The notes under the pieces: model-generated | What the model was told of the DNA's origin: nothing | Seen by the model: only the letters and a program-made list of their open reading frames with translations | Databases searched by the model: none | Shown here: in pieces, positions 1 through 64,000 of the stretch | Layout of the letters: every line of letters begins with the position of its first letter | Numbering within the stretch: the first letter of the stretch is position 1 | Origin: a candidate division KSB1 bacterium | Lineage (GTDB): Bacteria > Zhuqueibacterota > JdFR-76 > DREG01 | Assembly (NCBI GenBank): GCA_022566355.1 | Contig: JADFJB010000003.1 | Location: forward strand, 1 to 64,000 | Length of the DNA: 64,000 nt | Direction: 5' to 3' | Program-made: the position numbers and the translations under genes

Positions 1-601
1 ATGCAACATAGTGAGGTTTTAATTCATTATCAACAGTTGTTTCATTGTGCACTTTGAGAGATTTTACACCCATCTCGTTCAAAGTTTTCATAAGAATATG
101 ATCCATCCCACAGTTATTCGGGAGTGAGCGAGTTTTGGATTTGCTTTGATTTCTCAGGGCCTGTCCGAGTAGATGATTTCGTCTCACAACTTCTTCTAAA
201 TTTTGGATTCGTTGGATTAGCTGAGATTGTAAATCAAGGGAATGTTCGCCTACTTTTAACCGGGCTATCAATTCAATTCTATTGAATGGTTTAGTCATAT
301 AATCATTTGCTCCGGCTTTTAACCCGGCTATTACATCATTCTTAGCAGTTTTAGCAGTCAATAAAATAATATAAGTGCGAATAATCTCATTGGTGGCCCT
401 AAGTTTTTTACATAATTCTACCCCGCTAATTCCAGGCATCATCCAATCAAATATTGCTAGTTTGGGAGGATCTTCTTGCTGCAATATCTCCCAGGCCTGG
501 TTACCGTTGATAGCCAGAATGGTGTCGTACCCAACTTTATTTAAAATAATCTTTAAAAATTGGCCAGTGATCGCGTCATCTTCTGCGATTAATATTTTCA
601 T
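1..601 (-). CDS. Response regulator, receiver domain (3' end outside window)
   Basis: Reads from an ATG at 601 leftwards without a stop to the window edge, giving 200 residues. Residues 1-120 are a complete CheY-like receiver domain: acidic pair D8/D9, phospho-acceptor D52 in the FDWMMPG motif, T82 and K104 in TKPF. It should accept phosphate from a sensor kinase. After about residue 107 comes a helical linker (LQSQLIQRIQNLEEVV) of the kind that precedes output domains, but the remaining 60-70 residues show no GGDEF, HD or DNA-binding signature that I recognise. The output therefore lies outside the window or is absent. It is transcribed divergently from the gene at 963. Confidence 0.85.
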   Translation of the reverse strand, partial: MKILIAEDDAITGQFLKIILNKVGYDTILAINGNQAWEILQQEDPPKLAIFDWMMPGISGVELCKKLRATNEIIRTYIILLTAKTAKNDVIAGLKAGANDYMTKPFNRIELIARLKVGEHSLDLQSQLIQRIQNLEEVVRRNHLLGQALRNQSKSKTRSLPNNCGMDHILMKTLNEMGVKSLKVHNETTVDNELKPHYVA

Positions 602-962
602 GCATCACGCTTTCATTATTAAGGATTCTTTACGAGTAATTTAATGATCCTCTTTGATCATGGAATATATTTAATCATTTTATTAATCGGTTGAATTGTT
701 GAAAAGAATTATAAGTTTATAATTTAATTTATATAAAATATTTGAAATCGATTAAATTATAATGCTGATGGCATAATTATTGAGATTATTATTTGATTAA
801 ATTACAAATTTCTAAATACATTTAAGGCTGGTCAATTGATGAAAAACCTTGATTTTTTCTCCGGCAGTTTTATTTTTCTATAAGTAAGTAACGTTTCTAT
901 ATACTTCTTCAATATTAACTTACATTTAATTATTAATGATTGTTTAATTAGGAGATATTAAC
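602..962. other. Divergent intergenic region, no gene seen
   Basis: This very AT-rich stretch separates the response regulator (leftward) from the propeller protein (rightward) and must carry both promoters. I see no ORF of note, no strong hairpin and no promoter box I would defend. A good Shine-Dalgarno sequence (AGGAG, 951-955) lies at its right end. Confidence 0.5.
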
Positions 963-3900
963 ATGAATACCCTCATAAAATTCATTCCCAAAATGTACCT
1001 ATTCATTTTAATCTCATTTTTAATCTCAAACGGAATTGTCCTGATTTCTTCAAAACTAAGCTATGCAGATGATTCTAAATCTGACCCCAACACAACTGTT
1101 AAACCTGAATTATTCCAGGGATTAAAATATCGTATGATCGGACCTCACCGGGGTGGTCGCGTTACCGCGGTGACAGGCGTTCCCGGTAATCCCACAATCC
1201 TCTATTTTGGCGGAACCGGTGGAGGCGTTTGGAAAACTACCACATACGGACGGAATTATAAAAATGTATCAGATGGATATTTCTCTGTTGGTTCAATCGG
1301 AGCCATTGGAGCAGCAAAGTCAAACCCGGATGTTTTATACGTCGGGACAGGTTCAGCCTGTATCCGCAGTAATGTTTCTACAGGACGAGGAGTTTATAAA
1401 TCTGAAGATGGCGCAAAAACATGGTCATTTATCGGGTTGCCTGAAGCCGGTCAAATTGGCAAGTTAGTAATTGATCCAAATGATCCAAATTTAGTTTATA
1501 TAGCTGCATTAGGTCATGCTTTCGGACCTAATCCGGAAAGAGGCATTTATCGCTCGAAAGATGGAGGGACAAATTGGGAACGGGTGTTGTTCATTTCGGA
1601 TAGCACCGGCGCTGTGGATTTATCTATGAATCCAAGTAACCCTCTGGAAATCTATGCTGTAATGTGGCGTGCCGAACGGAAACCCTGGACCATTATCAGC
1701 GGCGCTTTAGAAGGCGGACTTTACAAAACGACTAATGGTGGAGACACATGGCTAAAACTTACAACCGGATTGCCAGGTGGATTAATCGGAAAAATTGCCG
1801 TTTCCGTCTCACCTGCAAATCCACAAAGAGTTTATGTATTGGTTGAAGCGCCTGATGATGAAGGCGGACTATATCGTTCGGATGATGCCGGTTTGAGTTT
1901 CCAGTTTATTAATCCCCAAAAAAGTCTGACATACCGTCCTTTTTATTATACGCATATTACTGCAGATCCCAATGATGAAAATACCGTTTACATTAACAAT
2001 GAAGGATTCTTCAAATCAGTCGATGGCGGCAGGACGTTTGACCGCATTCGTACGCCCCATGGAGACAACCACGATATGTGGATTCACCCTGAAGATTCTA
2101 ATTTTCTTTTCCAGGCTAATGATGGCGGTGTGAATGTTAGTTTCGATGGAGGGAAAACATGGTCTGAGCAATATAACCAGGCTACGGCAGAACTGTACCA
2201 TGTTGTTGTGGATAACCAGTTCCCGTATTGGGTTTATGGCGAACAGCAGGACAATAGTACGATCATGGTACCAAGCATTCCACCAACCTCAAACCGGCCA
2301 ATCTCACCGAAACAGTTCTGGCGTGCAGTTGCTGGTTGTGAGACCGGCCCGATAGCTATTCATCCGTTGGATCCAAACATCGTTTATGGTGGCTGCAAAG
2401 GGCGATTCAGTCGTTATAATCACGCGACTGGACAAGAAATGCAATACTGGGTCTATCCACATTTTAACTATGGTCATGCTGCCAGTGAAATGCCGTATCG
2501 GTTTCAACGGACTTCACCCATTGAACTTTCGCCCCATAATCCCCAGGTGATTTATCATACTTCGCAATATGTTCACAAAACCAAGGATGAAGGTCGAACC
2601 TGGGAGACCATCAGCCCCGATCTTACTGCCAATGATCCCACTAAACAAGTTTTTTCCGGAGGGCCTATCACACGTGATATTACCGGTGAGGAAATTTACA
2701 GCACGATATATGCTTTCAGAGAATCGCTATTCGAGGAAGGCGTGCTCTGGGTGGGTTCGAATGATGGTTTATTTCACATATCCCGTGATGGAGGAAAAAA
2801 CTGGAAAAATATTACGCCCAAGGGTCTTCTCCCAGGCGGCAGGGTTCAAACCATCGATCCATCCCCTCATGAACCGGGAAGGGCTTTAGCTGCTGTTTAT
2901 CGTTATATGTTAGATGACTGGTCTCCATACATCTTTCTTACCAACAACTATGGGGAAGATTGGCAACTGTTAACTGATGGTACAAATGGAATTCCCTCAA
3001 ATGAGCCAACTCGTGTTGTGCGAGAAGATCCAAATCGGAAGGGTTTACTGTATGTCGGCACTGAGTTCGGCATGTTTGTGTCATTTGATGATGGCGAGCA
3101 CTGGCAGTCGTTTCAGCTCAACCTTCCAGCCACACCCATTACCGATATCAAAGTTCACCATAAAGACCTTGTGCTTTCAACCATGGGCAGATCGTTTTGG
3201 ATTATGGATAATTTGAGCACACTGCATCAAATTGATAACAAAATAGCCGAAGCCAAAGCATTCCTTTTTAAACCACGAGATGCGTATCGAACCCGATGGT
3301 CGAATAGAAGGGCAGGAGATGACGGAGCGTCTCCTGAATATCCTCCGAACGGCGCCATGATTGATTACTATCTGGCCGAAAAGGCAAGTGAAGGAATCAT
3401 ACTTGAAGTCCTGGATACTAATAACAATATCATACAAACCTATTCAAGTCCGGTTGAAACAGCCACTGGAACGGATTCGGGTGAAGTTGAAATGTCAACA
3501 AATATAAGATTTGGCGGAAGATCAACCAAGCTCACCAATAAACCGGGTATGCATCGCTTTGTCTGGAACCTTCGTTATACTGGCCCGGTTTCGTTACAGA
3601 GAAATCAATTTGGTGGCCAGGGACCATTTGCAGTCCCCGGTAGTTACCGAGTTCGATTGCGAGTGGGGGATTGGAGTCAAGAACAGAATTTAATAGTCAT
3701 GATAGATCCGAGAGTGGCAAAAGACAATGTTACCATTGCTGATCTGCAGGAGCAGTTTGATTTGAATATTCGCATCCGAGATAGCATTTCTCAAACGAAT
3801 AACGGTGTGATTCAAATCCGTTCTGTTAGAAGCCAGCTGGACAGCATAAAAAGTAGTTCTCAAGAAGACAGCCGGTTGGCCGCTAAGTTGGGTGCAACTG

Positions 3901-4187
3901 CTGACAGGCTAACGGCAATTGAAGAAGAGCTGGTACAAACAAAAGAAGGTAAGGTTGGCGCCCAGCTCAAACCAAAGCTGTATAGACAATTAACCTATCT
4001 AAATGGCATGACAACACGTGCGGACCAAAAGCTCGGAAAAGATGCTTTCTTGCGGTTTGATGACATCGAAAAAATTTTAAAAGGACATTTATCAGAATTA
4101 CAAAAAATCCTGAATGAAGATGTTGCAGAGCTTAATAAACTTTTAAAGAATTCCGGCAAAGAGATAATTGATGTGGATGGGGATTAA
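963..4187 (+). CDS. Sortilin/VPS10-type BNR beta-propeller protein, secreted
   Basis: This 1074-residue protein starts with an N-terminal signal/anchor segment (about residues 10-35) and then has many BNR/Asp-box-like repeats (GVYKSEDGAKTW, GIYRSKDGGTNWERV, GLYKTTNGGDTW, FKSVDGGRTF, VSFDGGKTW, DGGKNW). These are typical of the family usually annotated as glycosyl hydrolase or VPS10/sortilin_N domain protein in Bacteroidota and relatives. The C-terminal 150 residues are helical and charged. Asp-box repeats form a beta-propeller; an enzymatic activity cannot be read from the sequence, and many family members have none shown. It is probably periplasmic or outer-membrane associated. AGGAG lies 8 bases upstream of the ATG. 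It appears monocistronic, with about 1 kb of non-coding repeat downstream. Confidence 0.85.
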   Translation: MNTLIKFIPKMYLFILISFLISNGIVLISSKLSYADDSKSDPNTTVKPELFQGLKYRMIGPHRGGRVTAVTGVPGNPTILYFGGTGGGVWKTTTYGRNYKNVSDGYFSVGSIGAIGAAKSNPDVLYVGTGSACIRSNVSTGRGVYKSEDGAKTWSFIGLPEAGQIGKLVIDPNDPNLVYIAALGHAFGPNPERGIYRSKDGGTNWERVLFISDSTGAVDLSMNPSNPLEIYAVMWRAERKPWTIISGALEGGLYKTTNGGDTWLKLTTGLPGGLIGKIAVSVSPANPQRVYVLVEAPDDEGGLYRSDDAGLSFQFINPQKSLTYRPFYYTHITADPNDENTVYINNEGFFKSVDGGRTFDRIRTPHGDNHDMWIHPEDSNFLFQANDGGVNVSFDGGKTWSEQYNQATAELYHVVVDNQFPYWVYGEQQDNSTIMVPSIPPTSNRPISPKQFWRAVAGCETGPIAIHPLDPNIVYGGCKGRFSRYNHATGQEMQYWVYPHFNYGHAASEMPYRFQRTSPIELSPHNPQVIYHTSQYVHKTKDEGRTWETISPDLTANDPTKQVFSGGPITRDITGEEIYSTIYAFRESLFEEGVLWVGSNDGLFHISRDGGKNWKNITPKGLLPGGRVQTIDPSPHEPGRALAAVYRYMLDDWSPYIFLTNNYGEDWQLLTDGTNGIPSNEPTRVVREDPNRKGLLYVGTEFGMFVSFDDGEHWQSFQLNLPATPITDIKVHHKDLVLSTMGRSFWIMDNLSTLHQIDNKIAEAKAFLFKPRDAYRTRWSNRRAGDDGASPEYPPNGAMIDYYLAEKASEGIILEVLDTNNNIIQTYSSPVETATGTDSGEVEMSTNIRFGGRSTKLTNKPGMHRFVWNLRYTGPVSLQRNQFGGQGPFAVPGSYRVRLRVGDWSQEQNLIVMIDPRVAKDNVTIADLQEQFDLNIRIRDSISQTNNGVIQIRSVRSQLDSIKSSSQEDSRLAAKLGATADRLTAIEEELVQTKEGKVGAQLKPKLYRQLTYLNGMTTRADQKLGKDAFLRFDDIEKILKGHLSELQKILNEDVAELNKLLKNSGKEIIDVDGD

Positions 4188-4405
4188 ATAATTGCGAACA
4201 AAGAACATTCTGAGCGGAGTCGAAGCATGTTGTCTATATATATATAACCCACCCTTACGACTCAGCTCAGGTGGTTATGAAATATAATGAACAATCATTG
4301 TTAGATAATCATGATGATTAAAAGTTAAGAATCCAAATGTAGTGTGAAAACGATATCAGCCACTGATTAACACAGCGCGGCCTTGGGCCATAACCAAATT
4401 ATTTA

Positions 4406-4680
4406 GCCATGGATTTTCACTGATGGACACGGATAAAATCCGTTTAGAAAAAAAAATTATATCATACCATTCAATTTGAAGTTTGTGGAAATGTTTTAAG
4501 TTGAAAAAGTGAAATTTAAAGTTCCATTTATGAGTCTACTCTAAAAACCGATTCAATCGCTTTTCTAAAAAAAATTGATACATGAAAACAAATACTTCTG
4601 AGAGCGATGGAATCGGTATCCCTCCTTTTTAGAATGAACTCATTTATTAAATCCGTGTTTTATCCGTGCGAATCCGTGGC
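4406..4680. repeat. Nested imperfect inverted repeat, MITE-like
   Basis: The outer arms 4406-4442 and 4649-4680 are reverse complements with mismatches (GCCATGGATT...GACACGGATAAAA versus GCCACGGATT...GCACGGATAAAA when reversed). Inside them a second pair, 4531-4561 and 4603-4641, matches in the same way (GAGT..TCTAAAAA..CCGATTC.ATCGC). About 275 bp could fold into one long cruciform. The outer arm phrase (ATCCGTG...AATCCGTGGC) is of a kind widespread as intergenic repeats in many bacteria. No ORF lies inside. It may be a non-autonomous element or an old double insertion. Confidence 0.55.
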
Positions 4681-4980
4681 TATATTATTGTTTTTATTTT
4701 AAAGCCGTGTTGTTTGTTGATCGTTGTGTATGATCTTGGCCAACCAAAACTTTGCTAAAAAACACAATGTTATCGCCTTGTAGTACAGACTTAATACTGA
4801 TCAAAAAAAGACGATATTTATTCGATTATATTGTGTTAGGTCATTCATTTCAATTTTTCATAATTACTCCAAAAGTTTATTAGCCTGACCCATTCATAAA
4901 CCTTATAATTGGTATCCAAGAAAAGATCATTTCACCCTATTTTCATGCTTAACTTTCTGCTTTTTCATATGTATGTAAAT

Positions 4981-5055
4981 AGATCCCGTCGCGCGACGGG
5001 ATGACATAATTGGAAGTTTTAAGCTCAAAAACATGATTCATGAATTATCCAGGTT
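4981..5055 (-). repeat. Dispersed intergenic repeat, copy A
   Basis: Read on the minus strand this begins AACCTGGATAATTCATGAA, continues CATGTTTTT.AGCTTAA, and ends in ATGTCATCCCGTCG followed by a 16-bp palindrome (CCCGTCGCGCGACGGG). The same order of blocks occurs on the plus strand at 32908-32972, and a diverged version at 28053-28138. The arrangement of a conserved leader plus a C/G hairpin suggests a mobile or processed intergenic element. Confidence 0.65.
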
Positions 5056-5196
5056 AGGACATTTCGTTGAACACCCGGGAAAAAACTTAAAAAAATGTCA
5101 GAATAAATTTAATGAATTGCATTCCTCAAATAAGATATTACATTAAAACTCGTAAGATCAATAGACCTCGTCTAATTTAATGGTTGATGAGAGCGT

Positions 5197-6897
5197 ATGA
5201 ATAATCGGCATTTTCAATTGATCATCCTTATTGCTTCATTTTATTCCATTCTAACTTACCCTCTGACAGTAAGTGGGCAAAAATTACCGAGAACATGGAA
5301 AGCAAACTACCTGGAAAATATATTTGTTGATGAGGAAGATATTTCAATCGCAACAAATAGGTTTATGCAAGCAGTTCCAAGTTTGTTTGAGCAATCCCAG
5401 CACAATAGACGCATTTTAAATCGTTTGTTTATAGACATAATCGATATTCTAAATGAAAGCGAATATCAATTGTGGTGGCAATTATCCGGTAATTTGGAAA
5501 AAATGCAATTCATTTCTTCTTTTTGGAGACGGCGCGATCCAACCAGATCGACTCTATCCAATGAGCGACTTTTCGAACATTACCAGCGATTATTGATTGC
5601 GCGCAAAAGTTATGGTAATTCTTCAGATCGAACTTATGATCATCGCGGTAGTATTTTTGTCCGTTATGGCGAAGCGGATGAATTATTTAATGAAACCCAA
5701 ATGGCAACAAGTAGTGCCCGTACACAATCGCAAATATTTGATACTGGATTCCGGCCTTCGGTAGAAACCTGGTTTTATTATTCTTTTAAACCAGCTGTAG
5801 CATTTGACTTTTTTGAAGATGTAAATGGGTATATCCTTATTAACCAAATTGATTTTGGTTTACAAACACTTACAGATGAAGACGGAAAGATCAACAAACA
5901 AAGAGCATATGTTGAAATTGTTAAAAGGCGGAAGTTACTTTCACCATCTTACCAGGCGGCTGATTTTGAGTTTAGGACTTTGAAAAGGTTTGGAAATTGG
6001 TCACAAGATGATGGTTTTAGACAAATGGGTTTCTTGATTGGCGTGGAATCGTTTAAGAATAAAAAGAAGAGAGAGGAGTTAAAACACGTCGTTAGCCGAA
6101 TCTTATCGGATTTACCTTTTGTGCAACATATTTCTTACTTTGAAAATGATAATAACACGGGAACTTATGTAGTCACTTATGGGCTAGAACAAAAAGCTAT
6201 TGAATCCTATCTTGAGTTACCCAATCAAAATGTGTTAATGAGCACTTTGGTGATAAATTCAAAAAAAATTAATGTTGCAAAACAAAATTCTGTTGTTCCC
6301 ATCAAATTTTCAGATTTAATATCTGAGAGTACTTATGGAACTTTCGACTTTGAGTTGAGCAAAGGTGACTATTATTTTCTTTCAGAGGCAATTAACAACC
6401 CAACCCATCAGCATGGTCAACAAGAATTTATTTTTAATAAGAATAAGAGAGATCAAGGACTTGCAATCAGTTCTGTCCTGCTAGCAGAAAATATTCTTCC
6501 GGAGGCGGATTCAATGTCTATCCCAACTTACAAACGTATTATCCGTTCGTCCCTGGCAATTGAGCCGACACCCTTTAGAAAGTTTTCATTAACCGACCCG
6601 ATATTTGTTTATTTTGAAATTTATGGCCTCAAGAAAGACGGCTCAGGTTCTACTGATTTTCAGATTGAATACAAAGTAAAGGAGGCTAAAAAAGGAGGAA
6701 TAACAGGTTTCTTCAAAAAAGGTGGTAAAAGTACTACAATCTCGAACCGGCAATCTGGCTCTACTTCAACAGATATATCATATTCACAACTCGACCTTGG
6801 GAAGATTGGGAAAGGAAATTTCGAATTAACCGTTCATGTTCGGGATATGGTGGCAGGGAAATCTAAGGATGCTAAAATATCATTCAGCCTGGAGTAA
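5197..6897 (+). CDS. GWxTD domain-containing exported protein
   Basis: This is a 566-residue protein with an N-terminal signal sequence (about residues 6-27). Residues 85-165 match the GWxTD domain found in FCB-group and Acidobacteria proteins: a WWQL..LEKMQFISSFWRRRDPT segment, then RTYDHRGSIFVRYGEADE, the usual sequence around the domain's D-x-RG-x-I-x-x-RYG core. The literal GWxTD string is not kept. The C-terminal half is beta-rich and ends with an Ig-like segment (residues 440-566). The family function is unknown; some members sit beside T9SS or gliding genes. It is probably periplasmic. The ATG is preceded by a weak purine-rich site (GATGAGAG). Confidence 0.75.
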   Translation: MNNRHFQLIILIASFYSILTYPLTVSGQKLPRTWKANYLENIFVDEEDISIATNRFMQAVPSLFEQSQHNRRILNRLFIDIIDILNESEYQLWWQLSGNLEKMQFISSFWRRRDPTRSTLSNERLFEHYQRLLIARKSYGNSSDRTYDHRGSIFVRYGEADELFNETQMATSSARTQSQIFDTGFRPSVETWFYYSFKPAVAFDFFEDVNGYILINQIDFGLQTLTDEDGKINKQRAYVEIVKRRKLLSPSYQAADFEFRTLKRFGNWSQDDGFRQMGFLIGVESFKNKKKREELKHVVSRILSDLPFVQHISYFENDNNTGTYVVTYGLEQKAIESYLELPNQNVLMSTLVINSKKINVAKQNSVVPIKFSDLISESTYGTFDFELSKGDYYFLSEAINNPTHQHGQQEFIFNKNKRDQGLAISSVLLAENILPEADSMSIPTYKRIIRSSLAIEPTPFRKFSLTDPIFVYFEIYGLKKDGSGSTDFQIEYKVKEAKKGGITGFFKKGGKSTTISNRQSGSTSTDISYSQLDLGKIGKGNFELTVHVRDMVAGKSKDAKISFSLE

Positions 6898-6971
6898 AGA
6901 TAAAGGCTTAGAATTTATTTATTTTTTGCACAAAGACTTTTTTGAGGTGCGGATATAAAGGTATGTAAACC

Positions 6972-7169
6972 ATGAAAAATAACTTATATCAATTTCTACA
7001 GTGGTTGTTAATAGTTCTCATAACACTTCTTATCATTGCTGTCTTTGCTAACTATACAATTGGGTTCTTTACTCAAATAAATAAATTTTTTCTTCTTGTA
7101 ATGCTTGTACCAATCCTAAAAAAAATAATATCTAATAAGAAACTTCAACAAGTACTAAATAACGATTAA
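6972..7169 (+). CDS. Small two-helix membrane protein, unknown
   Basis: This 65-residue ORF lies 74 bp after the GWxTD gene. It is almost entirely hydrophobic, with one segment at about residues 10-33 (LLIVLITLLIIAVFANYTIG), a second at 38-52 (FFLLVMLVPILKKII) and a short basic/polar tail. I do not recognise a family. Same strand and close spacing suggest it could be co-transcribed with the gene before it. The ribosome site is poor, and it could be a chance ORF in AT-rich DNA. Confidence 0.4.
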   Translation: MKNNLYQFLQWLLIVLITLLIIAVFANYTIGFFTQINKFFLLVMLVPILKKIISNKKLQQVLNND

Positions 7170-7170
7170 A

Positions 7171-7249
7171 TTGCCCTCTGTCTGTCCCTCGCGCCATTTT
7201 CTAATGGCTTCTCACCCCTTGGTTATGAGGCTGGGCAGAGGCAGGTAAT
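7171..7249. repeat. Imperfect palindrome between convergent genes
   Basis: The ends TTGCCCTCTGTCTG and CAGAGGCAGGTAA are partly complementary, and GCCATTTTCTAATGGC (7193-7208) forms an internal hairpin. The segment is GC-richer than its surroundings and lies between two convergent genes. It may act as a bidirectional transcription stop or be a degenerate intergenic repeat. Confidence 0.35.
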
Positions 7250-7336
7250 TTAAAGGGAAAATAAGTATGGCATCCAAAAATGTTTCATAATAATGCCCAT
7301 CACCACCCCCTAATCATCCTACACATCAAACTACTG

Positions 7337-8533
7337 CTATTCCACCAACCGATTATATTTTTTCAGAGCTTCTTTCAAGCGATCTTGGGGTAATGCATAA
7401 ACCGTATTTCCATTGATACCGGTCATAGTTTCTGCTGCGACCAGGCAATTTAAAATGGCTTCTTCCACTGCTTGAATAGTGGCTTCGAACAACGATGATA
7501 TTCGATCGTTCGGTAACATTTTTAGATCTTGAACCTCCCTGCGATGCGCCGCGCCTGGATTTGCAGTGGAGAAAGCGATGAAAATATCTCCCGATGTATT
7601 ACCGCCCTGGCCGCCCACTTTGCCGATTCCTATAGGTACCCGGCGAGCTAATCGCTTTAATTGATGCGGCAGTAATGGCGCGTCCGTAGCGACAACGACA
7701 ATGATCGATCCGGTCTCCCGGGGCCATGTAAATTCGCCGCGTAAATCGCTAATCTCTTTGCCAACCGGAACGCCGGCAACCGTAAAAGTATTTCTGCCGC
7801 CATGATTTGCCTGTACCAAAACCCCGACAGTATACCCGCCTTGCCGTTGCGATAAAACCCTCGAAGCTGTTCCTATTCCCCCCTTAAAACCATGGCAAAC
7901 CATACCCGTGCCGCCGCCGACATTGCCTTCAGCAACCGGGCCGCTCTTGGTATTATTTAAAGCGGTGAACACATGTTCGGCCTTTACATGAAAACCATTG
8001 ATATCGTTTAAGCCACCATCGTAGGTTTCTGCGACAACCGGTAATGCCCAAAAGATATCGGAGAATATTGGGTCGCTTATTTTATTTTTATGCTGCCAGC
8101 TAATCACGGCATCCCGGACCACACCGACGCTATGAGTATTGGTAATCATGATCGGTCCTTCTAAAAAACCCGACTCTTCCACCCAGGTGGTACCGGTCAT
8201 TTCGCCATTACCATTGAGAGAGTACCAACCAGCAAATACCGGATCCCACTTTTTACCGCGGGGCAGGATGGCCGTTACCCCGGTTCTGACCGGCCCTTTA
8301 CCAACAATTAGTTTGCCTTCACCTGAAATCAACGTGACATGCCCGACTTCAATTCCTGCAACATCTGTTATTGCATTGAGTTTGCCCGGATTGCCATCTA
8401 ACGGAATACCCAGGTCTCTTGCCCTGGGTTTATCACTTCCAAAAACACAAGTCGCTGTCAGAATGCAGAGTAAAACGAAACCGAATATCAAATGTGAGAA
8501 TCTATTTGTATACTCTTTTTGAATGACTATCAT
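7337..8533 (-). CDS. P1 family (DmpA-like) aminopeptidase, exported
   Basis: This 398-residue protein starts at the ATG at 8533, which has GAGGTG at proper spacing; an in-frame GTG three codons upstream lies inside that site. A signal sequence spans roughly residues 12-32. The body matches the DmpA / P1 peptidase family: NTHSVGVVRD, GGLNDINGFHV, GNVGGGTGMVCHGFKGGIGTASR, and the strand TG-SIIVVVATDAPLLPHQ. DmpA-type enzymes cleave themselves before a Ser that becomes the N-terminal nucleophile. Here that is the Gly-Ser pair at S276, with N243 in VQANHGG as the partner Asn, 33 residues earlier, close to the 32 of DmpA (N218/S250). Expected activity: release of N-terminal residues from peptides or amides in the periplasm. 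It is the last gene of a three-gene minus-strand operon, 39 bp after the aminotransferase-like gene. Confidence 0.88.
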   Translation of the reverse strand: MIVIQKEYTNRFSHLIFGFVLLCILTATCVFGSDKPRARDLGIPLDGNPGKLNAITDVAGIEVGHVTLISGEGKLIVGKGPVRTGVTAILPRGKKWDPVFAGWYSLNGNGEMTGTTWVEESGFLEGPIMITNTHSVGVVRDAVISWQHKNKISDPIFSDIFWALPVVAETYDGGLNDINGFHVKAEHVFTALNNTKSGPVAEGNVGGGTGMVCHGFKGGIGTASRVLSQRQGGYTVGVLVQANHGGRNTFTVAGVPVGKEISDLRGEFTWPRETGSIIVVVATDAPLLPHQLKRLARRVPIGIGKVGGQGGNTSGDIFIAFSTANPGAAHRREVQDLKMLPNDRISSLFEATIQAVEEAILNCLVAAETMTGINGNTVYALPQDRLKEALKKYNRLVE

Positions 8534-8572
8534 ATGCAGCACCTCAATTAAATTATTTTTTTCATCTTTTGA

Positions 8573-9856
8573 TCAAGCTTTTGTGTAAGCAAGAAGTATT
8601 TCAACCAGGTCATCTAGTTCTTTTTTCGTATCAAAAACGTTTGGTGAAATGCGTAAGGTATTCAAGCCTTGCGAGGAAAACGGCCTGACAATGATGCCGT
8701 GGTTTTTAAACAGTTCTTGAGATAGTTCTGAACTTTTCTTATTGATAACTTCTACAGCATAAATGGATGACGATAATTCCCAGTTTCTTGGAGAGCGCCA
8801 TTGCAACTGGGGATGATTATCAATGACTTCTACAAAGTATTCCCAAAGCTTTTCGTAGTGCTTCAATTTAGCTTTCATCCCCAATTTTTGTTGGAAATCT
8901 ATAGCATCCCCAAGAGCAAGAACTTCGGCAAGATTTCTGGTGCCGTAGTCTTCAAAAATACGCACGGTTCCTTTCCAGCGATTTTGTCCCCAGGTCACCC
9001 ACATCGGTTTTACATGTAGTTGTTGCTCCTTTTTCATAAAAAGCATACCGGTGCCCTTTGGAGATTGTACCCACTTATGAGGACTGCAAGCGTAAAAATC
9101 AACATCCATATCCCGCATATCTGTCTGGACCATCCCGACAGCTTGAGCGCCATCTACAGCGATAAACTCCACACCTTTGCTTCGAGCCAGTTCAGTCAAC
9201 TCTCGTACCGGATGGTTTAACCCGACAATATTGTCTATGTGTGGGAAAACCAGCACCCTGGTTCGATTTGTGATGTTGCGGTCGTATAAATCGAGGACAT
9301 CTTGTTTAGATAGTTCTGATGAAGACGTAACAGGGAAATCGAATTTATTAACCTGAAATCCTTTATCCTTGGCCTGGTGAAACCAGCAAACACTTGCGCC
9401 TGCATGGTTCATTGAACTGAAAACAACCTCGTCGCCCTTGCCTAGTGGAAGACCATTTGCTAATATATTAAATCCCTCGGTAGTGTTATGGGTTAAGGCC
9501 ACTTCACCGGGCGAGCAATTCAGAATTTGAGCAGCTTTTTTTCGGGTCTCCTCGCGCGATTCTTCCCAGGCGCCGCCCCACATATACAGCCAGGGATTGG
9601 ATTCGCAAAGTTCCAAGTATTTTTGACGGGCTTTTTGTACTGCGCTTGGAATCGTGCCTATGGATGCATGATTAAAATATTGTACATCAGGACTCAATTG
9701 ATAGGCTGAACGAAGATGGGTAAAGTCTCCGTTAATTTTTGAATTAAAATTGTCAAGGTCAGCTGCAAATGTTTGCTTTATTTGTGACATTTGATTTGTA
9801 ATTAAAATTCCAGCAGCCCCGATCGAACTTCCTTTTAAAAAATTTCTGCGGTTCAT
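8573..9856 (-). CDS. Class V aminotransferase-fold PLP enzyme, Tat-exported
   Basis: This 427-residue protein belongs to the isopenicillin-N-epimerase/cysteine-desulfurase-like group of fold-type I PLP enzymes. The Schiff-base lysine is K261 in CSPHKW, the ring-stacking/aspartate motif is VDGAQAVG (D235), and the phosphate-binding region contains HNTTEGFN. The N-terminus MNRRNFLKGSSIGAAG is a twin-arginine signal, so the enzyme is exported folded. Family members act as epimerases, lyases or desulfurases; the substrate cannot be read here. It lies between the homocysteine methyltransferase gene (19 bp upstream) and the P1 peptidase gene (39 bp downstream). A GGGAG site precedes the ATG. Confidence 0.85.
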   Translation of the reverse strand: MNRRNFLKGSSIGAAGILITNQMSQIKQTFAADLDNFNSKINGDFTHLRSAYQLSPDVQYFNHASIGTIPSAVQKARQKYLELCESNPWLYMWGGAWEESREETRKKAAQILNCSPGEVALTHNTTEGFNILANGLPLGKGDEVVFSSMNHAGASVCWFHQAKDKGFQVNKFDFPVTSSSELSKQDVLDLYDRNITNRTRVLVFPHIDNIVGLNHPVRELTELARSKGVEFIAVDGAQAVGMVQTDMRDMDVDFYACSPHKWVQSPKGTGMLFMKKEQQLHVKPMWVTWGQNRWKGTVRIFEDYGTRNLAEVLALGDAIDFQQKLGMKAKLKHYEKLWEYFVEVIDNHPQLQWRSPRNWELSSSIYAVEVINKKSSELSQELFKNHGIIVRPFSSQGLNTLRISPNVFDTKKELDDLVEILLAYTKA

Positions 9857-9875
9857 TATAACTCCCGTTAACTAT

Positions 9876-10805
9876 TTACTCGGTTTCTTGGTCTATTATT
9901 TCCTTTAGCAGTTTGATATGTGCAGGTCTCGTTCCACAACATCCTCCCACTACTGTTGCACCTGAATCCAGCCATTTCATAACATGTTCGCTATATTGCA
10001 TTGGATTTAGATCATAACGTAATGGTATAAATCCATCAGTTTCTTTATCCCCATTAAGCTTCCAATCCTGGGCAATGGGTTTAAAAATATTTGCATAACC
10101 GCCGCACCACCTGGTATCCAAAGATGCTAAATGAGGAATAGCGGATGTTATACTCTCAGGCGAAGAACAATTCACCAGGAACCCGCAGACCGGAAGGTCT
10201 TGCAACGTTTCTGCAGCTTCTAAAATTGTCTCACCACTGCGTAAATTGCCGGACCTGTCTTCATGCAGAGTCCAGGATACCCAAACAGGTTTTCCGGTAC
10301 TGCATGCAGCTTCTGCTGAAGCTCGAGCTTCCGTAGCTGAGGAGATGGTTTCACATAAAAATAAATCCACATAAGGGGCCATTAATTCTGCCTGTTCCTG
10401 ATAAACAGGTGTTATTTTGTCCGGATCGCCAACTAGATCAGGTCGAAAACTTCCTCGCAATGGCGCCAAAGAACCTGCTATCAAAACTTGTTGTCCGGTT
10501 GATGTCCTGGCTTGTCGTGCCAATTTGCAGGCTAATTGAATCAATTCCTCAAACAAAGATTCAATTCCAATTTCAGCTAAATCTGCACGTTTGACCCCAT
10601 AGGTATTGGTAGTTATGATATCGGCCCCGGCAAAAATGTAATCGATGTGGATCTGGCGAACCACCTCCGGTGCCACCAGCAAAGCATTGGCAGACCAGAT
10701 AGTTTTTGGTACTTCTACGCCACGAAATCTAAGCTCACGTCCAACACCGCCATCAAGCAATATGGTACGATTGGGAAGAAATGGTTGTGGTATAGATTTG
10801 TTCAT
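9876..10805 (-). CDS. Homocysteine S-methyltransferase family protein
   Basis: This 309-residue single-domain Pcf/MmuM-type methyltransferase barrel has the three zinc-binding cysteines of the family: C213 in VNCSSP and C289/C290 in GGCCGTRPAHI. The N-terminal LLDGGVGRELRFRG and TNTYG motifs are also typical. It should transfer a methyl group (for example from S-methylmethionine) to homocysteine in the cytoplasm. No cobalamin-binding domain is attached. It is first in the operon with the aminotransferase-like and P1 peptidase genes. With the CBS and CGL genes at 37-39.5 kb it is one of three homocysteine-linked genes in the window. Confidence 0.88.
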   Translation of the reverse strand: MNKSIPQPFLPNRTILLDGGVGRELRFRGVEVPKTIWSANALLVAPEVVRQIHIDYIFAGADIITTNTYGVKRADLAEIGIESLFEELIQLACKLARQARTSTGQQVLIAGSLAPLRGSFRPDLVGDPDKITPVYQEQAELMAPYVDLFLCETISSATEARASAEAACSTGKPVWVSWTLHEDRSGNLRSGETILEAAETLQDLPVCGFLVNCSSPESITSAIPHLASLDTRWCGGYANIFKPIAQDWKLNGDKETDGFIPLRYDLNPMQYSEHVMKWLDSGATVVGGCCGTRPAHIKLLKEIIDQETE

Positions 10806-10942
10806 TTCCTATTTTCAACCTTTAAAAACAACAGAAAAGATTTGATTCGTTCAGATAGTTAAATTGAGCTTATTCAATTTTACGAAATATTTAATACAAA
10901 AATCAAGTTGAAAATTAAAAAAATGGATTTTTTTTCGGCTAT

Positions 10943-13192
10943 TTACTTTGCAGATGAAATTGGGAAACTTACTCCAGCATACCAATTTCTACCAGGCGCC
11001 GGCTCAAAAAACCGATTTCCGAAGGCATTGGGTACGATGGAGTCATTATATTTATTATCGAATATATTGTTGATCCCTAATAATAAATGAACTGAAAAAT
11101 CGTGTAATTTCCGTTGAAGCCCAAAGTGAGTATCAACTAAAAAATAAGATGAATTTATAAAAGATTGCCTTGATAAATCGCTGCCAACAGGTGGTCCATT
11201 CAAATCATTAGCAAAGAAATTGTCATTCCATTTAAAATTGATTGCTGAGTAAAATCCTGAATCGTGTTCATAATTGAATCCGGCAAAAAATCGATGTGGC
11301 GGGATGCCTGGAACCTTGTTGTCAGACAATTGTAAATTATCAGGAGAAGATTCTACAACAAAGTCTTTAAAAATAAAGTTCATGTATGAATAGGATAAAA
11401 TGATTTTAGTCCCGGTGATTGGCGTCCAGGTAGATTTTAATTCAAATCCTTTATTGGTTGCTTTACCGGCATTCCGAAAGAAAATTTCTTCACTGGCAGG
11501 ATCTTGAACCTGGAACGGAATGAGCATATTGGTAATTTGTAGAGCGTATAATGCCAGATCGTAGTTGATTTTGTGGTCAGCCCAAACTCCTTTTAGTCCA
11601 ACTTCAAGGCTTTTGATATCTTCCGGCTCCAATGCAGGATTAAATCCACCTGCACCAGATGGTCGATTACTCAATTCCGTAGTTGTTGGAGTTTGAAAAG
11701 CGGTTGAATAATTTATGTAAAAACTGGACAAAGGATCAAAGCGGTAGGTGAATCCGATCATTGGACTAATTTGATCCATGTTTCTTTCACCGGAATCATC
11801 GACATTGTCCTCTAGAAAATTATCTTTAACTTTGAATTTATAATAATCGTAGCGAGTCCCAATGGTAAAAAATAAATTCTGCCGGAAAACAAATTCTAAA
11901 TGAATAAAAGGCCCAATACCAAGGACCTCCTCTTTTTGTTCGAGTAACTTGGATCCGAAACGAACCTGGTTAAAAATTTCTTTTTCTTCTAACGATGGAT
12001 AAAGATTATCAGGCAAACCCAAATTAATAAACTCGGAGCGATCATCGCTTTGGCTTTCAAAATCAGCTCCGCCAGTCAATCTGATAGTGATTCCATTTAG
12101 ATGCGAGCTCTTGCTGAAGACTCCACGTAACCCACCGGCATGCCTTGAAAGATCGATAATTCTACCCGGGATAAGATTGAAAAGCGATCGTGACAATCCA
12201 TACATTGTTAGTTCGAATTTTTCCTTTTTTTGGCCATACAACAATGAAACACCACCCTGGATTTGACGAATTTCCTTTCCAGCTCCTTGGTTTTTGACAA
12301 ATGTTCTTGCTTGCTGAGGAGTTGATTCCGCTGCAGATTTTGATAAGGAACTTGGATTTAACAGGTATGGAGAATCATAATAATTGAAAACTGTTCTAAC
12401 CCGAAAATGTTTCGATACATTATGATGACCAACGATGTTGACTGAATTCATTTTCGCAGAAGAATGTTCCCGAAAACCATCCAATTTAAGATTGTAAAAA
12501 TTGACCAGGAAATTATGGCGCTTAAAATTTAAAGAAGATTTTGCCTGTAATTTTTGGTAGCCATAAGAGCCGATAGTGAGTTTGGGTGTGAATAACAATC
12601 TTTGTTCAGATGCAAATTCGGTGTGAAAAATGAGCACTCCACCTGAAGCATTTCCATATAGTGCGGAATTGGGTCCGCGTAATACTTCAAGAGACCCAAT
12701 TGAGCTGATGTCCAGGTTGTTTAATTGTGATTGTCCATCCGGCATGGTCAATGGGATGTCATCCAGAATAATCTTAATCCCACGAACCCCGAATGAAGCA
12801 CGGCTGCCAATTCCCCTGATGGAAATACGGTCGCCCTGAGATAAATTATTTCGATTATTGACAATGATTCCAGGAACTTCACGCAAAGATTCTTCTAAGG
12901 AAAGCTGTAATTTACCACGTTGAATACTTTTTTTGGAGAGAACATCAATTGCATATGGGACTTCATAAATCGGACGTGAAGTACGAACTGCAGTCACTGT
13001 TACCGGTTTGAGTTTATATTCAATCTGATCCTTCCTGAGAGAGTCTTGCTGAGTTTGGGCGAGTAATACTGAAATAACAAAGATATTAATTAAGATCGAA
13101 ATTATTAAAAATGAATACAATCGACGAATTCGGAGAAGTTTGTTCTTAAGCGTTTTAAAAAAATTATTTTTCAAAATTAGTTCAGTTTCCAC
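10943..13192 (-). CDS. TonB-dependent outer-membrane receptor
   Basis: This 749-residue protein has a membrane/signal segment near residues 24-47 and a plug domain at about 65-175 (VPYAIDVLSKKSIQRG, LEEVPG-like ESLREVPGIIVNNR, RISIRGIGSRASFGVRGIK, DDIPLTMPDGQSQLNNLD, LEVLRGPNSALYGNASGGV). A long beta-barrel follows, ending in an aromatic-rich C-terminus (GRNWYAGVSF). It imports an iron chelate, cobalamin or other ligand using TonB energy; specificity is not readable. It overlaps the 3' end of the PQQ-propeller gene by 16 bp, so the two are translationally coupled. The N-terminus carries unusually many basic residues before the hydrophobic segment, and an internal start is possible. Confidence 0.9.
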   Translation of the reverse strand: METELILKNNFFKTLKNKLLRIRRLYSFLIISILINIFVISVLLAQTQQDSLRKDQIEYKLKPVTVTAVRTSRPIYEVPYAIDVLSKKSIQRGKLQLSLEESLREVPGIIVNNRNNLSQGDRISIRGIGSRASFGVRGIKIILDDIPLTMPDGQSQLNNLDISSIGSLEVLRGPNSALYGNASGGVLIFHTEFASEQRLLFTPKLTIGSYGYQKLQAKSSLNFKRHNFLVNFYNLKLDGFREHSSAKMNSVNIVGHHNVSKHFRVRTVFNYYDSPYLLNPSSLSKSAAESTPQQARTFVKNQGAGKEIRQIQGGVSLLYGQKKEKFELTMYGLSRSLFNLIPGRIIDLSRHAGGLRGVFSKSSHLNGITIRLTGGADFESQSDDRSEFINLGLPDNLYPSLEEKEIFNQVRFGSKLLEQKEEVLGIGPFIHLEFVFRQNLFFTIGTRYDYYKFKVKDNFLEDNVDDSGERNMDQISPMIGFTYRFDPLSSFYINYSTAFQTPTTTELSNRPSGAGGFNPALEPEDIKSLEVGLKGVWADHKINYDLALYALQITNMLIPFQVQDPASEEIFFRNAGKATNKGFELKSTWTPITGTKIILSYSYMNFIFKDFVVESSPDNLQLSDNKVPGIPPHRFFAGFNYEHDSGFYSAINFKWNDNFFANDLNGPPVGSDLSRQSFINSSYFLVDTHFGLQRKLHDFSVHLLLGINNIFDNKYNDSIVPNAFGNRFFEPAPGRNWYAGVSFPISSAK

Positions 13193-14409
13193 AGGGTCAA
13201 ATTTGTTTTGTCTTTAATCAAAATATGATTATCAAATAGTACCGGGTGCGCCCAGGTTTGAGAGTCGGCAACTGTATATTCTCTAATAATATCCAGCTTC
13301 TCACGGCTTGGTTTTGCAATGATTAATTTTCCTTCATTTTGTAAACTCAGTAGAAATTCACCAACCCGAATTAAAGCAGCATTTTCACCCACACGACCCT
13401 GGCTTTGCCATAACACCTCACCGGATTTTGCATCAACCATTGCATATGATCCTTTACGACGATCTGAAAACAGGACAATAATATCACCGAACAAAACCGG
13501 AGAACTCATATAGGTCCAGGTATCTTTGTTCTTCCATACTTCTTCCACCGACCAAGTGTCATTTTTCTTTTCGATTTTCACCCTCATTAATGCTTTCTGC
13601 AAGCCGGAAAGGATCAGGTCGTTTTCATAAAAAAGGGGTGTCTGAATATTTTGAAACCATGGCGTTTGAAATGGAATTTGCCATAGCAGCTTACCATTTT
13701 CAAATGCAAGTCCTATGATATTTTTTTGAGATAAAGTGATAATTTGCTTTACCCCGGCAATTGTTGCAATAAGTGGAGAGGAGTAACCCGGTCCGTCATT
13801 ATCCCATTGCCATTTGATGTCGCCGCTTTTTATGTCAATAGCCATTAAGGCGCCTTTTTGACCACCCACATGTGCAATGGCTAAACCGTCATTGACCAGT
13901 GGAGACATAGCAGTACCGAAAACAGGCGCCGTTTTACTGAATTGCTCAGTAAACCTTCTTTGCCAGGTCAATGCTCCATTGGTAATATCGAAGCATGAAA
14001 GCACTCCATTGATACCAAGGGTAATGATTTTACCCTCTGCAATCACCGGCGTTGATTTTGGTCCTTTACCGTGGCCAAATGCGGCGGGATTCAGCGTGTA
14101 AGGCGCCGAATAAGATTTTTGCCAAATGATGGAGGCATCTTTCGGATTGATGCAGAGAAGAACTTCCTCGGTGTTTTGCCGGGTAAAGACAAATATTTTA
14201 CCATTTGAGTAAATGGGTGAGGAGTGGCCTTCACCAACTTCAATTTGCCAGGCTTGTCGTAATTGCTGGGGCCAATTACTCGGAATTTGAGAAATGGCTG
14301 CAACGCCATCTCGATTTGAACCACGCCATTGTGACCAATCCTGGGCAAAAACCGGTTGGAATAAAAGAATGGTTATTCCAACAAAAAATAAAAACTTATG
14401 AATTTTCAT
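13177..14409 (-). CDS. PQQ-like beta-propeller protein, exported
   Basis: This 410-residue protein has a cleavable signal (ending VFAQDWSQWRG). The opening WSQWRGSNRDGVA is the common start of PQQ-like outer membrane propeller proteins. Repeats such as LLCINPKDASIIWQKSY, LSCFDITNGALTWQRRF, LMAIDIKSGDIKWQW and YAMVDAKSGEVLWQSQ are PQQ-repeat blades, about seven in all. It lacks the catalytic residues of quinoprotein dehydrogenases as far as I can see, so it is more likely a structural or binding protein. It is the upstream partner of the TonB receptor gene (16-bp overlap). An operon pairing a propeller with a receptor suggests a role in presenting the imported substrate, which is an inference. 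Confidence 0.85.
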   Translation of the reverse strand: MKIHKFLFFVGITILLFQPVFAQDWSQWRGSNRDGVAAISQIPSNWPQQLRQAWQIEVGEGHSSPIYSNGKIFVFTRQNTEEVLLCINPKDASIIWQKSYSAPYTLNPAAFGHGKGPKSTPVIAEGKIITLGINGVLSCFDITNGALTWQRRFTEQFSKTAPVFGTAMSPLVNDGLAIAHVGGQKGALMAIDIKSGDIKWQWDNDGPGYSSPLIATIAGVKQIITLSQKNIIGLAFENGKLLWQIPFQTPWFQNIQTPLFYENDLILSGLQKALMRVKIEKKNDTWSVEEVWKNKDTWTYMSSPVLFGDIIVLFSDRRKGSYAMVDAKSGEVLWQSQGRVGENAALIRVGEFLLSLQNEGKLIIAKPSREKLDIIREYTVADSQTWAHPVLFDNHILIKDKTNLTLWKLN

Positions 14410-14576
14410 GTTAATCCTTTTATTGGGTTGATTTTAATATTTTAATCGGAAAAATATTTAAAATCAAGTTAGAATGTAAGAAGTTTAGTTATAATAAGGA
14501 ACAAATTTCCAGGAAAGAAATTTCTTTTGGATGAAGTATCACGTCGAAATGATCATTCCAAAACACGTATAATCTT

Positions 14577-16775
14577 TCATTTGATGATTACAAACCTCCC
14601 TACTTGTCTATCCCCGTTAATTGTTTCAACGGAAAAAATATATAAACCACTGGAAATTGCGCGGCCGGTCCTTGAAAATAAGTCCCATCTAACTCTGGAA
14701 TAAAATGGATCGTTGTGTTTTAATGTATGCACGAGATCGCCATCCAAAGTGAAGATTCGAATTGTACTTTTATCAGGAACATTGACAAAGTCAATGGCGC
14801 GATTATGGACACCGATCCCTTCAGGTGTCATCGAAAAGATTTTAAAGCCATCTCCGGAAACATAAGGATTTGGCTCAACCCATACTTTTGCAAAACCTTC
14901 TAAAAGTTGAGGTGATACATTTACTTTGGTTAGATTTGTGAGAAGATCTGATTCCAATGATTCTATCCCAAGTTCGGTAGCGCCACGATCAAAAGAAATG
15001 ACGGAATAATAAAACAGTGATCCATTTGGGACATGGTCTACATAATTAAAGGAAAGACCTGTATTGTTTCCAATTGAATTATTTGGTAAGTCGTATTCTG
15101 CCAGTAGTTCAAATGTACCGGTTTTGCCGGTTTTGCTCCTAAGAACTCGAAAGCCTTCGAAATCTATTCTCTCGTCTTCTTCTGTGTTTGGGTTATCCGA
15201 ATAAAACGGGTCAATGAAGTTTAGGGGTAAACTTTGATCTGTTGCATCATATCCGGAATTGTTTGGATCAGCAGCCGACCAGTCCAGGGTTACAGTGCGA
15301 TCGCCAGGGATAACTTTCAAAGGAGGGGAGAGTGGGGGAATGAGTCCGGTGAAATCCGGGACATCGTCTCCGGTGTCAATTATGCCATCGTTGTTGAGGT
15401 CTAACCCGGCAAAACCGTCGTTATCCGTATCGACACCAGGAGTGTCAAAAAAACTGTTTGCTATGATTGCGTTTTTACCAAGATCCTCAAAAGCAGCCGG
15501 ATCGTAAGAATTCAATCCTCTAGCAACATCCGGATCGCCACTACCGCCAATAATTGCAATAGTAAACAGAATTGAATCACCTGGAGCGAATATCTTAACT
15601 GTTTGGCCAAACATGGAGTCGTTCTGTTCTGTAATCGTGGAATCCCTGGTTCCCATTGGACCGACTGAAAGTAAAAATCTCGAAGGATCATTGGCAATAA
15701 ATCCAAACGGACCCATAGGTACGGGAATCCTGGAGTCAAATTGATTATCGTCTGTATCGTATTGATTCCAGTCGATGGAGCCATTGCTCATAAGAATGTA
15801 TTTTTCAGGATCATCTACCGGTGTGCCAATGGGATCTCCGGAATTGGGATCGCCGGTAAGGACATTGGGTGTTATGGGGCCCCAATCTTCCTTAGAGTTT
15901 ATATCAGAGTCACTCATCCACCAGTTAAAGGCAAGCGGAGCTGCACGCGAAGTCGGCCGTAAAATTCTAAACCCGACTACGCCTGCCATACACCCTTCAC
16001 CACCATCGGTTTCGACAACCCAGGCTGTATTGACGACATCACCAAAAGAATTGACAGCCATAAATCCAGTAGCATCACTTTGATCGCCAGCATTCCCCCT
16101 ACAACCCATATCGTTGTCAGCGAAAATACCTGCATAAAAATTCCTGATATAGTTATTACCGACATTTATTATCACCAGGTCGAAAAAGACAATATCTTCG
16201 GCAAATGATAATGAAAACTGGTAACTTTTTTCGATTATTTCCAAACCAAGGGAACGTTGGTGTTTGGGTGGAGAAAATGAAAAGTTGGCTACATTCAAAA
16301 AAGTATCTGTATAAACAGCTATAAAATCTTCCTCCGAGACCGCAGATGGATGGTAGAATTCACTACTAGTAAGTGAAGAGCGAACTTCGATTGCCGAACG
16401 ACTGTCCGGGTAATGAGGAAAGGTCTCAGCGAAATCTACAACACTCCAGGCTGAAGTGCCTTCGGAGACCAGGGTATCCAGATCACCGGAATCATTCAAA
16501 TCCGGCCCATTTGTTCCGTCCGATGGCACAATTCCGCCGAACCAAAATCCACCACGATTTATGTATCTGGGCAGGCCTTGAATATCGGTACCTGGCCAAA
16601 GTACACCTGCTGACTGGTTCCCGCCAATTTGACCATAATTCGTAATCGTTACCCAAAGCTTGCCGGTCTTGTGAATTTTTGAATCGCTAAAATAGTTAGA
16701 AAATTGGGCAGGAAGTTCTCTGGTTACGCAAACAGTAGAGATCAGTAATAATGAATAGCATACGATCGCTTTCAT
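14577..16775 (-). CDS. Large secreted protein with T9SS/FlgD-like C-terminus (copy 1)
   Basis: This 732-residue protein has a signal peptide (about residues 1-22), a long beta-rich body with acidic repeats resembling dockerin/EF-type loops (DTDNDGFAGLDLNNDG, near residue 450), a fibronectin-III-like segment (about 490-600), and a C-terminal module TIRIFTLDGDLVHTL ... SGLYIFSVE ... VGRFVIIK. That module is the FlgD-Ig-like / type IX secretion sorting form. It is a close paralogue of the protein at 17978-20206, and the two are alignable end to end (for example LVSEGTSAWSVVDFAETFPH in both). The PorV-like gene lies between them. Probable role: cell-surface protein delivered by a T9SS-like system; no enzymatic motif is recognised. 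Confidence 0.8.
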   Translation of the reverse strand: MKAIVCYSLLLISTVCVTRELPAQFSNYFSDSKIHKTGKLWVTITNYGQIGGNQSAGVLWPGTDIQGLPRYINRGGFWFGGIVPSDGTNGPDLNDSGDLDTLVSEGTSAWSVVDFAETFPHYPDSRSAIEVRSSLTSSEFYHPSAVSEEDFIAVYTDTFLNVANFSFSPPKHQRSLGLEIIEKSYQFSLSFAEDIVFFDLVIINVGNNYIRNFYAGIFADNDMGCRGNAGDQSDATGFMAVNSFGDVVNTAWVVETDGGEGCMAGVVGFRILRPTSRAAPLAFNWWMSDSDINSKEDWGPITPNVLTGDPNSGDPIGTPVDDPEKYILMSNGSIDWNQYDTDDNQFDSRIPVPMGPFGFIANDPSRFLLSVGPMGTRDSTITEQNDSMFGQTVKIFAPGDSILFTIAIIGGSGDPDVARGLNSYDPAAFEDLGKNAIIANSFFDTPGVDTDNDGFAGLDLNNDGIIDTGDDVPDFTGLIPPLSPPLKVIPGDRTVTLDWSAADPNNSGYDATDQSLPLNFIDPFYSDNPNTEEDERIDFEGFRVLRSKTGKTGTFELLAEYDLPNNSIGNNTGLSFNYVDHVPNGSLFYYSVISFDRGATELGIESLESDLLTNLTKVNVSPQLLEGFAKVWVEPNPYVSGDGFKIFSMTPEGIGVHNRAIDFVNVPDKSTIRIFTLDGDLVHTLKHNDPFYSRVRWDLFSRTGRAISSGLYIFSVETINGDRQVGRFVIIK

Positions 16776-16794
16776 ATAAAATTCCCCAAAAAAG

Positions 16795-16839
16795 GTTAAA
16801 AAAATGGCTCCATCAAATAAATAAAAGATGGAGCCATTT
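16795..16839 (-). terminator. Rho-independent terminator after the PorV-like gene
   Basis: Arms 16802-16814 and 16827-16839 are perfect 13-bp complements (AAATGGCTCCATC / GATGGAGCCATTT). Read on the minus strand, the stem is followed directly by a run of seven T, then AACC and another T run. It lies 20 bp after the stop of the PorV-like gene (16860) and before the start of cargo copy 1 (16775). It should therefore end or attenuate transcription between them. Confidence 0.85.
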
Positions 16840-16859
16840 GAGACTAAGGATTATTAAAT

Positions 16860-17915
16860 CTAAAAGCCTAATAATACGGAGAATCTTACCAAGTCATCAA
16901 AGTTTGTCATTTTGGTCCAGGATACATCGAATCGGCCGTTAACTCCGCTTACATCGAGATTAATGCCTGCGCCAAAGGATAATGATTCGGCAAAACCGGA
17001 TCCATCTTCAATCTTGATACCATCATCGTCCAGTATATCATTATTTTCTTCGTCAATTTTAAAGCCAGTGCGAAGGAAAATCAGGTCATGATAACCATAT
17101 TCGAGGCCGACGCTCTGGTACCTGAGGTTATCGTTAGGTTGATTTAATTGGCCTGTTAGCCACAATTTACTGTCATCGGAATACATTAAGTCGACTGCCA
17201 CACCAAACCTGAAAGTTAATGGCATAGGAAAGGATTGGCTTTCGAAGCCCACATCACTTTCGCTACCGAAAGTAATATCAGGTCCAAAATTTGAAATTGA
17301 CATCCCCAAACGTGCGTGTCGATAGCCAGCAAAGTATATGGTGCCAATATCAAATGCAACCGTTCGTGAGTCGAAACCAGCTAAATCCTGGGCAATAAAT
17401 TTTGCAGTGCCGCCTATGGCAAATCTATCCGTTAAGCTTTTGGAATAGGTTAGCCCGATGGCAATTTCAGTGGCGCTAAAGTTCTCACCTGTGGGTCCCT
17501 GGAAAGCTACCGTCACCGGAATGTCCCCGGTGGTCAACGCGATGAAACTCAAGGCGAATGTTCCCATGGAATTGGTCGGCAGTATAAAACTACCAAAGTA
17601 ATGTGCCAAACCTGCGGGCAAGTTAGTATGATTGAAAAAGGCTTGCCTATTCTCAATTAAAGCTAAAACTCCAGGATTATAGAATGCGCCGCTGGCATCA
17701 TCTACAAGAGCAACAAATGTTTCACCCATACCGGTTGCCCTGGCGCTTACTCCAAGCTGCAGAAATTGAGCCGCTGCAGTTCCAGTCCTAGATGCACCGC
17801 CCAAAACTGTTATGGCACCTTGATTATTATCTTGAGCCAAAAGTGAGAATGGAAAAAATGAAACCAGCAACACCAGGGCTAAGAAAACTCGAATTGATTT
17901 TTTTATTGTTTTCAT
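16860..17915 (-). CDS. PorV/PorQ family outer-membrane protein
   Basis: This 351-residue protein has a signal peptide ending near LLAQDN. The next segment, QFLQLGVSARATGMGETFVAL followed by DDASGAFYNPG, is diagnostic for the PorV/PorQ (UPF0164-like) beta-barrel family, in which PorV shuttles type IX secretion cargo to the surface attachment complex. The rest is an alternating beta-barrel pattern ending in an aromatic residue (RFSVLLGF). It is embedded between two cargo-like genes carrying T9SS-type C-termini, which supports a dedicated cargo-handling role. A strong terminator follows it. The short gap to copy 2 upstream (62 bp) suggests co-transcription with it. Confidence 0.85.
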   Translation of the reverse strand: MKTIKKSIRVFLALVLLVSFFPFSLLAQDNNQGAITVLGGASRTGTAAAQFLQLGVSARATGMGETFVALVDDASGAFYNPGVLALIENRQAFFNHTNLPAGLAHYFGSFILPTNSMGTFALSFIALTTGDIPVTVAFQGPTGENFSATEIAIGLTYSKSLTDRFAIGGTAKFIAQDLAGFDSRTVAFDIGTIYFAGYRHARLGMSISNFGPDITFGSESDVGFESQSFPMPLTFRFGVAVDLMYSDDSKLWLTGQLNQPNDNLRYQSVGLEYGYHDLIFLRTGFKIDEENNDILDDDGIKIEDGSGFAESLSFGAGINLDVSGVNGRFDVSWTKMTNFDDLVRFSVLLGF

Positions 17916-17977
17916 AAAGGACTCCCTACCTTATCGATAGTTAAAAGTTTTTTATTCATTTAATTTCTCATGGTTTA

Positions 17978-20206
17978 TTATTTTATTACAACAAACCTAC
18001 CGACTTTTTGATCTCCATTATCAGATTCGACTGAATAGAGGTAAATGCCGCTTGCAATCGGTCTGGTGTTTCTTGAAAGTAAGTTCCACCGAGCTCGGGA
18101 TGACATAGGATCGTCATGCCGGATGGTATCGACCAAATCACCATCCACGGTAAATATTCGAATGGTGCATTTTGCCGGGACATTTACAAAATCGATAACG
18201 CGGAAGTTTTCGACTGCAACATTATTCGGTAATCCAAAATCCTCAAAACCGGAACGCTCTATATAAGGATTAGGCTCAGTCCAGATCTCTTGATCACCAA
18301 AACCTCCTGAAGTCTCTGCTGCTGGTGAGGCGGCTATTTTAATTCCATTTATTAGTGGGCTCGAGGCTAAGGTTTCGATTCCAAATGAGGGGGCGCCGCG
18401 ATCAAAAGAAACTACTGCATAAGTGTATTCCAAACCATTTGGAACGTGGTCAACATAAGTGAAAGATAAACCTGTGTTGCGGCCTAAGTCATTATCCGGT
18501 AAATCATATTCTGCTAATATTTCAAAGGTTCCTAAAATACCGGTTGCACTTCTTAATACGCGGAATCCTTCGAAGTCCTTACTTTCATCTTCGGGTGTAT
18601 TCGGATCATCTGAAACAAATGGATCTTTAAAGTTCAATGGCAAATTAGGATCGTTTGCATCGTAGCCCGGGCTTGAGGGATCTGCTTCCGACCAATCCAG
18701 GGTTATTGTATGGTCGCCAGGGGTAACCTTGAGTGGTGGTGATGGCGGAGGTGGCGGACCTGTAAAATCAGGAACCCCGTCCCCGGTATCGATAACGCCG
18801 TCACCGTCCAAATCGTCACCGAAATAGCCATCTCCGTCGGTGTCGACGCCCGGGTTATCAAACATAATTCCTGCCATAAAGGCATTTCGACCTAAATCTA
18901 CAAAAGATGCCGGGTCGAATGAGCCCAATGCTTGTGATATGGCAGCATCACCTTCACCGCCAATAATAGCATAGGTGAATAAAACAGTATCACCAGGGGC
19001 AAAGATCTTAACTGTCTGACCAAACATTGGATCGCTCGGGTCAGATATGGTTTCTTCCGTAGCTCCAAGAGGACCGAAAGAAATTAAAAATCGTGAGTTA
19101 TCATTGGGATCGACACCAGCCGGAATATTTGGATTAAACTCCAGTGTCTCCGGATCGAATTGAGGATCATCAAAGGATCCATTACTCATGAAGACGTATT
19201 TTTCAACGTCAACTTCCGGGGTGCCGACTTGCTCTCCATCATTTGGATCACCGGTATAAACGTTAGGTGTTATCGGTCCCCAGTCGTTTTTTGTGCTGAT
19301 GTCGGAATCACTCATCCACCAGTTAAAAGAAACCTGGCCTTCTTCTGCTGTTGGCCGTAAAACCCGAACCCCTACAACACCGGGCATGCAACCATCATCT
19401 CCATCAGGCTCCACAACCCAGGAAGTATTTACTCTATCACCAGTGGAATTAAATTGCATAAATCCTGTGGCGTCATCTCTTTGGGACGCGTTTCCTATAC
19501 AGCCCATGTCATTGTCGGCAAAAAATCCAGCATAAGCATTCCTGATACGGTTATTCCCGATATTTATGATCACCAGGTCGAAAAAGACAATATCCTCGGC
19601 AAAAGATAGGGAAAACTGGTAACTTTTTTCGATTATTTCCAAACCGAGTGCACGTTGGTGTTTGGGTGGAGCAAATGGAAAGCCGGCAGCATTTAAAAAA
19701 GTATCTGAATATACCGCTATAAAGTCTTCTTCCGAGACCGCATCCGGATGGAAGAATGGACTACTCACAAGCGAAGAGCGAACTTCGATTGCCGAGCGAT
19801 CGTCAGGATAATGAGGAAAGGTCTCAGCAAAATCTACAACACTCCAGGCTGAAGTGCCCTCGGAAACCAGGGTATCTAAATCACCGGGGTCATTTAAATC
19901 GGGGCCGCTGGTTGCATCGGATGGTACAATACCGCCGAACCACAATGCGCCGCGATTGATATACCGTGCCTGTCGGCCTACGAGGTCGGTACCAGGCCAG
20001 AACACACCACCCGTTGAATTCGTACCAAACTGACCAAAATTGGTGACCATGACCCATATTTTCCCATTTCTATGCTGTCTTGAATCGGCAAAATAATTTG
20101 CAAATTGTGCGAACAGGTTTCCGCTGGATAAGAATAATAACACCATAAGGAAACCTATGCCGCGACTAATCAATTTCGTTTTCATAATTGCTCCTTTATT
20201 AAACAC
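17978..20206 (-). CDS. Large secreted protein with T9SS/FlgD-like C-terminus (copy 2)
   Basis: This 742-residue protein is a paralogue of the gene at 14577-16775. It has the same architecture: signal peptide, beta-rich body, acidic calcium-type loop (DTDGDGYFGDDLDGDG), Fn3-like segment (VTPGDHTITLDWSEADPS) and C-terminal sorting module ending VGRFVVIK. The annotated first codons (MFNKGAIMKTKL) include an internal Met at residue 8 that better fits the signal peptide; the ATG at 20185 is preceded by AAAGGAGCAATT, so 20185 is the more likely start. The function is unknown. It is probably surface-exposed and delivered with help from the adjacent PorV-like protein. Confidence 0.8.
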   Translation of the reverse strand: MFNKGAIMKTKLISRGIGFLMVLLFLSSGNLFAQFANYFADSRQHRNGKIWVMVTNFGQFGTNSTGGVFWPGTDLVGRQARYINRGALWFGGIVPSDATSGPDLNDPGDLDTLVSEGTSAWSVVDFAETFPHYPDDRSAIEVRSSLVSSPFFHPDAVSEEDFIAVYSDTFLNAAGFPFAPPKHQRALGLEIIEKSYQFSLSFAEDIVFFDLVIINIGNNRIRNAYAGFFADNDMGCIGNASQRDDATGFMQFNSTGDRVNTSWVVEPDGDDGCMPGVVGVRVLRPTAEEGQVSFNWWMSDSDISTKNDWGPITPNVYTGDPNDGEQVGTPEVDVEKYVFMSNGSFDDPQFDPETLEFNPNIPAGVDPNDNSRFLISFGPLGATEETISDPSDPMFGQTVKIFAPGDTVLFTYAIIGGEGDAAISQALGSFDPASFVDLGRNAFMAGIMFDNPGVDTDGDGYFGDDLDGDGVIDTGDGVPDFTGPPPPPSPPLKVTPGDHTITLDWSEADPSSPGYDANDPNLPLNFKDPFVSDDPNTPEDESKDFEGFRVLRSATGILGTFEILAEYDLPDNDLGRNTGLSFTYVDHVPNGLEYTYAVVSFDRGAPSFGIETLASSPLINGIKIAASPAAETSGGFGDQEIWTEPNPYIERSGFEDFGLPNNVAVENFRVIDFVNVPAKCTIRIFTVDGDLVDTIRHDDPMSSRARWNLLSRNTRPIASGIYLYSVESDNGDQKVGRFVVIK

Positions 20207-20240
20207 CTAATTTTTTGCATTATGCTTATCTGAATTAAAA

Positions 20241-23200
20241 TTAAAACCGCAAGCCAAATCCAAATAGAATTTGCCTGGGTGGGCCTAATTGATTCGGTTG
20301 TAGATCCCGAGGGGTACCGTCTCCCTCAATATTACCGTGGGGAAAGGTTTTGGTTTCTAAAACATTTGTTTCCGGATTTTCAATTGTGCAAGTGATACAA
20401 CGGTGAGCGTCATCGCCTTGTAAGAAGAGAACATTTCTTCTATTAAACAGGTTGTTGACATCCAAATAGAATGTTGCAAAAATATCAGACATGAGTTTGA
20501 AGTCCTTTCGAAAACGAAGATCCAACTCGCTGAAATAGGACAGCCGCTCGTTATTTACGATTCTACTAGGGTCGAGTTCGCTATCAAGAGTAAAAGGCTG
20601 ACCACTGCCGTAGCGCCAAAATAAAGTCAGTGAGGCACGATCGATCGTCGTTCCAAACAGATCGATACCTCGGCCGGCAGGTAATTCAAACCGGATATTG
20701 GCATTAATGGTATGACGTTGATCCCAACTCGAATTAATTTCATTTATGTTTGAGTAGGGTATAGTAGAGTTTGTTAAGTTAAACGTTGATGATCGTGCGG
20801 TGGCCCACATGAGAGTATAATTAATATTGGCGGCATAATAATTACTAAATCGTTTTATGAGATCAAATTCGAATCCGCGGTCCTGACCATAGTCTTTGTT
20901 CACTAAAATGCGAAACGGAGCCGCTTCCGGACCAAAAATTTCCGAGTTGATTTGGTTGCGGATATCTTTATAAAATCCGGTTACGCCAATTTTGAGATCA
21001 TCTGTTAGTTGGTGATCGAAACCGATTTCATAAGAAATGGTTTCTTCTGCCTCGAGGTCGGGATTACCAAAAGTGTTTAGCTGGTTCTGGAATACACGAA
21101 AACGATTTTGCCGGCGGTACAATTCACTCAAGGTAGGTATTTGTACGAACCGTCCATAGAAGAAGTATAACCTGCTGCGATCTGTGATTGGATGTGATAA
21201 ACCAAGCCGGGGTGAAAAGTAATTTTTAGTGTTAATGCGCTTTTTTTCAGAATCTTCGGTTAAAAAGGCTTCACCCTGTTCAAATACCTGGGCGCCAGCA
21301 TCAAAACGATCGAATCGAAAGCCGATATTAGCAATTAATGATTCGAATTCGATTTTATCCTGAATATAAACAGCGCCTGAATTGGGGTAGCGGATATAAA
21401 AATCCCGCAATGAACCGGAGGTGATATATGGGCCATTGTCCGGTGGATTTACACGGCGGGAAGGCACTTTACTATCGGCATCGCTAATTTGCTGCTGCTG
21501 CAATATACTATAGTCCCAATTAAAGCCAATTTTTACTTCGTTATGCCTGTTAAACTGGGTAAGGTAATCGACTTTTAAAGAATATTTTCGGGTATCATGT
21601 TGTGACCAATCATCTCCATACCCAACTGCATTAAAAGCAGTACGGGGGTCTAATCTCCCTAATTTTTCATCTGCAGAGTCTATGGCATCCAGGAATCCAT
21701 CAGGATTTCCACTGTTGGTCGTGCCAAAATCTGCTCCCAGTCCGTCTAAAAGACGATTGTTCATTGCATCGGGCAGTAATCTGATGCCATTTCTCATACC
21801 CGGATAGGTTTCTCTGAAATTGTCTAATAAGGCAATCTTTACTTGATAAAACGTTTTAGGGCTTAGAGTATGGCTCCAGCTAAAAACGGTATTGGAATTC
21901 CTGCCCTCCGTTTGAGTCGTGCGTTCCGGCAGCCATTTCCAGGTGTTGTGATTATGGCTATCCCGCCAGAATTGCGAGCCGGTAAAACTAAGGCTGGTAT
22001 TAATCTGGTTATTCACCCGGTAACTTACGCGGGCGCTATAGTTTAAATCATTCCTGAATCTGCCACCCCAATCGATACCCAGAAAATTTTGTTGGAACGG
22101 ATGATCCACCTGCCTGGGATTTACTAAGGTGAGATCACCGCTAGGCGCTTCACCGGGTTCTTCAATCTTACCTTCTTCAAAGGTGAATTGTTCATCGAAT
22201 GTAGTTAGTTGACCGCTTTGATCCTCGTTAGGGAGGTATCCATCCGTGCTAAAAGCCGTTCCTGAGATAAAAAAGTTCACCTTACCTTGCAAGCCGGTAA
22301 AACCCAATGCCGGTAAAATCCTATTGGTGATTGGCTCCGGACCGCCCAAATTGAATTCTGTTCGATCTGAGTTAAACGAATTGCTGCGAACGCCAGGTCC
22401 TATTCCCTTAAAATAATCTGTAGATAACACGTCCAGGGGATTTTCAGCGCCGGAAAGTACATCTGATGGGAAGCGGCCGCTGCCAGTAATATGGTCGGTA
22501 AAATGTGCAATTCTACCGGATAACTTTGGGCCACCGCCCCGGGTAATAATGTTTACTACTCCTGATTGTGTATTGCCATATTCCGCTTGGAAACCACCCG
22601 TTAAAAGCTCGATTTCCTGCACAGCATATTTACCAATGCTTACGATTTCACTATTAAACAGAGGATCGTTCACTGACATTCCGTCTACAAGGTATACAAC
22701 CTCACCGGAACGACCGCCGCGAGCATGAATTTCTTCACCCTCGCCGACGATGCCAGGCATCAATGAGATGGCGTCGGTGACGGTTGAGACGTTAGGAAGA
22801 TCTTCGATTTCGGCTGCAGTTATTCGAGTAGAAGAAGACGTCATATCTTTAATAACGAGGGGTCGTTCGGAGACGATCGTCACGGCTTCACCTAATAATG
22901 TAGTGATTTCAAGGTTAAAATTAATAGTGGTCGTCAAATCCGCCGAAACTTGTACATTGGTTGTCCGAACTTTTTTGTAACCAATCACACTGGAAACAAC
23001 CGTATACGTACCCGGCCGCATCTTCAAGATCGTATAATAACCGTTTATATCTGTTGCTGCACCCTGGGTTGTACCTTCGATAATGACATTAGCGCCAGGT
23101 ATTGGGTCGCCTGTTTGTCCATCAACAACCCGGCCGGCAATTTTACCTGTTTCACCGAAATTGGCGGCTTGTACAAAGCCGATACTAAAAACAACGGTGA

Positions 23201-23246
23201 AACAGAGTAAAAACCCGCTAACTTTAAATAGTGTTTTAAGTTTCAT
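20241..23246 (-). CDS. SusC-like TonB-dependent receptor with CarboxypepD_reg domain
   Basis: This 1001-residue protein begins with a signal peptide (to about residue 27). A carboxypeptidase-regulatory-like domain follows at about 35-115 (GKIAGRVVDGQTGDPIPGANV, GYYTILKMRPGTYTV). The plug domain spans about 125-235 (EIEDLPNVSTVTDAISLMPG, IHARGGRSGEVVYLVDGMSV, LTGGFQAEYGNTQSGVVNI) and a large barrel ends in LFGFGLRF. The terminal Phe is typical of BAM-inserted barrels. It should import or display an unknown ligand. The two following upstream genes encode lipoproteins, an arrangement reminiscent of SusC/SusD pairs although neither is a recognisable SusD. Confidence 0.9.
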   Translation of the reverse strand: MKLKTLFKVSGFLLCFTVVFSIGFVQAANFGETGKIAGRVVDGQTGDPIPGANVIIEGTTQGAATDINGYYTILKMRPGTYTVVSSVIGYKKVRTTNVQVSADLTTTINFNLEITTLLGEAVTIVSERPLVIKDMTSSSTRITAAEIEDLPNVSTVTDAISLMPGIVGEGEEIHARGGRSGEVVYLVDGMSVNDPLFNSEIVSIGKYAVQEIELLTGGFQAEYGNTQSGVVNIITRGGGPKLSGRIAHFTDHITGSGRFPSDVLSGAENPLDVLSTDYFKGIGPGVRSNSFNSDRTEFNLGGPEPITNRILPALGFTGLQGKVNFFISGTAFSTDGYLPNEDQSGQLTTFDEQFTFEEGKIEEPGEAPSGDLTLVNPRQVDHPFQQNFLGIDWGGRFRNDLNYSARVSYRVNNQINTSLSFTGSQFWRDSHNHNTWKWLPERTTQTEGRNSNTVFSWSHTLSPKTFYQVKIALLDNFRETYPGMRNGIRLLPDAMNNRLLDGLGADFGTTNSGNPDGFLDAIDSADEKLGRLDPRTAFNAVGYGDDWSQHDTRKYSLKVDYLTQFNRHNEVKIGFNWDYSILQQQQISDADSKVPSRRVNPPDNGPYITSGSLRDFYIRYPNSGAVYIQDKIEFESLIANIGFRFDRFDAGAQVFEQGEAFLTEDSEKKRINTKNYFSPRLGLSHPITDRSRLYFFYGRFVQIPTLSELYRRQNRFRVFQNQLNTFGNPDLEAEETISYEIGFDHQLTDDLKIGVTGFYKDIRNQINSEIFGPEAAPFRILVNKDYGQDRGFEFDLIKRFSNYYAANINYTLMWATARSSTFNLTNSTIPYSNINEINSSWDQRHTINANIRFELPAGRGIDLFGTTIDRASLTLFWRYGSGQPFTLDSELDPSRIVNNERLSYFSELDLRFRKDFKLMSDIFATFYLDVNNLFNRRNVLFLQGDDAHRCITCTIENPETNVLETKTFPHGNIEGDGTPRDLQPNQLGPPRQILFGFGLRF

Positions 23247-23276
23247 AGCTAGGTCTCCTTTTTTTTAGTGATATTT

Positions 23277-24716
23277 TTATTGTCCCATTTCTCTCATAAT
23301 TTCTTGTGCCAATGCCGTTGAATTGCGCAGGCTGGCTTTTACGTTGGAATTTTCAAATAACGGAAAAGTCATAAAAACCACTTCTGTATTTGTGCCGCCT
23401 ACCGGGAAGCGTAATGCAACATTCCCTATTTCATCTTGCAGACCACCTTTGCCGATATAAATAATTTCTGCATCTGGACCAGGAAAGAATTCGTCAACAT
23501 CACCAGACTGAACGTCTATAGTAACCCGTGGAAAGTTGACCGGATCACCCAATGTATTATCTGCAAAACTAAATTTAAGATCGCCGTCAAAATCGCCTGC
23601 ACGGCTCCATCTTATTGTGGGATCGATTAGTGTGTCACCTGTCGCACCAGCCACATGTAGATAGACTACTTCAAATTCCGTTGGATCGGGCGGATTACTG
23701 TGATTATTACCCGGTCCTGCGGGAGATGAAAAGATTTCCATAATTCCCTGGCCCATAATCCAGAGCTTTCCACCGCCATCCGCAAATTCGGAAAGTTGAA
23801 CCGGAGCTTCCGGGTAAGCATCGCCAATTTCGTGCCACATGGAAGATCCACTTCCATATAACACAGCTACCTGGAATGGAGTTAAATCAGCAGTTACTGG
23901 GATTCCTTGCTCGGCGATATCCCAGGTATCGAAGGCAAAACCTTCGAGAATAGCGGCATAGAAACCATCTTCATCGATTTCATCCAAGACGCTGCCCTGG
24001 GGATTATCATCGACAATAAGGACAGTAGGGAGTTTTACTTCATATTCTATCTCGGTGGTTGAGACCTCGCCATCATTGTCCTGGGCTTCCAATGTAAAGG
24101 TATAAGTATCGGGCGCAGCAGGTACAACGAATCCGGCTGTCGTTCCTAAAGCAAATTCACCAAAAGCTCCACCCTCTGTGCTGCGCCAGCGATAGCCGGT
24201 AATTGAACCGAATTTGTCCGGATCTGTACCGCTCCATTGAAACTTTGCGGTTTGACCGGGAGCATAAGCCGGGGTTGCACCGCTGCCGCCCGAAGAGGCG
24301 CTGCCGCGGGCGCCGGAAATGAGGACTTGTGGAGGTCCTGTATTGGCGCCAACATTGAATGTCCTGGAGACTGTGGCTGTCTCACTTCCGCCGGTTGCAG
24401 TTACCGTAAATGTATAACTACCCGAAGGCTGCCCATTATATGTTTTTGATATTTCATTTGTAGATACAAGTGAAGCATCAACCCCTGATAATTGAATCTG
24501 AAAGCTTACACTTGCTCCCCCACCACGTGCTCGCCATTCGAAGGAGAAGCGCGAATTATTTAATATGGTTCCGCCCTCTGCGGGACCTGCAATAATCTCG
24601 ACTATAAGCGCCTGGGTAAAGGCTGTTATGGTTTTATCATCCTTGGCGCAGGAAAACAAAAGCGCCAAAGATAGTATGAAGTAAGGAGCGCTTCTCTTAA
24701 TTATTGTTTTTAACAT
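23277..24716 (-). CDS. Ig-repeat lipoprotein with Rossmann-like C-terminal domain
   Basis: This 479-residue protein has a lipoprotein signal ending LALLFSC (C23). Two Ig/PKD-like modules follow (about residues 35-125 and 130-225: FEWRARGGGASVSFQIQLSG, AKFQWSGTDPDKFGSITGYRW). The C-terminal half starts VLIVDDNPQG and continues AVLYGSGSSMW..LSEFADGGGKLWIMGQGIME, which looks like a ThuA/GATase-type alpha-beta fold. It shares this plan with the next gene upstream, and both lie just upstream of the SusC-like receptor. Likely an outer-membrane lipoprotein; ligand and function are unknown. The spacing of 30 bp to the receptor supports an operon. Confidence 0.75.
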   Translation of the reverse strand: MLKTIIKRSAPYFILSLALLFSCAKDDKTITAFTQALIVEIIAGPAEGGTILNNSRFSFEWRARGGGASVSFQIQLSGVDASLVSTNEISKTYNGQPSGSYTFTVTATGGSETATVSRTFNVGANTGPPQVLISGARGSASSGGSGATPAYAPGQTAKFQWSGTDPDKFGSITGYRWRSTEGGAFGEFALGTTAGFVVPAAPDTYTFTLEAQDNDGEVSTTEIEYEVKLPTVLIVDDNPQGSVLDEIDEDGFYAAILEGFAFDTWDIAEQGIPVTADLTPFQVAVLYGSGSSMWHEIGDAYPEAPVQLSEFADGGGKLWIMGQGIMEIFSSPAGPGNNHSNPPDPTEFEVVYLHVAGATGDTLIDPTIRWSRAGDFDGDLKFSFADNTLGDPVNFPRVTIDVQSGDVDEFFPGPDAEIIYIGKGGLQDEIGNVALRFPVGGTNTEVVFMTFPLFENSNVKASLRNSTALAQEIMREMGQ

Positions 24717-24764
24717 ATTAGAATCTCCTAAAATTTAAGTCCTTCATATCATATTTTAAAATGT

Positions 24765-26675
24765 TTACAGTTCTCCAAAAAAATTTCTCAGGATATATTC
24801 AAAATTACTTGCAGCGCCGGCGTAGTTCTGTCCATAGATTCGGCCGGCGATGTATACAAAATTACTTTTCGTTTCATCAGTACCGGGTGTGGGCAGCGTA
24901 ACTTCACTCCTGCTGGTATATACCAGGTTCGGATGTGCCCAGACACTTAAACCGCGCACAAAACTGAATGGTGAGGTACCACCCTCTTCCATGGTCGTAG
25001 CGCTGCTGCGATGAGCAAATAACATAGTATGAGTAAATGAAGACTTGGTGTAGCTGGACATACCGTCCCAATCGGTTACGGTGCCATCGTCACTGGAATT
25101 CAAGAATCCACCGCCCCCAGAGAATACTGCGGTTGCACTCATACTGCGTGTAAAAGGTGTCATCTCAACGAGTCCAGGAAAAACCGGAATATATTCTCTT
25201 ATTCTTACCCTGCCGGAGGTAAACCCCTCCCGTCCGGAAATATTGGCATAAGAAATTAAGGCACTATCGAAAAAGTTGTCACCGTTTCGGGTTGCAAGGA
25301 GCACATTTCCTCCAGCTTGTAGATAAGCTAAAATGGGCGTTCCCTGCCAATCTGCCAGATCACCCTGAAAATTGTTACCCAGCCAGACCACAGACGAGTA
25401 TTTTGCCAGAACATCCGGAGATATTGGACCCGATCCAATTGATGCAGGGACTGTAGTGGGAACATGTTGTCCCGGGAAGAGATCCCAGAAAGCTCCAACG
25501 GTAAGCTCTCCAAAATAAGCCTTTGCTGCATAACCATCATGGGGGAGGGGATCATAGCTACCCCAGGTGATGCCGTTAACAAGAAGGAAACCCTCGTCGA
25601 ATGTTGGTAAAGCTACACTGATTTTGTTTGATTGTATGACGACAGCCCCACCCGCATCTCGCAATGCCAGGAAGACAGTATGTTCGCCTGCCGGCATATC
25701 GATGCTGGCAGAAACCGGATCGCTATAGGATAACCATTCAGTGCCGGAAAATGCGTACGATCCATCGGCGTTTAAGGTTTCATCGTTTAAAGAGTAGGAG
25801 TAGTTAGAAACAGCGCCGGTATAATAGGCTGTTTCTCCACGCCAGGTAAAAACTGCAGCTGCTCCCGCGAACCAGCCACCTCCATCCGTTGGACCAGTGG
25901 ATTGTTGTAATATCGGAGAAAACCCACTGCCAACAAAAAAGCTTCGAGTGTCTGGTGTCTCATCTCGAGCGCCATAATTATCGATGGATTGCACGGCAAA
26001 TACATGATTGCCTTCCGCAAACACATTGCCCAGGACAACGCTAAATTCTACACTGGCTTTGCCATCTGAGTCAGCCGCGATAATTGTCTCGGCTCCGCCA
26101 TCGACGGTATAGGCAAATTCTATTACTTGGCCATTTTCGTCAGACCCGGATATTCCAAAAGTCACACCTCCACCTGTAGTGGCTCCATTCGCAGGGCCTG
26201 ACACAATCGAGGTAATAGGCGATTTATTTGCCAGAATCTCAGCAAGGCTCAACTTGGCAACCGCTGGTGTAGGATCTTCCGCACCCTCGTTGTCTTTGGA
26301 TTTGACTTCCACAGTGTGTTCATCTGTTGCTGAAGTGAATGTAATCGTTCCTGAAAAAAACTGTTTGACTGTCCAGTTGGAATAATCCCCGCCATCTAAG
26401 CGAACAGCAAAACTGTCCACTGACCCATCCAGATCGGTACCAGTATATTCTACCGTAAAAGAAAAATCTCCTAAATTAGTCACAACCCCAAGGGTATCTG
26501 TTTCCAGATCCACTTTTTTCAATATTTTTGACGTGATCGATGTTTCCGGAGCTTGATTTACTCCTTTCGCATCAAACTTTGTCGGTCCGTCACCACAGCT
26601 CCAAAGAAACAATAAACTTATAACCAGGAGCAATGGGAAAGCCTTCTTACCATCATGTAAGATTTCTTTAAGCAT
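24765..26675 (-). CDS. Ig-repeat lipoprotein with Rossmann-like C-terminal domain (longer paralogue)
   Basis: This 636-residue protein has a lipobox LLFLWSC (C27). Several Ig-like modules discuss the same pattern as its neighbour (FSFTVEYTGTDLDGSVDSF, VTFGISGSDENGQVIEFAY, AVFTWRGETAYYTGAVSNY). The C-terminal domain has SSVVWLGNNFQGD and ILAYLQAGGNVLLATRNG, resembling the ThuA/GATase-like fold of the 479-residue paralogue. It is first gene of the minus-strand envelope locus and is transcribed divergently from the XRE-cupin regulator. Likely anchored to the outer membrane as an accessory to the SusC-like receptor; no enzyme residues are recognised. Confidence 0.72.
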   Translation of the reverse strand: MLKEILHDGKKAFPLLLVISLLFLWSCGDGPTKFDAKGVNQAPETSITSKILKKVDLETDTLGVVTNLGDFSFTVEYTGTDLDGSVDSFAVRLDGGDYSNWTVKQFFSGTITFTSATDEHTVEVKSKDNEGAEDPTPAVAKLSLAEILANKSPITSIVSGPANGATTGGGVTFGISGSDENGQVIEFAYTVDGGAETIIAADSDGKASVEFSVVLGNVFAEGNHVFAVQSIDNYGARDETPDTRSFFVGSGFSPILQQSTGPTDGGGWFAGAAAVFTWRGETAYYTGAVSNYSYSLNDETLNADGSYAFSGTEWLSYSDPVSASIDMPAGEHTVFLALRDAGGAVVIQSNKISVALPTFDEGFLLVNGITWGSYDPLPHDGYAAKAYFGELTVGAFWDLFPGQHVPTTVPASIGSGPISPDVLAKYSSVVWLGNNFQGDLADWQGTPILAYLQAGGNVLLATRNGDNFFDSALISYANISGREGFTSGRVRIREYIPVFPGLVEMTPFTRSMSATAVFSGGGGFLNSSDDGTVTDWDGMSSYTKSSFTHTMLFAHRSSATTMEEGGTSPFSFVRGLSVWAHPNLVYTSRSEVTLPTPGTDETKSNFVYIAGRIYGQNYAGAASNFEYILRNFFGEL

Positions 26676-27282
26676 CTGCAGCCCTCCTCAAGGTTAGAGA
26701 ATAATAAATATTATAGTTAATTATAATAATGTACTTTTAGAAATTGTATTTTACTAAGTAGAAATCCGAAAAAATCAGCTACAAGAACAACCAATACATA
26801 AAACTAATAATACTTGGGCAGAGTACGTTTCTGTTGTTAGGAAAGGAAACATTGAAATACGACTTGAATATTTTGAAGAATGATAATTGATTCACAGGAT
26901 TTGTAGCAATTTTTTTGAATGACCACCTCCGAACTTTATTTCAATTATTAACTTATTGTAGTTATTGTAGAAAATTAAAACATGATTGTCAAGAAAAAAA
27001 TTTCAATTATCAAATTTTTTTATTAATATATCTAACAAAGCACATCATATCTTACAATATGCAACCTTAAATCCATATTTGCACTGAGGTGAATTTGATT
27101 ACGGTTCTGTGTTTAGTAATGTTCCAAGTTCTGTGTTTAGTAATGTTCCAAAAATTTATGATCTACAGAAAATATTTGTTTCTTCATTGCATTCTCGTTC
27201 AAGAAATATTACAATAAGGGTCTTAAAAATTTGGCTCATTTGTTCGTATACCTCGAAAAATGTTAAATCCGGAAAAGGTGTC
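26676..27282. other. Divergent regulatory region, AT-rich
   Basis: This separates the lipoprotein gene (leftward) from the XRE-cupin regulator (rightward). It has no convincing gene. An ORF can be extended upstream of the regulator to 27109, but it runs through a tandem DNA repeat and has no ribosome site. The stretch must hold the promoter of the 12-kb envelope locus. Confidence 0.5.
27104..27151. repeat. Perfect 24-bp tandem duplication upstream of regulator
   Basis: The unit GTTCTGTGTTTAG plus TAATGTTCCAA (24 bp) occurs twice back to back, at 27104-27127 and 27128-27151, without a mismatch. It lies 132 bp before the start codon of the XRE-cupin regulator. Two identical helically phased sites (24 bp, about 2.3 turns) could be operators for that regulator; a chance recent duplication is also possible. 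Confidence 0.6.
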
Positions 27283-27837
27283 ATGACAAATTTAAATATA
27301 GGTGTTAGAGTAAAAAAGTTACGATCTGGAAAAAAATTAACATTACGACAGCTCTCTGGTCTTTCCGGTGTTTCTGCAACACAGATTTCTGAAATTGAAC
27401 GCAACCTTACGGCTCCGACTGTCCCGACCCTTATGAAAATTGTATCAGCATTAGATACGGAGGCTAGTATATTTTTTGAAAAGAAAGATAATAAAACGAT
27501 TTCGCTGGTTCGAAAAAATGACCGCCAGCAGTTAATAGACCGGAAGAATAACGTCTTTATTGAAAATATTACGACAGGGATAACCGATTCGAAAATAAAA
27601 GCGATCATCGCACATCCTCCTCCGGGCGCTGAAAATATTCCGGGTGGTTATCAGCATCCTGGAGAAGAGTTGATTTATGTAATCAAAGGAAAAATTGAAG
27701 TTCAATTAAATGACACAAGTTACACTCTCGAAGAAGGCGATAGTATTCATTTTCGGGGAGAAATCAGGCATATCATAAGAAATCCGACTAATCAGGATGT
27801 TGAAGTGCTTGCCATAATATCACCGCCAAATTATTAG
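27283..27837 (+). CDS. XRE-family transcription regulator with cupin sensor domain
   Basis: The product is 184 residues from the ATG at 27283, which has GGAAAAGG upstream; longer readings to 27109 lack a ribosome site. Residues 1-70 are an HTH_3/XRE domain (IGVRVKKLRSGKKLTLRQLS, GVSATQISEIERNLTAPTV). Residues 110-180 are a cupin_2 domain (HPGEELIYVIKGKIEVQLN, YTLEEGDSIHF). This layout is that of PuuR/SutR-type regulators, which sense small metabolites and control catabolic or transport genes. Plausible targets are the permease-amidohydrolase pair at 28874-31187 or its own promoter. Its upstream region carries a 24-bp tandem repeat. Confidence 0.88.
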   Translation: MTNLNIGVRVKKLRSGKKLTLRQLSGLSGVSATQISEIERNLTAPTVPTLMKIVSALDTEASIFFEKKDNKTISLVRKNDRQQLIDRKNNVFIENITTGITDSKIKAIIAHPPPGAENIPGGYQHPGEELIYVIKGKIEVQLNDTSYTLEEGDSIHFRGEIRHIIRNPTNQDVEVLAIISPPNY

Positions 27838-27973
27838 AGGCCAGGCTTCAGATAAACAATTATTGGAAAACTGCTCGATCCGTTTGATTCTAACTAAGTA
27901 GTTAACTTGCTTTATTCATGAATTGCTTGTATAAGCAAAGTTTTCAAAAATTGCGATCATGAAGTAAAGTATC

Positions 27974-28138
27974 CAGGCTATCCGAGAACCGGGTTTTATT
28001 GCTTCTGAATGCTTAAAGCAGGAGTTCACTCTGTGGTTGATAACGTAAAAATATCCCCGATAAAAGTATTCGGGGATGACATATTGGTAGTTCTCAGATA
28101 GCCTGCTAAAAGCGTAGGATTTGCGAATAATCCAGGTT
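27974..28138. repeat. Palindromic intergenic element, copy C of dispersed repeat
   Basis: Outer arms 27974-27989 (CAGGCTATCCGAGAAC) and 28090-28105 pair with one mismatch. A perfect hairpin ATCCCCGATAAAAGTATTCGGGGAT lies at 28053-28077. On the minus strand the order AACCTGGATTATTC...GAGAACTACCAATATGTCATCCCCGA matches blocks of the elements at 4981-5055 and 32908-33110. No ORF lies inside. Confidence 0.6.
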
Positions 28139-28227
28139 AATTAAGATTTCTCGTCGTAAACTCCGTTCGACTACGCTCACGACGCTGCCTCGAAATGACA
28201 ATTGAGTTGATTATTATCACTAATTCA

Positions 28228-28680
28228 TCACTGGGATAATAGAACTTCAAGTGAAAATAAACTTTCATCTAGATTCGAGCTTTTCGCTGCAACACTAATC
28301 AAAGTTGGAGAAGAAATATTAGTCAGATCAATATTCGTTTTGCTGCCTGCATCCAAAAGGCTATCGTACATGGGGTACTTGTTGAACGGATGGCAAGGAG
28401 ATAAGTGATCCCATCTCCACTACCACCTACAGCATTCCAGGTACTATGATAATTGCCATCATCTTGCTTTTTGGGCTGACAAACCTGTATGAGAGGGGGA
28501 GCGCCCGCCAGACTAGCCAAATAGGCAGTATTAACCTGAACGACCTGCGAAAATAGTTAAAATTCATAAATTCGATTAAATCATTGGTGTTGATGGATTC
28601 TTGTCACAACCTAATATTGAAAAAGCTATAATGAAAATTAACTGGCGAGGAAAATTAAATTGTCCCATTTTGTCTCTCAT
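28228..28680 (-). pseudogene. Gutted M28-type metallopeptidase lipoprotein
   Basis: From an ATG at 28680 a 34-residue leader with lipobox FSILGC ends at a stop (28576). About 30 bp on, another frame encodes FSQVVQVNTAYLASLAGAPP and then an Fn3-like stretch (YHSTWNAVGGSGDGITYLLA). A further frame change near 28365 gives SLLDAGSKTNIDLTNISSPT and LISVAAKSSNLDESLFSLEV before the stop at 28228. The block V-x-V-N-x-A-x-LA-x-LA-x-APP followed by Fn3 is what I know from the C-terminus of M28 zinc aminopeptidases of this bacterial group. The catalytic domain is entirely missing. I read this as an internal deletion plus two frameshifts. Confidence 0.55.
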
Positions 28681-28873
28681 TTTCAAAAATTATAAAATTA
28701 GTAATGTAGAATCTTAAGAAGAATTGTCAAGAAAATATATCGAGTTGAGCTTAGTAAAGTTGCATGGCTTGACTTTCCAAAAAAAAACACCTACCTTGTC
28801 CAAAATCTAAAATAATCTATTTATAATTACTCCAAGTCTTAATAAAAATCCAGAAGGAACTCATAAATATAAA

Positions 28874-30220
28874 ATGGAACGTGGCGAAAGTGCTTCTTTG
28901 AAAAAAGCGATTGGTTTACCCCATGCTACTGCAATGGTTGTGGGAACGATTATAGGAGCATCTATTTTCGTTCAGCCATCGGAGATAACCACTCTGGTTC
29001 CTTCGCTACTTGGAATTTTCCTGGTTTGGATTATTTCAGGGGTGCTCACAATGTTTGGCGCTTTGGTGTGCGCCGAATTAGCTTCCATCTTTAGCCGTAG
29101 TGGGGGTGTCTATATTTATTTAAAAGAAGCATTTTCACCTGCTCTTGGATTTTTGTGGGGCTGGGCAATGTTTTGGGTAATGCATTCCGGAATTATCGCA
29201 GTTATCGCCGTAGTTTTCGCACGCTATGTTGCTTATTTCATACCTTTGGATCCCCTAGCCATTAAAGCGGTAGCGATAATAGTTATTATTGCTCTTTCTT
29301 TCATCAATTATATTGGTGTGAAACATGGTAGTATGCTGCAGACACTTTTTACTTTCGGGAAATTGGTTGCGATTCTTGCAATTATTATTTTGGGTTTTTC
29401 ACTTGGGTCAGGTTTGACGACAAATTATCAAACAGAAGAAATGCTAACTTTTTCGGTGGGATTTGGCGATTTCGGTTTGGCATTGGTAGCCGGTCTTTTT
29501 GCTTTTGGTGGGTGGCACATGGTATCCTATAATGCTGGAGAAACCATTCAACCGCGAAAAACAATTCCACGGGCATTAATACTAGGGACAGCCATTGTAA
29601 TCTTTTGTTATATCGCTTTAAATGCAGTGTACATGTATGTCCTTCCATTAGAGGTTGTGGCTTCCTCCACGCGGGTGGCAGCCGATGCTGCGGATGCCGT
29701 TATCGGAAGTGGTGGTGGTGCAGTCATGTCGGGATTGGTTGTTTTTTCAACATTTGGTGCGCTAAGCGGAATTATTTTAGCAGGACCCCGTGTCTATTAC
29801 GCAATGGCCCGGGATGGTCTGGTTTTTAAGTGGATGGGAGAAATCCATCCCAAATATCGAACGCCGCATCGATCTATTCTCATTCAAGCCATCTGGTCAT
29901 CAATACTGGTTAGTACCGGAACCTATCGAGTTCTTTTCACCAGGGTGATCTATACAGAGTGGATATTTTTCGGTCTTATGGCGATCGGTTTATTTGTCTT
30001 GCGAAAAAGATCAGATCTAAAAAGAGATTATTCAGTATGGGGATATCCCGTTGTTCCGGTGATATTTATTCTATCGGCATTTGCAATTGTTGCGAATCAA
30101 ATTTATTCGGATTTAACCGAGTGTTTATTCGGTTTGTCGCTCGTTTTGATTGGCTTACCTGTTTATCATTTTTGGGCGAAGACCGGAATGACAAAGGAGG
30201 AGAACCATGAAAGTAATTGA
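28874..30220 (+). CDS. APC-superfamily amino acid permease
   Basis: This 448-residue protein with about 12 hydrophobic segments has the family's first-helix motif GLPHATAMVVGTIIGASIF, including the GxG-type bend GTIIGA. The later segment PRVYYAMARDGLVFKWMGEIHPKYRTPHRSI is the conserved APC cytoplasmic loop. It should import an amino acid or amine by proton symport or exchange, resembling the LAT/AdiC-like branch. Its last 14 bases overlap the amidohydrolase gene, so the two are translationally coupled. The pair suggests uptake and breakdown of one nitrogenous compound, an inference. Confidence 0.9.
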   Translation: MERGESASLKKAIGLPHATAMVVGTIIGASIFVQPSEITTLVPSLLGIFLVWIISGVLTMFGALVCAELASIFSRSGGVYIYLKEAFSPALGFLWGWAMFWVMHSGIIAVIAVVFARYVAYFIPLDPLAIKAVAIIVIIALSFINYIGVKHGSMLQTLFTFGKLVAILAIIILGFSLGSGLTTNYQTEEMLTFSVGFGDFGLALVAGLFAFGGWHMVSYNAGETIQPRKTIPRALILGTAIVIFCYIALNAVYMYVLPLEVVASSTRVAADAADAVIGSGGGAVMSGLVVFSTFGALSGIILAGPRVYYAMARDGLVFKWMGEIHPKYRTPHRSILIQAIWSSILVSTGTYRVLFTRVIYTEWIFFGLMAIGLFVLRKRSDLKRDYSVWGYPVVPVIFILSAFAIVANQIYSDLTECLFGLSLVLIGLPVYHFWAKTGMTKEENHESN

Positions 30221-31187
30221 CTTCCATAATCACTATTATCCCCCGGAATACCTGCGAGCTTTACAAGAGGGTTCAAGTACCATCAAAGTCACATTCGATT
30301 CCGAGAATAACCCATTGCTCCATTATCCGGGTGACTACAATGTGGTTGTTCCAGGGCATAGAGACATTGCATTTAGAGAGACTGTCCTTGAAAAAGAGAA
30401 AATTGATAAACAAGTATTAACCTTTACCTCACCGGGAACCCACATTGAAAAAAACGATTTCTCTATTGAACTGGCCATGTTGGTAAACAATATGTTAGCC
30501 AGAATTAAAGATGAAAAATCTCACTGTTTCACCGCGCTAGCTACACTGCCATTAAATAATCCACAAGCTTCGGTAAAAGAATTCGAGAGAGCAACCAAAG
30601 AACTTGGTTTCGCGGGTTGTATGTTGTTTAGCAACGTAAACGGGACTGCTTTAAGTGATGACCGCTATTGGCCTTTGTATGAAAGTGCGAATGAAGCAAA
30701 AACAGTATTCTATATTCATCCAATACATCCTGTGGGTGTAGAGGCAATGTTGGATTATTGGCTTATGCCATTAATTGGCTTTACTTTTGATACGACTTTA
30801 GCTGCCGCGAAATTAGTGTTCAGCGGTGTTATTGAACGATTCCCCGAAATTCGCTGGGTGTTGGCGCATTTAGGCGGTGCAATTCCATATCTTGCAGAAA
30901 GACTCGACCGTGGTTTTTATGCATTTAAAGAGTGCCGGCAGAATATCAGCAAACCACCTAGTGAGTACTTGAAAAATTTTTATTTTGATACCGTTAATTT
31001 TGACACCAAAGCCTTGCAACTTGCGATCGATTTTGCCGGAACGGATCATATATTGGCAGGCAGTGATTACCCCCATAAAATAGGAAGCCTGGAACAAATG
31101 CTTCAAAGTATTAACGATTTGAAGATTTCATCTAAAGCCAAAGAGGATATTTTATGGAACAATACAGAGAGACTCCTGGGCTTATAA
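30207..31187 (+). CDS. Amidohydrolase-2 family protein (ACMSD-like)
   Basis: This 326-residue metal-dependent TIM-barrel hydrolase/decarboxylase has metal ligands in DFHNHYYP (H7, H9), the later H in FYIHPIHPVG, H in VLAHLGGAIPYLAER and the catalytic Asp in GSDYPHKIG. The segment ERFPEIRWVLAHLGG is characteristic of the 2-amino-3-carboxymuconate-6-semialdehyde decarboxylase group. Substrate not determinable. AAGGAGGAG lies just before its ATG inside the end of the permease gene. It is likely part of a catabolic unit with that permease, possibly governed by the XRE-cupin regulator. Confidence 0.87.
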   Translation: MKVIDFHNHYYPPEYLRALQEGSSTIKVTFDSENNPLLHYPGDYNVVVPGHRDIAFRETVLEKEKIDKQVLTFTSPGTHIEKNDFSIELAMLVNNMLARIKDEKSHCFTALATLPLNNPQASVKEFERATKELGFAGCMLFSNVNGTALSDDRYWPLYESANEAKTVFYIHPIHPVGVEAMLDYWLMPLIGFTFDTTLAAAKLVFSGVIERFPEIRWVLAHLGGAIPYLAERLDRGFYAFKECRQNISKPPSEYLKNFYFDTVNFDTKALQLAIDFAGTDHILAGSDYPHKIGSLEQMLQSINDLKISSKAKEDILWNNTERLLGL

Positions 31188-31216
31188 AACTGTAGAAAGT
31201 CATCAGCAAATAAATT

Positions 31217-32884
31217 ATGACCGAAAGTAAATTTAACATACTTTACATCGATACTTCACAAACAGATCTGGAACTGTTTAAAGCACAATTCGAAAACGAT
31301 TACAATATCACCACTGTGGATGATCCTGATGAAGCTAGGGAAATCTTAAAACTGACTGATATTCAACTGATGATTTCCGAACAGGAGTTACCGAGTACAA
31401 CCGGGATTGAGTTTTTCGAAAGTTTAAATAATTCTAATCCGGATTTAATCAAAGTGATTTTGACCCATTTCAGAAATGCCGATCAAGTAATAACTGCGTT
31501 AAATACCTACCAGGTTCACAAATTCATCATAAAACCATACGATAAATTTGCAATAGAAGAGATTATCGATGATGCGTTACAAATCTATCTAAAAAAACAG
31601 AAAAATAGAAAAACCTTACTCGAACTTCGACATTTGTTGGATGAAATGAACCTGGTTTACGAGGTCTCGCTTAAAATTTCAGAGAAAAAGCCTCTGGGTA
31701 AGTTACTTACAGAAATTATGGAGAGCTGTAAAACTGTAATGAACGCCGAAGCCAGTTCTCTATTACTGTATGATCCTGAAGATGAGCAGTTGCATTTCCA
31801 GGTTGCAACCGGATCGAAAGGAATGCTGGTTAAAAAATACAGTGTATCAATGGGAGAGGGGATCGCCGGGTGGGTGGCAAAAAACCAGGAATCGCAATTG
31901 ATCGAAGATTGCTATCAAGATCCCAGGTTTAATCGCGAATTTGATCTAAAAAGCGATTTCCATACACGTTCAATGATTTGCGTCCCGTTGGTTAGAAAAG
32001 AGAAATTACTCGGGGTCATTCAGGTGATCAATAAAATAGATGGCAAAGTATTTACAGAATCTGATTTACGCATCTTCTCGACTCTTGCATCTCAGTGTGC
32101 AATTTCAATAGAAAATGCGCAATTGATCGAATCGCAGATAGAAGCAGAGGCATTAGAGCGTGAATTACAAACCGCAAGGGAAATACAAAACCAATTACTG
32201 CCATCATCACTTCCGGAATTTGATGATTTGGATATAGCAACTCGATTAATACCGGCTCGATTAATAGGCGGTGATTATTACAATGTAATAAAAATCAATG
32301 ACCATCAAAGTTTGCTTTTCATTTCTGATGTTAGTGGAAAAGGGATTCCTGCAGCTCTTATCGTTTCTACAATATATTCATGCCTTGAAACCTATCTCGA
32401 TCTACGAAAAGAAGAATTTGATCTCCTTTCTTTAGTAACAAGTTTGAATAAAGCATTGATCAGTTCAACGCCTCTTGATAAATATGCAACCTGCTGGTTT
32501 GGTTTATATGATCATACCAAGAAGAAATTGATCAGTTTAAATGCCGGTCATAATCCACCCTATATTTTTCATAAAAAGGATAAGAAACCAATAGAATTAA
32601 ACACGGGCGGTATTATTTTAGGAATTATGGAGTTCCTTTTTGAAACAGAAGAAATCGATATGCAACTGCACGATGTATTGGTATTTTTCACGGATGGTGT
32701 CACAGAAGCGCTGAACAAACAAGATGAAGAATATGGTGAGGCTCGTTTGATTGATGTGGTTAATAGAAATCAACATAAACCAGCAACTGAGATTATAAAT
32801 GAAATCGAGGAAGATGTAAAGAAACATGTCTCTGGCGCCCCGCAAAGTGATGATTTTACTTGCGTGGTGGCGAAGATATTATAG
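31217..32884 (+). CDS. Pseudo-receiver, GAF and SpoIIE-type PP2C phosphatase
   Basis: This 555-residue cytoplasmic signalling protein has a receiver-like domain at residues 7-130, but the phospho-acceptor Asp is replaced by E55 (LMISEQELPSTTG) and the acidic pair is reduced to D12-T13; T83 and K106 are kept. A GAF domain follows (about 150-300: LTEIMESCKTVMNAEASSLL, GIAGWVAKNQESQLIEDCYQDPRF). Residues 340-555 are a SpoIIE/RsbU PP2C domain with metal sites (RLIGGDYYN, SDVSGKGIPAALIVS, LNAGHNPP, FTDGVTEALN, DDFTCVVAKI). It should dephosphorylate an anti-anti-sigma factor or similar partner, gated by GAF ligand binding. Glu at the Asp position may mimic the phosphorylated state. It starts 29 bp after the amidohydrolase gene. 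Confidence 0.9.
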   Translation: MTESKFNILYIDTSQTDLELFKAQFENDYNITTVDDPDEAREILKLTDIQLMISEQELPSTTGIEFFESLNNSNPDLIKVILTHFRNADQVITALNTYQVHKFIIKPYDKFAIEEIIDDALQIYLKKQKNRKTLLELRHLLDEMNLVYEVSLKISEKKPLGKLLTEIMESCKTVMNAEASSLLLYDPEDEQLHFQVATGSKGMLVKKYSVSMGEGIAGWVAKNQESQLIEDCYQDPRFNREFDLKSDFHTRSMICVPLVRKEKLLGVIQVINKIDGKVFTESDLRIFSTLASQCAISIENAQLIESQIEAEALERELQTAREIQNQLLPSSLPEFDDLDIATRLIPARLIGGDYYNVIKINDHQSLLFISDVSGKGIPAALIVSTIYSCLETYLDLRKEEFDLLSLVTSLNKALISSTPLDKYATCWFGLYDHTKKKLISLNAGHNPPYIFHKKDKKPIELNTGGIILGIMEFLFETEEIDMQLHDVLVFFTDGVTEALNKQDEEYGEARLIDVVNRNQHKPATEIINEIEEDVKKHVSGAPQSDDFTCVVAKIL

Positions 32885-32907
32885 ATTTCTATAAATATTT
32901 TATTATT

Positions 32908-33110
32908 AACCTGGATAATTCATGAACCATGTTTTTAAGCTTAACATCCAATGTCATCCCGTCGTACAGGATGCTGCAGAGTGTCGTTCCCGAATGCTTT
33001 CAGGGTGCCCGCGTACTACCCAAAATGTCATCCTCTAATGTTTTCAGCCTGTCCGAGAACTCCAAAAATGTCACGCCCGAGTGCTTTTATCGGGGGTCTA
33101 TGAGCCTGTC
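32908..33110. repeat. Composite of dispersed palindromic repeats (copy B and relatives)
   Basis: 32908-32972 repeats copy A of 4981-5055 (AACCTGGATAATTCATGAA, CATGTTTTTAAGCTTAA, CAATGTCATCCCGTCG). Next come degenerate hairpin units (GTTCCCGAATGCTTTCAGGG and the like). 33043-33100 (CTGTCCGAGAACTCC...ATGTCACGCCCGAGTGCTTTTATCGGGGG) resembles the core of the 28-kb element. Several copies seem to have accumulated head to tail between the phosphatase and the DUF5615 gene. Confidence 0.6.
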
Positions 33111-33168
33111 TTGCATATGCGAGTAAAATATTGCATGCTGAAAAAGTATATCCTGTAGAGAATTAGTG

Positions 33169-33532
33169 ATGAAGATCTTAGCAAACGAAAATATTCCTGG
33201 CGGGGTAGTTCATGAGCTCCGATCAGTAGGATACGATGTTGCCTGGATAAGAGATAGCACCAGGTATTACAGATGCTGAAGTTTTAGATATTGCAGTAAA
33301 TGAAAATCGTATTTTGATTACTTTTGATAAAGATTTTGGCGAATTAGTTTTTAATAAAAAATTAAAAGCTTCACCAAGTATTATTTTATTTCGAATTATT
33401 CCCTCATCACCGTCTAAAATTGCACAAACTGCAGTTTCTATCTTAAAAAGTCGAACTGATTGGGGTGGACATTTTTCTGTTATAGAAGAAAACCGCATAA
33501 GAATGACAAAATTACCAATGAATAAACTTTGA
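33169..33532 (+). pseudogene. DUF5615 PIN-like protein, frameshifted
   Basis: The first frame gives MKILANENIPGGVVHELRSV then GYDVAWIRDS before it runs into a stop at 33277-33279. The reading continues in another frame from about 33258: PGITDAEVLDIAVNENRILI, TFDKDFGELVF, ..ILFRI.. to the stop at 33532. Together this is a full-length (about 120 aa) DUF5615/Mut7-C-like PIN-related protein, with the acidic residues N/D-E-N at the N-terminus and TFDKDFGEL retained. A one-base gain or two-base loss at GATAGCACCAGGT breaks it. Such proteins are typically toxins of type II TA pairs with a DUF433 partner; no partner is visible upstream, where repeats lie instead. Confidence 0.75.
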
Positions 33533-33542
33533 TCTATTAAAA

Positions 33543-34082
33543 GTGAATATCTTAGTCGGTTCTCTCAATCCGGTAAAAATTGATGCTGTAAAAATTTCCT
33601 TCTCAACCTATTTTCCGGATATAACGGTTAGTGGTATTGAGGTTTTTTCAAATGTTGCGGGTCAACCGGTAGATTCGGATACCTTCCTTGGCGCCCAAAA
33701 TCGTGCAAAAGCATTACAAAAAATAGATACTGAACAAAATCTTAAAGCCCGATTTTTTGTTGGAATCGAAGGAGGTATTCAGGAAATCTTTTCAAAATGG
33801 TTTGCTTTCGGTTGCATGTGTATTATGGATCGGGAAGGCAAAATTGGATTTGGCACCTCTCCCCAGTTTGAACTTCCTATGGTCATTGTCGAGCGTTTAC
33901 TGAACGGTGAAGAACTCGGTGACGTTATAGATGATCTCACCGGATTGAAAAACACAAAACAAAAACAAGGGGCAATTGGATATTTAACACAGGGTGTTTT
34001 GGATCGCAAGAATATTTATGTCCAGGGATTACATATGGCTCTCATCCCATTTTTAAATCCAGGTCTTTTCAATTCCAAGTAA
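33543..34082 (+). CDS. yjjX: Inosine/xanthosine triphosphatase (YjjX/DUF84 family)
   Basis: This 179-residue protein uses a GTG start at 33543, only 10 bp after the DUF5615 relic. The family signature is NILVGSLNPVKIDAV at the N-terminus, then VAGQPVDSDTFLGAQNRAKA and FVGIEGGIQE, with GAIGYLTQGVLDRK near the C-terminus. YjjX-type enzymes hydrolyse non-canonical ITP and XTP to the diphosphates, cleaning the nucleotide pool. Length fits the family (about 170-180 aa). The distantly related HAM1/RdgB family has a different order of motifs. Confidence 0.85.
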   Translation: MNILVGSLNPVKIDAVKISFSTYFPDITVSGIEVFSNVAGQPVDSDTFLGAQNRAKALQKIDTEQNLKARFFVGIEGGIQEIFSKWFAFGCMCIMDREGKIGFGTSPQFELPMVIVERLLNGEELGDVIDDLTGLKNTKQKQGAIGYLTQGVLDRKNIYVQGLHMALIPFLNPGLFNSK

Positions 34083-34157
34083 TCGGTTATTTTCTGAAAT
34101 TCGAAATTAGAATTTATTATTGGCAATGATGTTCTTTTTATAGATATTTAAAATTTA

Positions 34158-34330
34158 TTAATTAGTGTCTGAACGAAAAGCATCCATTCTGTCATTCCCG
34201 CATGCTTTTAGCGGGAATCTACCTGCTTGAAATGATTAGATTTCGGCTCAAGCTTGTCCCTGCATGTTTTTAGCAGGGAAGATTACCGGAATAACACTAG
34301 TTGTCGAGTTTTCGTTCAGACACTAATTAA
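34158..34330. repeat. 173-bp MITE-like element with perfect 22-bp terminal inverted repeats
   Basis: Terminal arms 34158-34179 and 34309-34330 (beginning TTAATTAGTGTCTGAACG) are perfect reverse complements over 22 bp, both ending in TTAA. Between them are two C/G hairpins (ATTCCCGCATGCTTTTAGCGGGAAT and TCCCTGCATGTTTTTAGCAGGGA) and no ORF. Size, perfect termini and lack of coding capacity fit a miniature inverted-repeat transposable element. The perfect arms suggest recent activity or selection for the hairpin. Confidence 0.75.
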
Positions 34331-34369
34331 GAAACGAATTCAGTTCTATCGAAATATCAGGAGGTGAAA

Positions 34370-34574
34370 ATGGCAGACCAGGTGTAATTCAGTATCCCAC
34401 CTCGCAGTCTGGCTCGCGCAGATGTTGAATTTCAGAGAAAACGGAACTTTGATGGGAACATTACAAATTTCAAAAGGATCGTTGGTGTGGTTTCCGGCAA
34501 AAACGACTTATGGCCATAAGATGGAATGGGGTAAATTTGCGAAGATCATGCAACAGGAGACTGCATTGATTTGA
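34370..34574 (+). pseudogene. Small conserved-type protein, nonsense and frameshift mutated
   Basis: A strong Shine-Dalgarno (AGGAGGTGAAA) precedes ATG 34370, and the frame reads MADQV, stop, FSIPPRSLARADVEFQ. After a shift near 34430 the reading continues ENGTLMGTLQISKGSLVWFP and KTTYGHKMEWGKFAKIMQQE to a stop at 34572. The second part resembles small (about 65 aa) uncharacterised proteins with a GTL-x-IS-x-GS-x-VWFP-x-x-TTYG-x-K motif. One in-frame TAA and one frameshift mean it is not expressed as such. It lies between the MITE-like element and the ABC exporter. Confidence 0.6.
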
Positions 34575-34603
34575 GCAGAGATGACAAACCAAGAGATTGT
34601 GGT

Positions 34604-35332
34604 ATGATTGAAGTCAAGAACTTAAGTAAAGTTTTCAAGGATCGAAAAAAAGGAGATGTTTGGGCCTTAAATGATGTGTCGTTTAGTATTGGGCAAGGGG
34701 AGATTTTCGCATTATTGGGGCCAAACGGTGCAGGCAAAACCACGACTTTACGAATTTTATCTACCCTAATCGAACCCACTTCCGGTGAAGCACATATTCA
34801 ACAATTTTCAATTAAGAACAATAAAGAAGATATACGCAAACTCATTGGAGTTGTCTCCTATGAAACCGGTGTTTATGAAAAAATGACACCTAGGGAAATC
34901 GGGTTATTCTTTGGCAGGTTGAATGATCTTACAGATGAACAAATCGAAAAGAATCTTGAATACATTTTCCAATTGCTCCGCATGAAAGACTTTTGCGATC
35001 ATCGTACGGATAATTTTTCTTCAGGCATGAAACAAAAGACTGTCATTATGCGAGCACTGGTGACTAATCCTCAAATTCTCATATTCGATGAACCAACCGC
35101 CGGACTTGATTTATTGACTGCAAAAAATGTGACGGATTATATCAGGCTCTTGAGAGATGATGGCAAAACCATTTTGTTTTCGACCCATATTTTATGGGAA
35201 GCCGAAAGATTGGCCGACAGGATTGCCATTATTCATAAAGGAAAAATTGTAGAAAATGGCACGCTTACTGAGCTGCGTCAAAAAACCGGAAAAACAGATA
35301 TTGAAGAAATTTTCTTTTCTATTGTGGATTGA
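34604..35332 (+). CDS. ABC exporter ATP-binding subunit (NatA-like)
   Basis: The product is 242 residues from ATG 34604 (MIEVKNLSKVFKD), the usual first codon of the family. A TTG-initiated extension to 34571 would overlap the stop of the pseudogene before it. It has Walker A GPNGAGKTT, Q-loop region, signature FSSGMKQK, Walker B ILIFDEPTAGLD and the H-loop in LFSTHILWEAERLADRIAI. NatA-type ATPases energise export of sodium or other substrates with a NatB permease. The permease gene follows 108 bp downstream, after a simple heptamer repeat. Confidence 0.9.
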   Translation: MIEVKNLSKVFKDRKKGDVWALNDVSFSIGQGEIFALLGPNGAGKTTTLRILSTLIEPTSGEAHIQQFSIKNNKEDIRKLIGVVSYETGVYEKMTPREIGLFFGRLNDLTDEQIEKNLEYIFQLLRMKDFCDHRTDNFSSGMKQKTVIMRALVTNPQILIFDEPTAGLDLLTAKNVTDYIRLLRDDGKTILFSTHILWEAERLADRIAIIHKGKIVENGTLTELRQKTGKTDIEEIFFSIVD

Positions 35333-35348
35333 GCGTGGGGCAGCAAAA

Positions 35349-35376
35349 GTAAAAAGTAAAAAGTAAAAAGTAAAAA
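35349..35376. repeat. Heptamer microsatellite (GTAAAAA)x4
   Basis: Four copies of GTAAAAA lie between the ATPase and permease genes, flanked by related A-rich purine repeats up to about 35400. Slippage here would change the spacing between the two coupled genes without touching either reading frame. Confidence 0.8.
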
Positions 35377-35440
35377 GGAAAAAGACAAAGGGCAAAAGGC
35401 AAATAGACATGAGACATGAGACAGGGTTATATAAATTAAA

Positions 35441-36571
35441 ATGAGAAATAAAGCAATTCTGGTTTATTCAAGAGAGATGAAAGTGATGTTCCGGGATCGT
35501 AGGTTGATTTTGGGTGTGGTAATTGTGTCTTTGGTTGTGATGCCTTTTCTGATGGGACTAATTGGAAATTTAGATAAAATTGTCGGATCTGATGATACAC
35601 CTGTTGATGTCTTGGTTTTTGTCAATGAACCGCCAGTTATTGATCTGTTGCAAGATTTGGATAATGTTAGAGTTTTAACCAGGGAAAATTTGATGCATGA
35701 TTTATCCGAATCCTATTTGATTATAACAAAAGAAAACAAAACTTACAAAATCGAATATGATTCCATAGACAGAAGAATCGCAAGAGTGGCATTAGAAATC
35801 CGTAATCGATTTGAAAACTGGCGGGATAGAGCTGTTACGGAAGCACTTTCAAAAAATGGAATTTCTCCTGATATATTAAATCCTTTTTTGATCGAAATGG
35901 TAGATTCTTCTGATGAAGAACAAAAATCTGCCTTTGCATTAGGACTATTGGTGCCTTATTTGGTAATCATTTTATTGGTGGCAAATTCCATTCGGGCAAT
36001 TTATATCGCAGTGGGAGAAAAACAACACAATACGATTGCTTCTCTTTTGGTGTCCACAACGCCACGTCATTCGATTGTAATTGGTAAGAGTCTCGCCATA
36101 ATGACATTCTCGATTATTGCATCTGTTCTTCTCATTATTGGGATGGTGTTATTTGCAAATTTCGGATTTTCGATTTCCAGCTCGCTCTCCGATGTTCGGT
36201 ATTCAATGTCTTTAGCACAAATGGGCGAATTGCTGGTCAATATTATGTCGGTTGCCTTGTTTGTATCTTCGGTAATTATGTTCTTAGGAACTTTGGCCAG
36301 AAACTCCAGGGAAGCCGGAATTTACACGTCGCCATTGATTTACATTTCGATTGTTTTAGCGGTGTTTTCGATGTCAAGTTCAAATTTTAGCACGAAGGTG
36401 TATGCCATTCCAATTTTGGGCAATGTTTTGGCGATGAGGGATTCTTTTCTCAATTCTCTTTCATGGATCGATCTTTTGCTGCCCATTTTATCCAATTTAG
36501 TTTTATTTTCATTGTTTCTCTGGGGCTCGATTAAATTATATAATAAAGAGACAGTTTTGTTTAGAAACTGA
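35441..36571 (+). CDS. ABC exporter permease subunit (NatB/ABC-2 type)
   Basis: This 376-residue protein has the NatB layout: first membrane helix at about residues 23-43 (LILGVVIVSLVVMPFLMGLI), a large extracytoplasmic domain of about 125 residues, then five helices from residue 165 on (LGLLVPYLVIILLVANSIRA, AIMTFSIIASVLLIIGMVLF). The short MRNKAILVYSREMKVMFRDRR N-terminus is typical of ABC-2 permeases. It pairs with the ATPase at 34604-35332 to form an exporter, perhaps for Na+ or a drug. A weak hairpin (GCATCCTTTTGAAAGGATG, 36580-36598) follows the stop. Confidence 0.87.
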   Translation: MRNKAILVYSREMKVMFRDRRLILGVVIVSLVVMPFLMGLIGNLDKIVGSDDTPVDVLVFVNEPPVIDLLQDLDNVRVLTRENLMHDLSESYLIITKENKTYKIEYDSIDRRIARVALEIRNRFENWRDRAVTEALSKNGISPDILNPFLIEMVDSSDEEQKSAFALGLLVPYLVIILLVANSIRAIYIAVGEKQHNTIASLLVSTTPRHSIVIGKSLAIMTFSIIASVLLIIGMVLFANFGFSISSSLSDVRYSMSLAQMGELLVNIMSVALFVSSVIMFLGTLARNSREAGIYTSPLIYISIVLAVFSMSSSNFSTKVYAIPILGNVLAMRDSFLNSLSWIDLLLPILSNLVLFSLFLWGSIKLYNKETVLFRN

Positions 36572-36823
36572 AAAGGAATGCATCCTTTTGAAAGGATGTA
36601 ATCCATAATAAATAATAATTTACAAGGTGACAAAGGCACAAAGTAACAAAGGTACAATGAAAAGTAATAAAATGTGAAACGGCAAACAAAAAGATGAAGT
36701 TACAGAAAATTGGCTTAGTTTGGTTAGATTTAGTAGTAGATATCTAGTTAAATTTCAATATTATTATTGATATAACTCAGGATTTAACCTGGTTGATTTT
36801 TTAAAACAGTTTTAGGAAAACTA

Positions 36824-37228
36824 GTGGGAATCTCAAATCAAAAAAAACAGGAACGCCCAAGCGGCCTAACCATTATCGCCATTTGGTATATCTTTTTTGC
36901 AGTTTATAATTTAATTAGTGCATTTGGCTTTACCGCCGGCGTCTTTGGAATGTGGACAAGAGCAGAAGAATATACGGATCAATTAAACTTTGGTGTTCTT
37001 CTAACGACATTTGAAATATTGGCTACATTATTCTATGGCGGTGCAAGCGCAATTGTTGGTTTTGGCTTATGGACATTAAAGAGTTGGGCGTGGAATGCCG
37101 GAGTTATCTTTGGAATTTTAATGCTGCCTGGAATACCGGTCGGGACTTTTATTGGTGCGGTAACCGTGGTTTATTTATTAAAAAGTCAGCCCGCTAAGGA
37201 AGCGCTCACTAAAAAAACGAATCCCTAG
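36824..37228 (+). CDS. Four-helix integral membrane protein, unknown
   Basis: This 134-residue protein uses a GTG start with AGGA 8 bases before it. It has four predicted membrane segments (about residues 15-37, 55-78, 82-100, 103-120) and cytoplasmic basic ends. A glycine-rich, tryptophan-rich pattern (FGLWTLKSWAWNAGVIFGIL) resembles the DUF2127/DUF4064-type small membrane proteins, but I would not assign a family firmly. It is convergent with the gamma-lyase gene, and the two reading frames overlap by 4 bp at their ends. Confidence 0.65.
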   Translation: MGISNQKKQERPSGLTIIAIWYIFFAVYNLISAFGFTAGVFGMWTRAEEYTDQLNFGVLLTTFEILATLFYGGASAIVGFGLWTLKSWAWNAGVIFGILMLPGIPVGTFIGAVTVVYLLKSQPAKEALTKKTNP

Positions 37229-38385
37229 ATTCTATTAAATCCACGCTCCAGGTCATTGATTAAGTCTTCAACATCTTCAATTCCAACCGAAATACGAATT
37301 AGCCCATCGTTTAAACCGATTCTTTTTCTCTCATCCGTTGGAATCGACGCATGTGTCATCAGGGCAGGAAGTTCGATAAGTGATTCGACACCGCCCAAAC
37401 TTTCTGCAATGGCATGATAATGCAAACTTTCCACAAATGTTTTAGCCATTTGCAAATCGCCATCCAATTCGAAAGAAAGCATTCCGCCAAATCCGTTCAT
37501 TTGTGTTTTCGCTAGTTCATATTGGGGATGGTTTTCCAAGCCCGGGTAAAAAACCTTCAATACTTTTGGATGTGATTGCAGAAACCTGGCAATAGTTAAT
37601 GCGTTTTTTTCATGCTGGCGCATGCGAATCGCCAGGGTTTTTAGTCCGCGTAAAATTAAATAGCTGTCAAATGGAGATAACACGAAACCTGCAGCATTTT
37701 GCATGAACTTCAATTTTTGGTGGATTTTATCATCCGAAAGCATAATTGCACCTCCGACCGAATCACAATGGCCATTCAGATATTTGGTAGTACTGTGCAA
37801 CGAAATGGTAGCGCCAAGGGCAAGTGGCTGTTGAAAATATGAGCTCACAAAAGTGTTATCAACCACGACTATGATGTCATTTTGTTTGGCTATTTCCGAA
37901 ATCTTTTGGATATCGCAGATTTTGAGTAAAGGATTGGTCGGTGTTTCCAGCCAGATTAATTTGGTATTGGGTTGGATAGCATTGGCTACTTCATCAGGAT
38001 TACGAGCGTCTACAAAGGTTGATTCGATATTGAATTTGTCTTGAAAAACCTGGGTTAATAATCGTCGTGTACCTCCGTAAAGATCATCGAATGCAACAAT
38101 ATGATCGCCTGATTTTGTTAAGCTTAACAAAATCGCAGTTTCCGCACCCAATCCCGATGAAAAAGCCAATCCGTATTTAGCATTTTCCAGAGCTGCGAGT
38201 CTCAACTGTAATGCGGTGCGAGTGGGATTATCCGTTCGGCTATATTCATATCCGGCAGTAGGTTTGTCGACCTCTTTCCTGGCGAACGTTGAACTTAAAT
38301 GGATCGGAATGGCAACATCCCCGGTGCCCCCATCACGAAAATTGGGTTCTTCACCAATATGAATTGCTCGAGTCTCGAATTTCAT
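37225..38385 (-). CDS. Cystathionine gamma-lyase/synthase (PLP trans-sulfuration enzyme)
   Basis: The product is 386 residues from ATG 38385, which has AAGGTGAT upstream; a 10-codon N-terminal extension is possible but unlikely. It is a Cys/Met-metabolism PLP enzyme: substrate loop YEYSRTDNPTR, SSGLGAETA, VVDNTFVSSYFQQP, PLP lysine K201 in SLHSTTKYLNGH, and the C-terminal GGVESLIELPALMTHAS. Gamma-lyase, gamma-synthase and methionine gamma-lyase cannot be separated safely by eye. The next gene upstream is a cystathionine beta-synthase, which favours gamma-lyase in reverse trans-sulfuration (homocysteine to cysteine). Confidence 0.88.
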   Translation of the reverse strand: MKFETRAIHIGEEPNFRDGGTGDVAIPIHLSSTFARKEVDKPTAGYEYSRTDNPTRTALQLRLAALENAKYGLAFSSGLGAETAILLSLTKSGDHIVAFDDLYGGTRRLLTQVFQDKFNIESTFVDARNPDEVANAIQPNTKLIWLETPTNPLLKICDIQKISEIAKQNDIIVVVDNTFVSSYFQQPLALGATISLHSTTKYLNGHCDSVGGAIMLSDDKIHQKLKFMQNAAGFVLSPFDSYLILRGLKTLAIRMRQHEKNALTIARFLQSHPKVLKVFYPGLENHPQYELAKTQMNGFGGMLSFELDGDLQMAKTFVESLHYHAIAESLGGVESLIELPALMTHASIPTDERKRIGLNDGLIRISVGIEDVEDLINDLERGFNRI

Positions 38386-38511
38386 GGGATCACCTTCAAT
38401 AAATACATATGGCACAATTTATAGTTATAAATTGTGAGAGATTTGGTTATCAAAAACAGTAGTTTCAATTAAAATAGGTATGTGGATTTTTTATGAGGTT
38501 GGATGGAAACA

Positions 38512-39483
38512 TTACATATAGCCGTTTGTTTGCATCCAATTGTCATTGTATATTTTACTTAAATAACGATTCCCTGAATCCGGCAGGATGACCACAATAT
38601 TCTTTGGCTCTGCTGATTTTTTTGCAACCTCAATTGCCGCCCAAAGATTACTGCCACTTGAACCACCTGCAAACAATCCTTCTTCACTCGACAACCTTCT
38701 TGTCATTTGAAAGGAACACTTATCATTCACTTGAATAATGTCATCAATCACTTCAAAATCAACTGCCTTCACCAGGTAATCCTCGCCAATTCCTTCTACT
38801 TGATAGACATGCGGTTGCGGAAGTGTGCCGGTTTTAAAATAATCATAAAATACTGAGCCAATTGGATCTACGGCAATAATCTGAATCTCAGGATTCTTTT
38901 CTTTTAAAAAGCGTCCTGCTCCACTCAAAGTTCCACCAGTACCAATTCCAGCAACTAAGATATCTAGATTTCCATCGGTTTGTTGCCAGATTTCGGGCCC
39001 TGTGGAGTAATAATGAGCATCGATATTTTTGGGATTGTTGTATTGATCCGGGTAATAGGAATTGGGAGTTTCCTGCGCGATTCTCCTCGCAACACTATAA
39101 TAACTTTCCGGTGAATCCGCGGGAACATCTGTTGGAGTAACAACGACTTCAGCACCAAATGCCTGCATAAGATTCTTCTTTTCATCACTCATTTTATCCG
39201 GCATTGTGATGATGCATTTGTATCCTTTCACCGCTGCGATCATTGCCAGAGCACTGCCGGTATTGCCGGATGAATTCTCTACGATTGTTCCTCCGGGTTT
39301 AAGAAGTCCGTGTTTTTCGGCATCTTCTATCATATAGATTGCCATGCGATCCTTTATACTTCCGGATGGATTCACATATTCGACTTTAGCAAATATTTTA
39401 CTTGATAGATTCTTAGTTATTTTTTGAATTTCTACAAGTGGTGTATTACCGATATGTTCCAGGACATCTTTTTTAATTTCCAA
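38512..39483 (-). CDS. Cystathionine beta-synthase / cysteine synthase family enzyme
   Basis: This 323-residue fold-type II PLP enzyme has K44 in NPSGSIKDRMA as Schiff base, ENSSGNTGSALA for substrate carboxylate, and GIGTGGTLSGAGRFLKE for the PLP phosphate. MSDEKKNLMQAFGAEVVVTPT, YQVEGIGEDY and YLSKIYNDNWM are features of cystathionine beta-synthases rather than CysK. The C-terminal CBS (Bateman) pair is absent. The start is a TTG (39481-39483) with AAGGA at good spacing; no better ATG exists nearby. With the downstream gamma-lyase it would convert homocysteine and serine to cysteine. Confidence 0.85.
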   Translation of the reverse strand: MEIKKDVLEHIGNTPLVEIQKITKNLSSKIFAKVEYVNPSGSIKDRMAIYMIEDAEKHGLLKPGGTIVENSSGNTGSALAMIAAVKGYKCIITMPDKMSDEKKNLMQAFGAEVVVTPTDVPADSPESYYSVARRIAQETPNSYYPDQYNNPKNIDAHYYSTGPEIWQQTDGNLDILVAGIGTGGTLSGAGRFLKEKNPEIQIIAVDPIGSVFYDYFKTGTLPQPHVYQVEGIGEDYLVKAVDFEVIDDIIQVNDKCSFQMTRRLSSEEGLFAGGSSGSNLWAAIEVAKKSAEPKNIVVILPDSGNRYLSKIYNDNWMQTNGYM

Positions 39484-39689
39484 ATATATTCCTTTTTATA
39501 AATTTTAAGGGCATTTAATATTATCGAGATTTTCAGGATATTATCAAGTATAAATAATTTTAATAGCTTTTTTTGAATCTTGAATTGAACGAAATTGAGG
39601 ATTATTGAGTTTAGTCATTTAATTCAAAAAGATATTCGACAAAATCTCGTTGCTTTTCATGACACTTAGGTTTACTTTTAAAAAAAACC

Positions 39690-40487
39690 ATGATAAATTT
39701 TAGGATATTTGATATGAATCCCAGAAAATCTCTCCAGTCTGTAAAAAATTCAATTTATTTGATTCTAATTTTTTGTTTGTCTATTCAATTCCAAACTGAG
39801 CTTGGAGCAACTCCTAATGAGGGCGGCAATATCAAATTTGGTGTTGCTTTTCTAATGGGATTTCCACAATCTGAATTTGCCGATAATGTTGAAAACAACG
39901 GGTATGGTCTCAATGTCAATTTTGATTATACATTTCCCCAAAGTCCTTTTGCTATCGGCTTGAGCGGAGGATTTTTAATTTATGGACAGGAAACCCGGCG
40001 TGAGCCTTTTAGCTTAACCATTCCGGATGTTACGGTTGAAGTAACAAGAAGCAATAATATTGTGCCGATTAATCTTTACTTCAGGGTTGTTCCCATCGCT
40101 GGCGCTGTATTACCATATGTAGAAGGTTTATTTGGCTTGAATTATCTTTTCACAGAAACATCCATAAAAGATGTTGATGCATTTGATGAGGACATTGCCT
40201 CATCCAAGAATTTGGAAGATGTGTCGTTTAGTTATGGGGTAGGCGGCGGTTTTATGTTTAGGGTTTATCAACAGAACAAAAACCAGGGACGGACCAGGTC
40301 TGATGATGATGACAATAAAGTGAGCTCTGTTTATATCAACCTGGGATTAAGCTATAGGAAAGGCGGAGAAGCGGAATATTTGACTAAAGGATCGATAACG
40401 ATTGACGATGGCATTGTAACTTATGATGCTCGCGAATCCAAGACAGATATTATGATGCTAAAGATTGGAGTAGTAATAGCGTTTTAG
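39690..40487 (+). CDS. Outer-membrane beta-barrel protein, unknown
   Basis: This 265-residue protein has a signal peptide (about residues 18-41, ending near LGATPNEGG; the Met at residue 9 is an alternative start). The mature part alternates hydrophobic and polar residues in strands with glycine-rich turns (IGLSGGFLIYGQE, VSFSYGVGGGFMFRV, VYINLGLSYRKGG) and ends MMLKIGVVIAF. The terminal Phe fits BAM insertion. It resembles OmpA-like/OMP_b-brl 8-strand barrels, with no ligand suggested. It is monocistronic by spacing. Confidence 0.75.
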   Translation: MINFRIFDMNPRKSLQSVKNSIYLILIFCLSIQFQTELGATPNEGGNIKFGVAFLMGFPQSEFADNVENNGYGLNVNFDYTFPQSPFAIGLSGGFLIYGQETRREPFSLTIPDVTVEVTRSNNIVPINLYFRVVPIAGAVLPYVEGLFGLNYLFTETSIKDVDAFDEDIASSKNLEDVSFSYGVGGGFMFRVYQQNKNQGRTRSDDDDNKVSSVYINLGLSYRKGGEAEYLTKGSITIDDGIVTYDARESKTDIMMLKIGVVIAF

Positions 40488-40793
40488 AAAAAAACATTAT
40501 TTAGCGATAGCTCGTTAATAATCCTAAGTAATGTAGGGGCGGTTATGATTTTTCCCATAGTAAATTAACATTGCACAATAGCACTGTCTCCAATTATTTT
40601 AAGAAAATGTAATAATCTACTTGTGTCCTTACTTTTGAAACCATATATTAACGGATTCAAATGAACAGACATAGAGCTTCTTCAAACGCTCAATTTGAAT
40701 TTGATTCAAAATCAAGATTAACATTTTCATGTTATGAATTACAATTTACTAGTTTACAATATTTTCTATAGAAACTGTTAGGAAGGGATTTCT
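40488..40793. other. Intergenic region, no gene seen
   Basis: AT-rich and without a usable ORF. A half-site GTAGGGGCG (about 40533) recalls one arm of the palindrome inside the transposase at 42.8 kb but has no partner here. The ribosome site GGAAGGG of the radical SAM gene lies at its right end. Confidence 0.45.
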
Positions 40794-42344
40794 ATGAAGA
40801 AACTTCGTATTGGTATTATCGATCTCGTTACCAAGGGACCTACAAAAGCATTGTGGGGGCGCGTTATGAACCCCAATTTTGCCAGCATTATGCCCCAGGT
40901 GCTTGCCAAGTGGTGTGAAGATAGTGGCCATGACGTGAAGCTCGTGTGTTATACCGGTTTTGAGAATTTGACCGAAGAGTTACCGGATAAAGTTGATATC
41001 GTTTTTATTGGCGCTTTTACGCAAGCTGCACAATTAGCCTATTCTTTGAGTAATCTATTTCGCTCAAAGGGAGCAATTACCGTACTGGGTGGTCCCCATG
41101 CCCGTTGTTATCCACAGGACGCACAAAAATACTTCGACTATGTTCTGGGATTTACAGATAAGTCAATCGTCAATGAAGTTTTACAAGATTGCTCACAAAA
41201 TCGGCCAATGGGTGTTTATCTAGAGGCTTCGCAACAACCACAAACACTGCCCGGCGTAAAAGAGCGCTGGAAATATATAGAGCAGACGCTCGATAAAGCC
41301 CCATTTATCAAGATTGTTCCGATGATTGGAAGTTTGGGTTGTCCTTATACTTGCAGCTTTTGTATCGATTCGATAGTACCTTATCAAACCTTAGATTTTG
41401 ATGTGATCAAGGAAGATTTGCGGTTTCTGTTAACTAAGTTTAAACGGCCGATCGTTGGATGGCATGATCCAAACTTTGGGATTCGGTTCGATGATTATAT
41501 GGGTGCGATTGAAGAAGCCATACCCCCCGACAGTATTGATTTTATAGCGGAAAGCAGTTTGTCGCTTTTGTCTGAACCCCATATGCAAAGGTTACAAAAA
41601 AATGGATTTAAAGCACTTTTGCCTGGCATTGAATCCTGGTATGATATGGGAAACAAATCGAAAACCGGTAAATTGATGGGATTGGATAAACTCAATAAAA
41701 TCTCGGATCATGTTAATATGCTATTAAGGTATGCTCCCTATATTCAGGCCAATTTTGTGCTCGGACTTGACGTTGACGAGGGACCGGATCCGTTTGAACT
41801 TACCAAACAATTTTTAGATAGGTCACCGGGCGCTTTCCCAGCGTATTCCCTGCTTTCGGCTTTTGGAAAAGCAGCGCCTCTCAACCTCGACTACCAGAGA
41901 GAAAACCGGGTCCTACCCTTCCCATTCATTTTTCTCAACAATAATCATGCAATGAATGTAAAACCGAAAAACTATGAATGGCCTGAATTCTACGATTACG
42001 TGATTGATGTTACCAGGCATGCATTTTCCTGGCCTCGGATTTATAAACGGTTCAAAGCTGCACGCGGCTATATTCCAAAATGGATGAACTTTGTCAGGGC
42101 AGTGTCGTCTGAAGGATTTGGCAGAATAAAATACTACTCGAAAGTACGCCAATTGCTGGACGAAGACCGGCAGTTTCGCAGCTATTTCGAACAAGAGACT
42201 ACCGTTCTGCCAAAATTTTACATGGATCAGGTAAAAGTATCATTAGGCCCATTATTTGAATGGCTGCCGGAAGGCGCTTTGTTTCATGATCCCCATGCCT
42301 ATCTGAAATCAGAAGAAGAATTGGCTGTTAGAAAAAGGGCTTAG
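40794..42344 (+). CDS. B12-binding-type radical SAM protein
   Basis: This 516-residue protein has a cobalamin-binding-like Rossmann domain at residues 1-140 (VDIVFIGAFTQAAQLAY, ITVLGGPHARCYPQDA) and a radical SAM core from residue 170 with the cluster motif CPYTCSFC (C183, C187, C190). A PGIESWYDMG segment resembles GxIxGxxE. The His of the classical DxHxxG cobalamin motif is not present, so B12 binding is uncertain. The C-terminal 130 residues are helical with many aromatic residues. Families of this architecture modify lipids, tetrapyrroles or natural products; no substrate is evident. A good GGAAGGG site precedes the start, and neighbours give no pathway. Confidence 0.83.
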   Translation: MKKLRIGIIDLVTKGPTKALWGRVMNPNFASIMPQVLAKWCEDSGHDVKLVCYTGFENLTEELPDKVDIVFIGAFTQAAQLAYSLSNLFRSKGAITVLGGPHARCYPQDAQKYFDYVLGFTDKSIVNEVLQDCSQNRPMGVYLEASQQPQTLPGVKERWKYIEQTLDKAPFIKIVPMIGSLGCPYTCSFCIDSIVPYQTLDFDVIKEDLRFLLTKFKRPIVGWHDPNFGIRFDDYMGAIEEAIPPDSIDFIAESSLSLLSEPHMQRLQKNGFKALLPGIESWYDMGNKSKTGKLMGLDKLNKISDHVNMLLRYAPYIQANFVLGLDVDEGPDPFELTKQFLDRSPGAFPAYSLLSAFGKAAPLNLDYQRENRVLPFPFIFLNNNHAMNVKPKNYEWPEFYDYVIDVTRHAFSWPRIYKRFKAARGYIPKWMNFVRAVSSEGFGRIKYYSKVRQLLDEDRQFRSYFEQETTVLPKFYMDQVKVSLGPLFEWLPEGALFHDPHAYLKSEEELAVRKRA

Positions 42345-42506
42345 TGGAATTATAAGTCGTTAGTAATTCCCTGTGCAAGTTATTGGTCTAAGAATTATGT
42401 AAATGGCCAACTAAATTTCAATCAATATGAATACTAAATATAACTGATTGAATTTGCAGAAAAGGAAATTAGGGGTGCGAGTAACCCATTGGAGAGGGCT
42501 GGGTAC

Positions 42507-42551
42507 ATGGTTGGTAAAAAAATATCACATTATCGAATTTCTGGTGGATAA
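42507..42551 (+). pseudogene. Relic of a serine/threonine kinase 5' end
   Basis: ATG 42507 encodes MVGKKISHYRISGG followed by a stop. This matches the first residues of the intact kinase 600 bp downstream (MIGKTISHYKIL..GSGG) with the central LEKLG lost. The relic ends about 17 bp before the transposase start. It suggests that a second kinase copy stood here. Confidence 0.6.
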
Positions 42552-42567
42552 GATAGGGTTATTGTAA

Positions 42568-43105
42568 ATGAGCCAACCGATTGTACATCATCGTAAATCT
42601 ATTAGATTGCAAGAATATGATTACGGGCAAGCAGGGGCTTATTATATAACAATTTGTACCTATGACAAAAAATGTATCTTCGGGACTATTACTGATGGAC
42701 AAATGCTTCTGAGCGAATTTGGGCAAATTATGGAGGATTGCTGGAAAACAATTCCCAAGCATTTTGATTTTGTTCTGTTAGATGTGTATAGTATCATGCC
42801 AAATCATTTACATGGAATTTTAATAATAGTAGGCGACGCATGCGTCGCCCCTACTAAAATTACAAAATTCGATGAGACCAGCAGGACCTCAATCTCGGTC
42901 ATTGGGTGCAATTATAGGTTCATTTAAATCTGCAACAACAAAACAAATTAATGAATTACGTGACACTCCTGGTTACCAAGTTTGGCAACGAAATTATTAT
43001 GATCATATAATCCGTACAAAAAGATCTTTACAGCACATCCGGAAATATATCTTCAATAATCCACTAAACTGGAATTTGGATGAAGAAAACCCTGGGAAAG
43101 CTTAA
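42568..43105 (+). mobile_element. REP-associated tyrosine transposase (RAYT), frameshifted
   Basis: The first frame (42568-42927) encodes YDYGQAGAYYITICTYDKKC, FGQIMEDCW and the HUH motif MPNHLHGILII. The second frame (usable from 42872 to 43105) encodes SLGAIIGSFKSATTKQINEL, RDTPGYQVWQRNYYDHIIR with the catalytic Tyr, and HIRKYIFNNPLNW. Joined, this is a complete Y1 transposase of the IS200-like/RAYT kind, which mobilises or maintains REP palindromes. The frame changes just after an 18-bp palindrome embedded in the gene (42832-42849). Its stop abuts the kinase ATG directly (TAAATG). Confidence 0.85.
42832..42849. repeat. REP-like perfect 18-bp palindrome inside the transposase
   Basis: GGCGACGCATGCGTCGCC is perfectly self-complementary. 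The flanks AGTA and CCTACT extend it imperfectly to about 28 bp. It is far more GC-rich than its surroundings and lies at the point where homologous transposases have a variable linker. It looks like a REP unit that landed in the gene of its own putative mobiliser. Confidence 0.75.
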
Positions 43106-44209
43106 ATGATAGGTAAAACAATATCTCATTACAAAATCCTCGAAAAGCTCGGCAGTGGCGGCATGGGTGTGGTTTACAAAGCCCAGGACCTAAAACTCGA
43201 CCGCTTCGTCGCCCTTAAATTTCTGCCGCCACACATCAGCGCAGATGGGGATGAAAAGAAACGTTTTATACACGAAGCCAAGGCGGCATCTGCTCTACAG
43301 CACAACAACATCTGCACCATCCATGAAATCGGAGAGACGGATGATGGGCAGATGTTCATTTGTATGGACTACTACGAAGGGGAAACCCTCAAGAAAAAGA
43401 TCGAGCGCGGGCCTTTGAACCTGGAAGATGCAATCGATATTGCGATTCAAATTTCCCAGGGTTTGGCCAAGGCACATTCCAAAGAAATCACCCATCGAGA
43501 TATCAAGCCCGCAAATATTCTCATCACGGAAGAAAAGCAAGTCAAGATCGTCGACTTCGGACTGGCGAAGCTAGCCGGTCGGACAGTGCTTACCAAAGAA
43601 GGGACGACCATAGGAACGGTTGCCTACATGTCGCCTGAGCAGGCACAAGGTACGGAAGTGGACCATCGCACCGATATTTGGGCATTAGGAGTAGTTTTGT
43701 ATGAAATGCTTACTGGCAAGCAGCCGTTTGCAGGAGATTATGAACAGGCTGTGATGTATTCGATCATGAACGAAGACGCCGAGCCGATTACGGGTTTGCG
43801 GACCGGTGTGCCGATGGAATTGGAGCGGATTGTTAACAAGTGTCTGGAGAAAACTCCGGGGAATCGCTACCAATCGGTTAATGAACTTATTGTGGACTTG
43901 CGGCGGATAAGAAAAGTTGCTAATCCCGAGAACGTTGCTCCTGCAGCTTACAAGAAGTTAGAAACGGCGAGTTTTAAAAAGCGAGCATTTATCTGGATTG
44001 GAGTTAGTCTTGCTGTCATTTTCACGGCAATTGCTGGTTATTTGTTTCTTGCTAGAGAAGCAAGCAGTCCAGAACGTATCCCCATTGCAGTTGTGGACGT
44101 CATAAATGAGACTGGTGAGAAGGAACTAGATGGATTTATCCGGTCTGCTCATTACATCATTAGAGCAATCGCGGCGATTGTCTGTTCTCACTCGATCAAG
44201 ACTATTTGA
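43106..44209 (+). CDS. Serine/threonine kinase portion of a kinase-TPR protein (split)
   Basis: This 367-residue product has a complete Hanks-type kinase domain at residues 9-270: glycine loop GSGGMG (16-21), K38 in VALKF, HRDIKPAN (130-137), DFG (150-152), APE-like MSPEQ. A membrane helix follows at about 294-316. The outer segment PIAVVDVINETGEKELDG is cut at residue 343, where a one-base gain in a T run (GGATTTATCC, about 44135) shifts the frame and leads to a stop at 44209. The missing remainder is encoded in the next frame (44130-46031). The catalytic residues are intact, so the truncated product could still be an active membrane kinase. Confidence 0.85.
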   Translation: MIGKTISHYKILEKLGSGGMGVVYKAQDLKLDRFVALKFLPPHISADGDEKKRFIHEAKAASALQHNNICTIHEIGETDDGQMFICMDYYEGETLKKKIERGPLNLEDAIDIAIQISQGLAKAHSKEITHRDIKPANILITEEKQVKIVDFGLAKLAGRTVLTKEGTTIGTVAYMSPEQAQGTEVDHRTDIWALGVVLYEMLTGKQPFAGDYEQAVMYSIMNEDAEPITGLRTGVPMELERIVNKCLEKTPGNRYQSVNELIVDLRRIRKVANPENVAPAAYKKLETASFKKRAFIWIGVSLAVIFTAIAGYLFLAREASSPERIPIAVVDVINETGEKELDGFIRSAHYIIRAIAAIVCSHSIKTI

Positions 44210-46031
44210 CATTCTCAAGCAAATGGGCAAGCCGAACATCGAACAAATCGACGTGGAACTTGGGCGGGAGATTTGTAGGAAGGCAAACATTAACTTCCTG
44301 GCAATTGCCTCTATCAGAAAATTTGGCCGGGTTTATACACTTGACTTTAAGCTACTTGATACTAACAAGAACAGATATTTTCTGACCGCATCTGAAAACG
44401 GTGAAGGGCACGAGAGTATCCCTGATTTGATTGACAAACTGGCAAAAAGAATACGGCAAGGTTTTAAGGAGAAATCTAGCGAAATTCAGGCTGAAAGCCA
44501 AGCTGTTACAGAATTAACGACTTCAAATTTGGAGGCATATCGATATTATAATCTTGGCGAAACGCTCTTGAGTCAATTCAAATATAGAGAAGCTGCTGAA
44601 GAGTTCAAAAGAGCCGTCACCCTGGACTCGACATTTGCTCTTGCTCATTTCCGGTTGGCTTTTGCTAAACAGTATGGTGGTATGGGAGGGGACAAGGAAG
44701 CTATGCGGATGGCCATAAAATACATCGACAAAGTGCCTGAAAAAGAGCATTTTTTGATCAGGGCACAAGATGCATGGTTTAATAATAGACGGGAAAAGTC
44801 ATACACACTGTATCAGGAAGTTTTGAAAATATATCCTCAGGAGAAGGAAGCACTCCTTCAAATTGCCGAATATATGTTGCACCATACTTTGGATCCAATT
44901 TCCGCACTACAATATTTTGAGAAATCGGTCGATGCAGATCCTGGCTATGGGGATGGCCTGGGACATCTAATTTATCTGAATCACGCTCTAAAAAGACACG
45001 ATAAGGCAATCGAATATGCACTGCAGTTTGTTGATTTGCATCCGGGCGAGGCATCGTATCGCAGATTAGGAGAGACTTACTGCTTTGCTGGTCAATTTAG
45101 CAAGGCAGAAGAAGTATTGAATAGAGCCTTAGAACTATTCCCCCGAAGCCCAGGGCTAGTTATCACTAAGGCGAATATCCCAGTCTTTAAGGAGAGTTAT
45201 GAGACTGCAAAAGCTCAGATCACTGTGTTTCTATTAGATGCCAATTCCATATCGGAGCGAAGAATGGGTTCTCGATACCTGGCCGACTTATATGCTTATC
45301 AGGGAAAATATAAAGAAATTGAAGCAGTGTTTGACAAGATTATCGGGTTGGACTCGATGTCAGATCCAGATGCCAGGCTAAGATTTGATTACGCGGAAAA
45401 GGCATGGTGGCTTGCAGTCGGAAGGGGCGATGGAAACGCTGCTAAAACGGAAATTGAGAAGGCAAAAAGGATCGGAGGCCAACAAATCTCCTGGTTCTTT
45501 ATGTCTCTTTTGCGAACTTATTTGCTTTTGGGCGAATTTGATGCTGCCGATTCTAGTTATTCGGCTGCAATCGCTTTAGCTGGTGAGGAAATGCATCCTT
45601 TTAGGTCGCACCTGATTAATGGGTATAAATACAAATCTCGCCAGGAATTTGGCAAGGCTGCTGCCGAGTTTGAAAAGTGGATAGAAATTAGAGGCTCGTT
45701 TAACTTTTGGGACAAAGTATTTTATTTATACGAACTTGCAGGTTGTTATTTTAGCTTAGGCGATTACAAGAAAGCGATTGAAACCATCGCCAATATGCAA
45801 GGAATTTATATAACCTTTACGCCTAACAATAATTTACCTAGCTCACGTGGCGCCGTTTATCCGAGGGGCTTCCATCTTCTCGGCAAGATCTATGAGAAAC
45901 AAGGTGAACCTAAGCGTGCCATCGAAAACTACGAAAAATTCCTCGAAATCTGGAAAAACGCCGACGAAGATTTGCCGGATTTGATCGATGCGAAGGCGAG
46001 GCTGGCGAGATTGAAGGAAAACTCGAAGTAA
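44130..46031 (+). CDS. TPR sensor portion of the same kinase-TPR protein
   Basis: These 633 residues open in the frame that continues the kinase (LSGLLITSLEQSRRLSVLTR, RLFDILKQMGKPNIEQID). This is a TolB/FlgO-like segment, typical of the extracytoplasmic part of large FCB and acidobacterial STPKs. Tetratricopeptide repeats follow (AYRYYNLGETLLSQFKYREA, FALAHFRLAFAKQYGG, YRRLGETYCFAGQFSKAEEV, FHLLGKIYEKQGEPKRAIEN). The ATG at 44130 has no ribosome site, so this is more likely the second half of one 975-residue protein than a separate gene. Either a real frameshift mutation, a sequencing error or ribosomal slippage explains the break. Confidence 0.8.
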   Translation: MDLSGLLITSLEQSRRLSVLTRSRLFDILKQMGKPNIEQIDVELGREICRKANINFLAIASIRKFGRVYTLDFKLLDTNKNRYFLTASENGEGHESIPDLIDKLAKRIRQGFKEKSSEIQAESQAVTELTTSNLEAYRYYNLGETLLSQFKYREAAEEFKRAVTLDSTFALAHFRLAFAKQYGGMGGDKEAMRMAIKYIDKVPEKEHFLIRAQDAWFNNRREKSYTLYQEVLKIYPQEKEALLQIAEYMLHHTLDPISALQYFEKSVDADPGYGDGLGHLIYLNHALKRHDKAIEYALQFVDLHPGEASYRRLGETYCFAGQFSKAEEVLNRALELFPRSPGLVITKANIPVFKESYETAKAQITVFLLDANSISERRMGSRYLADLYAYQGKYKEIEAVFDKIIGLDSMSDPDARLRFDYAEKAWWLAVGRGDGNAAKTEIEKAKRIGGQQISWFFMSLLRTYLLLGEFDAADSSYSAAIALAGEEMHPFRSHLINGYKYKSRQEFGKAAAEFEKWIEIRGSFNFWDKVFYLYELAGCYFSLGDYKKAIETIANMQGIYITFTPNNNLPSSRGAVYPRGFHLLGKIYEKQGEPKRAIENYEKFLEIWKNADEDLPDLIDAKARLARLKENSK

Positions 46032-46212
46032 TCAATTACTACTAACAAAAACCTATATAATAATTTCAACCAACAAAATAAAAGAAATCATTGGGAATTC
46101 TTTTTTGAGTATGTATATTAGAAAAAGAATCTTAAAATGATGTCCTTGTACTGGTAATATTCCATACAGATAAAAAAAGAAAATTTCTTTTTAGAAATAA
46201 CCAGAGGTCATT

Positions 46213-47019
46213 ATGAAAAAACTATCCCTTTTAATTGGCTTGATTTTTATCCCTATTTCAATATCAGCCCAGGATTCCCCTGGCAAGCGATTAGAGAAAT
46301 CTCCAAGGCACCAGGAATGGGTAAAAATCAAACAGGGAGAACGGATTGTCCATGCGTTTTTAGTATACCCGGAAATTAAAGACAAAGCGCCGGCTGTTAT
46401 TGTCATCCATGAAAACAGGGGATTAAACGATTGGGTATGCAGTGTTGCCGATCGGCTTGCTGAAGCCGGTTATATTGCGATTGCCCCCGACTTACTTTCC
46501 GGTATGGGACCGGATGGAGGAAAGACAAGTGATTTTCCCGACAGAAATGCCGCAAGGGATGCAATATATAGCCTGACTCCTGAGCAGGTCACTGCTGATT
46601 TAAATGCAACTGCAGACTATGTCAAAAAACTGCCTGCCGCCAATGGTACTTTGGCAGTATCCGGATTTTGTTGGGGAGGTTCCCAAACTTTTCGCTTCGC
46701 TACCAATCGTAAAGACTTATCTGCAGCCTATGTTTTCTACGGCAGCGCTCCCAAGAATAAAGAAGACCTTGCTAAAATCCAATGTCCTGTTTATGGTTTC
46801 TATGGCGGTAACGATGCCAGGGTAACATCAACCATTCCCAAAACTTCTGAATTAATGAAGGAAGTCAAAAAAACCTATGAGCCAGTTATTTATGACCAAG
46901 CCAGGCACGGATTCATGCGTGCAGGTGAAGCCGATGATGCATCGGAAGCCAATAAGAAAGCAGTGGCTGAAGGTTGGAAACGCTGGAAAGCACTTTTGAA
47001 AAGCTCTGAAGAAAAGTAA
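46213..47019 (+). CDS. Dienelactone hydrolase family protein, exported
   Basis: This 268-residue alpha/beta hydrolase has a signal peptide (MKKLSLLIGLIFIPISISAQ). The catalytic triad is visible: nucleophile C153 in SGFCWGGSQ, D201 in YGGNDARV and H232 in ARHGFM, with E67 in VIHENRG as the extra family residue. Dienelactone hydrolases open lactones in aromatic catabolism, but many periplasmic relatives have other ester substrates, which is more likely here given no aromatic pathway nearby. A clear AGAGG site precedes the ATG. Neighbouring genes are unrelated. Confidence 0.87.
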   Translation: MKKLSLLIGLIFIPISISAQDSPGKRLEKSPRHQEWVKIKQGERIVHAFLVYPEIKDKAPAVIVIHENRGLNDWVCSVADRLAEAGYIAIAPDLLSGMGPDGGKTSDFPDRNAARDAIYSLTPEQVTADLNATADYVKKLPAANGTLAVSGFCWGGSQTFRFATNRKDLSAAYVFYGSAPKNKEDLAKIQCPVYGFYGGNDARVTSTIPKTSELMKEVKKTYEPVIYDQARHGFMRAGEADDASEANKKAVAEGWKRWKALLKSSEEK

Positions 47020-47105
47020 GAAAGTGAAACGCGAAGATTGTAGTTTGGAGTAGTTGAACTGTAAATCTTTAAGGTAATTGAATCGGAAATAACCGTTTAG
47101 TTGTA

Positions 47106-47570
47106 GTGGGGGTTTTCCTTATTATGCTTTGCGTATCAATGTGCGGTACGACGAAGATGTTTCATTTCGATCGCAGTCCCTTTATTCCCTATATGCCAAT
47201 CGTTCTATTTAATAATGGTTGGATCGCTGCCGATTCTTGCTCGAAGGGAGTTCATGCCCTGGTGGAATTCGAAGTTCCAATTGATGAGGTTAATCCTGGA
47301 TTTGGCAAATATGAAAAAGTGGGACTTTGGTTGGAATCTAGATTTCCTCACAAGGCAGAACACGTTCGAATTGCTGGGCCTTTACCCAGGCAAATCTTGA
47401 ATTACCAATCTTATGATATTAGCAGGTTGATGAATAGAACCGGACAACCGGAGGAAGAGTACTGGGTTTATGTTATTCAAGCACAGTTTAACCTTGGATT
47501 ACTACCGAAGCATGGAGATGCCATTTATCTATTGTATGAAAGCAGATTGATCAGTTTTCTGTGGAAGTAA
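47106..47570 (+). CDS. Putative small lipoprotein, unknown
   Basis: This 154-residue ORF starts at a GTG. The N-terminus MGVFLIMLCVSMCGTTK is short, but contains a lipobox-like VSMC followed by G, suggesting a lipoprotein. The mature part has no family I recognise, with clusters such as GKYEKVGLWLESRF and EYWVYVIQAQFNLGLLP. There is no obvious Shine-Dalgarno sequence. Codon use resembles its neighbours. It could be a real but unstudied envelope protein. Confidence 0.5.
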   Translation: MGVFLIMLCVSMCGTTKMFHFDRSPFIPYMPIVLFNNGWIAADSCSKGVHALVEFEVPIDEVNPGFGKYEKVGLWLESRFPHKAEHVRIAGPLPRQILNYQSYDISRLMNRTGQPEEEYWVYVIQAQFNLGLLPKHGDAIYLLYESRLISFLWK

Positions 47571-47708
47571 TTTTTATTGCTGAAAGATTTGGATTCAAAT
47601 TTCGATCTGAGATTATTGTGAACTTTCGATTGATAAAAAAGTAACTTAAGAGATCCACCGCAAAACAGAGCGGATAACTATAAACGCAATATGGAAAAGG
47701 TTAACACC

Positions 47709-47942
47709 ATGAGAGAATTTGTGGAATTCCTGGTTAAGCATTTGGTTGATCATCCGGATGAAATTCGGATTAATGAATTAGAAAGCGAACGTTCCATAAT
47801 TTATGAATTGCATGTAGCTAAGAGTGATATGGGAAAAGTCCTCGGTAAAAAAGGCCGAACTGCTCATGCTATGCGTACTCTTATCAATGCGGCTGCTGGG
47901 GCAAGTACAAAAAAAAGAGTTATGCTGGAAATCATTGAGTAA
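47709..47942 (+). CDS. khpA: KH domain RNA-binding protein (KhpA-like)
   Basis: The product is 77 residues from ATG 47709, which is preceded by GGAAAAGG at good spacing; an ATG six codons earlier has none. The whole protein is one KH domain with the GxxG loop GKKG in MGKVLGKKGRTAHAMRTLIN. The length and the start MREFVEFLVKHLVDHPDEIR fit KhpA/YlqC, an RNA-binding protein that partners with KhpB/Jag and affects cell division and small-RNA function in Gram-positives. It is usually found next to rpsP/rimM; here it is isolated, so the locus context differs from the usual one. Confidence 0.85.
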   Translation: MREFVEFLVKHLVDHPDEIRINELESERSIIYELHVAKSDMGKVLGKKGRTAHAMRTLINAAAGASTKKRVMLEIIE

Positions 47943-47970
47943 AGTTAGTTAAAATATTTGGGGATTCATT

Positions 47971-48246
47971 TTGCGAGTAACTGTAATAAAAAAATTAATA
48001 TTCTTAATTCTGAATTTCCAAATACTGGTTTCACTATCCTTTGCCCAAGAGGAAAATCCGGGCTGGTTCTCTCACAAACGGTTATCGTTTTCTCTCAATA
48101 CCACCTATCATTTCAGCCCCTGGGATAATTACAATAATGCATTAGCAACAGTTACGAAATAGATTCGATTGGATAATTTTATTTATGAACCAACCGGTTT
48201 TTATAAAAAGATTAAACAGGGATGGCACACACTTTTGGGTGCATGA
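47971..48246 (+). pseudogene. Remnant of an exported beta-barrel protein
   Basis: Reading from a TTG at 47971, a signal peptide (KKLIFLILNFQILVSLSFAQ) is followed by RLSFSLNTTYHFSPWDNYN and an amber stop at 48160. The same frame continues IRLDNFIYEPTGFYKKIKQG before a second stop at 48244, after which nothing coherent remains. The strand-like pattern suggests the first barrel strands of an outer-membrane protein. It is best read as a decayed 5' end. Confidence 0.5.
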
Positions 48247-48398
48247 TTACGAAACGCATGAGTTTTGTAAACTGGAGTTGGAGGGATTGTAGGACTAAAC
48301 CTCAAATTCAAAAAATTAAATTTTCAAACCAAAGTTCGACCTAATTGAGATTTGTTTGGAATCTGTCTTTTGGTATTTGGAAATTAAGTAAATTATGA

Positions 48399-48439
48399 GT
48401 GTAAGGTATAAGTATTGTAAATAAGCTTATACCTTACAC
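48399..48439 (-). terminator. Hairpin after the DUF2911-TPR gene
   Basis: Arms 48399-48412 and 48426-48439 (GTGTAAGGTATAAG / CTTATACCTTACAC) pair perfectly over 14 bp with a 13-nt loop. It lies 18 bp beyond the stop of the minus-strand gene at 48457. The T-tract after it on the minus strand is weak (TCATAATTTACTT), so it may be a factor-assisted terminator or an RNA-stabilising stem. Confidence 0.55.
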
Positions 48440-48456
48440 CCAATACCTAAAATTCC

Positions 48457-49563
48457 CTAGGAGGAAGTCATTTTCTGCAAGTTATCTAAAACTCCTTGAA
48501 TGCGTTGTTTCTGATTTTCCGGCGCTTTATCCAGTGCGGTTTTGTAGTTCTTGACGGCATCCTTGGTTTTGCCTTTTTTGGCATAGGCTTCGCCAAGACT
48601 ATCATAAGCATTCCATGAATCGGAATGTTTCTTAACATTAAGCTTGAAGATTTCTATAGCTTTGTCTACCTGGTCTGTTTGGAAATATAAATAACCGGCT
48701 GTGTTGAGGTCACTTTCAACACCGGTATTCTTGGCAAATTTCACAGCAGCGGCGATGGCTGTATTGGATTCTGCTGTTTTATTTGCTTGAACCAGCAACC
48801 TGGCCTTAACAGATAAATTATTGATGTTTTTGTCTCTATTGATAGAATTATCTGCCCAACTTAATGCTTCGTCGGTAGCCATATTATTTTGCAGGCAATA
48901 ATTTGCGGCTTGCAGATATGCTTGCCAGCGGAATCCGGCCAATGATTTTAACTCACTTCGCATATTATTCAGAACGATCTTTGGTGTGTCCACTTCAATC
49001 TTGAATGGAATCTTTTTCTTTTCCCATTGGAGATATGCAGTAGCAGATGTATTAGAAATATCCTCGAAGCCATACTGCAGCCATTCCAGATGATCAACGT
49101 TCATAGGTGAAACGGTTACTCTTAAAGCGTCTGCATGTGGGTCATAGAAAAAGCTACCCCAGGCCATGTTATCTTTGCTAAATATGATTGTCATTTCATT
49201 TTCCGATGGCAGCATATGTAATCCATAGTTACCTGCTGCTAGGTTTTGCCCTTCAATAGAAACATCATGAGTAAAAGTAATCGTGGTATTTTCATTCGCT
49301 CCCGCACGCCAGGGGAAATCGATGCCATTATTGAAATTTTGACCTTTGGCCATACCATTTGGAACCAATGCACCCCAAATCGCTCTCCCTTTAACACCCG
49401 GTCGATGGTAAGTAATCGTCACATCAGTGATACCGATTCTTTGAGAAACTGATGCATAAGAACTGGCCCTCGGTGTAGTCAAGTTCTGCGCAATTAATGG
49501 CGCCGCGACCATGACTAAAGCTGCCAGAACCATGACAAAAGTGGTAAATCGTGATTGTTTCAT
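48457..49563 (-). CDS. DUF2911 protein with C-terminal TPR repeats, exported
   Basis: This 368-residue protein has a signal peptide ending APLIAQNLTTP. Residues 30-190 are a DUF2911 domain: ITDVTITYHRPGVKGRAIWG, LVPNGMAKGQNFNNGIDFPWRAGAN, AAGNYGLHMLP and SFFYDPHADALRV. The C-terminal half holds TPR-like helices (ESDLNTAGYLYFQTDQVDKA, SWNAYDSLGEAYAKKGKTKDA). DUF2911 is common in Bacteroidota and relatives; its function is unknown. It is probably periplasmic. It is transcribed divergently from the gene at 49840. Confidence 0.85.
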   Translation of the reverse strand: MKQSRFTTFVMVLAALVMVAAPLIAQNLTTPRASSYASVSQRIGITDVTITYHRPGVKGRAIWGALVPNGMAKGQNFNNGIDFPWRAGANENTTITFTHDVSIEGQNLAAGNYGLHMLPSENEMTIIFSKDNMAWGSFFYDPHADALRVTVSPMNVDHLEWLQYGFEDISNTSATAYLQWEKKKIPFKIEVDTPKIVLNNMRSELKSLAGFRWQAYLQAANYCLQNNMATDEALSWADNSINRDKNINNLSVKARLLVQANKTAESNTAIAAAVKFAKNTGVESDLNTAGYLYFQTDQVDKAIEIFKLNVKKHSDSWNAYDSLGEAYAKKGKTKDAVKNYKTALDKAPENQKQRIQGVLDNLQKMTSS

Positions 49564-49839
49564 TGAAACCTCCGTCTTGGTTAGTAATACAGTGAATTAT
49601 TGCAAGGAATAAACATATTTGTGGTGACTAATATTCTAAAGGCTTAGTGTGAATATATAATTTTTCTGGATCGTATTTACAGCTATGAACAAAGCAATTA
49701 CGCAAATAACTTCCAAAAGTTACCCAAAAGTTATTTATCTTATCATTTTATATTTGCAATTCTGATTTGATTTTTCTTGTTTAATAAATTATAGAAATGA
49801 ACTGTTGGTAAATTTTGATATTTTAAAAAGTGAGGTATT

Positions 49840-50772
49840 ATGAATAGTAAAATAAAAAACCAGGTCTATTTGTTTTTTGTGTTGATTGTCTCTGCATGCA
49901 GCTTTGCAATAGCGGACGAGAAAACAAATTCAACTCCAAGTGAGCAGTTTAAATCCTATTGGTACCAAGGTAAAGCTGAGCTTACGCGCTACAAACTCGA
50001 CCAGGCGCGCTATGGAGAAATCCATACGGGAGATGCGGTATTGATTTTCGTGACCGAAGATTTCCTGAAATACGAACAGGTAAAAAAGGAATTTGGTGAT
50101 AGTAAGAATTATACTTCTGTTCTCAAGTTGAACGCAACCCGGAAATTTTATACCGGAATTTATCCATATTCAACCATGGTTTCGGTATTCACACCAGTTG
50201 ATTTGCATAACGATCCAAAAACATTAAAAGTCACGAGTTCTAACCAGGAATGGTGCGGCCAAACTTTTACGCAAATGAATCTTAGAGGCCGTAATTATGA
50301 AGTCCAACTTCACTCCTATTTCCAAAACGAAGCCGATCAGAACTTTAAGATAAAATCTGTTCTTTTGGAAGATGAAGTTTGGACCCGTATCCGAATATCG
50401 CCTGAATCTTTACCAAAAGGAGATATCGAAATAATTCCCGGGTTGTTATTTTCCCGGTTTCGTCATACAAAAAGTAAAGTGGAAAAGGCGTCAGCAAATT
50501 TAACAGATTTGACGGATAATTCTCTTTCCGATCATCCACTGCAGGTTTATACCATCGAATACAGTGAATTGAAACGCAGGCTCTCAATCACCTTCGAAAA
50601 GGATTTTCCCCATACGATCGTAGCCTGGGAAGAGACACAACCGAGTGGATTTGGCAGGAATGCAAAATCTTTAACAACACGAGCGCTACGCACCCATTCG
50701 ATCTTTACAGATTATTGGTCTAAGAATGCTGTGGCCGATTCGACATTTAGAATTCAATTAGGTTTAGAGTGA
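49840..50772 (+). CDS. Conserved FCB-group lipoprotein, unknown
   Basis: This 310-residue protein has a lipoprotein signal with IVSAC (C20). The segment FKSYWYQGKAELTRYKLDQARYG with GEIHTGDAVLIFVTEDF is one I associate with Bacteroidota proteins often mislabelled septum formation inhibitor Maf. It has nothing of the Maf nucleotide pyrophosphatase. No catalytic motif is seen. The mature part is beta-rich and ends STFRIQLGLE. A GTGAGG site lies before the ATG. Probably outer-membrane or periplasmic. Confidence 0.7.
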   Translation: MNSKIKNQVYLFFVLIVSACSFAIADEKTNSTPSEQFKSYWYQGKAELTRYKLDQARYGEIHTGDAVLIFVTEDFLKYEQVKKEFGDSKNYTSVLKLNATRKFYTGIYPYSTMVSVFTPVDLHNDPKTLKVTSSNQEWCGQTFTQMNLRGRNYEVQLHSYFQNEADQNFKIKSVLLEDEVWTRIRISPESLPKGDIEIIPGLLFSRFRHTKSKVEKASANLTDLTDNSLSDHPLQVYTIEYSELKRRLSITFEKDFPHTIVAWEETQPSGFGRNAKSLTTRALRTHSIFTDYWSKNAVADSTFRIQLGLE

Positions 50773-50817
50773 AAAAGAAACAAAACGAACAACACTGAAA
50801 AAAATATAATATGATTG

Positions 50818-50966
50818 ACGTGAGTTCGATATATTTAATGGTAATGAAAATATGCAAAATTACCAGTCTTCGACGAGTTTATCCTGAGCATGAAGGGCTC
50901 AGGCTGCTGAATTTAAGCCATGGTGAGCAGAGTCGAACCATGAATTCACTTATGTCGAACTCACGT
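50818..50966. repeat. 149-bp MITE-like element with 16-bp terminal inverted repeats
   Basis: Arms 50818-50833 (ACGTGAGTTCGATATA) and 50951-50966 pair with one mismatch. The interior contains CTTCGACGAG..CCTGAGCATGAAGGGCTCAGG and GAGCAGAGTCGAACCATG, related to a phrase at 4208-4230. There is no ORF. It ends 12 bp before the ATG of the decarboxylase gene, so it may supply or separate that gene's promoter. Confidence 0.6.
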
Positions 50967-50978
50967 TATAATTAGGAA

Positions 50979-52457
50979 ATGATGAATTCTTCTAATAATC
51001 ATGGCGATATGCCAGCCGAGGACTTTCGTAAATATGGCTACCAGTTAATCGATTGGATTGCAGATTTTTTTGCTGAAATCGATAAACACGCAGTCCTTCC
51101 GAATATTCAACCTGGTGATATTGTTAATAAATTACCCCATAGACCGCCGGTATCGTCCGAATCGATGGATAAGATTTTATCGGATATTGATAAAGTGATT
51201 ATGCCCGGCATGACTCATTGGAATCATCCTAATTTCTTCGCTTACTTTTCTTCCAGTGGCTCGGCTCCCGGAGTGTTAGGAGAATTAATTGGCTCGGCTT
51301 TCAATATCAATGGCATGGTATGGCAATCCTGTCCATCATCGACCGAATTGGAAAAAGTGACAATGGATTGGCTGCGCCAATTATTGGGTCTTCCGGAAGA
51401 ATATTGGGGCATCATTTACGACACGGCATCGACCAGTAATCTTCATGCAATCGCGGCTGCTCGGGAACAGTTGACTGATCTGAAACTCAGGGAAAAAGGA
51501 ATGTGTGGCAGAACGGATGTACCGCGACTGAGAATTTATCTTTCCGAACATGCTCATTCTTCGGTGGATAAAGCTGCCATCACATTGGGTTTTGGCATGG
51601 ATTCAATTTGCAAGATCCCTGTTGATGAAGCTTTCAGGATGAAGCCAGCATTATTGCAGGAAGCAATCCAGGCTGATCGCAGCAAAGGGTGGCGGCCGTT
51701 TTGTGTCGTGGCAACTATTGGGACGACATCAACCACGAGTGTAGATCCGACTTCTGAAATAGCCGATATTTGTGAGCGTGAAAATTTGTGGCTGCATGTC
51801 GATGCGGCATATGGCGGTTCCGCTGCAATCCTGCCGGAAAAACGGGATCTGTTTTATGGTTGGGAACGAGCCGATTCGATTGTGATGAATCCGCATAAAT
51901 GGATGTTTGTACCAATCGACTTAAGTGCATTTTATACGAGAAAACCTGCGTTATTACGCCAGGCATTCAGCTTAGTGCCGGAATACCTGAAAACCGAACA
52001 TGACGAAGTAACGGACAACTTTATGGATTACGGATTTCAACTTGGCCGACGATTTCGATCGTTAAAACTATGGTTTGTACTTCGTTACTTTGGTCAGGAA
52101 GGATTGGCTAGCCGGATTCGTTACCACCTGGAATTAGCCAAAGAATTCATCCAATGGGTGGAGGATCACCCCTCGTTTGAAGTCATGGCGCCGGCGCCAT
52201 TTAGTACGGTCTGTTTTCGATTTCATCCTGAAGGAACGGATGATGAAAATAAACTCAATCAGCTAAATGAAAAACTATTACAGGCGATCAATGCAACGCA
52301 TCAAATCTTCTTATCCCATACAAAACTTGGAGAAACTTATATTATTCGTTTTGCAATTTCGAATTTGAGAACCGAGAAAGAACATGTTGAAAGAGCTTGG
52401 AAACTTATCCAAACTGAAGCGCAAAAGTTGATTGATAGCTTCATGTATACAAGTTAA
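50979..52457 (+). CDS. Aromatic-L-amino-acid decarboxylase family enzyme
   Basis: This 492-residue group II PLP decarboxylase (DDC/TDC type) has the MTHWNHPNFFAYF active-site region, SSTELEKVTMDWL, stacking His in SEHAHSSVDKAA (H193), D275 in WLHVDAAYGGSA and Schiff-base K307 in NPHKW. It should decarboxylate Trp, Tyr, DOPA or Phe to the amine; exact specificity is not readable. No Shine-Dalgarno is obvious upstream of the annotated Met pair. A transporter gene follows 4 bp after its stop, suggesting export of product or uptake of substrate. Confidence 0.9.
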   Translation: MMNSSNNHGDMPAEDFRKYGYQLIDWIADFFAEIDKHAVLPNIQPGDIVNKLPHRPPVSSESMDKILSDIDKVIMPGMTHWNHPNFFAYFSSSGSAPGVLGELIGSAFNINGMVWQSCPSSTELEKVTMDWLRQLLGLPEEYWGIIYDTASTSNLHAIAAAREQLTDLKLREKGMCGRTDVPRLRIYLSEHAHSSVDKAAITLGFGMDSICKIPVDEAFRMKPALLQEAIQADRSKGWRPFCVVATIGTTSTTSVDPTSEIADICERENLWLHVDAAYGGSAAILPEKRDLFYGWERADSIVMNPHKWMFVPIDLSAFYTRKPALLRQAFSLVPEYLKTEHDEVTDNFMDYGFQLGRRFRSLKLWFVLRYFGQEGLASRIRYHLELAKEFIQWVEDHPSFEVMAPAPFSTVCFRFHPEGTDDENKLNQLNEKLLQAINATHQIFLSHTKLGETYIIRFAISNLRTEKEHVERAWKLIQTEAQKLIDSFMYTS

Positions 52458-52461
52458 GCAA

Positions 52462-53391
52462 ATGGGACTTCGCGTTTTATTGTGGATATTTTTCCTGGCT
52501 GTTTTGTGGGGGCCTTCATTTCTGTTCATTAAAGTAGCTGTTCTTGAAATCCCGCCGTTTACCTTAATGACTGCTCGAGTAGGAATCGCCTCGCTAATTT
52601 TATATATCATACTACGCGCGAGCGGTAAAAAACTGACGCTTAATCCAGCAACCTGGCGGTCTTTTGCATTTATGGCTGTATTTGCCAATGCACTTCCTTT
52701 CGTCCTGTTTGGCTGGGGAGAAATCCATGTTGACAGTGCCCTGGCCGCCGTGTTAAATGGAACAACGCCAATTTTTACTATCATTATTGCTCATTTTTTT
52801 ATAAGTGATGATCGGTTGAATCTTGTAAAAATTATCGGAATTATCTTTGGATTCCTGGGAGTTGTCATTTTGTTTTTCCCATTTTTATCGAAAGGATTAA
52901 CACTGGATACTCTCGGAGTTTTCGCCTTCATAGCCGCAGCTTTATGTTATGGAATATCCACAGTTTATGCCCGCAAGAAACTTCGGGGTTTACCGCCTTT
53001 AGTAGCGCCAACCGCTCAATTAATTTTGGCTACGATCTGTTTACTTCCATTTTCACTTATTATCGATCGACCATTTGAAATGAATTTTCCTTCCTGGAAT
53101 GCAATCAATTCGGTATTGGCCTTGGCCATTTTTGGTTCTGCCATCGCATTTGCAACATTCTATCATATTCTGGAAATGACTTCTGCCACGAATCTATCCA
53201 TGGTTACTTACTTGATTCCGGTGATCGGTGTAATTCTCGGAGTTGTTTTTCTGGATGAAAAATTGGGCTGGTATGTTTATGTTGGTTGTGCGATTATTGT
53301 GTTGGGCATTATGGTTGTAAATGGCGTGTTTAATCAGTTTCTGGGCAGGAAGGTTGAAAATGAAATCATTGCAGCTAAACCTTCAGAATAA
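52462..53391 (+). CDS. EamA/DMT family transporter
   Basis: The product is 309 residues from ATG 52462, 4 bp after the decarboxylase stop. It has ten membrane helices in two EamA repeats (LWIFFLAVLWGPSFLFIKVA..., TLDTLGVFAFIAAALCYGIS...). The motif WGPSFLFIKVAV with PPFTLMTARV is typical of the first repeat. DMT proteins move amino acids, amines or nucleotide sugars. Coupling to the decarboxylase suggests an amine or aromatic amino acid substrate, an inference. A TTG 10 codons upstream, inside the decarboxylase gene, is possible but less likely. Confidence 0.87.
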   Translation: MGLRVLLWIFFLAVLWGPSFLFIKVAVLEIPPFTLMTARVGIASLILYIILRASGKKLTLNPATWRSFAFMAVFANALPFVLFGWGEIHVDSALAAVLNGTTPIFTIIIAHFFISDDRLNLVKIIGIIFGFLGVVILFFPFLSKGLTLDTLGVFAFIAAALCYGISTVYARKKLRGLPPLVAPTAQLILATICLLPFSLIIDRPFEMNFPSWNAINSVLALAIFGSAIAFATFYHILEMTSATNLSMVTYLIPVIGVILGVVFLDEKLGWYVYVGCAIIVLGIMVVNGVFNQFLGRKVENEIIAAKPSE

Positions 53392-53444
53392 AAGGCACAG
53401 GCCACAAAGAAATAAAATGTTAAAATAGTAGGTAAGTAAATCCA

Positions 53445-53876
53445 ATGAAAATTGCAATGGCTGCGGATCACGCTGGGTATGAACTTAAAGAACAAATTAA
53501 AACTTATTTAATCGAAAAAGGACATGAGGTCAAAGATTTTGGCACGAATTCCTCTGAATCTGTCGATTATCCACTTTTCATACGGCCTGTTGCCGAAGCG
53601 GTTGTTAAAGGCGAGTTCGAACGAGGAATTATTCTGGGTGGCTCCGGCAATGGGGAAGCCATCGTTGCGAATCGACTGAAAGGGGTTCGGTGTACCCTAT
53701 GCTGGAATTCGAAGTCGGCGAGGCTGGCCCGAGAGCATAACGATGCTAATATCTTGTCACTGGGCGCGCGGTTAATCAACCTTGAAACTGCAAAAAGTAT
53801 TGTTGATATTTGGCTGACTACCGAATTCGTTGGGGGAAGGCATGAAAGAAGAATTAAACAAATTGATAATAATTAA
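53445..53876 (+). CDS. rpiB: Ribose-5-phosphate isomerase B
   Basis: This 143-residue RpiB/LacAB fold protein (MKIAMAADHAGYELKEQI) interconverts ribose-5-phosphate and ribulose-5-phosphate in the pentose phosphate pathway. The catalytic loop GGSGNGEAIVANRLKG, with E71, belongs to the actinobacterial (M. tuberculosis-like) type that uses Glu as base. The E. coli type with the catalytic Cys has CGTGIG. The phosphate-binding Arg in the C-terminal GGRHERRI is present. Length fits (about 145-160). Confidence 0.92.
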   Translation: MKIAMAADHAGYELKEQIKTYLIEKGHEVKDFGTNSSESVDYPLFIRPVAEAVVKGEFERGIILGGSGNGEAIVANRLKGVRCTLCWNSKSARLAREHNDANILSLGARLINLETAKSIVDIWLTTEFVGGRHERRIKQIDNN

Positions 53877-54354
53877 TTAGGTTTGACGATGGAGAATCTA
53901 GATCGAATAGCAAGCGTTTTAATATTGTCCGTTATCCAGGATTGTATTTTGACAACAATTTCAAATTGTATAAAAATGAAATCAATCAAAGAACCCTTTA
54001 TCCCTTAGTGAACTTCGTTTCCTTCGTGGTGAAATAATACAAGTTCTCTCTATTTTCATTCACTTATGCTATACAGTGTAAAACTTTGTTTTTTGAACAA
54101 ACTTTTTAACAGATGTTTCTTTTTTGACAGGATTAACAAGATATACTGGATTTTTATCCTGATTATCCTGTCTAAAAATGAACATTTAGATTAGTAAAAT
54201 ATATTTTTTGTTTGCAGCCTTGAGTTGCGCTGTGATTTAAGTTAAGTAAATCATCCATGTAATAATTATGAATTTGTTGGTTTGCTAATTGATTTTATGC
54301 ACGGGAAAAGAATTATCTTGATCCTAAAATTTTAAATCTTTAAATTATTATCCT
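53877..54354. other. Intergenic region with palindromic repeat
   Basis: No gene is seen. Aside from the palindrome at 54126-54172, there are phrases such as CCTTAGTGAACTTCGTTTCCTTCGTGGTG that look like common intergenic repeat fragments. The promoter of the sulfur-related genes probably lies in its right half, which is strongly AT-rich. Confidence 0.5.
54126..54172. repeat. 47-bp imperfect palindrome (GACAGGATTAAC type)
   Basis: GACAGGATTAACAAGATATA at the left end pairs imperfectly with TATCCTGATTATCCTGTC at the right end. The ATCCTG-rich palindrome is of a widespread intergenic type and could act as a transcription stop after rpiB. Confidence 0.6.
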
Positions 54355-54591
54355 ATGGCATATGTGGTGAGCAAAAAATTAGATTGTCGATGGTTATACG
54401 ACCCACTTCCAATTATCCGCTTAAGTTGTGCTGTTCGACAATTAAATGCTGGAGAAATCATTGAAATGATATCAAATGATCCTGCAGCTTTGTATGATAT
54501 GAAAGCATGGAGTAAATTAACCGGCCATACCGTACTAGAAACAACAAATCGCCCAGACCATACTTGTTTTTTAATTCAAAAAAAGATATAG
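54355..54591 (+). CDS. TusA-like protein lacking the catalytic cysteine
   Basis: This 78-residue SirA/TusA fold protein has the family pattern LDCRWLYDPLPIIRLSCAV and AGEIIEMISNDPAALYDM..W. In TusA the signature is L-D-x-x-G-L-x-C-P-x-P, with the Cys carrying a persulfide. Here the positions are W13 for Gly and D16 for Cys, while P17 and P19 remain. It cannot carry sulfur in the normal way, unless C11 or C25 serves. It is 9 bp upstream of a TusA-like gene that keeps the Cys. It may be a structural or regulatory partner. Confidence 0.78.
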   Translation: MAYVVSKKLDCRWLYDPLPIIRLSCAVRQLNAGEIIEMISNDPAALYDMKAWSKLTGHTVLETTNRPDHTCFLIQKKI

Positions 54592-54600
54592 GAGATTTTC

Positions 54601-54840
54601 ATGGCTGAATATGAAATCAAAGAAACCTTGGATTGTAGTGGATTACTATGTTCAGAGCCGGTTATAAAAACAAGCAAAAAAATTAAAGAGTTAGAAGTAG
54701 GTGATGTATTTGAAATGATTTCCACCGACCCGGGTGCAATGCCCGATATGCAAGCATGGGCAAACCAGACCAAACATGAACTGCTGGAGTCTAGTGAGGA
54801 TGGGTCGCTGTACCGTTTTGTAATCAAAAAAACTCATTGA
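54601..54840 (+). CDS. TusA-family sulfur carrier protein
   Basis: This 79-residue protein retains the reactive cysteine C17 in LDCSGLLCSEPVIKTSKKI. The usual CPxP motif reads CSEP, with the first Pro replaced by Ser. The rest (VGDVFEMISTDPGAMPDMQAW) is typical. TusA proteins receive persulfide sulfur and pass it on to partners such as DsrE-type proteins, sulfur oxidation enzymes or tRNA thiolation. AGGAG overlaps the stop of the gene before. DsrE2-like gene follows 21 bp downstream, an order (tusA-dsrE) known from sulfur oxidisers. Confidence 0.87.
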   Translation: MAEYEIKETLDCSGLLCSEPVIKTSKKIKELEVGDVFEMISTDPGAMPDMQAWANQTKHELLESSEDGSLYRFVIKKTH

Positions 54841-54861
54841 ATTTTAAATGGAGGCAAAACC

Positions 54862-55383
54862 ATGTCAAAAGAAAATGGCACTCGTCGCCTTGCTTTAATC
54901 TCTAGTAAAGGAACTTTAGATTGGGCGTACCCACCATTTATTATGGCGAGCGCTGCCGGAGCGATGGATTGGGAGGTGGCAATTTTTTATACTTTTTATG
55001 GTTTACCGCTTTTAAAGAAAAAATTGGATGCAACAGTTACCCCGATTGGTAATCCTGCCATGCCCATGAAAATGCCTTTTGGCCCGAAAGGTTTTCAAAA
55101 CATTGATTGGAATATCCCAAATCTTTTGATGAGCAATATTCCCGGTTTCGACAATGTTGCTACAAGTTTAATGAAACAGACCTTTAAGAAAAAAGGTGTT
55201 GCCACAATTGAAGAGCTGCGGGAAATGTGTATTGAGATGGACAACGTGCGCTTGATCGGTTGCCAGATGACGATGGATGTTTTCGGTTTTAAACGAGAAG
55301 ATTTTATAGATAAATGTGAAATTGGTGGTGCGGCGACTTTTTTGGAATACGCCGCAGATGCGGATGTAAATCTATTTATTTAG
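54862..55383 (+). CDS. DsrE/DsrF/DrsH-like (DsrE2-type) sulfur-transfer protein
   Basis: This 173-residue protein starts with a GGAGG ribosome site. It has the DsrE2-type layout: RRLALISSKGTLDWAYPPFI at the start, an insertion with GNPAMPMKMPFGPKGF, and the conserved cysteine motif LIGCQMTMDVFGF near residue 143, with GGAATFLEYA at the end. In sulfur oxidisers, DsrE2 is encoded with rhodanese and TusA and is proposed to move sulfane sulfur in the cytoplasm. The classical DsrE2 has membrane segments; here the central part is amphipathic at best. It is third in the operon with the two TusA-like genes. Confidence 0.85.
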   Translation: MSKENGTRRLALISSKGTLDWAYPPFIMASAAGAMDWEVAIFYTFYGLPLLKKKLDATVTPIGNPAMPMKMPFGPKGFQNIDWNIPNLLMSNIPGFDNVATSLMKQTFKKKGVATIEELREMCIEMDNVRLIGCQMTMDVFGFKREDFIDKCEIGGAATFLEYAADADVNLFI

Positions 55384-55459
55384 GTATCACACTTTCTTTG
55401 ATTAGGATATGATACAAAATAGTAGGGTATACAGATTTTCTTGGAGATGCTCACAGAAG

Positions 55460-55546
55460 GGTCGCTTTTTTCGCGAAGCTCAAGCAGCCGTATCTCTTAA
55501 TCACGCTAACATTGCCGCGATTTATGAAGTTGATGAAAATCGATAA
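55460..55546 (+). pseudogene. Relic of a serine/threonine kinase (alpha-C region)
   Basis: One frame reads GRFFREAQAAVSLNHANIAA then IYEVDENR and stop. This is the alpha-C helix and beta-4 segment of the kinase family (intact version at 43270-43345: RFIHEAKAASALQHNNIC then TIHEIGE). The glutamate of the helix is kept. Nothing kinase-like precedes or follows in the same frame. It is an isolated fragment, 110 bp upstream of the GC-rich rhodanese-MBL gene. Confidence 0.6.
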
Positions 55547-55655
55547 CCAGGCTTTTATCGCAAAGAAGGAGGCAAAGAAGATATTCTCGGAAGGTTGAGA
55601 AACGATTAAGCGTTACATGCGTGTTGTAGAGCAACCTGATTGAAAGACAGAGAAA

Positions 55656-56879
55656 ATGACCAAACAACAAGCACAAAAGACGGAGTGGACGGTCCGGGAA
55701 CAGAAGGAACATCTGGATCGCCGTGCGAACTTCTTTATTCTTGATGTGCGCAACCGCGACGAGTTCTCCGTCTGGAAGATCGAGGGGTGGAAAACACCGC
55801 CCACATTGAACGTACCTTACTTCGAGATGTATGAGAAGGGCGGCAAGGACGACTTCATCGAGTCGATAATTGCCTATATCGAGATCGAGTTGCTTGGACA
55901 GTTACCCAAGGACCGACCGATCTTGGCCGTTTGTTCCAAGGGCAACACCTCGGCATACGTGGCCGAAGGCCTATGTCAGCTCGGTTACGACGCATTCAAC
56001 CTACAGGGTGGCATGCAGGCATGGGGCAACTTCTACGAGATCAACCCAGTCACCGAAAGCCGCGAGTTGAGCGTCTACCAGATCAGCCGGCCAGCGCGTG
56101 GCTGCTTGAGTTACATCATCGTAAGCGATGGCCAAGCGGTGGTCATCGACCCGTTGCGCCATATCGAAACATACCTCGACATCGCGAGCGCGAAAGGATT
56201 CCAAATTGAACACATCATGGAGACCCACGGCCATGCCGATCATATTAGCGGTGGGTCAAAGCTGGCCAAACAGCTCAACCGACGGTACTACCTCCACCCT
56301 TACGACGGCATCCACCTCCTTGATATGCTACCAGCTCGCATTCCTTTCGAGTACCTGCGTGACGGTCAGGCGCTCTCGGTCGGCAAGGCGAAAATCCAAA
56401 CCCTACATATCCCAGGTCACACACTTGGTAATGTGGCCTATCTTCTGAATGAAGCGTACTTGTTCACCGGTGACAGCATCTTTATCAACTCGATCGCCCG
56501 TCCGGATCTCGGTGGACGTGGGGAGACCTGGGCGGGGCTGCACTATCACTCCCTAAGAAGACTACTCGATTTTCCCGACACGACGTTTGTGCTACCGGGT
56601 CACTTCAGCACTCCACGCGAAGCCAACGTCGCCGGGCTTTTCATGGCTTCCTTGGGCGAGCTAAAGGAGAAGAACGAGGGCCTGCACATGGCCCAGAAGA
56701 GCGAAGATGCGTTTGTACAGTACATTTTGGGAAGCCTACCGGAGTTCCCGTCGCAGTACGTTGAGATCAAGCGGGTAAACGCGGGCCTGCTTCTCGTCGA
56801 CGAAGTTAAGGCGAGTGAGCTTGAGCTAGGAAAAAACGTCTGCGCGTTGGCGCAAGCCTACGAAACAGAGTCGACTTGA
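55656..56879 (+). CDS. Rhodanese plus metallo-beta-lactamase (persulfide dioxygenase-like) fusion
   Basis: This 407-residue protein has a rhodanese domain at residues 8-135 with active-site loop VCSKGN (C93), then an MBL domain at 140-360. The MBL motif is THGHADHISGG (H191, H193, D195, H196), with GHTLGN and FTGDSIF. The order resembles persulfide dioxygenase (ETHE1/Blh)-type enzymes that oxidise glutathione persulfide to sulfite, with rhodanese supplying or accepting sulfur. Here the rhodanese is N-terminal, not C-terminal as in CstB-like fusions. The gene is visibly GC-richer than its neighbours, with G/C-ending codons throughout (CGC, CTG, ATC, GAC), which suggests horizontal transfer. 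Confidence 0.88.
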   Translation: MTKQQAQKTEWTVREQKEHLDRRANFFILDVRNRDEFSVWKIEGWKTPPTLNVPYFEMYEKGGKDDFIESIIAYIEIELLGQLPKDRPILAVCSKGNTSAYVAEGLCQLGYDAFNLQGGMQAWGNFYEINPVTESRELSVYQISRPARGCLSYIIVSDGQAVVIDPLRHIETYLDIASAKGFQIEHIMETHGHADHISGGSKLAKQLNRRYYLHPYDGIHLLDMLPARIPFEYLRDGQALSVGKAKIQTLHIPGHTLGNVAYLLNEAYLFTGDSIFINSIARPDLGGRGETWAGLHYHSLRRLLDFPDTTFVLPGHFSTPREANVAGLFMASLGELKEKNEGLHMAQKSEDAFVQYILGSLPEFPSQYVEIKRVNAGLLLVDEVKASELELGKNVCALAQAYETEST

Positions 56880-56918
56880 GCACCGCATGAGTTGAGGAAT
56901 CATAAGAAGGGATTAAGT

Positions 56919-57063
56919 ATGAGAATGACATTCGACAAGGTTCTGGATGCACGCGGGCTCGCCTGCCCCATGATCGGATATTAAAACCAAGGCATATGCA
57001 ACAATGGCCGAGGATTCTACTAAACTAATAGTATTTACATATAGTATTTACATAAAAAAATAG
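56919..57063 (+). pseudogene. Third TusA gene, frameshifted
   Basis: AAGGG precedes ATG 56919, and the first frame gives MTFDKVLDARGLACPM then a stop at 56982. It keeps the classical L-D-A-R-G-L-x-C-P-M motif. The next frame from 56977 continues DIKTKAYATMAEDSTKLIVF, the following TusA strand and helix. A short indel after the CPM breaks the gene (the second Pro of CPxP is also lost). It shares the GC-rich start of the rhodanese-MBL gene, 39 bp after it, and was probably acquired with it. Confidence 0.75.
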
Positions 57064-57195
57064 ATGGTACCAGGCGTTGGGGGATAAATTCCATACAAGA
57101 GTTATTTTCGTGATACAAAGATTAAAAATCGATATTCTTTGATATTTGAGAGGATGCAAAGGCACAATTAGGAAAATTACGGGGACAATTATTAA

Positions 57196-57254
57196 ATGAT
57201 CGGCAAACCATCCTCCACTACAAATTTCTCTCCAAACGCGACGACCACAATTGA
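57196..57254 (+). pseudogene. Relic of a kinase 5' end (first of two)
   Basis: ATG 57196 encodes MIGK; after a one-base loss the reading continues ILHYKFLSKRDDHN and a stop. With the base restored it is MIGKTILHYKFLSK, matching MIGKTISHYKILEK of the intact kinase at 43106. The fragment ends before the glycine loop. Confidence 0.6.
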
Positions 57255-57419
57255 AACAATTGGGTAGTTTCAAATGCGACAAAATTATCTATTTACACAA
57301 ATATACAAACAAAGTCAAAAAATCATTGATTTTTAACTTATCAATTTGTAAAATTCAATATCGTAGAAACGGAAATATCTCCTGACTAAAATCAAAAACT
57401 ATCTTGTAATAACCATATC

Positions 57420-57546
57420 ATGATCGGCAAGACAATATTTCACTAAAAAAATTCAAATATCGCGTGCTGGCCAAGGTATTTCAGATATTTTCAAGATACT
57501 TAAGCAGAGCTTGGTCAAAACAATGAAAACTAACCTGGATCGTTAA
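57420..57546 (+). pseudogene. Relic of a kinase 5' end (second of two)
   Basis: ATG 57420 gives MIGKTIFH and a stop; with one base restored it reads on as YKKIQISRAGQGISDIFKIL to a stop at 57544-57546. Residues 1-10 match the kinase start; the rest is only faintly like the glycine loop region. The reading ends immediately before the ATG of the ferredoxin-NrfD gene, so decay of this gene has shaped that gene's leader. Confidence 0.55.
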
Positions 57547-59217
57547 ATGCAATTTGGATTCATTATCGACAACCGTAGATGTATTGGTTGCCACGCTTGT
57601 ACTGTAGCATGTAAAGCAGAACATGATACTCCTCTGGGTGTCAATCGAACCTGGGTTAAATATATTGAGAAGGGTGAATTCCCAAACACACGCCGCTTGT
57701 TTTCGGTCATGCGCTGCAACCACTGTGCGGATGCGCCCTGTGTGGAAATTTGTCCTACCGGGTCCTTATTCACTCGTGAAGACGGCATCGTCGATTTTGA
57801 TAAACGTCGCTGTATCGGCTGTAAAGCTTGCATGCAAGCCTGTCCCTACGACGCGCTTTACATCGACCCTGAAACGGATACAGCGGCAAAATGTAACTAT
57901 TGCGCCCATCGAGTAGATATTGGTTTAGAGCCGGCTTGTGTAAATGTTTGTCCAACTCATGCGATCATTTCCGGTGATATGGACGATCCGCAATCGGAAA
58001 TATCTCAACTATTGGCTCACGAGAAAGTCACGGCAAGGAAAGTCGAAAAAGGAACTCAACCTAAATTGTTCTATATCGATGGAGATGAGGCGTCTTTAAA
58101 TCCAGCTGCAACAGATCAATCGAGTGATTATATGTGGAACTCACAAATCTCCGGAGTCGGCCATTTTGCCAGCTATGCTGAAAATCGGATTGCAAGTTCT
58201 GATCCACAAGAATTGCTCAATCAATTAACCGGCAGTAACGGTGATGATAAACAATGGCTATCCAGTGAGAAAAACCCCAAAGAAAAAGTGCTAGTTCCTG
58301 AAAGCCAAGGTAGCGAAATTATCCAACAAAAAGCCAAAGATGTTGTCGAAGAAACAACCAAGCGAGTTTATGATAGTCCGGGTAAAGGAGTCTTGTGGGG
58401 TTGGGAAGTGCCGGCTTATATCTGGACCAAAGCGGTTTCAACGGGTGCATTCCTGGTTCCTTTCCTGGCATTCGTGGGTGGTTTTTCTTCGGTTAGCGAC
58501 CCAGTTCAATGGCTTGGATTGAGCCTGGGATTGTTATTTCTTGTTTTAACCAATATTCTGCTAATTAAGGACTTGGATCAGCCATTTAGATTTGCTTATG
58601 TTTTGCTAAGACCCCAGTGGCGATCCTGGCTGGTCCGTGGTGGCTATGCAATCACTTTTTATGGTGGATTGTTGACCGCCGGGATTATTACAAAGTTAAG
58701 CGGATTAACCAATCTGGAAATTTTGGTAAAATGGCTTTGTGCAATCGTCGCAGTTATAACTTCTGTTTATACCGCATTCTTACTTGCCCAGGCTAAAGGC
58801 CGCGATTTTTGGCAGAGTCCGATCTTACCGTTTCATATGATCGTTCACACAATGCTAGCTGGTGCTGCTATTTTTGCTTTTCTGTCACCCATAGCCGGAT
58901 TTGATCAAAGTTGGCATACTTATTTGGATCATGTTTTTTACACGTTTATTATTCTAAACTTACTGATTATTAGTGTGGAGTTATTTACACCACACCCGAC
59001 AGCAGATTCAAAGGTCGTTGTAGATATGATAATACGTGGACGGTTCAAGAGGCTATTCAAAGTGGGTGTTGTCATTATGGGCAATATCGTTCCATTATTC
59101 TTTGTTTTGTTGGGCAGCCCGGAATTATTGCCGTTTGTGGGTTTGTTGATTTTGATGGGGATCTATTTCACAGAACATATCTGGGTGCTGGCGCCGCAAC
59201 TGGTTCCATTAAGTTAG
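57547..59217 (+). CDS. Ferredoxin-NrfD fusion, SoeB/SoeC-like electron transfer and membrane subunit
   Basis: These 556 residues combine two proteins. Residues 1-190 are an NrfC/SoeB-type four-cluster ferredoxin: CIGCHACTVAC (12-22), CNHCADAPCVEICP, CIGCKACMQACP and CNYCAHRVDIGLEPACVNVCP. After a polar linker, from residue 290 is an NrfD-type membrane protein with about eight helices (GWEVPAYIWTKAVSTGAFLV is the characteristic first helix). In PsrABC and SoeABC complexes these are separate proteins that pass electrons between the molybdenum subunit and quinone. The catalytic subunit gene follows 73 bp downstream. The ribosome site is weak. The fusion would fix the stoichiometry. Confidence 0.9.
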   Translation: MQFGFIIDNRRCIGCHACTVACKAEHDTPLGVNRTWVKYIEKGEFPNTRRLFSVMRCNHCADAPCVEICPTGSLFTREDGIVDFDKRRCIGCKACMQACPYDALYIDPETDTAAKCNYCAHRVDIGLEPACVNVCPTHAIISGDMDDPQSEISQLLAHEKVTARKVEKGTQPKLFYIDGDEASLNPAATDQSSDYMWNSQISGVGHFASYAENRIASSDPQELLNQLTGSNGDDKQWLSSEKNPKEKVLVPESQGSEIIQQKAKDVVEETTKRVYDSPGKGVLWGWEVPAYIWTKAVSTGAFLVPFLAFVGGFSSVSDPVQWLGLSLGLLFLVLTNILLIKDLDQPFRFAYVLLRPQWRSWLVRGGYAITFYGGLLTAGIITKLSGLTNLEILVKWLCAIVAVITSVYTAFLLAQAKGRDFWQSPILPFHMIVHTMLAGAAIFAFLSPIAGFDQSWHTYLDHVFYTFIILNLLIISVELFTPHPTADSKVVVDMIIRGRFKRLFKVGVVIMGNIVPLFFVLLGSPELLPFVGLLILMGIYFTEHIWVLAPQLVPLS

Positions 59218-59290
59218 GAAAGCGCCTAAAGCGCCAAAATTGCCAAATGCTTATTATCATATATTTTTTGGTTACCAATAGGAGAATTTA

Positions 59291-62152
59291 ATGTCCGACC
59301 GGAATTCGGGAAATCTAATTGAAAAAATAGCCGAGAAACTGCACCTCATTCCAAATCTACATACAGAAACTGGACCCGATCTTCAAAGTTTAACCGAAGC
59401 TGGCAAGCTAACGGATTTTCCTCCTATCGAAAAGTGGGACGATTGGGTTGAATATGAAGCGAAAAGCTGGCCGCGACGCGACCCCAAGCATTATATGATC
59501 ATACCAACGACATGCTTTAATTGTGAAGCCGGCTGTGGTTTACTAAGCTACGTCGACAAAGAGACTATGACTGTCCGAAAATTTGAGGGCAATCCTTATC
59601 ATCCAGCCAGCCGAGGGCGGAATTGTGCTAAGGGGCCGGCAACGATCAATCAAATTAATGATGAGGACAGAATCCTTTATCCGATGAAACGAAAAGGCAA
59701 GCGCGGGGAAGGTGGCTGGGATCGCGTTTCGTGGGATGAAGTTTTGGATGATTTTTCGGGACGAATACGAAAAGCGCTTCAGGAGAAACGAAATAATGAA
59801 GTCGTTTATCACGTTGGTCGACCGGGTCATGAGGGTTATATGGATCGAATACTACAGTCCTGGGGTGTGGATGGCCACAACAGCCACACCAATATTTGTT
59901 CTGCCGGTGCGCGATTTGGTTATGCGATTTGGCATGGTTTCGACCGGCCTTCTCCGGATCATGCCAATGCAAAATTAATATTGCTGATCTCTGCTCATCT
60001 TGAGTCCGGACATTATTTTAACCCTCATGCACAAAGAATAATAGAAGGATTAATGAACGGTTGCAAATTGGTGGTTATGGATCCACGGCTCTCCAATACC
60101 GCCAGTATGGCTGATTATTGGCTGCCTACTTATCCAGGCAGTGAAGCGGCCGTGCTTTTGGCCATGGCAAAAGTGATTCTCGATGAAAGCCTTTTCGATG
60201 AAAAATATTTACATGATTGGGTAAACTGGCAAGAGTTTCTGCAAAAAGAACATCCAACTGTAGAAGTAAACTTTGCTAATTTTATTCGATTGCTGAAAGA
60301 AACCTACCAGGAATACACACCGGAATTCGCCGCTAACGAAAGCGGAATTGATGCCGAGACCATTATTGAGGTCGCACGCAAAATAGGTGAAGCCGGAAGT
60401 CGATTTTCATCCCATAATTGGCGCAGTGCGGGTAGCGGAAATTTAGGTGGCTGGGCTGTTTCGCGCTGTTTGCATTTTTTGAATGTGCTCACGGGTAGTG
60501 TCGGAACAGTGGGGGGGACGTCGCCAAGCGGTTGGAACAAATTTAAACCAACTGTCTTTGATAAGCCACCCGCACAAAAATTCTGGAATGAATTGCATTT
60601 TCCAAACGAATATCCGCTCGCACATTACGAAATGAGTTTTCTATTGCCGCATTTCTTGAAAGAGGGGAGAAGTAAACTGGATGTGTATTTCACCCGGGTT
60701 TTTAATCCGGTATGGTCTTTTCCTGATGGTTTTACCTGGATTGAAGTATTACAGGATGAAAGCAAAATTGGCCTGCACGCTGCCTTAACACCCACCTGGA
60801 ATGAAACAGCGTTTTTTGCGGATTATGTTCTGCCGATGGGCCATGCAAGCGAGCGGCATGACTTGATCAGCTACGAGACCCATTCCGGCATGTGGATTGC
60901 TTTTCGTCAACCTGTTTTGCGTGAGGCTGCTCGAAAAATGGGTAATCCTGTCCAATTTACTTATGAGGCTAACCCTGGAGAAGTGTGGGAGGAGGACGAG
61001 TTTTGGGTCGAATTATCCTGGCGGATTGATCCGGATGGGAGCCTGGGGATTAAAAAACATTTTATGTCCCCTTATAGAAAGGGAGAAAAAATCACCATTG
61101 ATGAATATTATCAATTCGTTTTTGATAATGTACCTGGGTTGCCGGAAAAAGCGGCTGAAAAAAAGTTGACTCCACTGGAATATATGCGAATTTACGGCGC
61201 TTTTGAGGTGGAGAAAACTTCATATCATAAGCATCTAAAACCGCTAACAAAAGAAGAATTAAAGAAAACTAAGGTGGATACAAAAACGGGAACGATTAAA
61301 ACGAAAGAAAAAATTGTCGGTGTTTTTGCGGATGGAAAATCTTATGCCGGATTCCCGACGCCTTCTAAAAAGCAAGAGTTTTATTCCCAAACGATGGTCG
61401 ATTGGAATTGGCCAGAATATAAAATTCCAATTTATATAAAAAGTCATGTTCATCCGGATCAAATGGATCGAAGCAAAGGAGAGTTCCCATTGGTGCCAAC
61501 TTTTCGGTTACCGACCCTGATTCATTCCCGATCTGGTAATGCCAAATGGCTTATGGAAATTTCGAATCGCAATCCAATTTGGATGCATACTTCAGATGGA
61601 AAAGACCTGGGAATAAAGACAGGGGATTTGCTGCGGGTAAATACAGACATCGGTTATTTTGTCGATCGGGTTTGGCTAACAGAAGGGATGAAACCGGGCA
61701 TCGTGGCGTGTTCTCACCATCTCGGCAGGTGGCGGCGGCCACAAGATGCTAAGGGAAATCGATGGGCAACCAATTTGGTTTCCATCAAACAAATGAAAAA
61801 TGGCAAATGGAAAATGAGGCAATTGGATGGCATCCGCCCCTATAAAAGCAACGATCCGGATTCGTCCCGTATCTTTTGGAGCGATGGCGGTGTACATCAA
61901 AATCTCACTTTCCCTGTTCATCCGGATCCAGTCAGCGGTATGCATTGCTGGCATCAAAAGGTGAGAATTGAGAAAGCGCATCCGGAAGATAAATATGGCG
62001 ATGTGGTGGTCGATACCAATCGCTCCTTTGAAATTTATAAAGAATGGTTGAAAAAAACTCGTCCGGCGCCAGGTCCAGGAGGATTGAGAAGGCCGCTTTG
62101 GCTGAATAGACCGCTCCGTCCATCGGAAGAGATGTTTTACATCGATTTATAA
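59291..62152 (+). CDS. Molybdopterin oxidoreductase, SoeA/PsrA-like, cytoplasmic
   Basis: This 953-residue DMSO-reductase superfamily enzyme has the N-terminal 4Fe-4S motif CFNCEAGC (C75, C78, C82) with C112 in GRNCAKGP. The molybdenum ligand position is C203 in NICSAGARFG. The bis-MGD binding regions include VMDPRLSNTASMADYWLPT, GGTSPSGWNKF and ADYVLPMGHASERHD, and a C-terminal molydopterin-binding domain (LRVNTDIGYFVDRVWLT). There is no Tat signal, so it works in the cytoplasm, as SoeA does, unlike the exported PsrA/PhsA. Given the sulfur-transfer genes upstream, sulfite oxidation to sulfate with electrons to quinone is the best inference; polysulfide, nitrate or formate chemistry is not excluded. 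Confidence 0.85.
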   Translation: MSDRNSGNLIEKIAEKLHLIPNLHTETGPDLQSLTEAGKLTDFPPIEKWDDWVEYEAKSWPRRDPKHYMIIPTTCFNCEAGCGLLSYVDKETMTVRKFEGNPYHPASRGRNCAKGPATINQINDEDRILYPMKRKGKRGEGGWDRVSWDEVLDDFSGRIRKALQEKRNNEVVYHVGRPGHEGYMDRILQSWGVDGHNSHTNICSAGARFGYAIWHGFDRPSPDHANAKLILLISAHLESGHYFNPHAQRIIEGLMNGCKLVVMDPRLSNTASMADYWLPTYPGSEAAVLLAMAKVILDESLFDEKYLHDWVNWQEFLQKEHPTVEVNFANFIRLLKETYQEYTPEFAANESGIDAETIIEVARKIGEAGSRFSSHNWRSAGSGNLGGWAVSRCLHFLNVLTGSVGTVGGTSPSGWNKFKPTVFDKPPAQKFWNELHFPNEYPLAHYEMSFLLPHFLKEGRSKLDVYFTRVFNPVWSFPDGFTWIEVLQDESKIGLHAALTPTWNETAFFADYVLPMGHASERHDLISYETHSGMWIAFRQPVLREAARKMGNPVQFTYEANPGEVWEEDEFWVELSWRIDPDGSLGIKKHFMSPYRKGEKITIDEYYQFVFDNVPGLPEKAAEKKLTPLEYMRIYGAFEVEKTSYHKHLKPLTKEELKKTKVDTKTGTIKTKEKIVGVFADGKSYAGFPTPSKKQEFYSQTMVDWNWPEYKIPIYIKSHVHPDQMDRSKGEFPLVPTFRLPTLIHSRSGNAKWLMEISNRNPIWMHTSDGKDLGIKTGDLLRVNTDIGYFVDRVWLTEGMKPGIVACSHHLGRWRRPQDAKGNRWATNLVSIKQMKNGKWKMRQLDGIRPYKSNDPDSSRIFWSDGGVHQNLTFPVHPDPVSGMHCWHQKVRIEKAHPEDKYGDVVVDTNRSFEIYKEWLKKTRPAPGPGGLRRPLWLNRPLRPSEEMFYIDL

Positions 62153-62173
62153 TATGCTCTAGTTAGCTGGATA

Positions 62174-62499
62174 ATGAAACGAAAGAAAATACCATACGGA
62201 ACAAAATTACCTGTCATGCTAACCTTACGTGAACGGGATATCATCCGTGATGAGACATTCTGCGATCAAGACTTTGCAAAATTGGCTTTAGTAGACGGCA
62301 AAAGGATTAAAGTCGAACTGTCATTGGGGACATCGAGGAAATTCAGGGGTACATAGCAGCCGAGGCAAATCATACGAAAAATAAAAAACTCAAGAAAGAA
62401 CTTGATCGCCTTTTCGATAAACTTCAGGTCTTTCTGGATACTTACGATGATCAACATGAATTAGACAGCTTACAAATTCATCCAGCCGACCGGGAATAA
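62174..62499 (+). pseudogene. Small conserved protein, frameshifted at a G run
   Basis: The first frame encodes MKRKKIPYGTKLPVMLTLRE, RDIIRDETFCDQDFAKLALV, DGKRIKVELSLG and would stop at 62354. Adding one G to GGGG at about 62327 restores DIEEIQGYIAAEANHTKNKK and LKKELDRLFDKLQVFLDTYD to a stop at 62497. The joined protein is about 108 residues and looks like a widespread uncharacterised small protein with a helical C-terminus (AAEANHTK motif). It may be a real mutation or an assembly slip in the homopolymer. Confidence 0.65.
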
Positions 62500-62622
62500 C
62501 GCTTGTTTGATTTTTGTTCCTGGCTCGTGGCCGGCGGCTGGTGATAGCGTTATTATAAGCGGTTCTTCAATTTTAATCATTTTTAGAAGCTTTTTCCCCT
62601 TAAAACGTCATTTATTACTTAT

Positions 62623-64000
62623 ATGGAAATCTCCAAAATAACCGATCATATTCGAACTTATAACAAAACACTATTTCGCCGTGATATTATCGCTGGGCTC
62701 ACCGTCACCTTTGTGGCAATCCCGCAATCGATGGTCTATGCACTTATTGCTGGTGTTGAACCGCAATATGGTTTGTACGCTTTTATGGTGGGTTCAATTG
62801 TCGGATCGATTTTTGGTTCATCACGTCATCTGAACACTGGGCCAACGAATGCCACATCAATAGTTATTGCCAGCACCCTGGCTTTATATTCTGTTGATGA
62901 CCAATTTTTGAAGATGGTTTTTCTATTGGGATTCCTTTCTGGATGTTTGCAACTAGGTGCCGGACTTTTAAAGTTGAGCAACTTAACTCATTTTCTTTCT
63001 CGCTCAGTATTAGCTGGTTTTATCGGCGGGGCGGGCCTTTTTATCATTGTCAACCAGATGCCCAATTTAATGGGATTTTCAAAAAATACTAATTCCTCTG
63101 TATTTGAGGGAGTAAAACACATATTTAACAGTTTGGATCAAATTCAACCAACTGTTTTATTGGTGGGAATTGGATCTATTTTATTAACACTCCTTATTAA
63201 TAGGCTAAGCCCAAAAACAACTTCAGGAATTCCCATTTTACCGTCGTACCTGATTTCTATTTTATTGTCAGCGGCAATTGTTGTGATATTTGATCTTGGA
63301 GATACAGTCAAAGTGGTGGGAGATATCCCCAGGTCTCTGCCACCTTTAAGCATGCCACTATTTGAGTTGGAATCTATTCAAACTCTGATGCAAGGCGCAA
63401 TAGCGATAGCATTTATAGGATTAGCAGAAGCTACGTCTGCAGCCAAAATAGTAGCAGACTTTGCTGGTGATAAGCTGCAAGTTGACAAAGAATTTAGAGG
63501 CCAGGGACTTGCAAAAATTGCAACATCCTTTTTTAGCGGAATACCTGTTTCGGGCTCATTTACCAGGAGTTTACTTTGCTACAGAGCAGGTGCAGAGACA
63601 AAAATGGCGAATATTATGGCCGGTATTTTTGTTGCAATTGCCGTGTTATTTTTTGGTCCGGTTATTAAACACATCCCATTAGCGGCTTTGGCTGGTATTG
63701 TTATGTTGATTGCAAGCAATATGGTTGATTGGAAATACGTTAAAATGGCTCTTCGCTCATCGAATGTGGATTCATTAGCTATTCTTGCAACTTTTTTTGC
63801 TGCCCTGTTTTTTTCATTGGTCACTGCAATTTATATTGGTGTGGGGTTTTCCCTGGTCCTGTTCCTTCGCAGGGTAAAGAAGCCTAACCTTGTTGAGTTG
63901 ATATACGATGATAAGTTCGGGTTCAAAGAAAAAACTGAATCTAATCAAAGTTCCATTCCTGAGCTTACCATTATCCATGTTGAAGGAGATGTTTTTTTTG
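62623..64000 (+). CDS. SulP-family inorganic anion transporter (3' end outside window)
   Basis: The first 459 residues are visible. The transmembrane domain covers about 12 helices: DIIAGLTVTFVAIPQSMVYA, LIAGVEPQYGLYAFMVG, SVLAGFIGGAGLFIIVNQMP, IAFIGLAEATSAAK, GIPVSGSFTRSLLCYRAGA. A C-terminal STAS domain begins around residue 450 (LTIIHVEGDVFF). SulP proteins carry sulfate, bicarbonate or similar anions by symport. Its position after a putative sulfite oxidase suggests sulfate export or uptake. Many bacterial SulPs instead take up bicarbonate. It starts 123 bp after a frameshifted small gene. Confidence 0.88.
   Translation, partial: MEISKITDHIRTYNKTLFRRDIIAGLTVTFVAIPQSMVYALIAGVEPQYGLYAFMVGSIVGSIFGSSRHLNTGPTNATSIVIASTLALYSVDDQFLKMVFLLGFLSGCLQLGAGLLKLSNLTHFLSRSVLAGFIGGAGLFIIVNQMPNLMGFSKNTNSSVFEGVKHIFNSLDQIQPTVLLVGIGSILLTLLINRLSPKTTSGIPILPSYLISILLSAAIVVIFDLGDTVKVVGDIPRSLPPLSMPLFELESIQTLMQGAIAIAFIGLAEATSAAKIVADFAGDKLQVDKEFRGQGLAKIATSFFSGIPVSGSFTRSLLCYRAGAETKMANIMAGIFVAIAVLFFGPVIKHIPLAALAGIVMLIASNMVDWKYVKMALRSSNVDSLAILATFFAALFFSLVTAIYIGVGFSLVLFLRRVKKPNLVELIYDDKFGFKEKTESNQSSIPELTIIHVEGDVFF

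Follow-up and report, generated by a model that had tools for sequence, protein, structure and literature searches.

The operon examined here fairly probably encodes a TonB receptor complex together with a dedicated PorV-family partner that delivers, and probably holds, the extracellular subunits of the complex. The operon lies in a 64,000-nt stretch of DNA from a KSB1 bacterium (GCA_022566355.1, contig JADFJB010000003.1, positions 1 to 64,000, forward strand), which is referred to as the window. The gene anatomy was computed directly, and the six open reading frames that the first-pass annotation had placed on the minus strand at 14577-26675 were all recovered at these coordinates (Table 1). 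The six genes are probably co-transcribed because they share a strand and the gaps between them are only 30-84 bases. The limits originally drawn enclosed these genes correctly and left out a divergent HTH-cupin regulator, which has 65% identity to its counterpart at the equivalent place in L121 (KSB1 isolate PMV_1). This regulator is part of the locus and is kept with it in the KSB1 relative. The earlier description of the locus as self-contained was too strong, because the arrangement was found five times in the genome.

Table 1. Coordinates and features of the operon and its divergent regulator.
Feature	Coordinates	Strand	Description
Cargo copy 1	14577..16775	-	Signal peptide, predicted mutarotase-like beta-supersandwich (~residues 23-477), Fn3-like module, class-N sorting domain
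ctdN (class-N C-terminal sorting domain) of cargo 1	14580..14894	-	C-terminal end GRFVIIK
PorV-family outer-membrane barrel, PorV-N clade	16860..17915	-	Proposed dedicated shuttle/anchor
Cargo copy 2	17978..20206	-	Paralog of cargo copy 1
ctdN of cargo 2	17981..18295	-	C-terminal end GRFVVIK
TonB-dependent receptor	20241..23246	-	TonB barrel, plug and N-terminal CarboxypepD_reg domain; fails SusC model TIGR04056
Lipoprotein 1	23277..24716	-	Lipobox CAKDDK, two Ig-like domains, ThuA-like C-terminal domain
Lipoprotein 2	24765..26675	-	Lipoprotein 1 family; longer, one more Ig-like module; lipobox
HTH-cupin regulator	27283..27837	+	Divergent from operon; ORF as listed begins 27109

Type IX cargo and its sorting domain

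The genome has a type IX secretion system (T9SS) by sequence, as Sov/SprA and PorU matched at 848 and 884 bits, respectively, and approximately 90 TIGR04183 sorting-domain matches were obtained. Among the core genes proposed as a check (porK, L, M, N and sov), Sov was present; the GldM search was uninformative because its model matched neither the KSB1 genome nor any control genome. The operon had been annotated as carrying a duplicated T9SS-type cargo. The assignment to type IX cargo was sustained, but the C-terminal domain (CTD) was a separate class and not an ordinary type A sorting domain. The two copies shared 66% identity, about the same as copy 1 with the single cargo of L121 (65.6%), and copy 2 was nearer to that protein (72.5%), so a recent duplication was unsupported.

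In the predicted model of cargo 1, seven strands within residues 632-730 formed an Ig-like beta-sandwich, and the sequence ended in VIIK. The cargo thus had the features of a type A domain, namely a C-terminal Ig-like beta-sandwich with a near-invariant last lysine, and the Foldseek matches of this domain included PorU and PorZ. The best family matches of the cargo family were to the PorZ model, which matched 25 of 62 members and covered only the CTD in cargo 1. The type A CTDs are described by TIGR04183/PF18962, with a cut-off of 23 bits. TIGR04183 gave weak matches in 13 of the 62 family members and no match in cargo 1; for cargo 2 the score was 17.8 bits with the protein and 22.2 bits in the genome search, or 23.2 bits with neighbours. 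The cargo CTD constitutes a distinct class, ctdN, which the type A model scores under its cut-off or just at it. A ctdN model built from 82 CTD sequences, all from other genomes, found eight members in the KSB1 genome at 46-106 bits, with the next-best at ~22 bits. These eight formed one clade in a tree with 55 other CTDs (support 100/97); six of them were within five operons, each with a PorV-family gene beside that of a TonB receptor, and two were at contig ends. Membership in the type B CTD and PorP/SprF group was rejected, since a TIGR04131 CTD and a PorP-family partner were unmatched up to E 0.1.

PorV-N and its linkage to ctdN

The gene at 16860-17915 had been called PorV-like, which was borne out by 191 bits against the PorV/PorQ family model NF033709 (cut-off 90 bits). 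Its product was below all three equivalog cut-offs (PorV, 88 bits against 250; PorQ, 97 against 220; PorV2, 77 against 325). The genome had 12 PorV-family genes above cut-off, and a PorV ortholog and a PorQ-like gene were encoded away from the locus. In a test that began from the PorV genes of five chosen genomes, all 14 PorV genes that share their operon with a TonB receptor fell into one clade, PorV-N, with moderate support (87/95). The 21 canonical PorV, PorQ and PorV2-like genes of these genomes were separate from this clade, and ctdN was in the operon of none of them. The locus protein belongs to PorV-N, which across the five genomes was confined to operons that encode a TonB receptor.

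The linkage of ctdN to these PorV genes was computed directly. In the KSB1 genome, ctdN occurred with 5/5 receptor-linked PorV genes versus 0/8 other PorV genes (Fisher p 8e-4), and the values for the five genomes were 10/14 versus 0/21 (p 5e-6). Related operons were present in Ignavibacteriota, Neomarinimicrobiota, Zixibacteria and Bacteroidota, and the gene order, a search for which had been proposed as a check, was found again in KSB1, Ignavibacteriota and other phyla. Acidiluteibacter ferrifornacis and Thermaurantimonas aggregans are cultured bacteria that carry the locus. Counts from the fetched loci are biased because these loci were retrieved via cargo: the order CARGO-(CTD protein)-LP-TBDR-PorV was found in 29 loci, TBDR-CARGO(n)-PorV was found in 8 further loci, and 73 of 116 ctdN cargos had no detected PorV-TBDR operon, many being at contig ends and others in Zixibacteria arrays. 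These cargos would depend on a PorV supplied in trans.

These gene orders bear on whether the PorV-family protein serves the TonB receptor complex as a FadL-like channel or structural subunit, doing no shuttling and leaving the cargos to the general PorV like other type A proteins. This reading was considered because PorV is in the FadL superfamily and BamG, also a FadL homologue, partners structurally with lipoproteins at the surface. It is unlikely, given that every PorV-N in the KSB1 genome shares an operon with a ctdN cargo and the other PorV genes do not, that PorV directly follows the cargo in the trio loci, and that the cargo CTD is a separate class. Locus L180, near a contig end, has CARGO-PorV with no receptor detected and also speaks against this reading, whereas TBDR-PorV pairs that lack ctdN in the operon exist in Zixibacteria (L279 and L288) and agree with a structural subunit, as does the canonical PorV in the genome, which is described as serving all type A CTDs.

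Co-inheritance was also computed directly. The true PorV-CTD pairing gave the best tree correlation among 3840 within-genome re-pairings (r 0.85). PorV correlated as well with the cargo body (r 0.84), so the test did not single out the CTD, and operon co-inheritance alone could account for the pairing. This result fits plain co-regulation, in which a spare PorV is produced along with the receptor, the lipoproteins and the secreted proteins to raise secretion capacity, with no cognate recognition; moreover, ordinary type A proteins follow two other trio loci (C66 and C69). Co-regulation is nonetheless quite unlikely, since a separate CTD class and a separate PorV clade are linked in several phyla and only a few of the mapped loci have ordinary type A proteins next to a PorV-N gene. 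A phylum survey of 82 genomes found Sov in 80 and cargo in 78, and their co-occurrence says little at such frequencies.

Receptor, lipoproteins and the proposed complex

The receptor had been called SusC-like, but the SusC/RagA family model TIGR04056 gave it 58 bits against a cut-off of 368 and so rejects it as a SusC. The only SusD family searched, PF07980, was without a match in the genome and matched in a control genome. It is highly improbable that the TonB-dependent barrel itself helps to export the cargo in the manner of Oar, a TBDT that Myxococcus xanthus requires for PopC secretion (PMC6434023): the receptor adjoins the cargo in many loci, but it matches ordinary TonB barrel and plug models, the CTDs of the cargos are of the T9SS type, and Sov and PorU are encoded in the genome.

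The folds of the cargo body and lipoprotein 1 were computed from predicted structures. Both lipoproteins had been described as Ig modules followed by a ThuA-like domain; Ig-type modules were found in both, and the ThuA-like domain was established by fold for lipoprotein 1. Its predicted C-terminal half was ThuA-like (1t0b, Z 14.4, 199 residues, rmsd 3.3), and lipoprotein 1 also matched utilisome chain 8aa2_G (Z 11.0). The many Fn3/Ig proteins given by VIA-align for the lipoprotein N-terminal half would indicate an Ig-like fold and nothing more. Lipoprotein 1 thus had an SGBP-type architecture of a lipid anchor, two Ig-like domains and a ThuA-like C-terminal domain. Export of a lipoprotein to the surface would be signalled by acidic residues behind its lipid cysteine. 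With this cysteine chosen by a simple rule, two acidic residues followed it in lipoprotein 1 (CAKDDK) and one in lipoprotein 2 (CGDGPT); most of the lipoprotein family had at least two, although the rule was wrong in at least two rows. The cargo body was predicted to be a mutarotase-like beta-supersandwich, a fold that by itself would reveal no function.

In the proposed explanation, the operon would encode a TonB-driven outer-membrane uptake complex with type IX cargo as its large extracellular subunits. Sec would take both cargos over the inner membrane and Sov would let them out of the periplasm, where the operon's own PorV-family protein, not the general PorV, would pick them up. Since they carry a separate class of sorting domain that is matched to the PorV-N clade, they would probably stay bound to PorV-N uncleaved, like PorU on PorV and PorZ on PorQ. 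The beta-supersandwich would thus be placed next to the TonB receptor and to the SGBP-like lipoproteins, and the latter would bind the ligand and hand it over. The HTH-cupin protein probably regulates the operon. We infer the physical PorV-cargo pairing, the retention of the CTD, the complex with the receptor and the uptake role. Receptor and cargo may act on a common ligand, as the first-pass annotation inferred. A glycan as the ligand is only a guess from the folds, because the genes neighbouring the locus in the window belong to amino-acid metabolism and include no carbohydrate enzymes.

A broader reading is tentative and rather doubtful. The T9SS may feed a class of TonB uptake machines through a third kind of cognate shuttle and cargo (PorV-N and ctdN), with the supersandwich permanently PorV-bound over the TonB barrel in the place of SusD; such an arrangement would predate several FCB phyla or have been exchanged among them.

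The recurrence of the pairing across several phyla suggests not one carrier for type IX secretion but many specialised ones of the PorV type, and the locus is a candidate route to TonB-driven surface machines for bacteria without detectable SusD. A 2023 review considered that cognate PorV-like barrels might shield the CTD from cleavage; this idea becomes testable with a PorV clade that has a CTD class to itself and recurs within one genome and in several phyla. No paper describing the arrangement of a TonB receptor, PorV-N and ctdN was found in the literature searched.

Comparison with known surface systems

According to the literature, one PorV handles all type A cargo, and dedicated shuttles are those of type B with PorP/SprF. 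The KSB1 cargos resemble canonical type A cargo in their Ig-like CTD, terminal lysine and PorV-family carrier; unlike it, the CTD lies below or at the edge of TIGR04183, and the carrier scores far under the cut-off for the PorV equivalog and falls into a different clade. Type B substrates with cognate PorP/SprF shuttles include SprB-SprF and Fjoh_3952-Fjoh_3951 (PMC12618676). As in the SprB-SprF type, the T9SS cargo has a putative outer-membrane shuttle of its own encoded directly downstream, and several pairs occur per genome with some orphans. In contrast to type B, the partner belongs to the PorV family and not to PorP/SprF, the CTD is short, Ig-like and type-A-like, and the operon includes a TonB receptor and lipoproteins.

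The attachment complex of Porphyromonas gingivalis is made up of PorU-PorV and PorZ-PorQ (PMC5562754). The KSB1 pairs differ in being many, paralogous and tied to a TonB receptor, not to sortase or LPS delivery; the proposed likeness is that a PorV-family barrel would keep CTD proteins on the cell surface. The levan utilisome consists of SusC, SusD, a GH and the SGBP BT1761, and SGBPlev has the layout Ig, Ig and then a domain resembling 1T0B (PMC7618045). Unlike this system, the KSB1 receptor fails the SusC model, SusD was not found (PF07980), carbohydrate enzymes do not adjoin the locus, and the T9SS-secreted supersandwich protein has no counterpart in the utilisome. The two systems share a TonB barrel accompanied by a surface lipoprotein of Ig-Ig-ThuA-like architecture.

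Gene content of the locus

The six minus-strand open reading frames were observed where the first-pass annotation had placed them, with intergenic gaps of 30-84 bases. No Pfam family was found for either cargo, and the cargo C-termini matched the models of the type A C-terminal sorting domain (CTD), PorZ and PorU only weakly. The first-proposed SusC-like identity of the TonB-dependent receptor (TBDR) was not supported by TIGR04056, and PF07980 (SusD) had no match in the genome. In the KSB1 isolate PMV_1, a regulator 65% identical to the HTH-cupin regulator stood in the same position, ahead of an operon of two lipoproteins, TBDR, a single cargo and PorV. Because the regulator keeps its place there, the unit here was taken as seven genes. 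Neighbouring genes in the window encoded an amino-acid permease, an amidohydrolase, an S58 peptidase, an aminotransferase and a homocysteine methyltransferase; hence, a ligand other than a glycan is conceivable. Directly downstream, a PqqU-like receptor gene and a PQQ/BamB-type beta-propeller gene shared a 16-base overlap and are possibly a cofactor uptake pair.

Features of the window and of fetched loci (L)
Feature	Location	Strand	Evidence
Six-gene locus	window 14577-26675	minus	
PorV/PorQ family protein	window 16860-17915	minus	NCBIfam 191 bits, cut-off 90
TonB receptor with plug and CarboxypepD_reg domain	window 20241-23246	minus	Pfam
HTH-cupin regulator	window 27283-27837	divergent to operon	
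TonB receptor (PqqU-like) and beta-propeller	window 10943-14409		receptor: best match PqqU, 310 bits, cut-off 1200
Form 1 operon (contig C32)	L076:3849-15436		
CTD protein, then two adjacent PorV-family genes	L078:6240-9635		
PorV-domain protein, about 650 residues	L080:8795-10720		
PorV-domain protein, about 650 residues	L083:5703-7676		
ctdN cargo fragment, contig end	L084:2-877		
ctdN cargo fragment, contig end	L085:3852-4139		

The class-N sorting domain and its proposed PorV partners

The core T9SS gene sov was found in the genome (4.62 Mb, completeness 98.5%) at 848 bits; PorU scored 884 bits, and another PorU-like protein was present. The earlier reading of type IX cargo was retained, except that the CTD was a separate class (ctdN) and not ordinary type A. 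This additional PorU-like sortase lay on contig C169 (L200, L201) in a 1643-residue frame, and the main PorU lay on C46. The single motor gene model tried, GldM, was silent in this genome and equally silent in control genomes. TIGR04183 had about 90 matches, and 12 PorV-family genes exceeded the cut-off. By NCBIfam, C49 carried the PorV ortholog (229 bits, slightly below cut-off), C125 a PorQ-like gene (181 bits vs cut-off 220) and C10 a PorV2-like gene (194 bits vs cut-off 325); the PorV proteins of the window and of contigs C66, C69, C65 and C32 were none of these. The tabulated PorV-domain proteins of L080 and L083 lay right behind CTD proteins, and behind the latter came two proteins whose sequence looked ExbD-like on inspection by eye alone. 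The arrangement in L078 recurred in Zixibacteria (L282).

The cargo CTD consensus comprised V.PNPY, R.I.F.NLP..CTIRIFT..GDLV.TI.H, WDL.S...Q.IASG.Y.FSVE and G....GKFVVIK. Genome-wide scoring gave eight members of at least 68 bits, the next reaching 34. Seven of the eight had trained this model, so the scoring was repeated with 82 CTDs, all from other genomes; the eight then scored 46-106 bits, against about 22 for the best of the rest. A tree that also included 55 other CTDs from this genome placed the eight in a single clade (support 100/97). Six belonged to five TBDR-PorV operons (two in the window, the others on C66, C69, C65 and C32), and the locus, once described as self-contained, was one of several. 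The remaining two (C176 and C206) were at contig ends, where context is missing; two ctdN cargo fragments at contig ends of this genome are tabulated (L084, L085).

PorV-family genes were compared among five genomes (this one, two Zixibacteria chromosomes, Acidiluteibacter ferrifornacis and Thermaurantimonas aggregans), leaving out long fusions and weak matches. The 14 with a TonB receptor in the operon formed one clade (PorV-N; 87/95), and all 21 without one fell outside it. A ctdN was present in the operon for 10/14 receptor-linked genes vs 0/21 others (Fisher p 5e-6); two more of the 14 belonged to a five-gene operon type with the cargo farther upstream (L167, L183). One subclade joined C65 with Zixibacteria, Acidiluteibacter and Thermaurantimonas genes (100/100, three phyla), and their CTDs shared one low-scoring ctdN subtype. 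The true PorV-CTD pairing was unbeaten by within-genome re-pairing (3840 arrangements, r 0.85, mean 0.45). The cargo body performed as well as the CTD, and the congruence thus indicates co-inheritance, not recognition.

Distribution of the operon

Two forms were found, namely cargo, CTD protein, lipoprotein, TBDR and PorV (form 1, 29 loci, an NHL-repeat protein next in 24) and TBDR, one or more cargos and PorV (form 2, 8 loci). Together they spanned KSB1, Ignavibacteriota, Neomarinimicrobiota, Zixibacteria and Bacteroidota. The gene order of the C32 example and 29 related loci was kept across several FCB phyla, and the form 1 CTD protein bears a lamin-tail domain in this genome. For 73 of 116 ctdN cargos no PorV-TBDR operon was detected, many being at contig ends and others in Zixibacteria tandem arrays; the linkage was hence common, not obligatory. 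Such arrays (L149, L168, L182 and others) held 2-4 cargo genes with no PorV or receptor nearby.

Predicted folds and proposed mechanism

In the cargo model (pLDDT 81), residues 23-477 formed a beta-supersandwich resembling, at Z 12-19, the N-domains of GH94, GH116 and GH15-type enzymes and GalM; an Fn3-like module came next, then the CTD. The model of lipoprotein 1 (pLDDT 68) showed a pair of Ig-like domains plus a ThuA-like one; it matched 1t0b at Z 14.4 and chain 8aa2_G of the levan utilisome at Z 11.0. SGBPlev consists of Ig, Ig and a levan-binding domain resembling 1T0B by DALI (PMC7618045). An uptake complex is proposed mainly because these architectures agree.

Type A CTDs become bound to PorV at the Sov pore and presumably exit along with it; the CTDs of PorU, which stays on PorV, and PorZ, which stays on PorQ, are uncleaved. 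In the reading proposed here, ctdN cargo would be carried by cognate PorV-N proteins, which probably also anchor it and may place it at the TonB receptor. A FadL/BamG-like structural role of the PorV-family protein is unlikely, and plain co-regulation of the operon genes slightly more so; involvement of the receptor in cargo export, as with Oar, is very improbable. The first-pass annotation was right in outline and gained strength from the comparative evidence; its points on SusC, the CTD class and a single locus were corrected. Carriage by cognate PorV-N proteins would correspond to the shuttle-cargo pairs already known, as type B cargo has its cognate PorP/SprF; what appears new is the coupling of PorV-family partners to TonB receptors. 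The ctdN cargos outside PorV-TBDR operons resemble those type B substrates that are orphans and make use of a common shuttle.

Follow-up and report, generated by a model that had tools for sequence, protein, structure and literature searches.

A probable sulfane-sulfur oxidation operon in a candidate division KSB1 bacterium, with a rhodanese-MBL gene in the place of the sHdr-LbpA core

How did a candidate division KSB1 bacterium come to carry, side by side, genes for sulfur transfer, a rhodanese-MBL protein and a membrane-linked molybdoenzyme, and what might they do together? The window, i.e., the whole stretch of 64,000 nt analysed here (contig JADFJB010000003.1, assembly GCA_022566355.1), carries them in a block at positions 54355 to 64000, all on the + strand, in the order tusA1-tusA2-dsrE2, rhd-MBL, a broken third tusA, a soeBC fusion, soeA and sulP. 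Every gene that a sequence-only reading had named there was recovered, at or near the position it gave, with support from Pfam families. The block has arisen by remodelling of an sHdr-LbpA operon, a history which that reading could not see, and we consider it (with a probability of about 0.72) an operon for the cytoplasmic oxidation of sulfane sulfur in which the central engine was exchanged, sHdr-LbpA giving way to rhd-MBL.

The head of the block consists of tusA1 (54355 to 54591), tusA2 (54601 to 54840) and dsrE2 (54862 to 55383). Both TusA proteins match PF01206 (55.1 and 80.3 bits), and the DsrE2-like sulfurtransferase matches PF13686 (DrsE_2, 162.9 bits) far above its cut-off and NCBIfam NF047629 with 205.8 bits, narrowly under the equivalog cut-off of 210. 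TusA1, a paralogue conserved in the phylum, had been described as Cys-less; the catalytic CPxP cysteine is indeed replaced (LDCRWLYDPLP), but three other cysteines remain, of which C11 is invariant among relatives. In the alignment, the CPxP cysteine is D, G or E in all eight TusA1 found, and this form, kept in eight of nine genomes, is under purifying selection (dN/dS 0.075 to 0.16). Literature searches found no description of a Cys-lacking TusA, which is weak evidence of absence. Plasmid-borne relatives of TusA1 are no more than 44% identical to it, and an AlphaFold model made from one sequence had a pLDDT of 49, too low for use. The sulfur carrier TusA2 has kept its cysteine, with an altered active site (LLCSEP versus CPMP in the aligned relatives) that the sequence-only reading had passed over; the CSEP motif could reflect a function weakened after the loss of sHdr.

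Eight other genomes of the phylum have tusA-dsrE2 at the head of a type II sHdr-LbpA operon. The order in a genome of the same family (G001), obtained by tiling three contigs (C60, C212 and C283), is tusA1-tusA2-dsrE2-lplA-dsrE-lbpA-shdrC1-B1-A-H-B3-etfBA-hdrDE-like-soeBC-soeA-sulP, and in G032 the triad, sHdr and soeBC-soeA lie together on one contig and one strand. Compared with G001, everything from lplA through the hdrDE-like gene is missing from the window, and rhd-MBL with the tusA stub occupies that place; homology breaks exactly at the stop codon of dsrE2 (87% identical to G001, 78 to 87% across eight genomes of the phylum) and restarts at the start of soeBC. The sHdr-LbpA core genes, a complete set in, e.g., the relatives G032 and G054, are absent from the window, and neither sHdrB1, sHdrH nor LplA was detected in its genome (98.5% complete), where the sole match to LbpA is GcvH-like (37%). 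Within the sample, the sHdrB1 and sHdrH queries matched the other seven genomes with the triad and no others. A chimeric contig, with the sHdr genes lost in assembly gaps, is very improbable: the draft does have 213 contigs and one gene of deviant GC, but both flanks are native, in the order and orientation of the relatives, the missing segment was sought with three separate queries and not found in so complete a genome, the two TusA of the window are the only ones in it, and the gene-poor junctions are as AT-rich as the genome is.

The gene in the place of the core, rhd-MBL (55656 to 56879), encodes a putative persulfide dioxygenase/sulfurtransferase with Pfam domains Rhodanese (residues 14 to 124) and Lactamase_B (147 to 316). 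Its GC content is 0.547 and its GC3 0.681, against 0.382±0.038 (maximum 0.507) in the 32 other long ORFs; the unusual composition once ascribed to the whole block applies to this gene only. The best full-length match in relatives is at 35%, and identity to the homologue at the KatS3mg041 locus (Bacteroidota, L114) is 53 to 56%, so that rhd-MBL looks foreign and horizontally acquired. The metal-ligand motifs THGHADH, HIPGH, TGDS and PGH are conserved with L114, the first conforming to the THxHxDH pattern of persulfide dioxygenases (PDO), while the match to the Blh model was partial and weak (60 bits, cut-off 625) and an AlphaFold model from two sequences was too poor for use (pLDDT 38). Among haloarchaea and Bacillota, MBLs with the rhodanese first are common, and a tusA lies immediately 3' of the same type of rhd-MBL both in L114 and in a Sporosarcina plasmid. 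The broken third tusA of the window (56919 to 56984), rightly recognised from the sequence alone, runs for 22 codons that include LDARGLACPM and then stops (MRMTFDKVLDARGLACPMIGY); it is probably the decayed second gene of an imported rhd-MBL-tusA cassette. The left junction (55384 to 55655) is geneless and contains a scrap resembling a piece of a protein kinase. No remnants of lplA or shdr were found in the junctions, the repeats flanking the insert are just short and mostly AT-rich, and a search of 56870 to 57546 against plasmids gave nothing. As for plasmid-borne sHdr clusters, the Acidithiobacillus plasmid inspected had sHdrB1 alone, without the cluster.

These features could also be read as an operon in decay, with sHdr lost, the triad left over and an unrelated detoxification gene landed beside it. 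The broken tusA, the gene-poor junctions and the altered TusA2 motif fit that idea, which we nevertheless find unlikely: tusA1, tusA2, dsrE2, rhd-MBL, soeBC, soeA and sulP have each stayed intact, dsrE2 has remained close to that of G001, and rhd-MBL retains its active-site residues. Moreover, KatS3mg041 has the same set in an operon-like order on one strand (rhd-MBL-tusA-dsrE2-soeBC-soeA-sulP). In view of this locus and of the rhodanese-first MBLs mentioned above, the claim that the combination is unprecedented is not supported.

Downstream, soeBC (57547 to 59217) codes for a four-[4Fe-4S] ferredoxin subunit fused to an NrfD-like membrane anchor (Fer4_11 and NrfD PF03916, 53.5 bits), with 16 clustered cysteines and at least seven hydrophobic segments. 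The soeA product (59291 to 62152; 953 aa; Pfam Molybdopterin, Molybdop_Fe4S4 and Molydop_binding) is a predicted cytoplasmic molybdoenzyme, with an N-terminal [4Fe-4S] Cys motif conserved in 97 to 98 of 98 homologues. The reported lack of a Tat signal was borne out and extends to 97 of the 98, the exception being an ArxA-like outgroup. Formate dehydrogenases have a Cys or Sec Mo ligand followed by His; here the ligand, Cys203, is followed by Ser, as in 97/98 homologues. Phylogeny and gene order had been proposed as checks on the assignment, and neither pointed to formate enzymes or to a chance arrangement. In a tree with long branches, without a nitrate enzyme or an authenticated SoeA or PsrA, and with an Azoarcus plasmid match that looks ArxA-like (Tat signal, arx-like regulators) as outgroup, the family forms a clade separate from E. 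coli FdnG, DmsA and PhsA-like proteins. Of 74 loci where this could be tested, 70 have fused soeBC immediately 5' of soeA, and nearly all relatives share the fusion, whereas characterised complexes have separate soeB and soeC genes; literature searches found no description of a fused SoeBC, again weak evidence of absence. The family is widespread, with 69 to 83% identity across several phyla and 56 to 62% in haloarchaea, Thermomicrobium and Rhodococcus. Between soeA and sulP there is an orphan ORF of 60 aa (62174 to 62356) with no family, seen, among the loci searched, solely in the window's own genome. The anion transporter gene sulP (62623 to 64000, running on to contig position 64350; 575 aa; PF00916, 307 bits) also adjoins soeA elsewhere, in G001 and at many further loci; an outward transport of the anion by SulP is a guess.

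Genes for PDO, SulP, TusA, DsrE2 and TauE are concentrated next to the SoeBC-SoeA pair (near/far enrichment, P 4e-11 for SulP and 4e-5 for PDO), while at 29 of 85 SoeA loci, many on short contigs, no sulfur gene of those counted lies within 6 kb. Because of this conserved context, the route from persulfide through sulfite to sulfate, with electrons passed to quinone, is well supported. That the genes are functionally unlinked neighbours by coincidence is hardly credible and already contradicted by synteny: several KSB1 genomes with SoeA have the triad absent or on another contig, but G001 and G032 have one co-directional operon, triad and SoeA occur together in seven of the eight triad genomes (hypergeometric P 7e-5, uncorrected for kinship), and the enrichment points the same way. 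Somewhat more weight, though still well short of likely, goes to SoeBC-SoeA being another membrane molybdoenzyme near sulfur genes, either a polysulfide/thiosulfate oxidoreductase or a formate:quinone oxidoreductase like the tentative FqoABC. Its best relatives among solved structures and NCBIfam models are ArrA, PsrA/PhsA and DmsA, the tree is without an authenticated SoeA, and a complex of C. tepidum (CT0494) has been tentatively assigned to formate oxidation (PMC8076601). Against it stand the missing Cys/Sec-His signature, the separate clade, the absence of a Tat signal where Psr/Phs face the periplasm, and neighbours that make sulfite (PDO, sHdr) or export it (TauE).

With the exchanged engine as the preferred reading, the ancestral operon would have delivered sulfur through tusA1-tusA2-dsrE2, converted sulfane sulfur to sulfite with sHdr-LbpA, EtfAB and the HdrDE-like protein, and ended in soeBC-soeA, for the oxidation of sulfite to sulfate with transfer of electrons to quinone, followed by sulP. 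The window genome would then have lost the stretch that begins with lplA and ends with the hdrDE-like gene, with a foreign rhodanese-MBL-tusA cassette in its place and the tusA of the cassette decayed. The rhodanese domain may now receive protein-bound persulfide from TusA2 and DsrE2, sulfite would be formed from persulfide and O2 by the MBL domain, and SoeA would oxidise the sulfite in the cytoplasm, with SoeBC passing electrons to quinone; TusA1 might act as a conserved non-carrying partner of TusA2. The entry point of sulfide or thiosulfate was not found: a sulfide:quinone oxidoreductase query, run with no positive control, gave no match in the window's genome.

The many-subunit sHdr-LbpA, which recovers electrons through carriers, and persulfide dioxygenase, a single O2-consuming protein that conserves no energy, are treated as alternative routes to sulfite. 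Here one appears to have been exchanged for the other in place, with suppliers and consumers kept, which favours the view that TusA/DsrE2 feed both machines and that both yield sulfite. Since the flanking genes stayed, the interchangeability of the two machines becomes testable, and the same-family pair of genomes gives a basis for asking the energy and oxygen cost of the exchange. The exchange also opens the way to a direct complementation test. A conserved TusA without the carrier cysteine raises a new question for sulfur trafficking. More tentatively, at rather less than even odds, sHdr-LbpA and the rhodanese-persulfide dioxygenase may be interchangeable cassettes between a fixed TusA1-TusA2-DsrE2 delivery and a fixed fused SoeBC-A, with the dioxygenase taking protein-bound rather than small-molecule persulfide via its rhodanese domain and TusA1 as a required non-carrying partner.

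Among known systems, sHdr-LbpA converts protein-bound sulfur to sulfite (PMC6067878), and its type II operons (shdrC1B1AHB3 plus etfAB; PMC11582611) share with the window the tusA-tusA-dsrE2 head on one strand; the relatives have the full type II set, although soeBC-soeA closes their operon and the CPxP cysteine is missing from one TusA, whereas the window has rhd-MBL instead of the whole core. PDO produces sulfite from glutathione persulfide, and in Beggiatoa SoeABC went undetected while PDO was active (PMC11507549). With rhodanese/MBL persulfide dioxygenases, rhd-MBL shares both domains and a complete metal-ligand motif, and its type sits near tusA, dsrE and tauE; however, type III PDO and CstB have the MBL first and Blh a sulfurtransferase, against rhodanese first here. 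KatS3mg041, whose cluster we did not find described as a system in the literature, has the same modules but an intact tusA, no TusA1 and a distant DsrE2. The SoeABC of Allochromatium vinosum and Aquifex aeolicus has in common a molybdopterin and [4Fe-4S] catalytic subunit without Tat signal, a four-cluster Fe-S subunit, an NrfD-like anchor and a sulfur context; B and C are one protein in the window, and the likeness, known here from genes, is one of domain features and context. The fused family lies outside the taxa listed for SoeC (Proteobacteria, Clostridia and Aquificae; PMC8076601) and, spread over many phyla, could be a main membrane sulfite dehydrogenase outside Proteobacteria. Finally, Chlorobi loci carry soeBC-soeA-tauE-x-tusA/dsrE2, with SoeA 70 to 71% identical but neither sHdr nor rhd-MBL. 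Presumably they belong to the same family as PSRLC3 of green sulfur bacteria. The latter has been named as an alternative sulfite-oxidising system (PMC6338057).

The block at 54355-64000 is a remodelled operon, with one predicted sulfite-making machine where its relatives have another. The genes named in the sequence-only reading were all borne out, on the same strand, by gene calls and family profiles: tusA1 (54355-54591), tusA2 (54601-54840), dsrE2 (54862-55383), a rhodanese-first MBL-fold gene (rhd-MBL, 55656-56879), a tusA stub (56919-56984), the fused soeBC (57547-59217), the molybdoenzyme gene soeA (59291-62152) and sulP (62623-64350, running past the window end), with an orphan ORF of 60 aa between the last two. 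The proposed pathway, from persulfide to sulfite and then sulfate, was largely right, and the remodelling is more informative than the pathway idea itself.

The left-hand genes form the head of an sHdr operon. Among 82 genomes of the phylum, DsrE2 has a counterpart at 78-87% identity in only eight others, seven of which carry two tusA genes upstream, as in the window (G030 has the second tusA only). In all eight, the region continues into dsrE, lbpA (GCV_H family), shdrC1, shdrB1, shdrA, shdrH and shdrB3 (split over three contigs in G001, of the same family as the window's genome). A lipoate-ligase-like gene often follows dsrE2, and etfB and etfA are often found downstream of the shdr genes. 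The gene set matches that defining the type II sHdr system (PMC11582611), and LbpA proteins and their ligases have been described in the sHdr pathway (PMC6067878). The right-hand genes form that operon's tail. G001 contig C60 stops within lbpA (residue 57), C212 picks up at residue 77 and stops within shdrA (residue 220), and C283 starts at shdrA residue 207 and continues with shdrH-shdrB3-etfB-etfA-hdrDE-like-soeBC-soeA-sulP on a single strand; we infer one joined operon, which the split genes fit. The order is independent of this joining, because G032 carries the tusA1-tusA2-dsrE2 triad, sHdr genes, hdrDE-like gene, lipoate genes, an ArsR regulator, soeBC and soeA on one strand of a single 95-kb contig.

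The DNA match to G001 (54363-55385, 73%) ends at the dsrE2 stop codon and resumes at 57556 (70%), just past the soeBC start, with no match between 55385 and 57556. G001 has ca. 12 kb of genes (summed over three contigs) where the window has rhd-MBL, and no remnants of lplA or shdr genes were detectable between dsrE2 and soeBC. In a sample of 59 genomes, sHdrB1 and sHdrH queries picked out precisely the other seven triad genomes (sHdrB1 identity at least 80%, against less than 28% for all remaining matches) and not the window's own genome (4.6 Mb, 98.5% complete, 213 contigs), where LplA had no match and LbpA matched solely a GcvH-like protein (37%). The GC3 of rhd-MBL is 0.681, against 0.382±0.038 for 32 long window ORFs. 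The closest full-length protein in the phylum sample is 35% identical to it, versus 53-56% for the one in KatS3mg041 (Bacteroidota). Both there and in a Sporosarcina plasmid, tusA lies directly 3' of the rhd-MBL-type gene, and the tusA stub is therefore best explained as a decayed remnant of an imported cassette's second gene. No trace of mobile elements was seen around the insert. The gene-free junction (55384-55655) contains a scrap like a Ser/Thr kinase N-lobe (EAQAAVSLNHANIAAIYEVDENR). At the DNA level nothing in the rest of the genome matches it; it resembles the intact kinase at 43106. This kinase ORF (43106-44209) and a TPR ORF (44130-46031) overlap in different frames, and are probably one frameshifted kinase-TPR gene. 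Elsewhere in the window, large secreted proteins that resemble each other are encoded at 14577-16775 and 17978-20206, a tandem duplication around a PorV-like outer-membrane protein gene (16860-17915).

None of the eight TusA1 proteins keeps the CPxP cysteine, whose position holds Asp, Gly or Glu, and the seven that were aligned all share the upstream C11 and the next proline, P17. Low dN/dS values (0.075 for G024/G035, with dS 0.69; 0.075 for G032/G054 and 0.16 for window/G001, both with dS near saturation) mark tusA1 as a maintained gene rather than a pseudogene. Its product may be a partner of the adjacent TusA2 that carries no sulfur itself, or a carrier via C11. The TusA2 motif is CSEP in the window and CPMP in relatives, which may reflect its new partner or weakened function.

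The Mo-ligand C203 is present in all 98 SoeA homologues and followed in 97 by Ser, which distinguishes the family from formate dehydrogenases; a Tat-like signal is confined to the Azoarcus outgroup. In a tree with a small reference set and some long branches (including Sulfurovum, at the base of the clade), the family forms its own clade, distinct from FdnG and DmsA of E. coli and from PhsA-like enzymes. The window SoeA groups with that of G001 and is therefore native to the lineage; its closest named relatives include candidate division KSB1 MAGs. Relatives at 69-83% identity occur in KSB1, Calditrichota, Bacteroidota, Chlorobi, Acidobacteriota, a planctomycete, SAR324 and a spirochaete, and at 56-62% in Thermomicrobium, Rhodococcus and haloarchaea. 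The fused soeBC lies directly 5' of soeA in 70 of the 74 loci with room for it. Sulfur genes cluster beside the pair: in raw counts that ignore kinship of loci, SulP was found 35 times within 3 kb versus 3 at 3-10 kb, PDO/rhd-MBL 24 versus 7, TusA 9 versus 0, DsrE2 10 versus 0 and TauE 9 versus 0. Gene orders include soeBC-soeA-tauE-x-tusA/dsrE2 (Chlorobi), dsrE2-tusA-soeBC-soeA (Rhodococcus pRHL3) and rhodanese-tauE-soeBC-soeA-mrp-mobA (a Natrinema plasmid). The pair is also carried by a megaplasmid of Thermomicrobium roseum, which has an sHdr cluster (PMC6776052). No counted sulfur gene lies within 6 kb in 29 of 85 loci (L089, L113 and others), in part because their contigs are short. In a Pyrinomonadaceae MAG (L058, 1894-11494), more than 4 kb separate soeBC from the downstream soeA, itself divided into a short N-terminal stretch (7894-8061) and the remainder (8624-11494), an insertion or rearrangement inside the pair. 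In genus g21, SoeA paralogues on G048:C312 (L016, L034) and G024:C20 (L025, L033) have repeated or broken C-terminal tails, with extra copies of residues ~863-951 and stops at the junction, by partial duplication or decay.

From family knowledge, TusA2/DsrE2 would deliver persulfide (PMC6067878, PMC11507549), which rhd-MBL, by its domain content and place in the operon, would oxidise to sulfite. Context strongly favours SoeA as the enzyme that would oxidise sulfite to sulfate, with electrons passing via SoeBC to quinone; SulP, at a guess, might be a sulfate/anion exchanger. Downstream of sulP (contig C3 64763-70354; L004 763-7354), inspection revealed mobA-, moeA- (opposite strand), modA-, molbindin-, modB- and modC-like genes, which look like a molybdenum cofactor and molybdate supply set for SoeA. 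Farther on (71622-73478; L004 7622-7924 and 8648-9478), a fragment that almost exactly repeats the C-terminal portion of an adjacent intact FabI-like gene is a partial gene duplicate.

Among known systems, SoeC has been reported in Proteobacteria, Clostridia and Aquificae only, and the C. tepidum complex containing CT0494 was tentatively assigned to formate oxidation (PMC8076601), with CT0496-CT0494 called a putative polysulfide oxidoreductase elsewhere (PMC12285230). The fused two-gene SoeBC-SoeA family has its genes arranged differently and shows no formate dehydrogenase signature. PSRLC3 of green sulfur bacteria has been mentioned as an alternative sulfite-oxidising system (PMC6338057). We take it to be probably of the same family as the window's SoeBC-SoeA. 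Beggiatoa leptomitoformis, with PDO, Rhd, TusA, DsrE and SoeABC (the last undetected by proteomics) in a genome without sHdr and rDsr, provides a precedent for this gene set, although its genes are scattered (PMC11507549).
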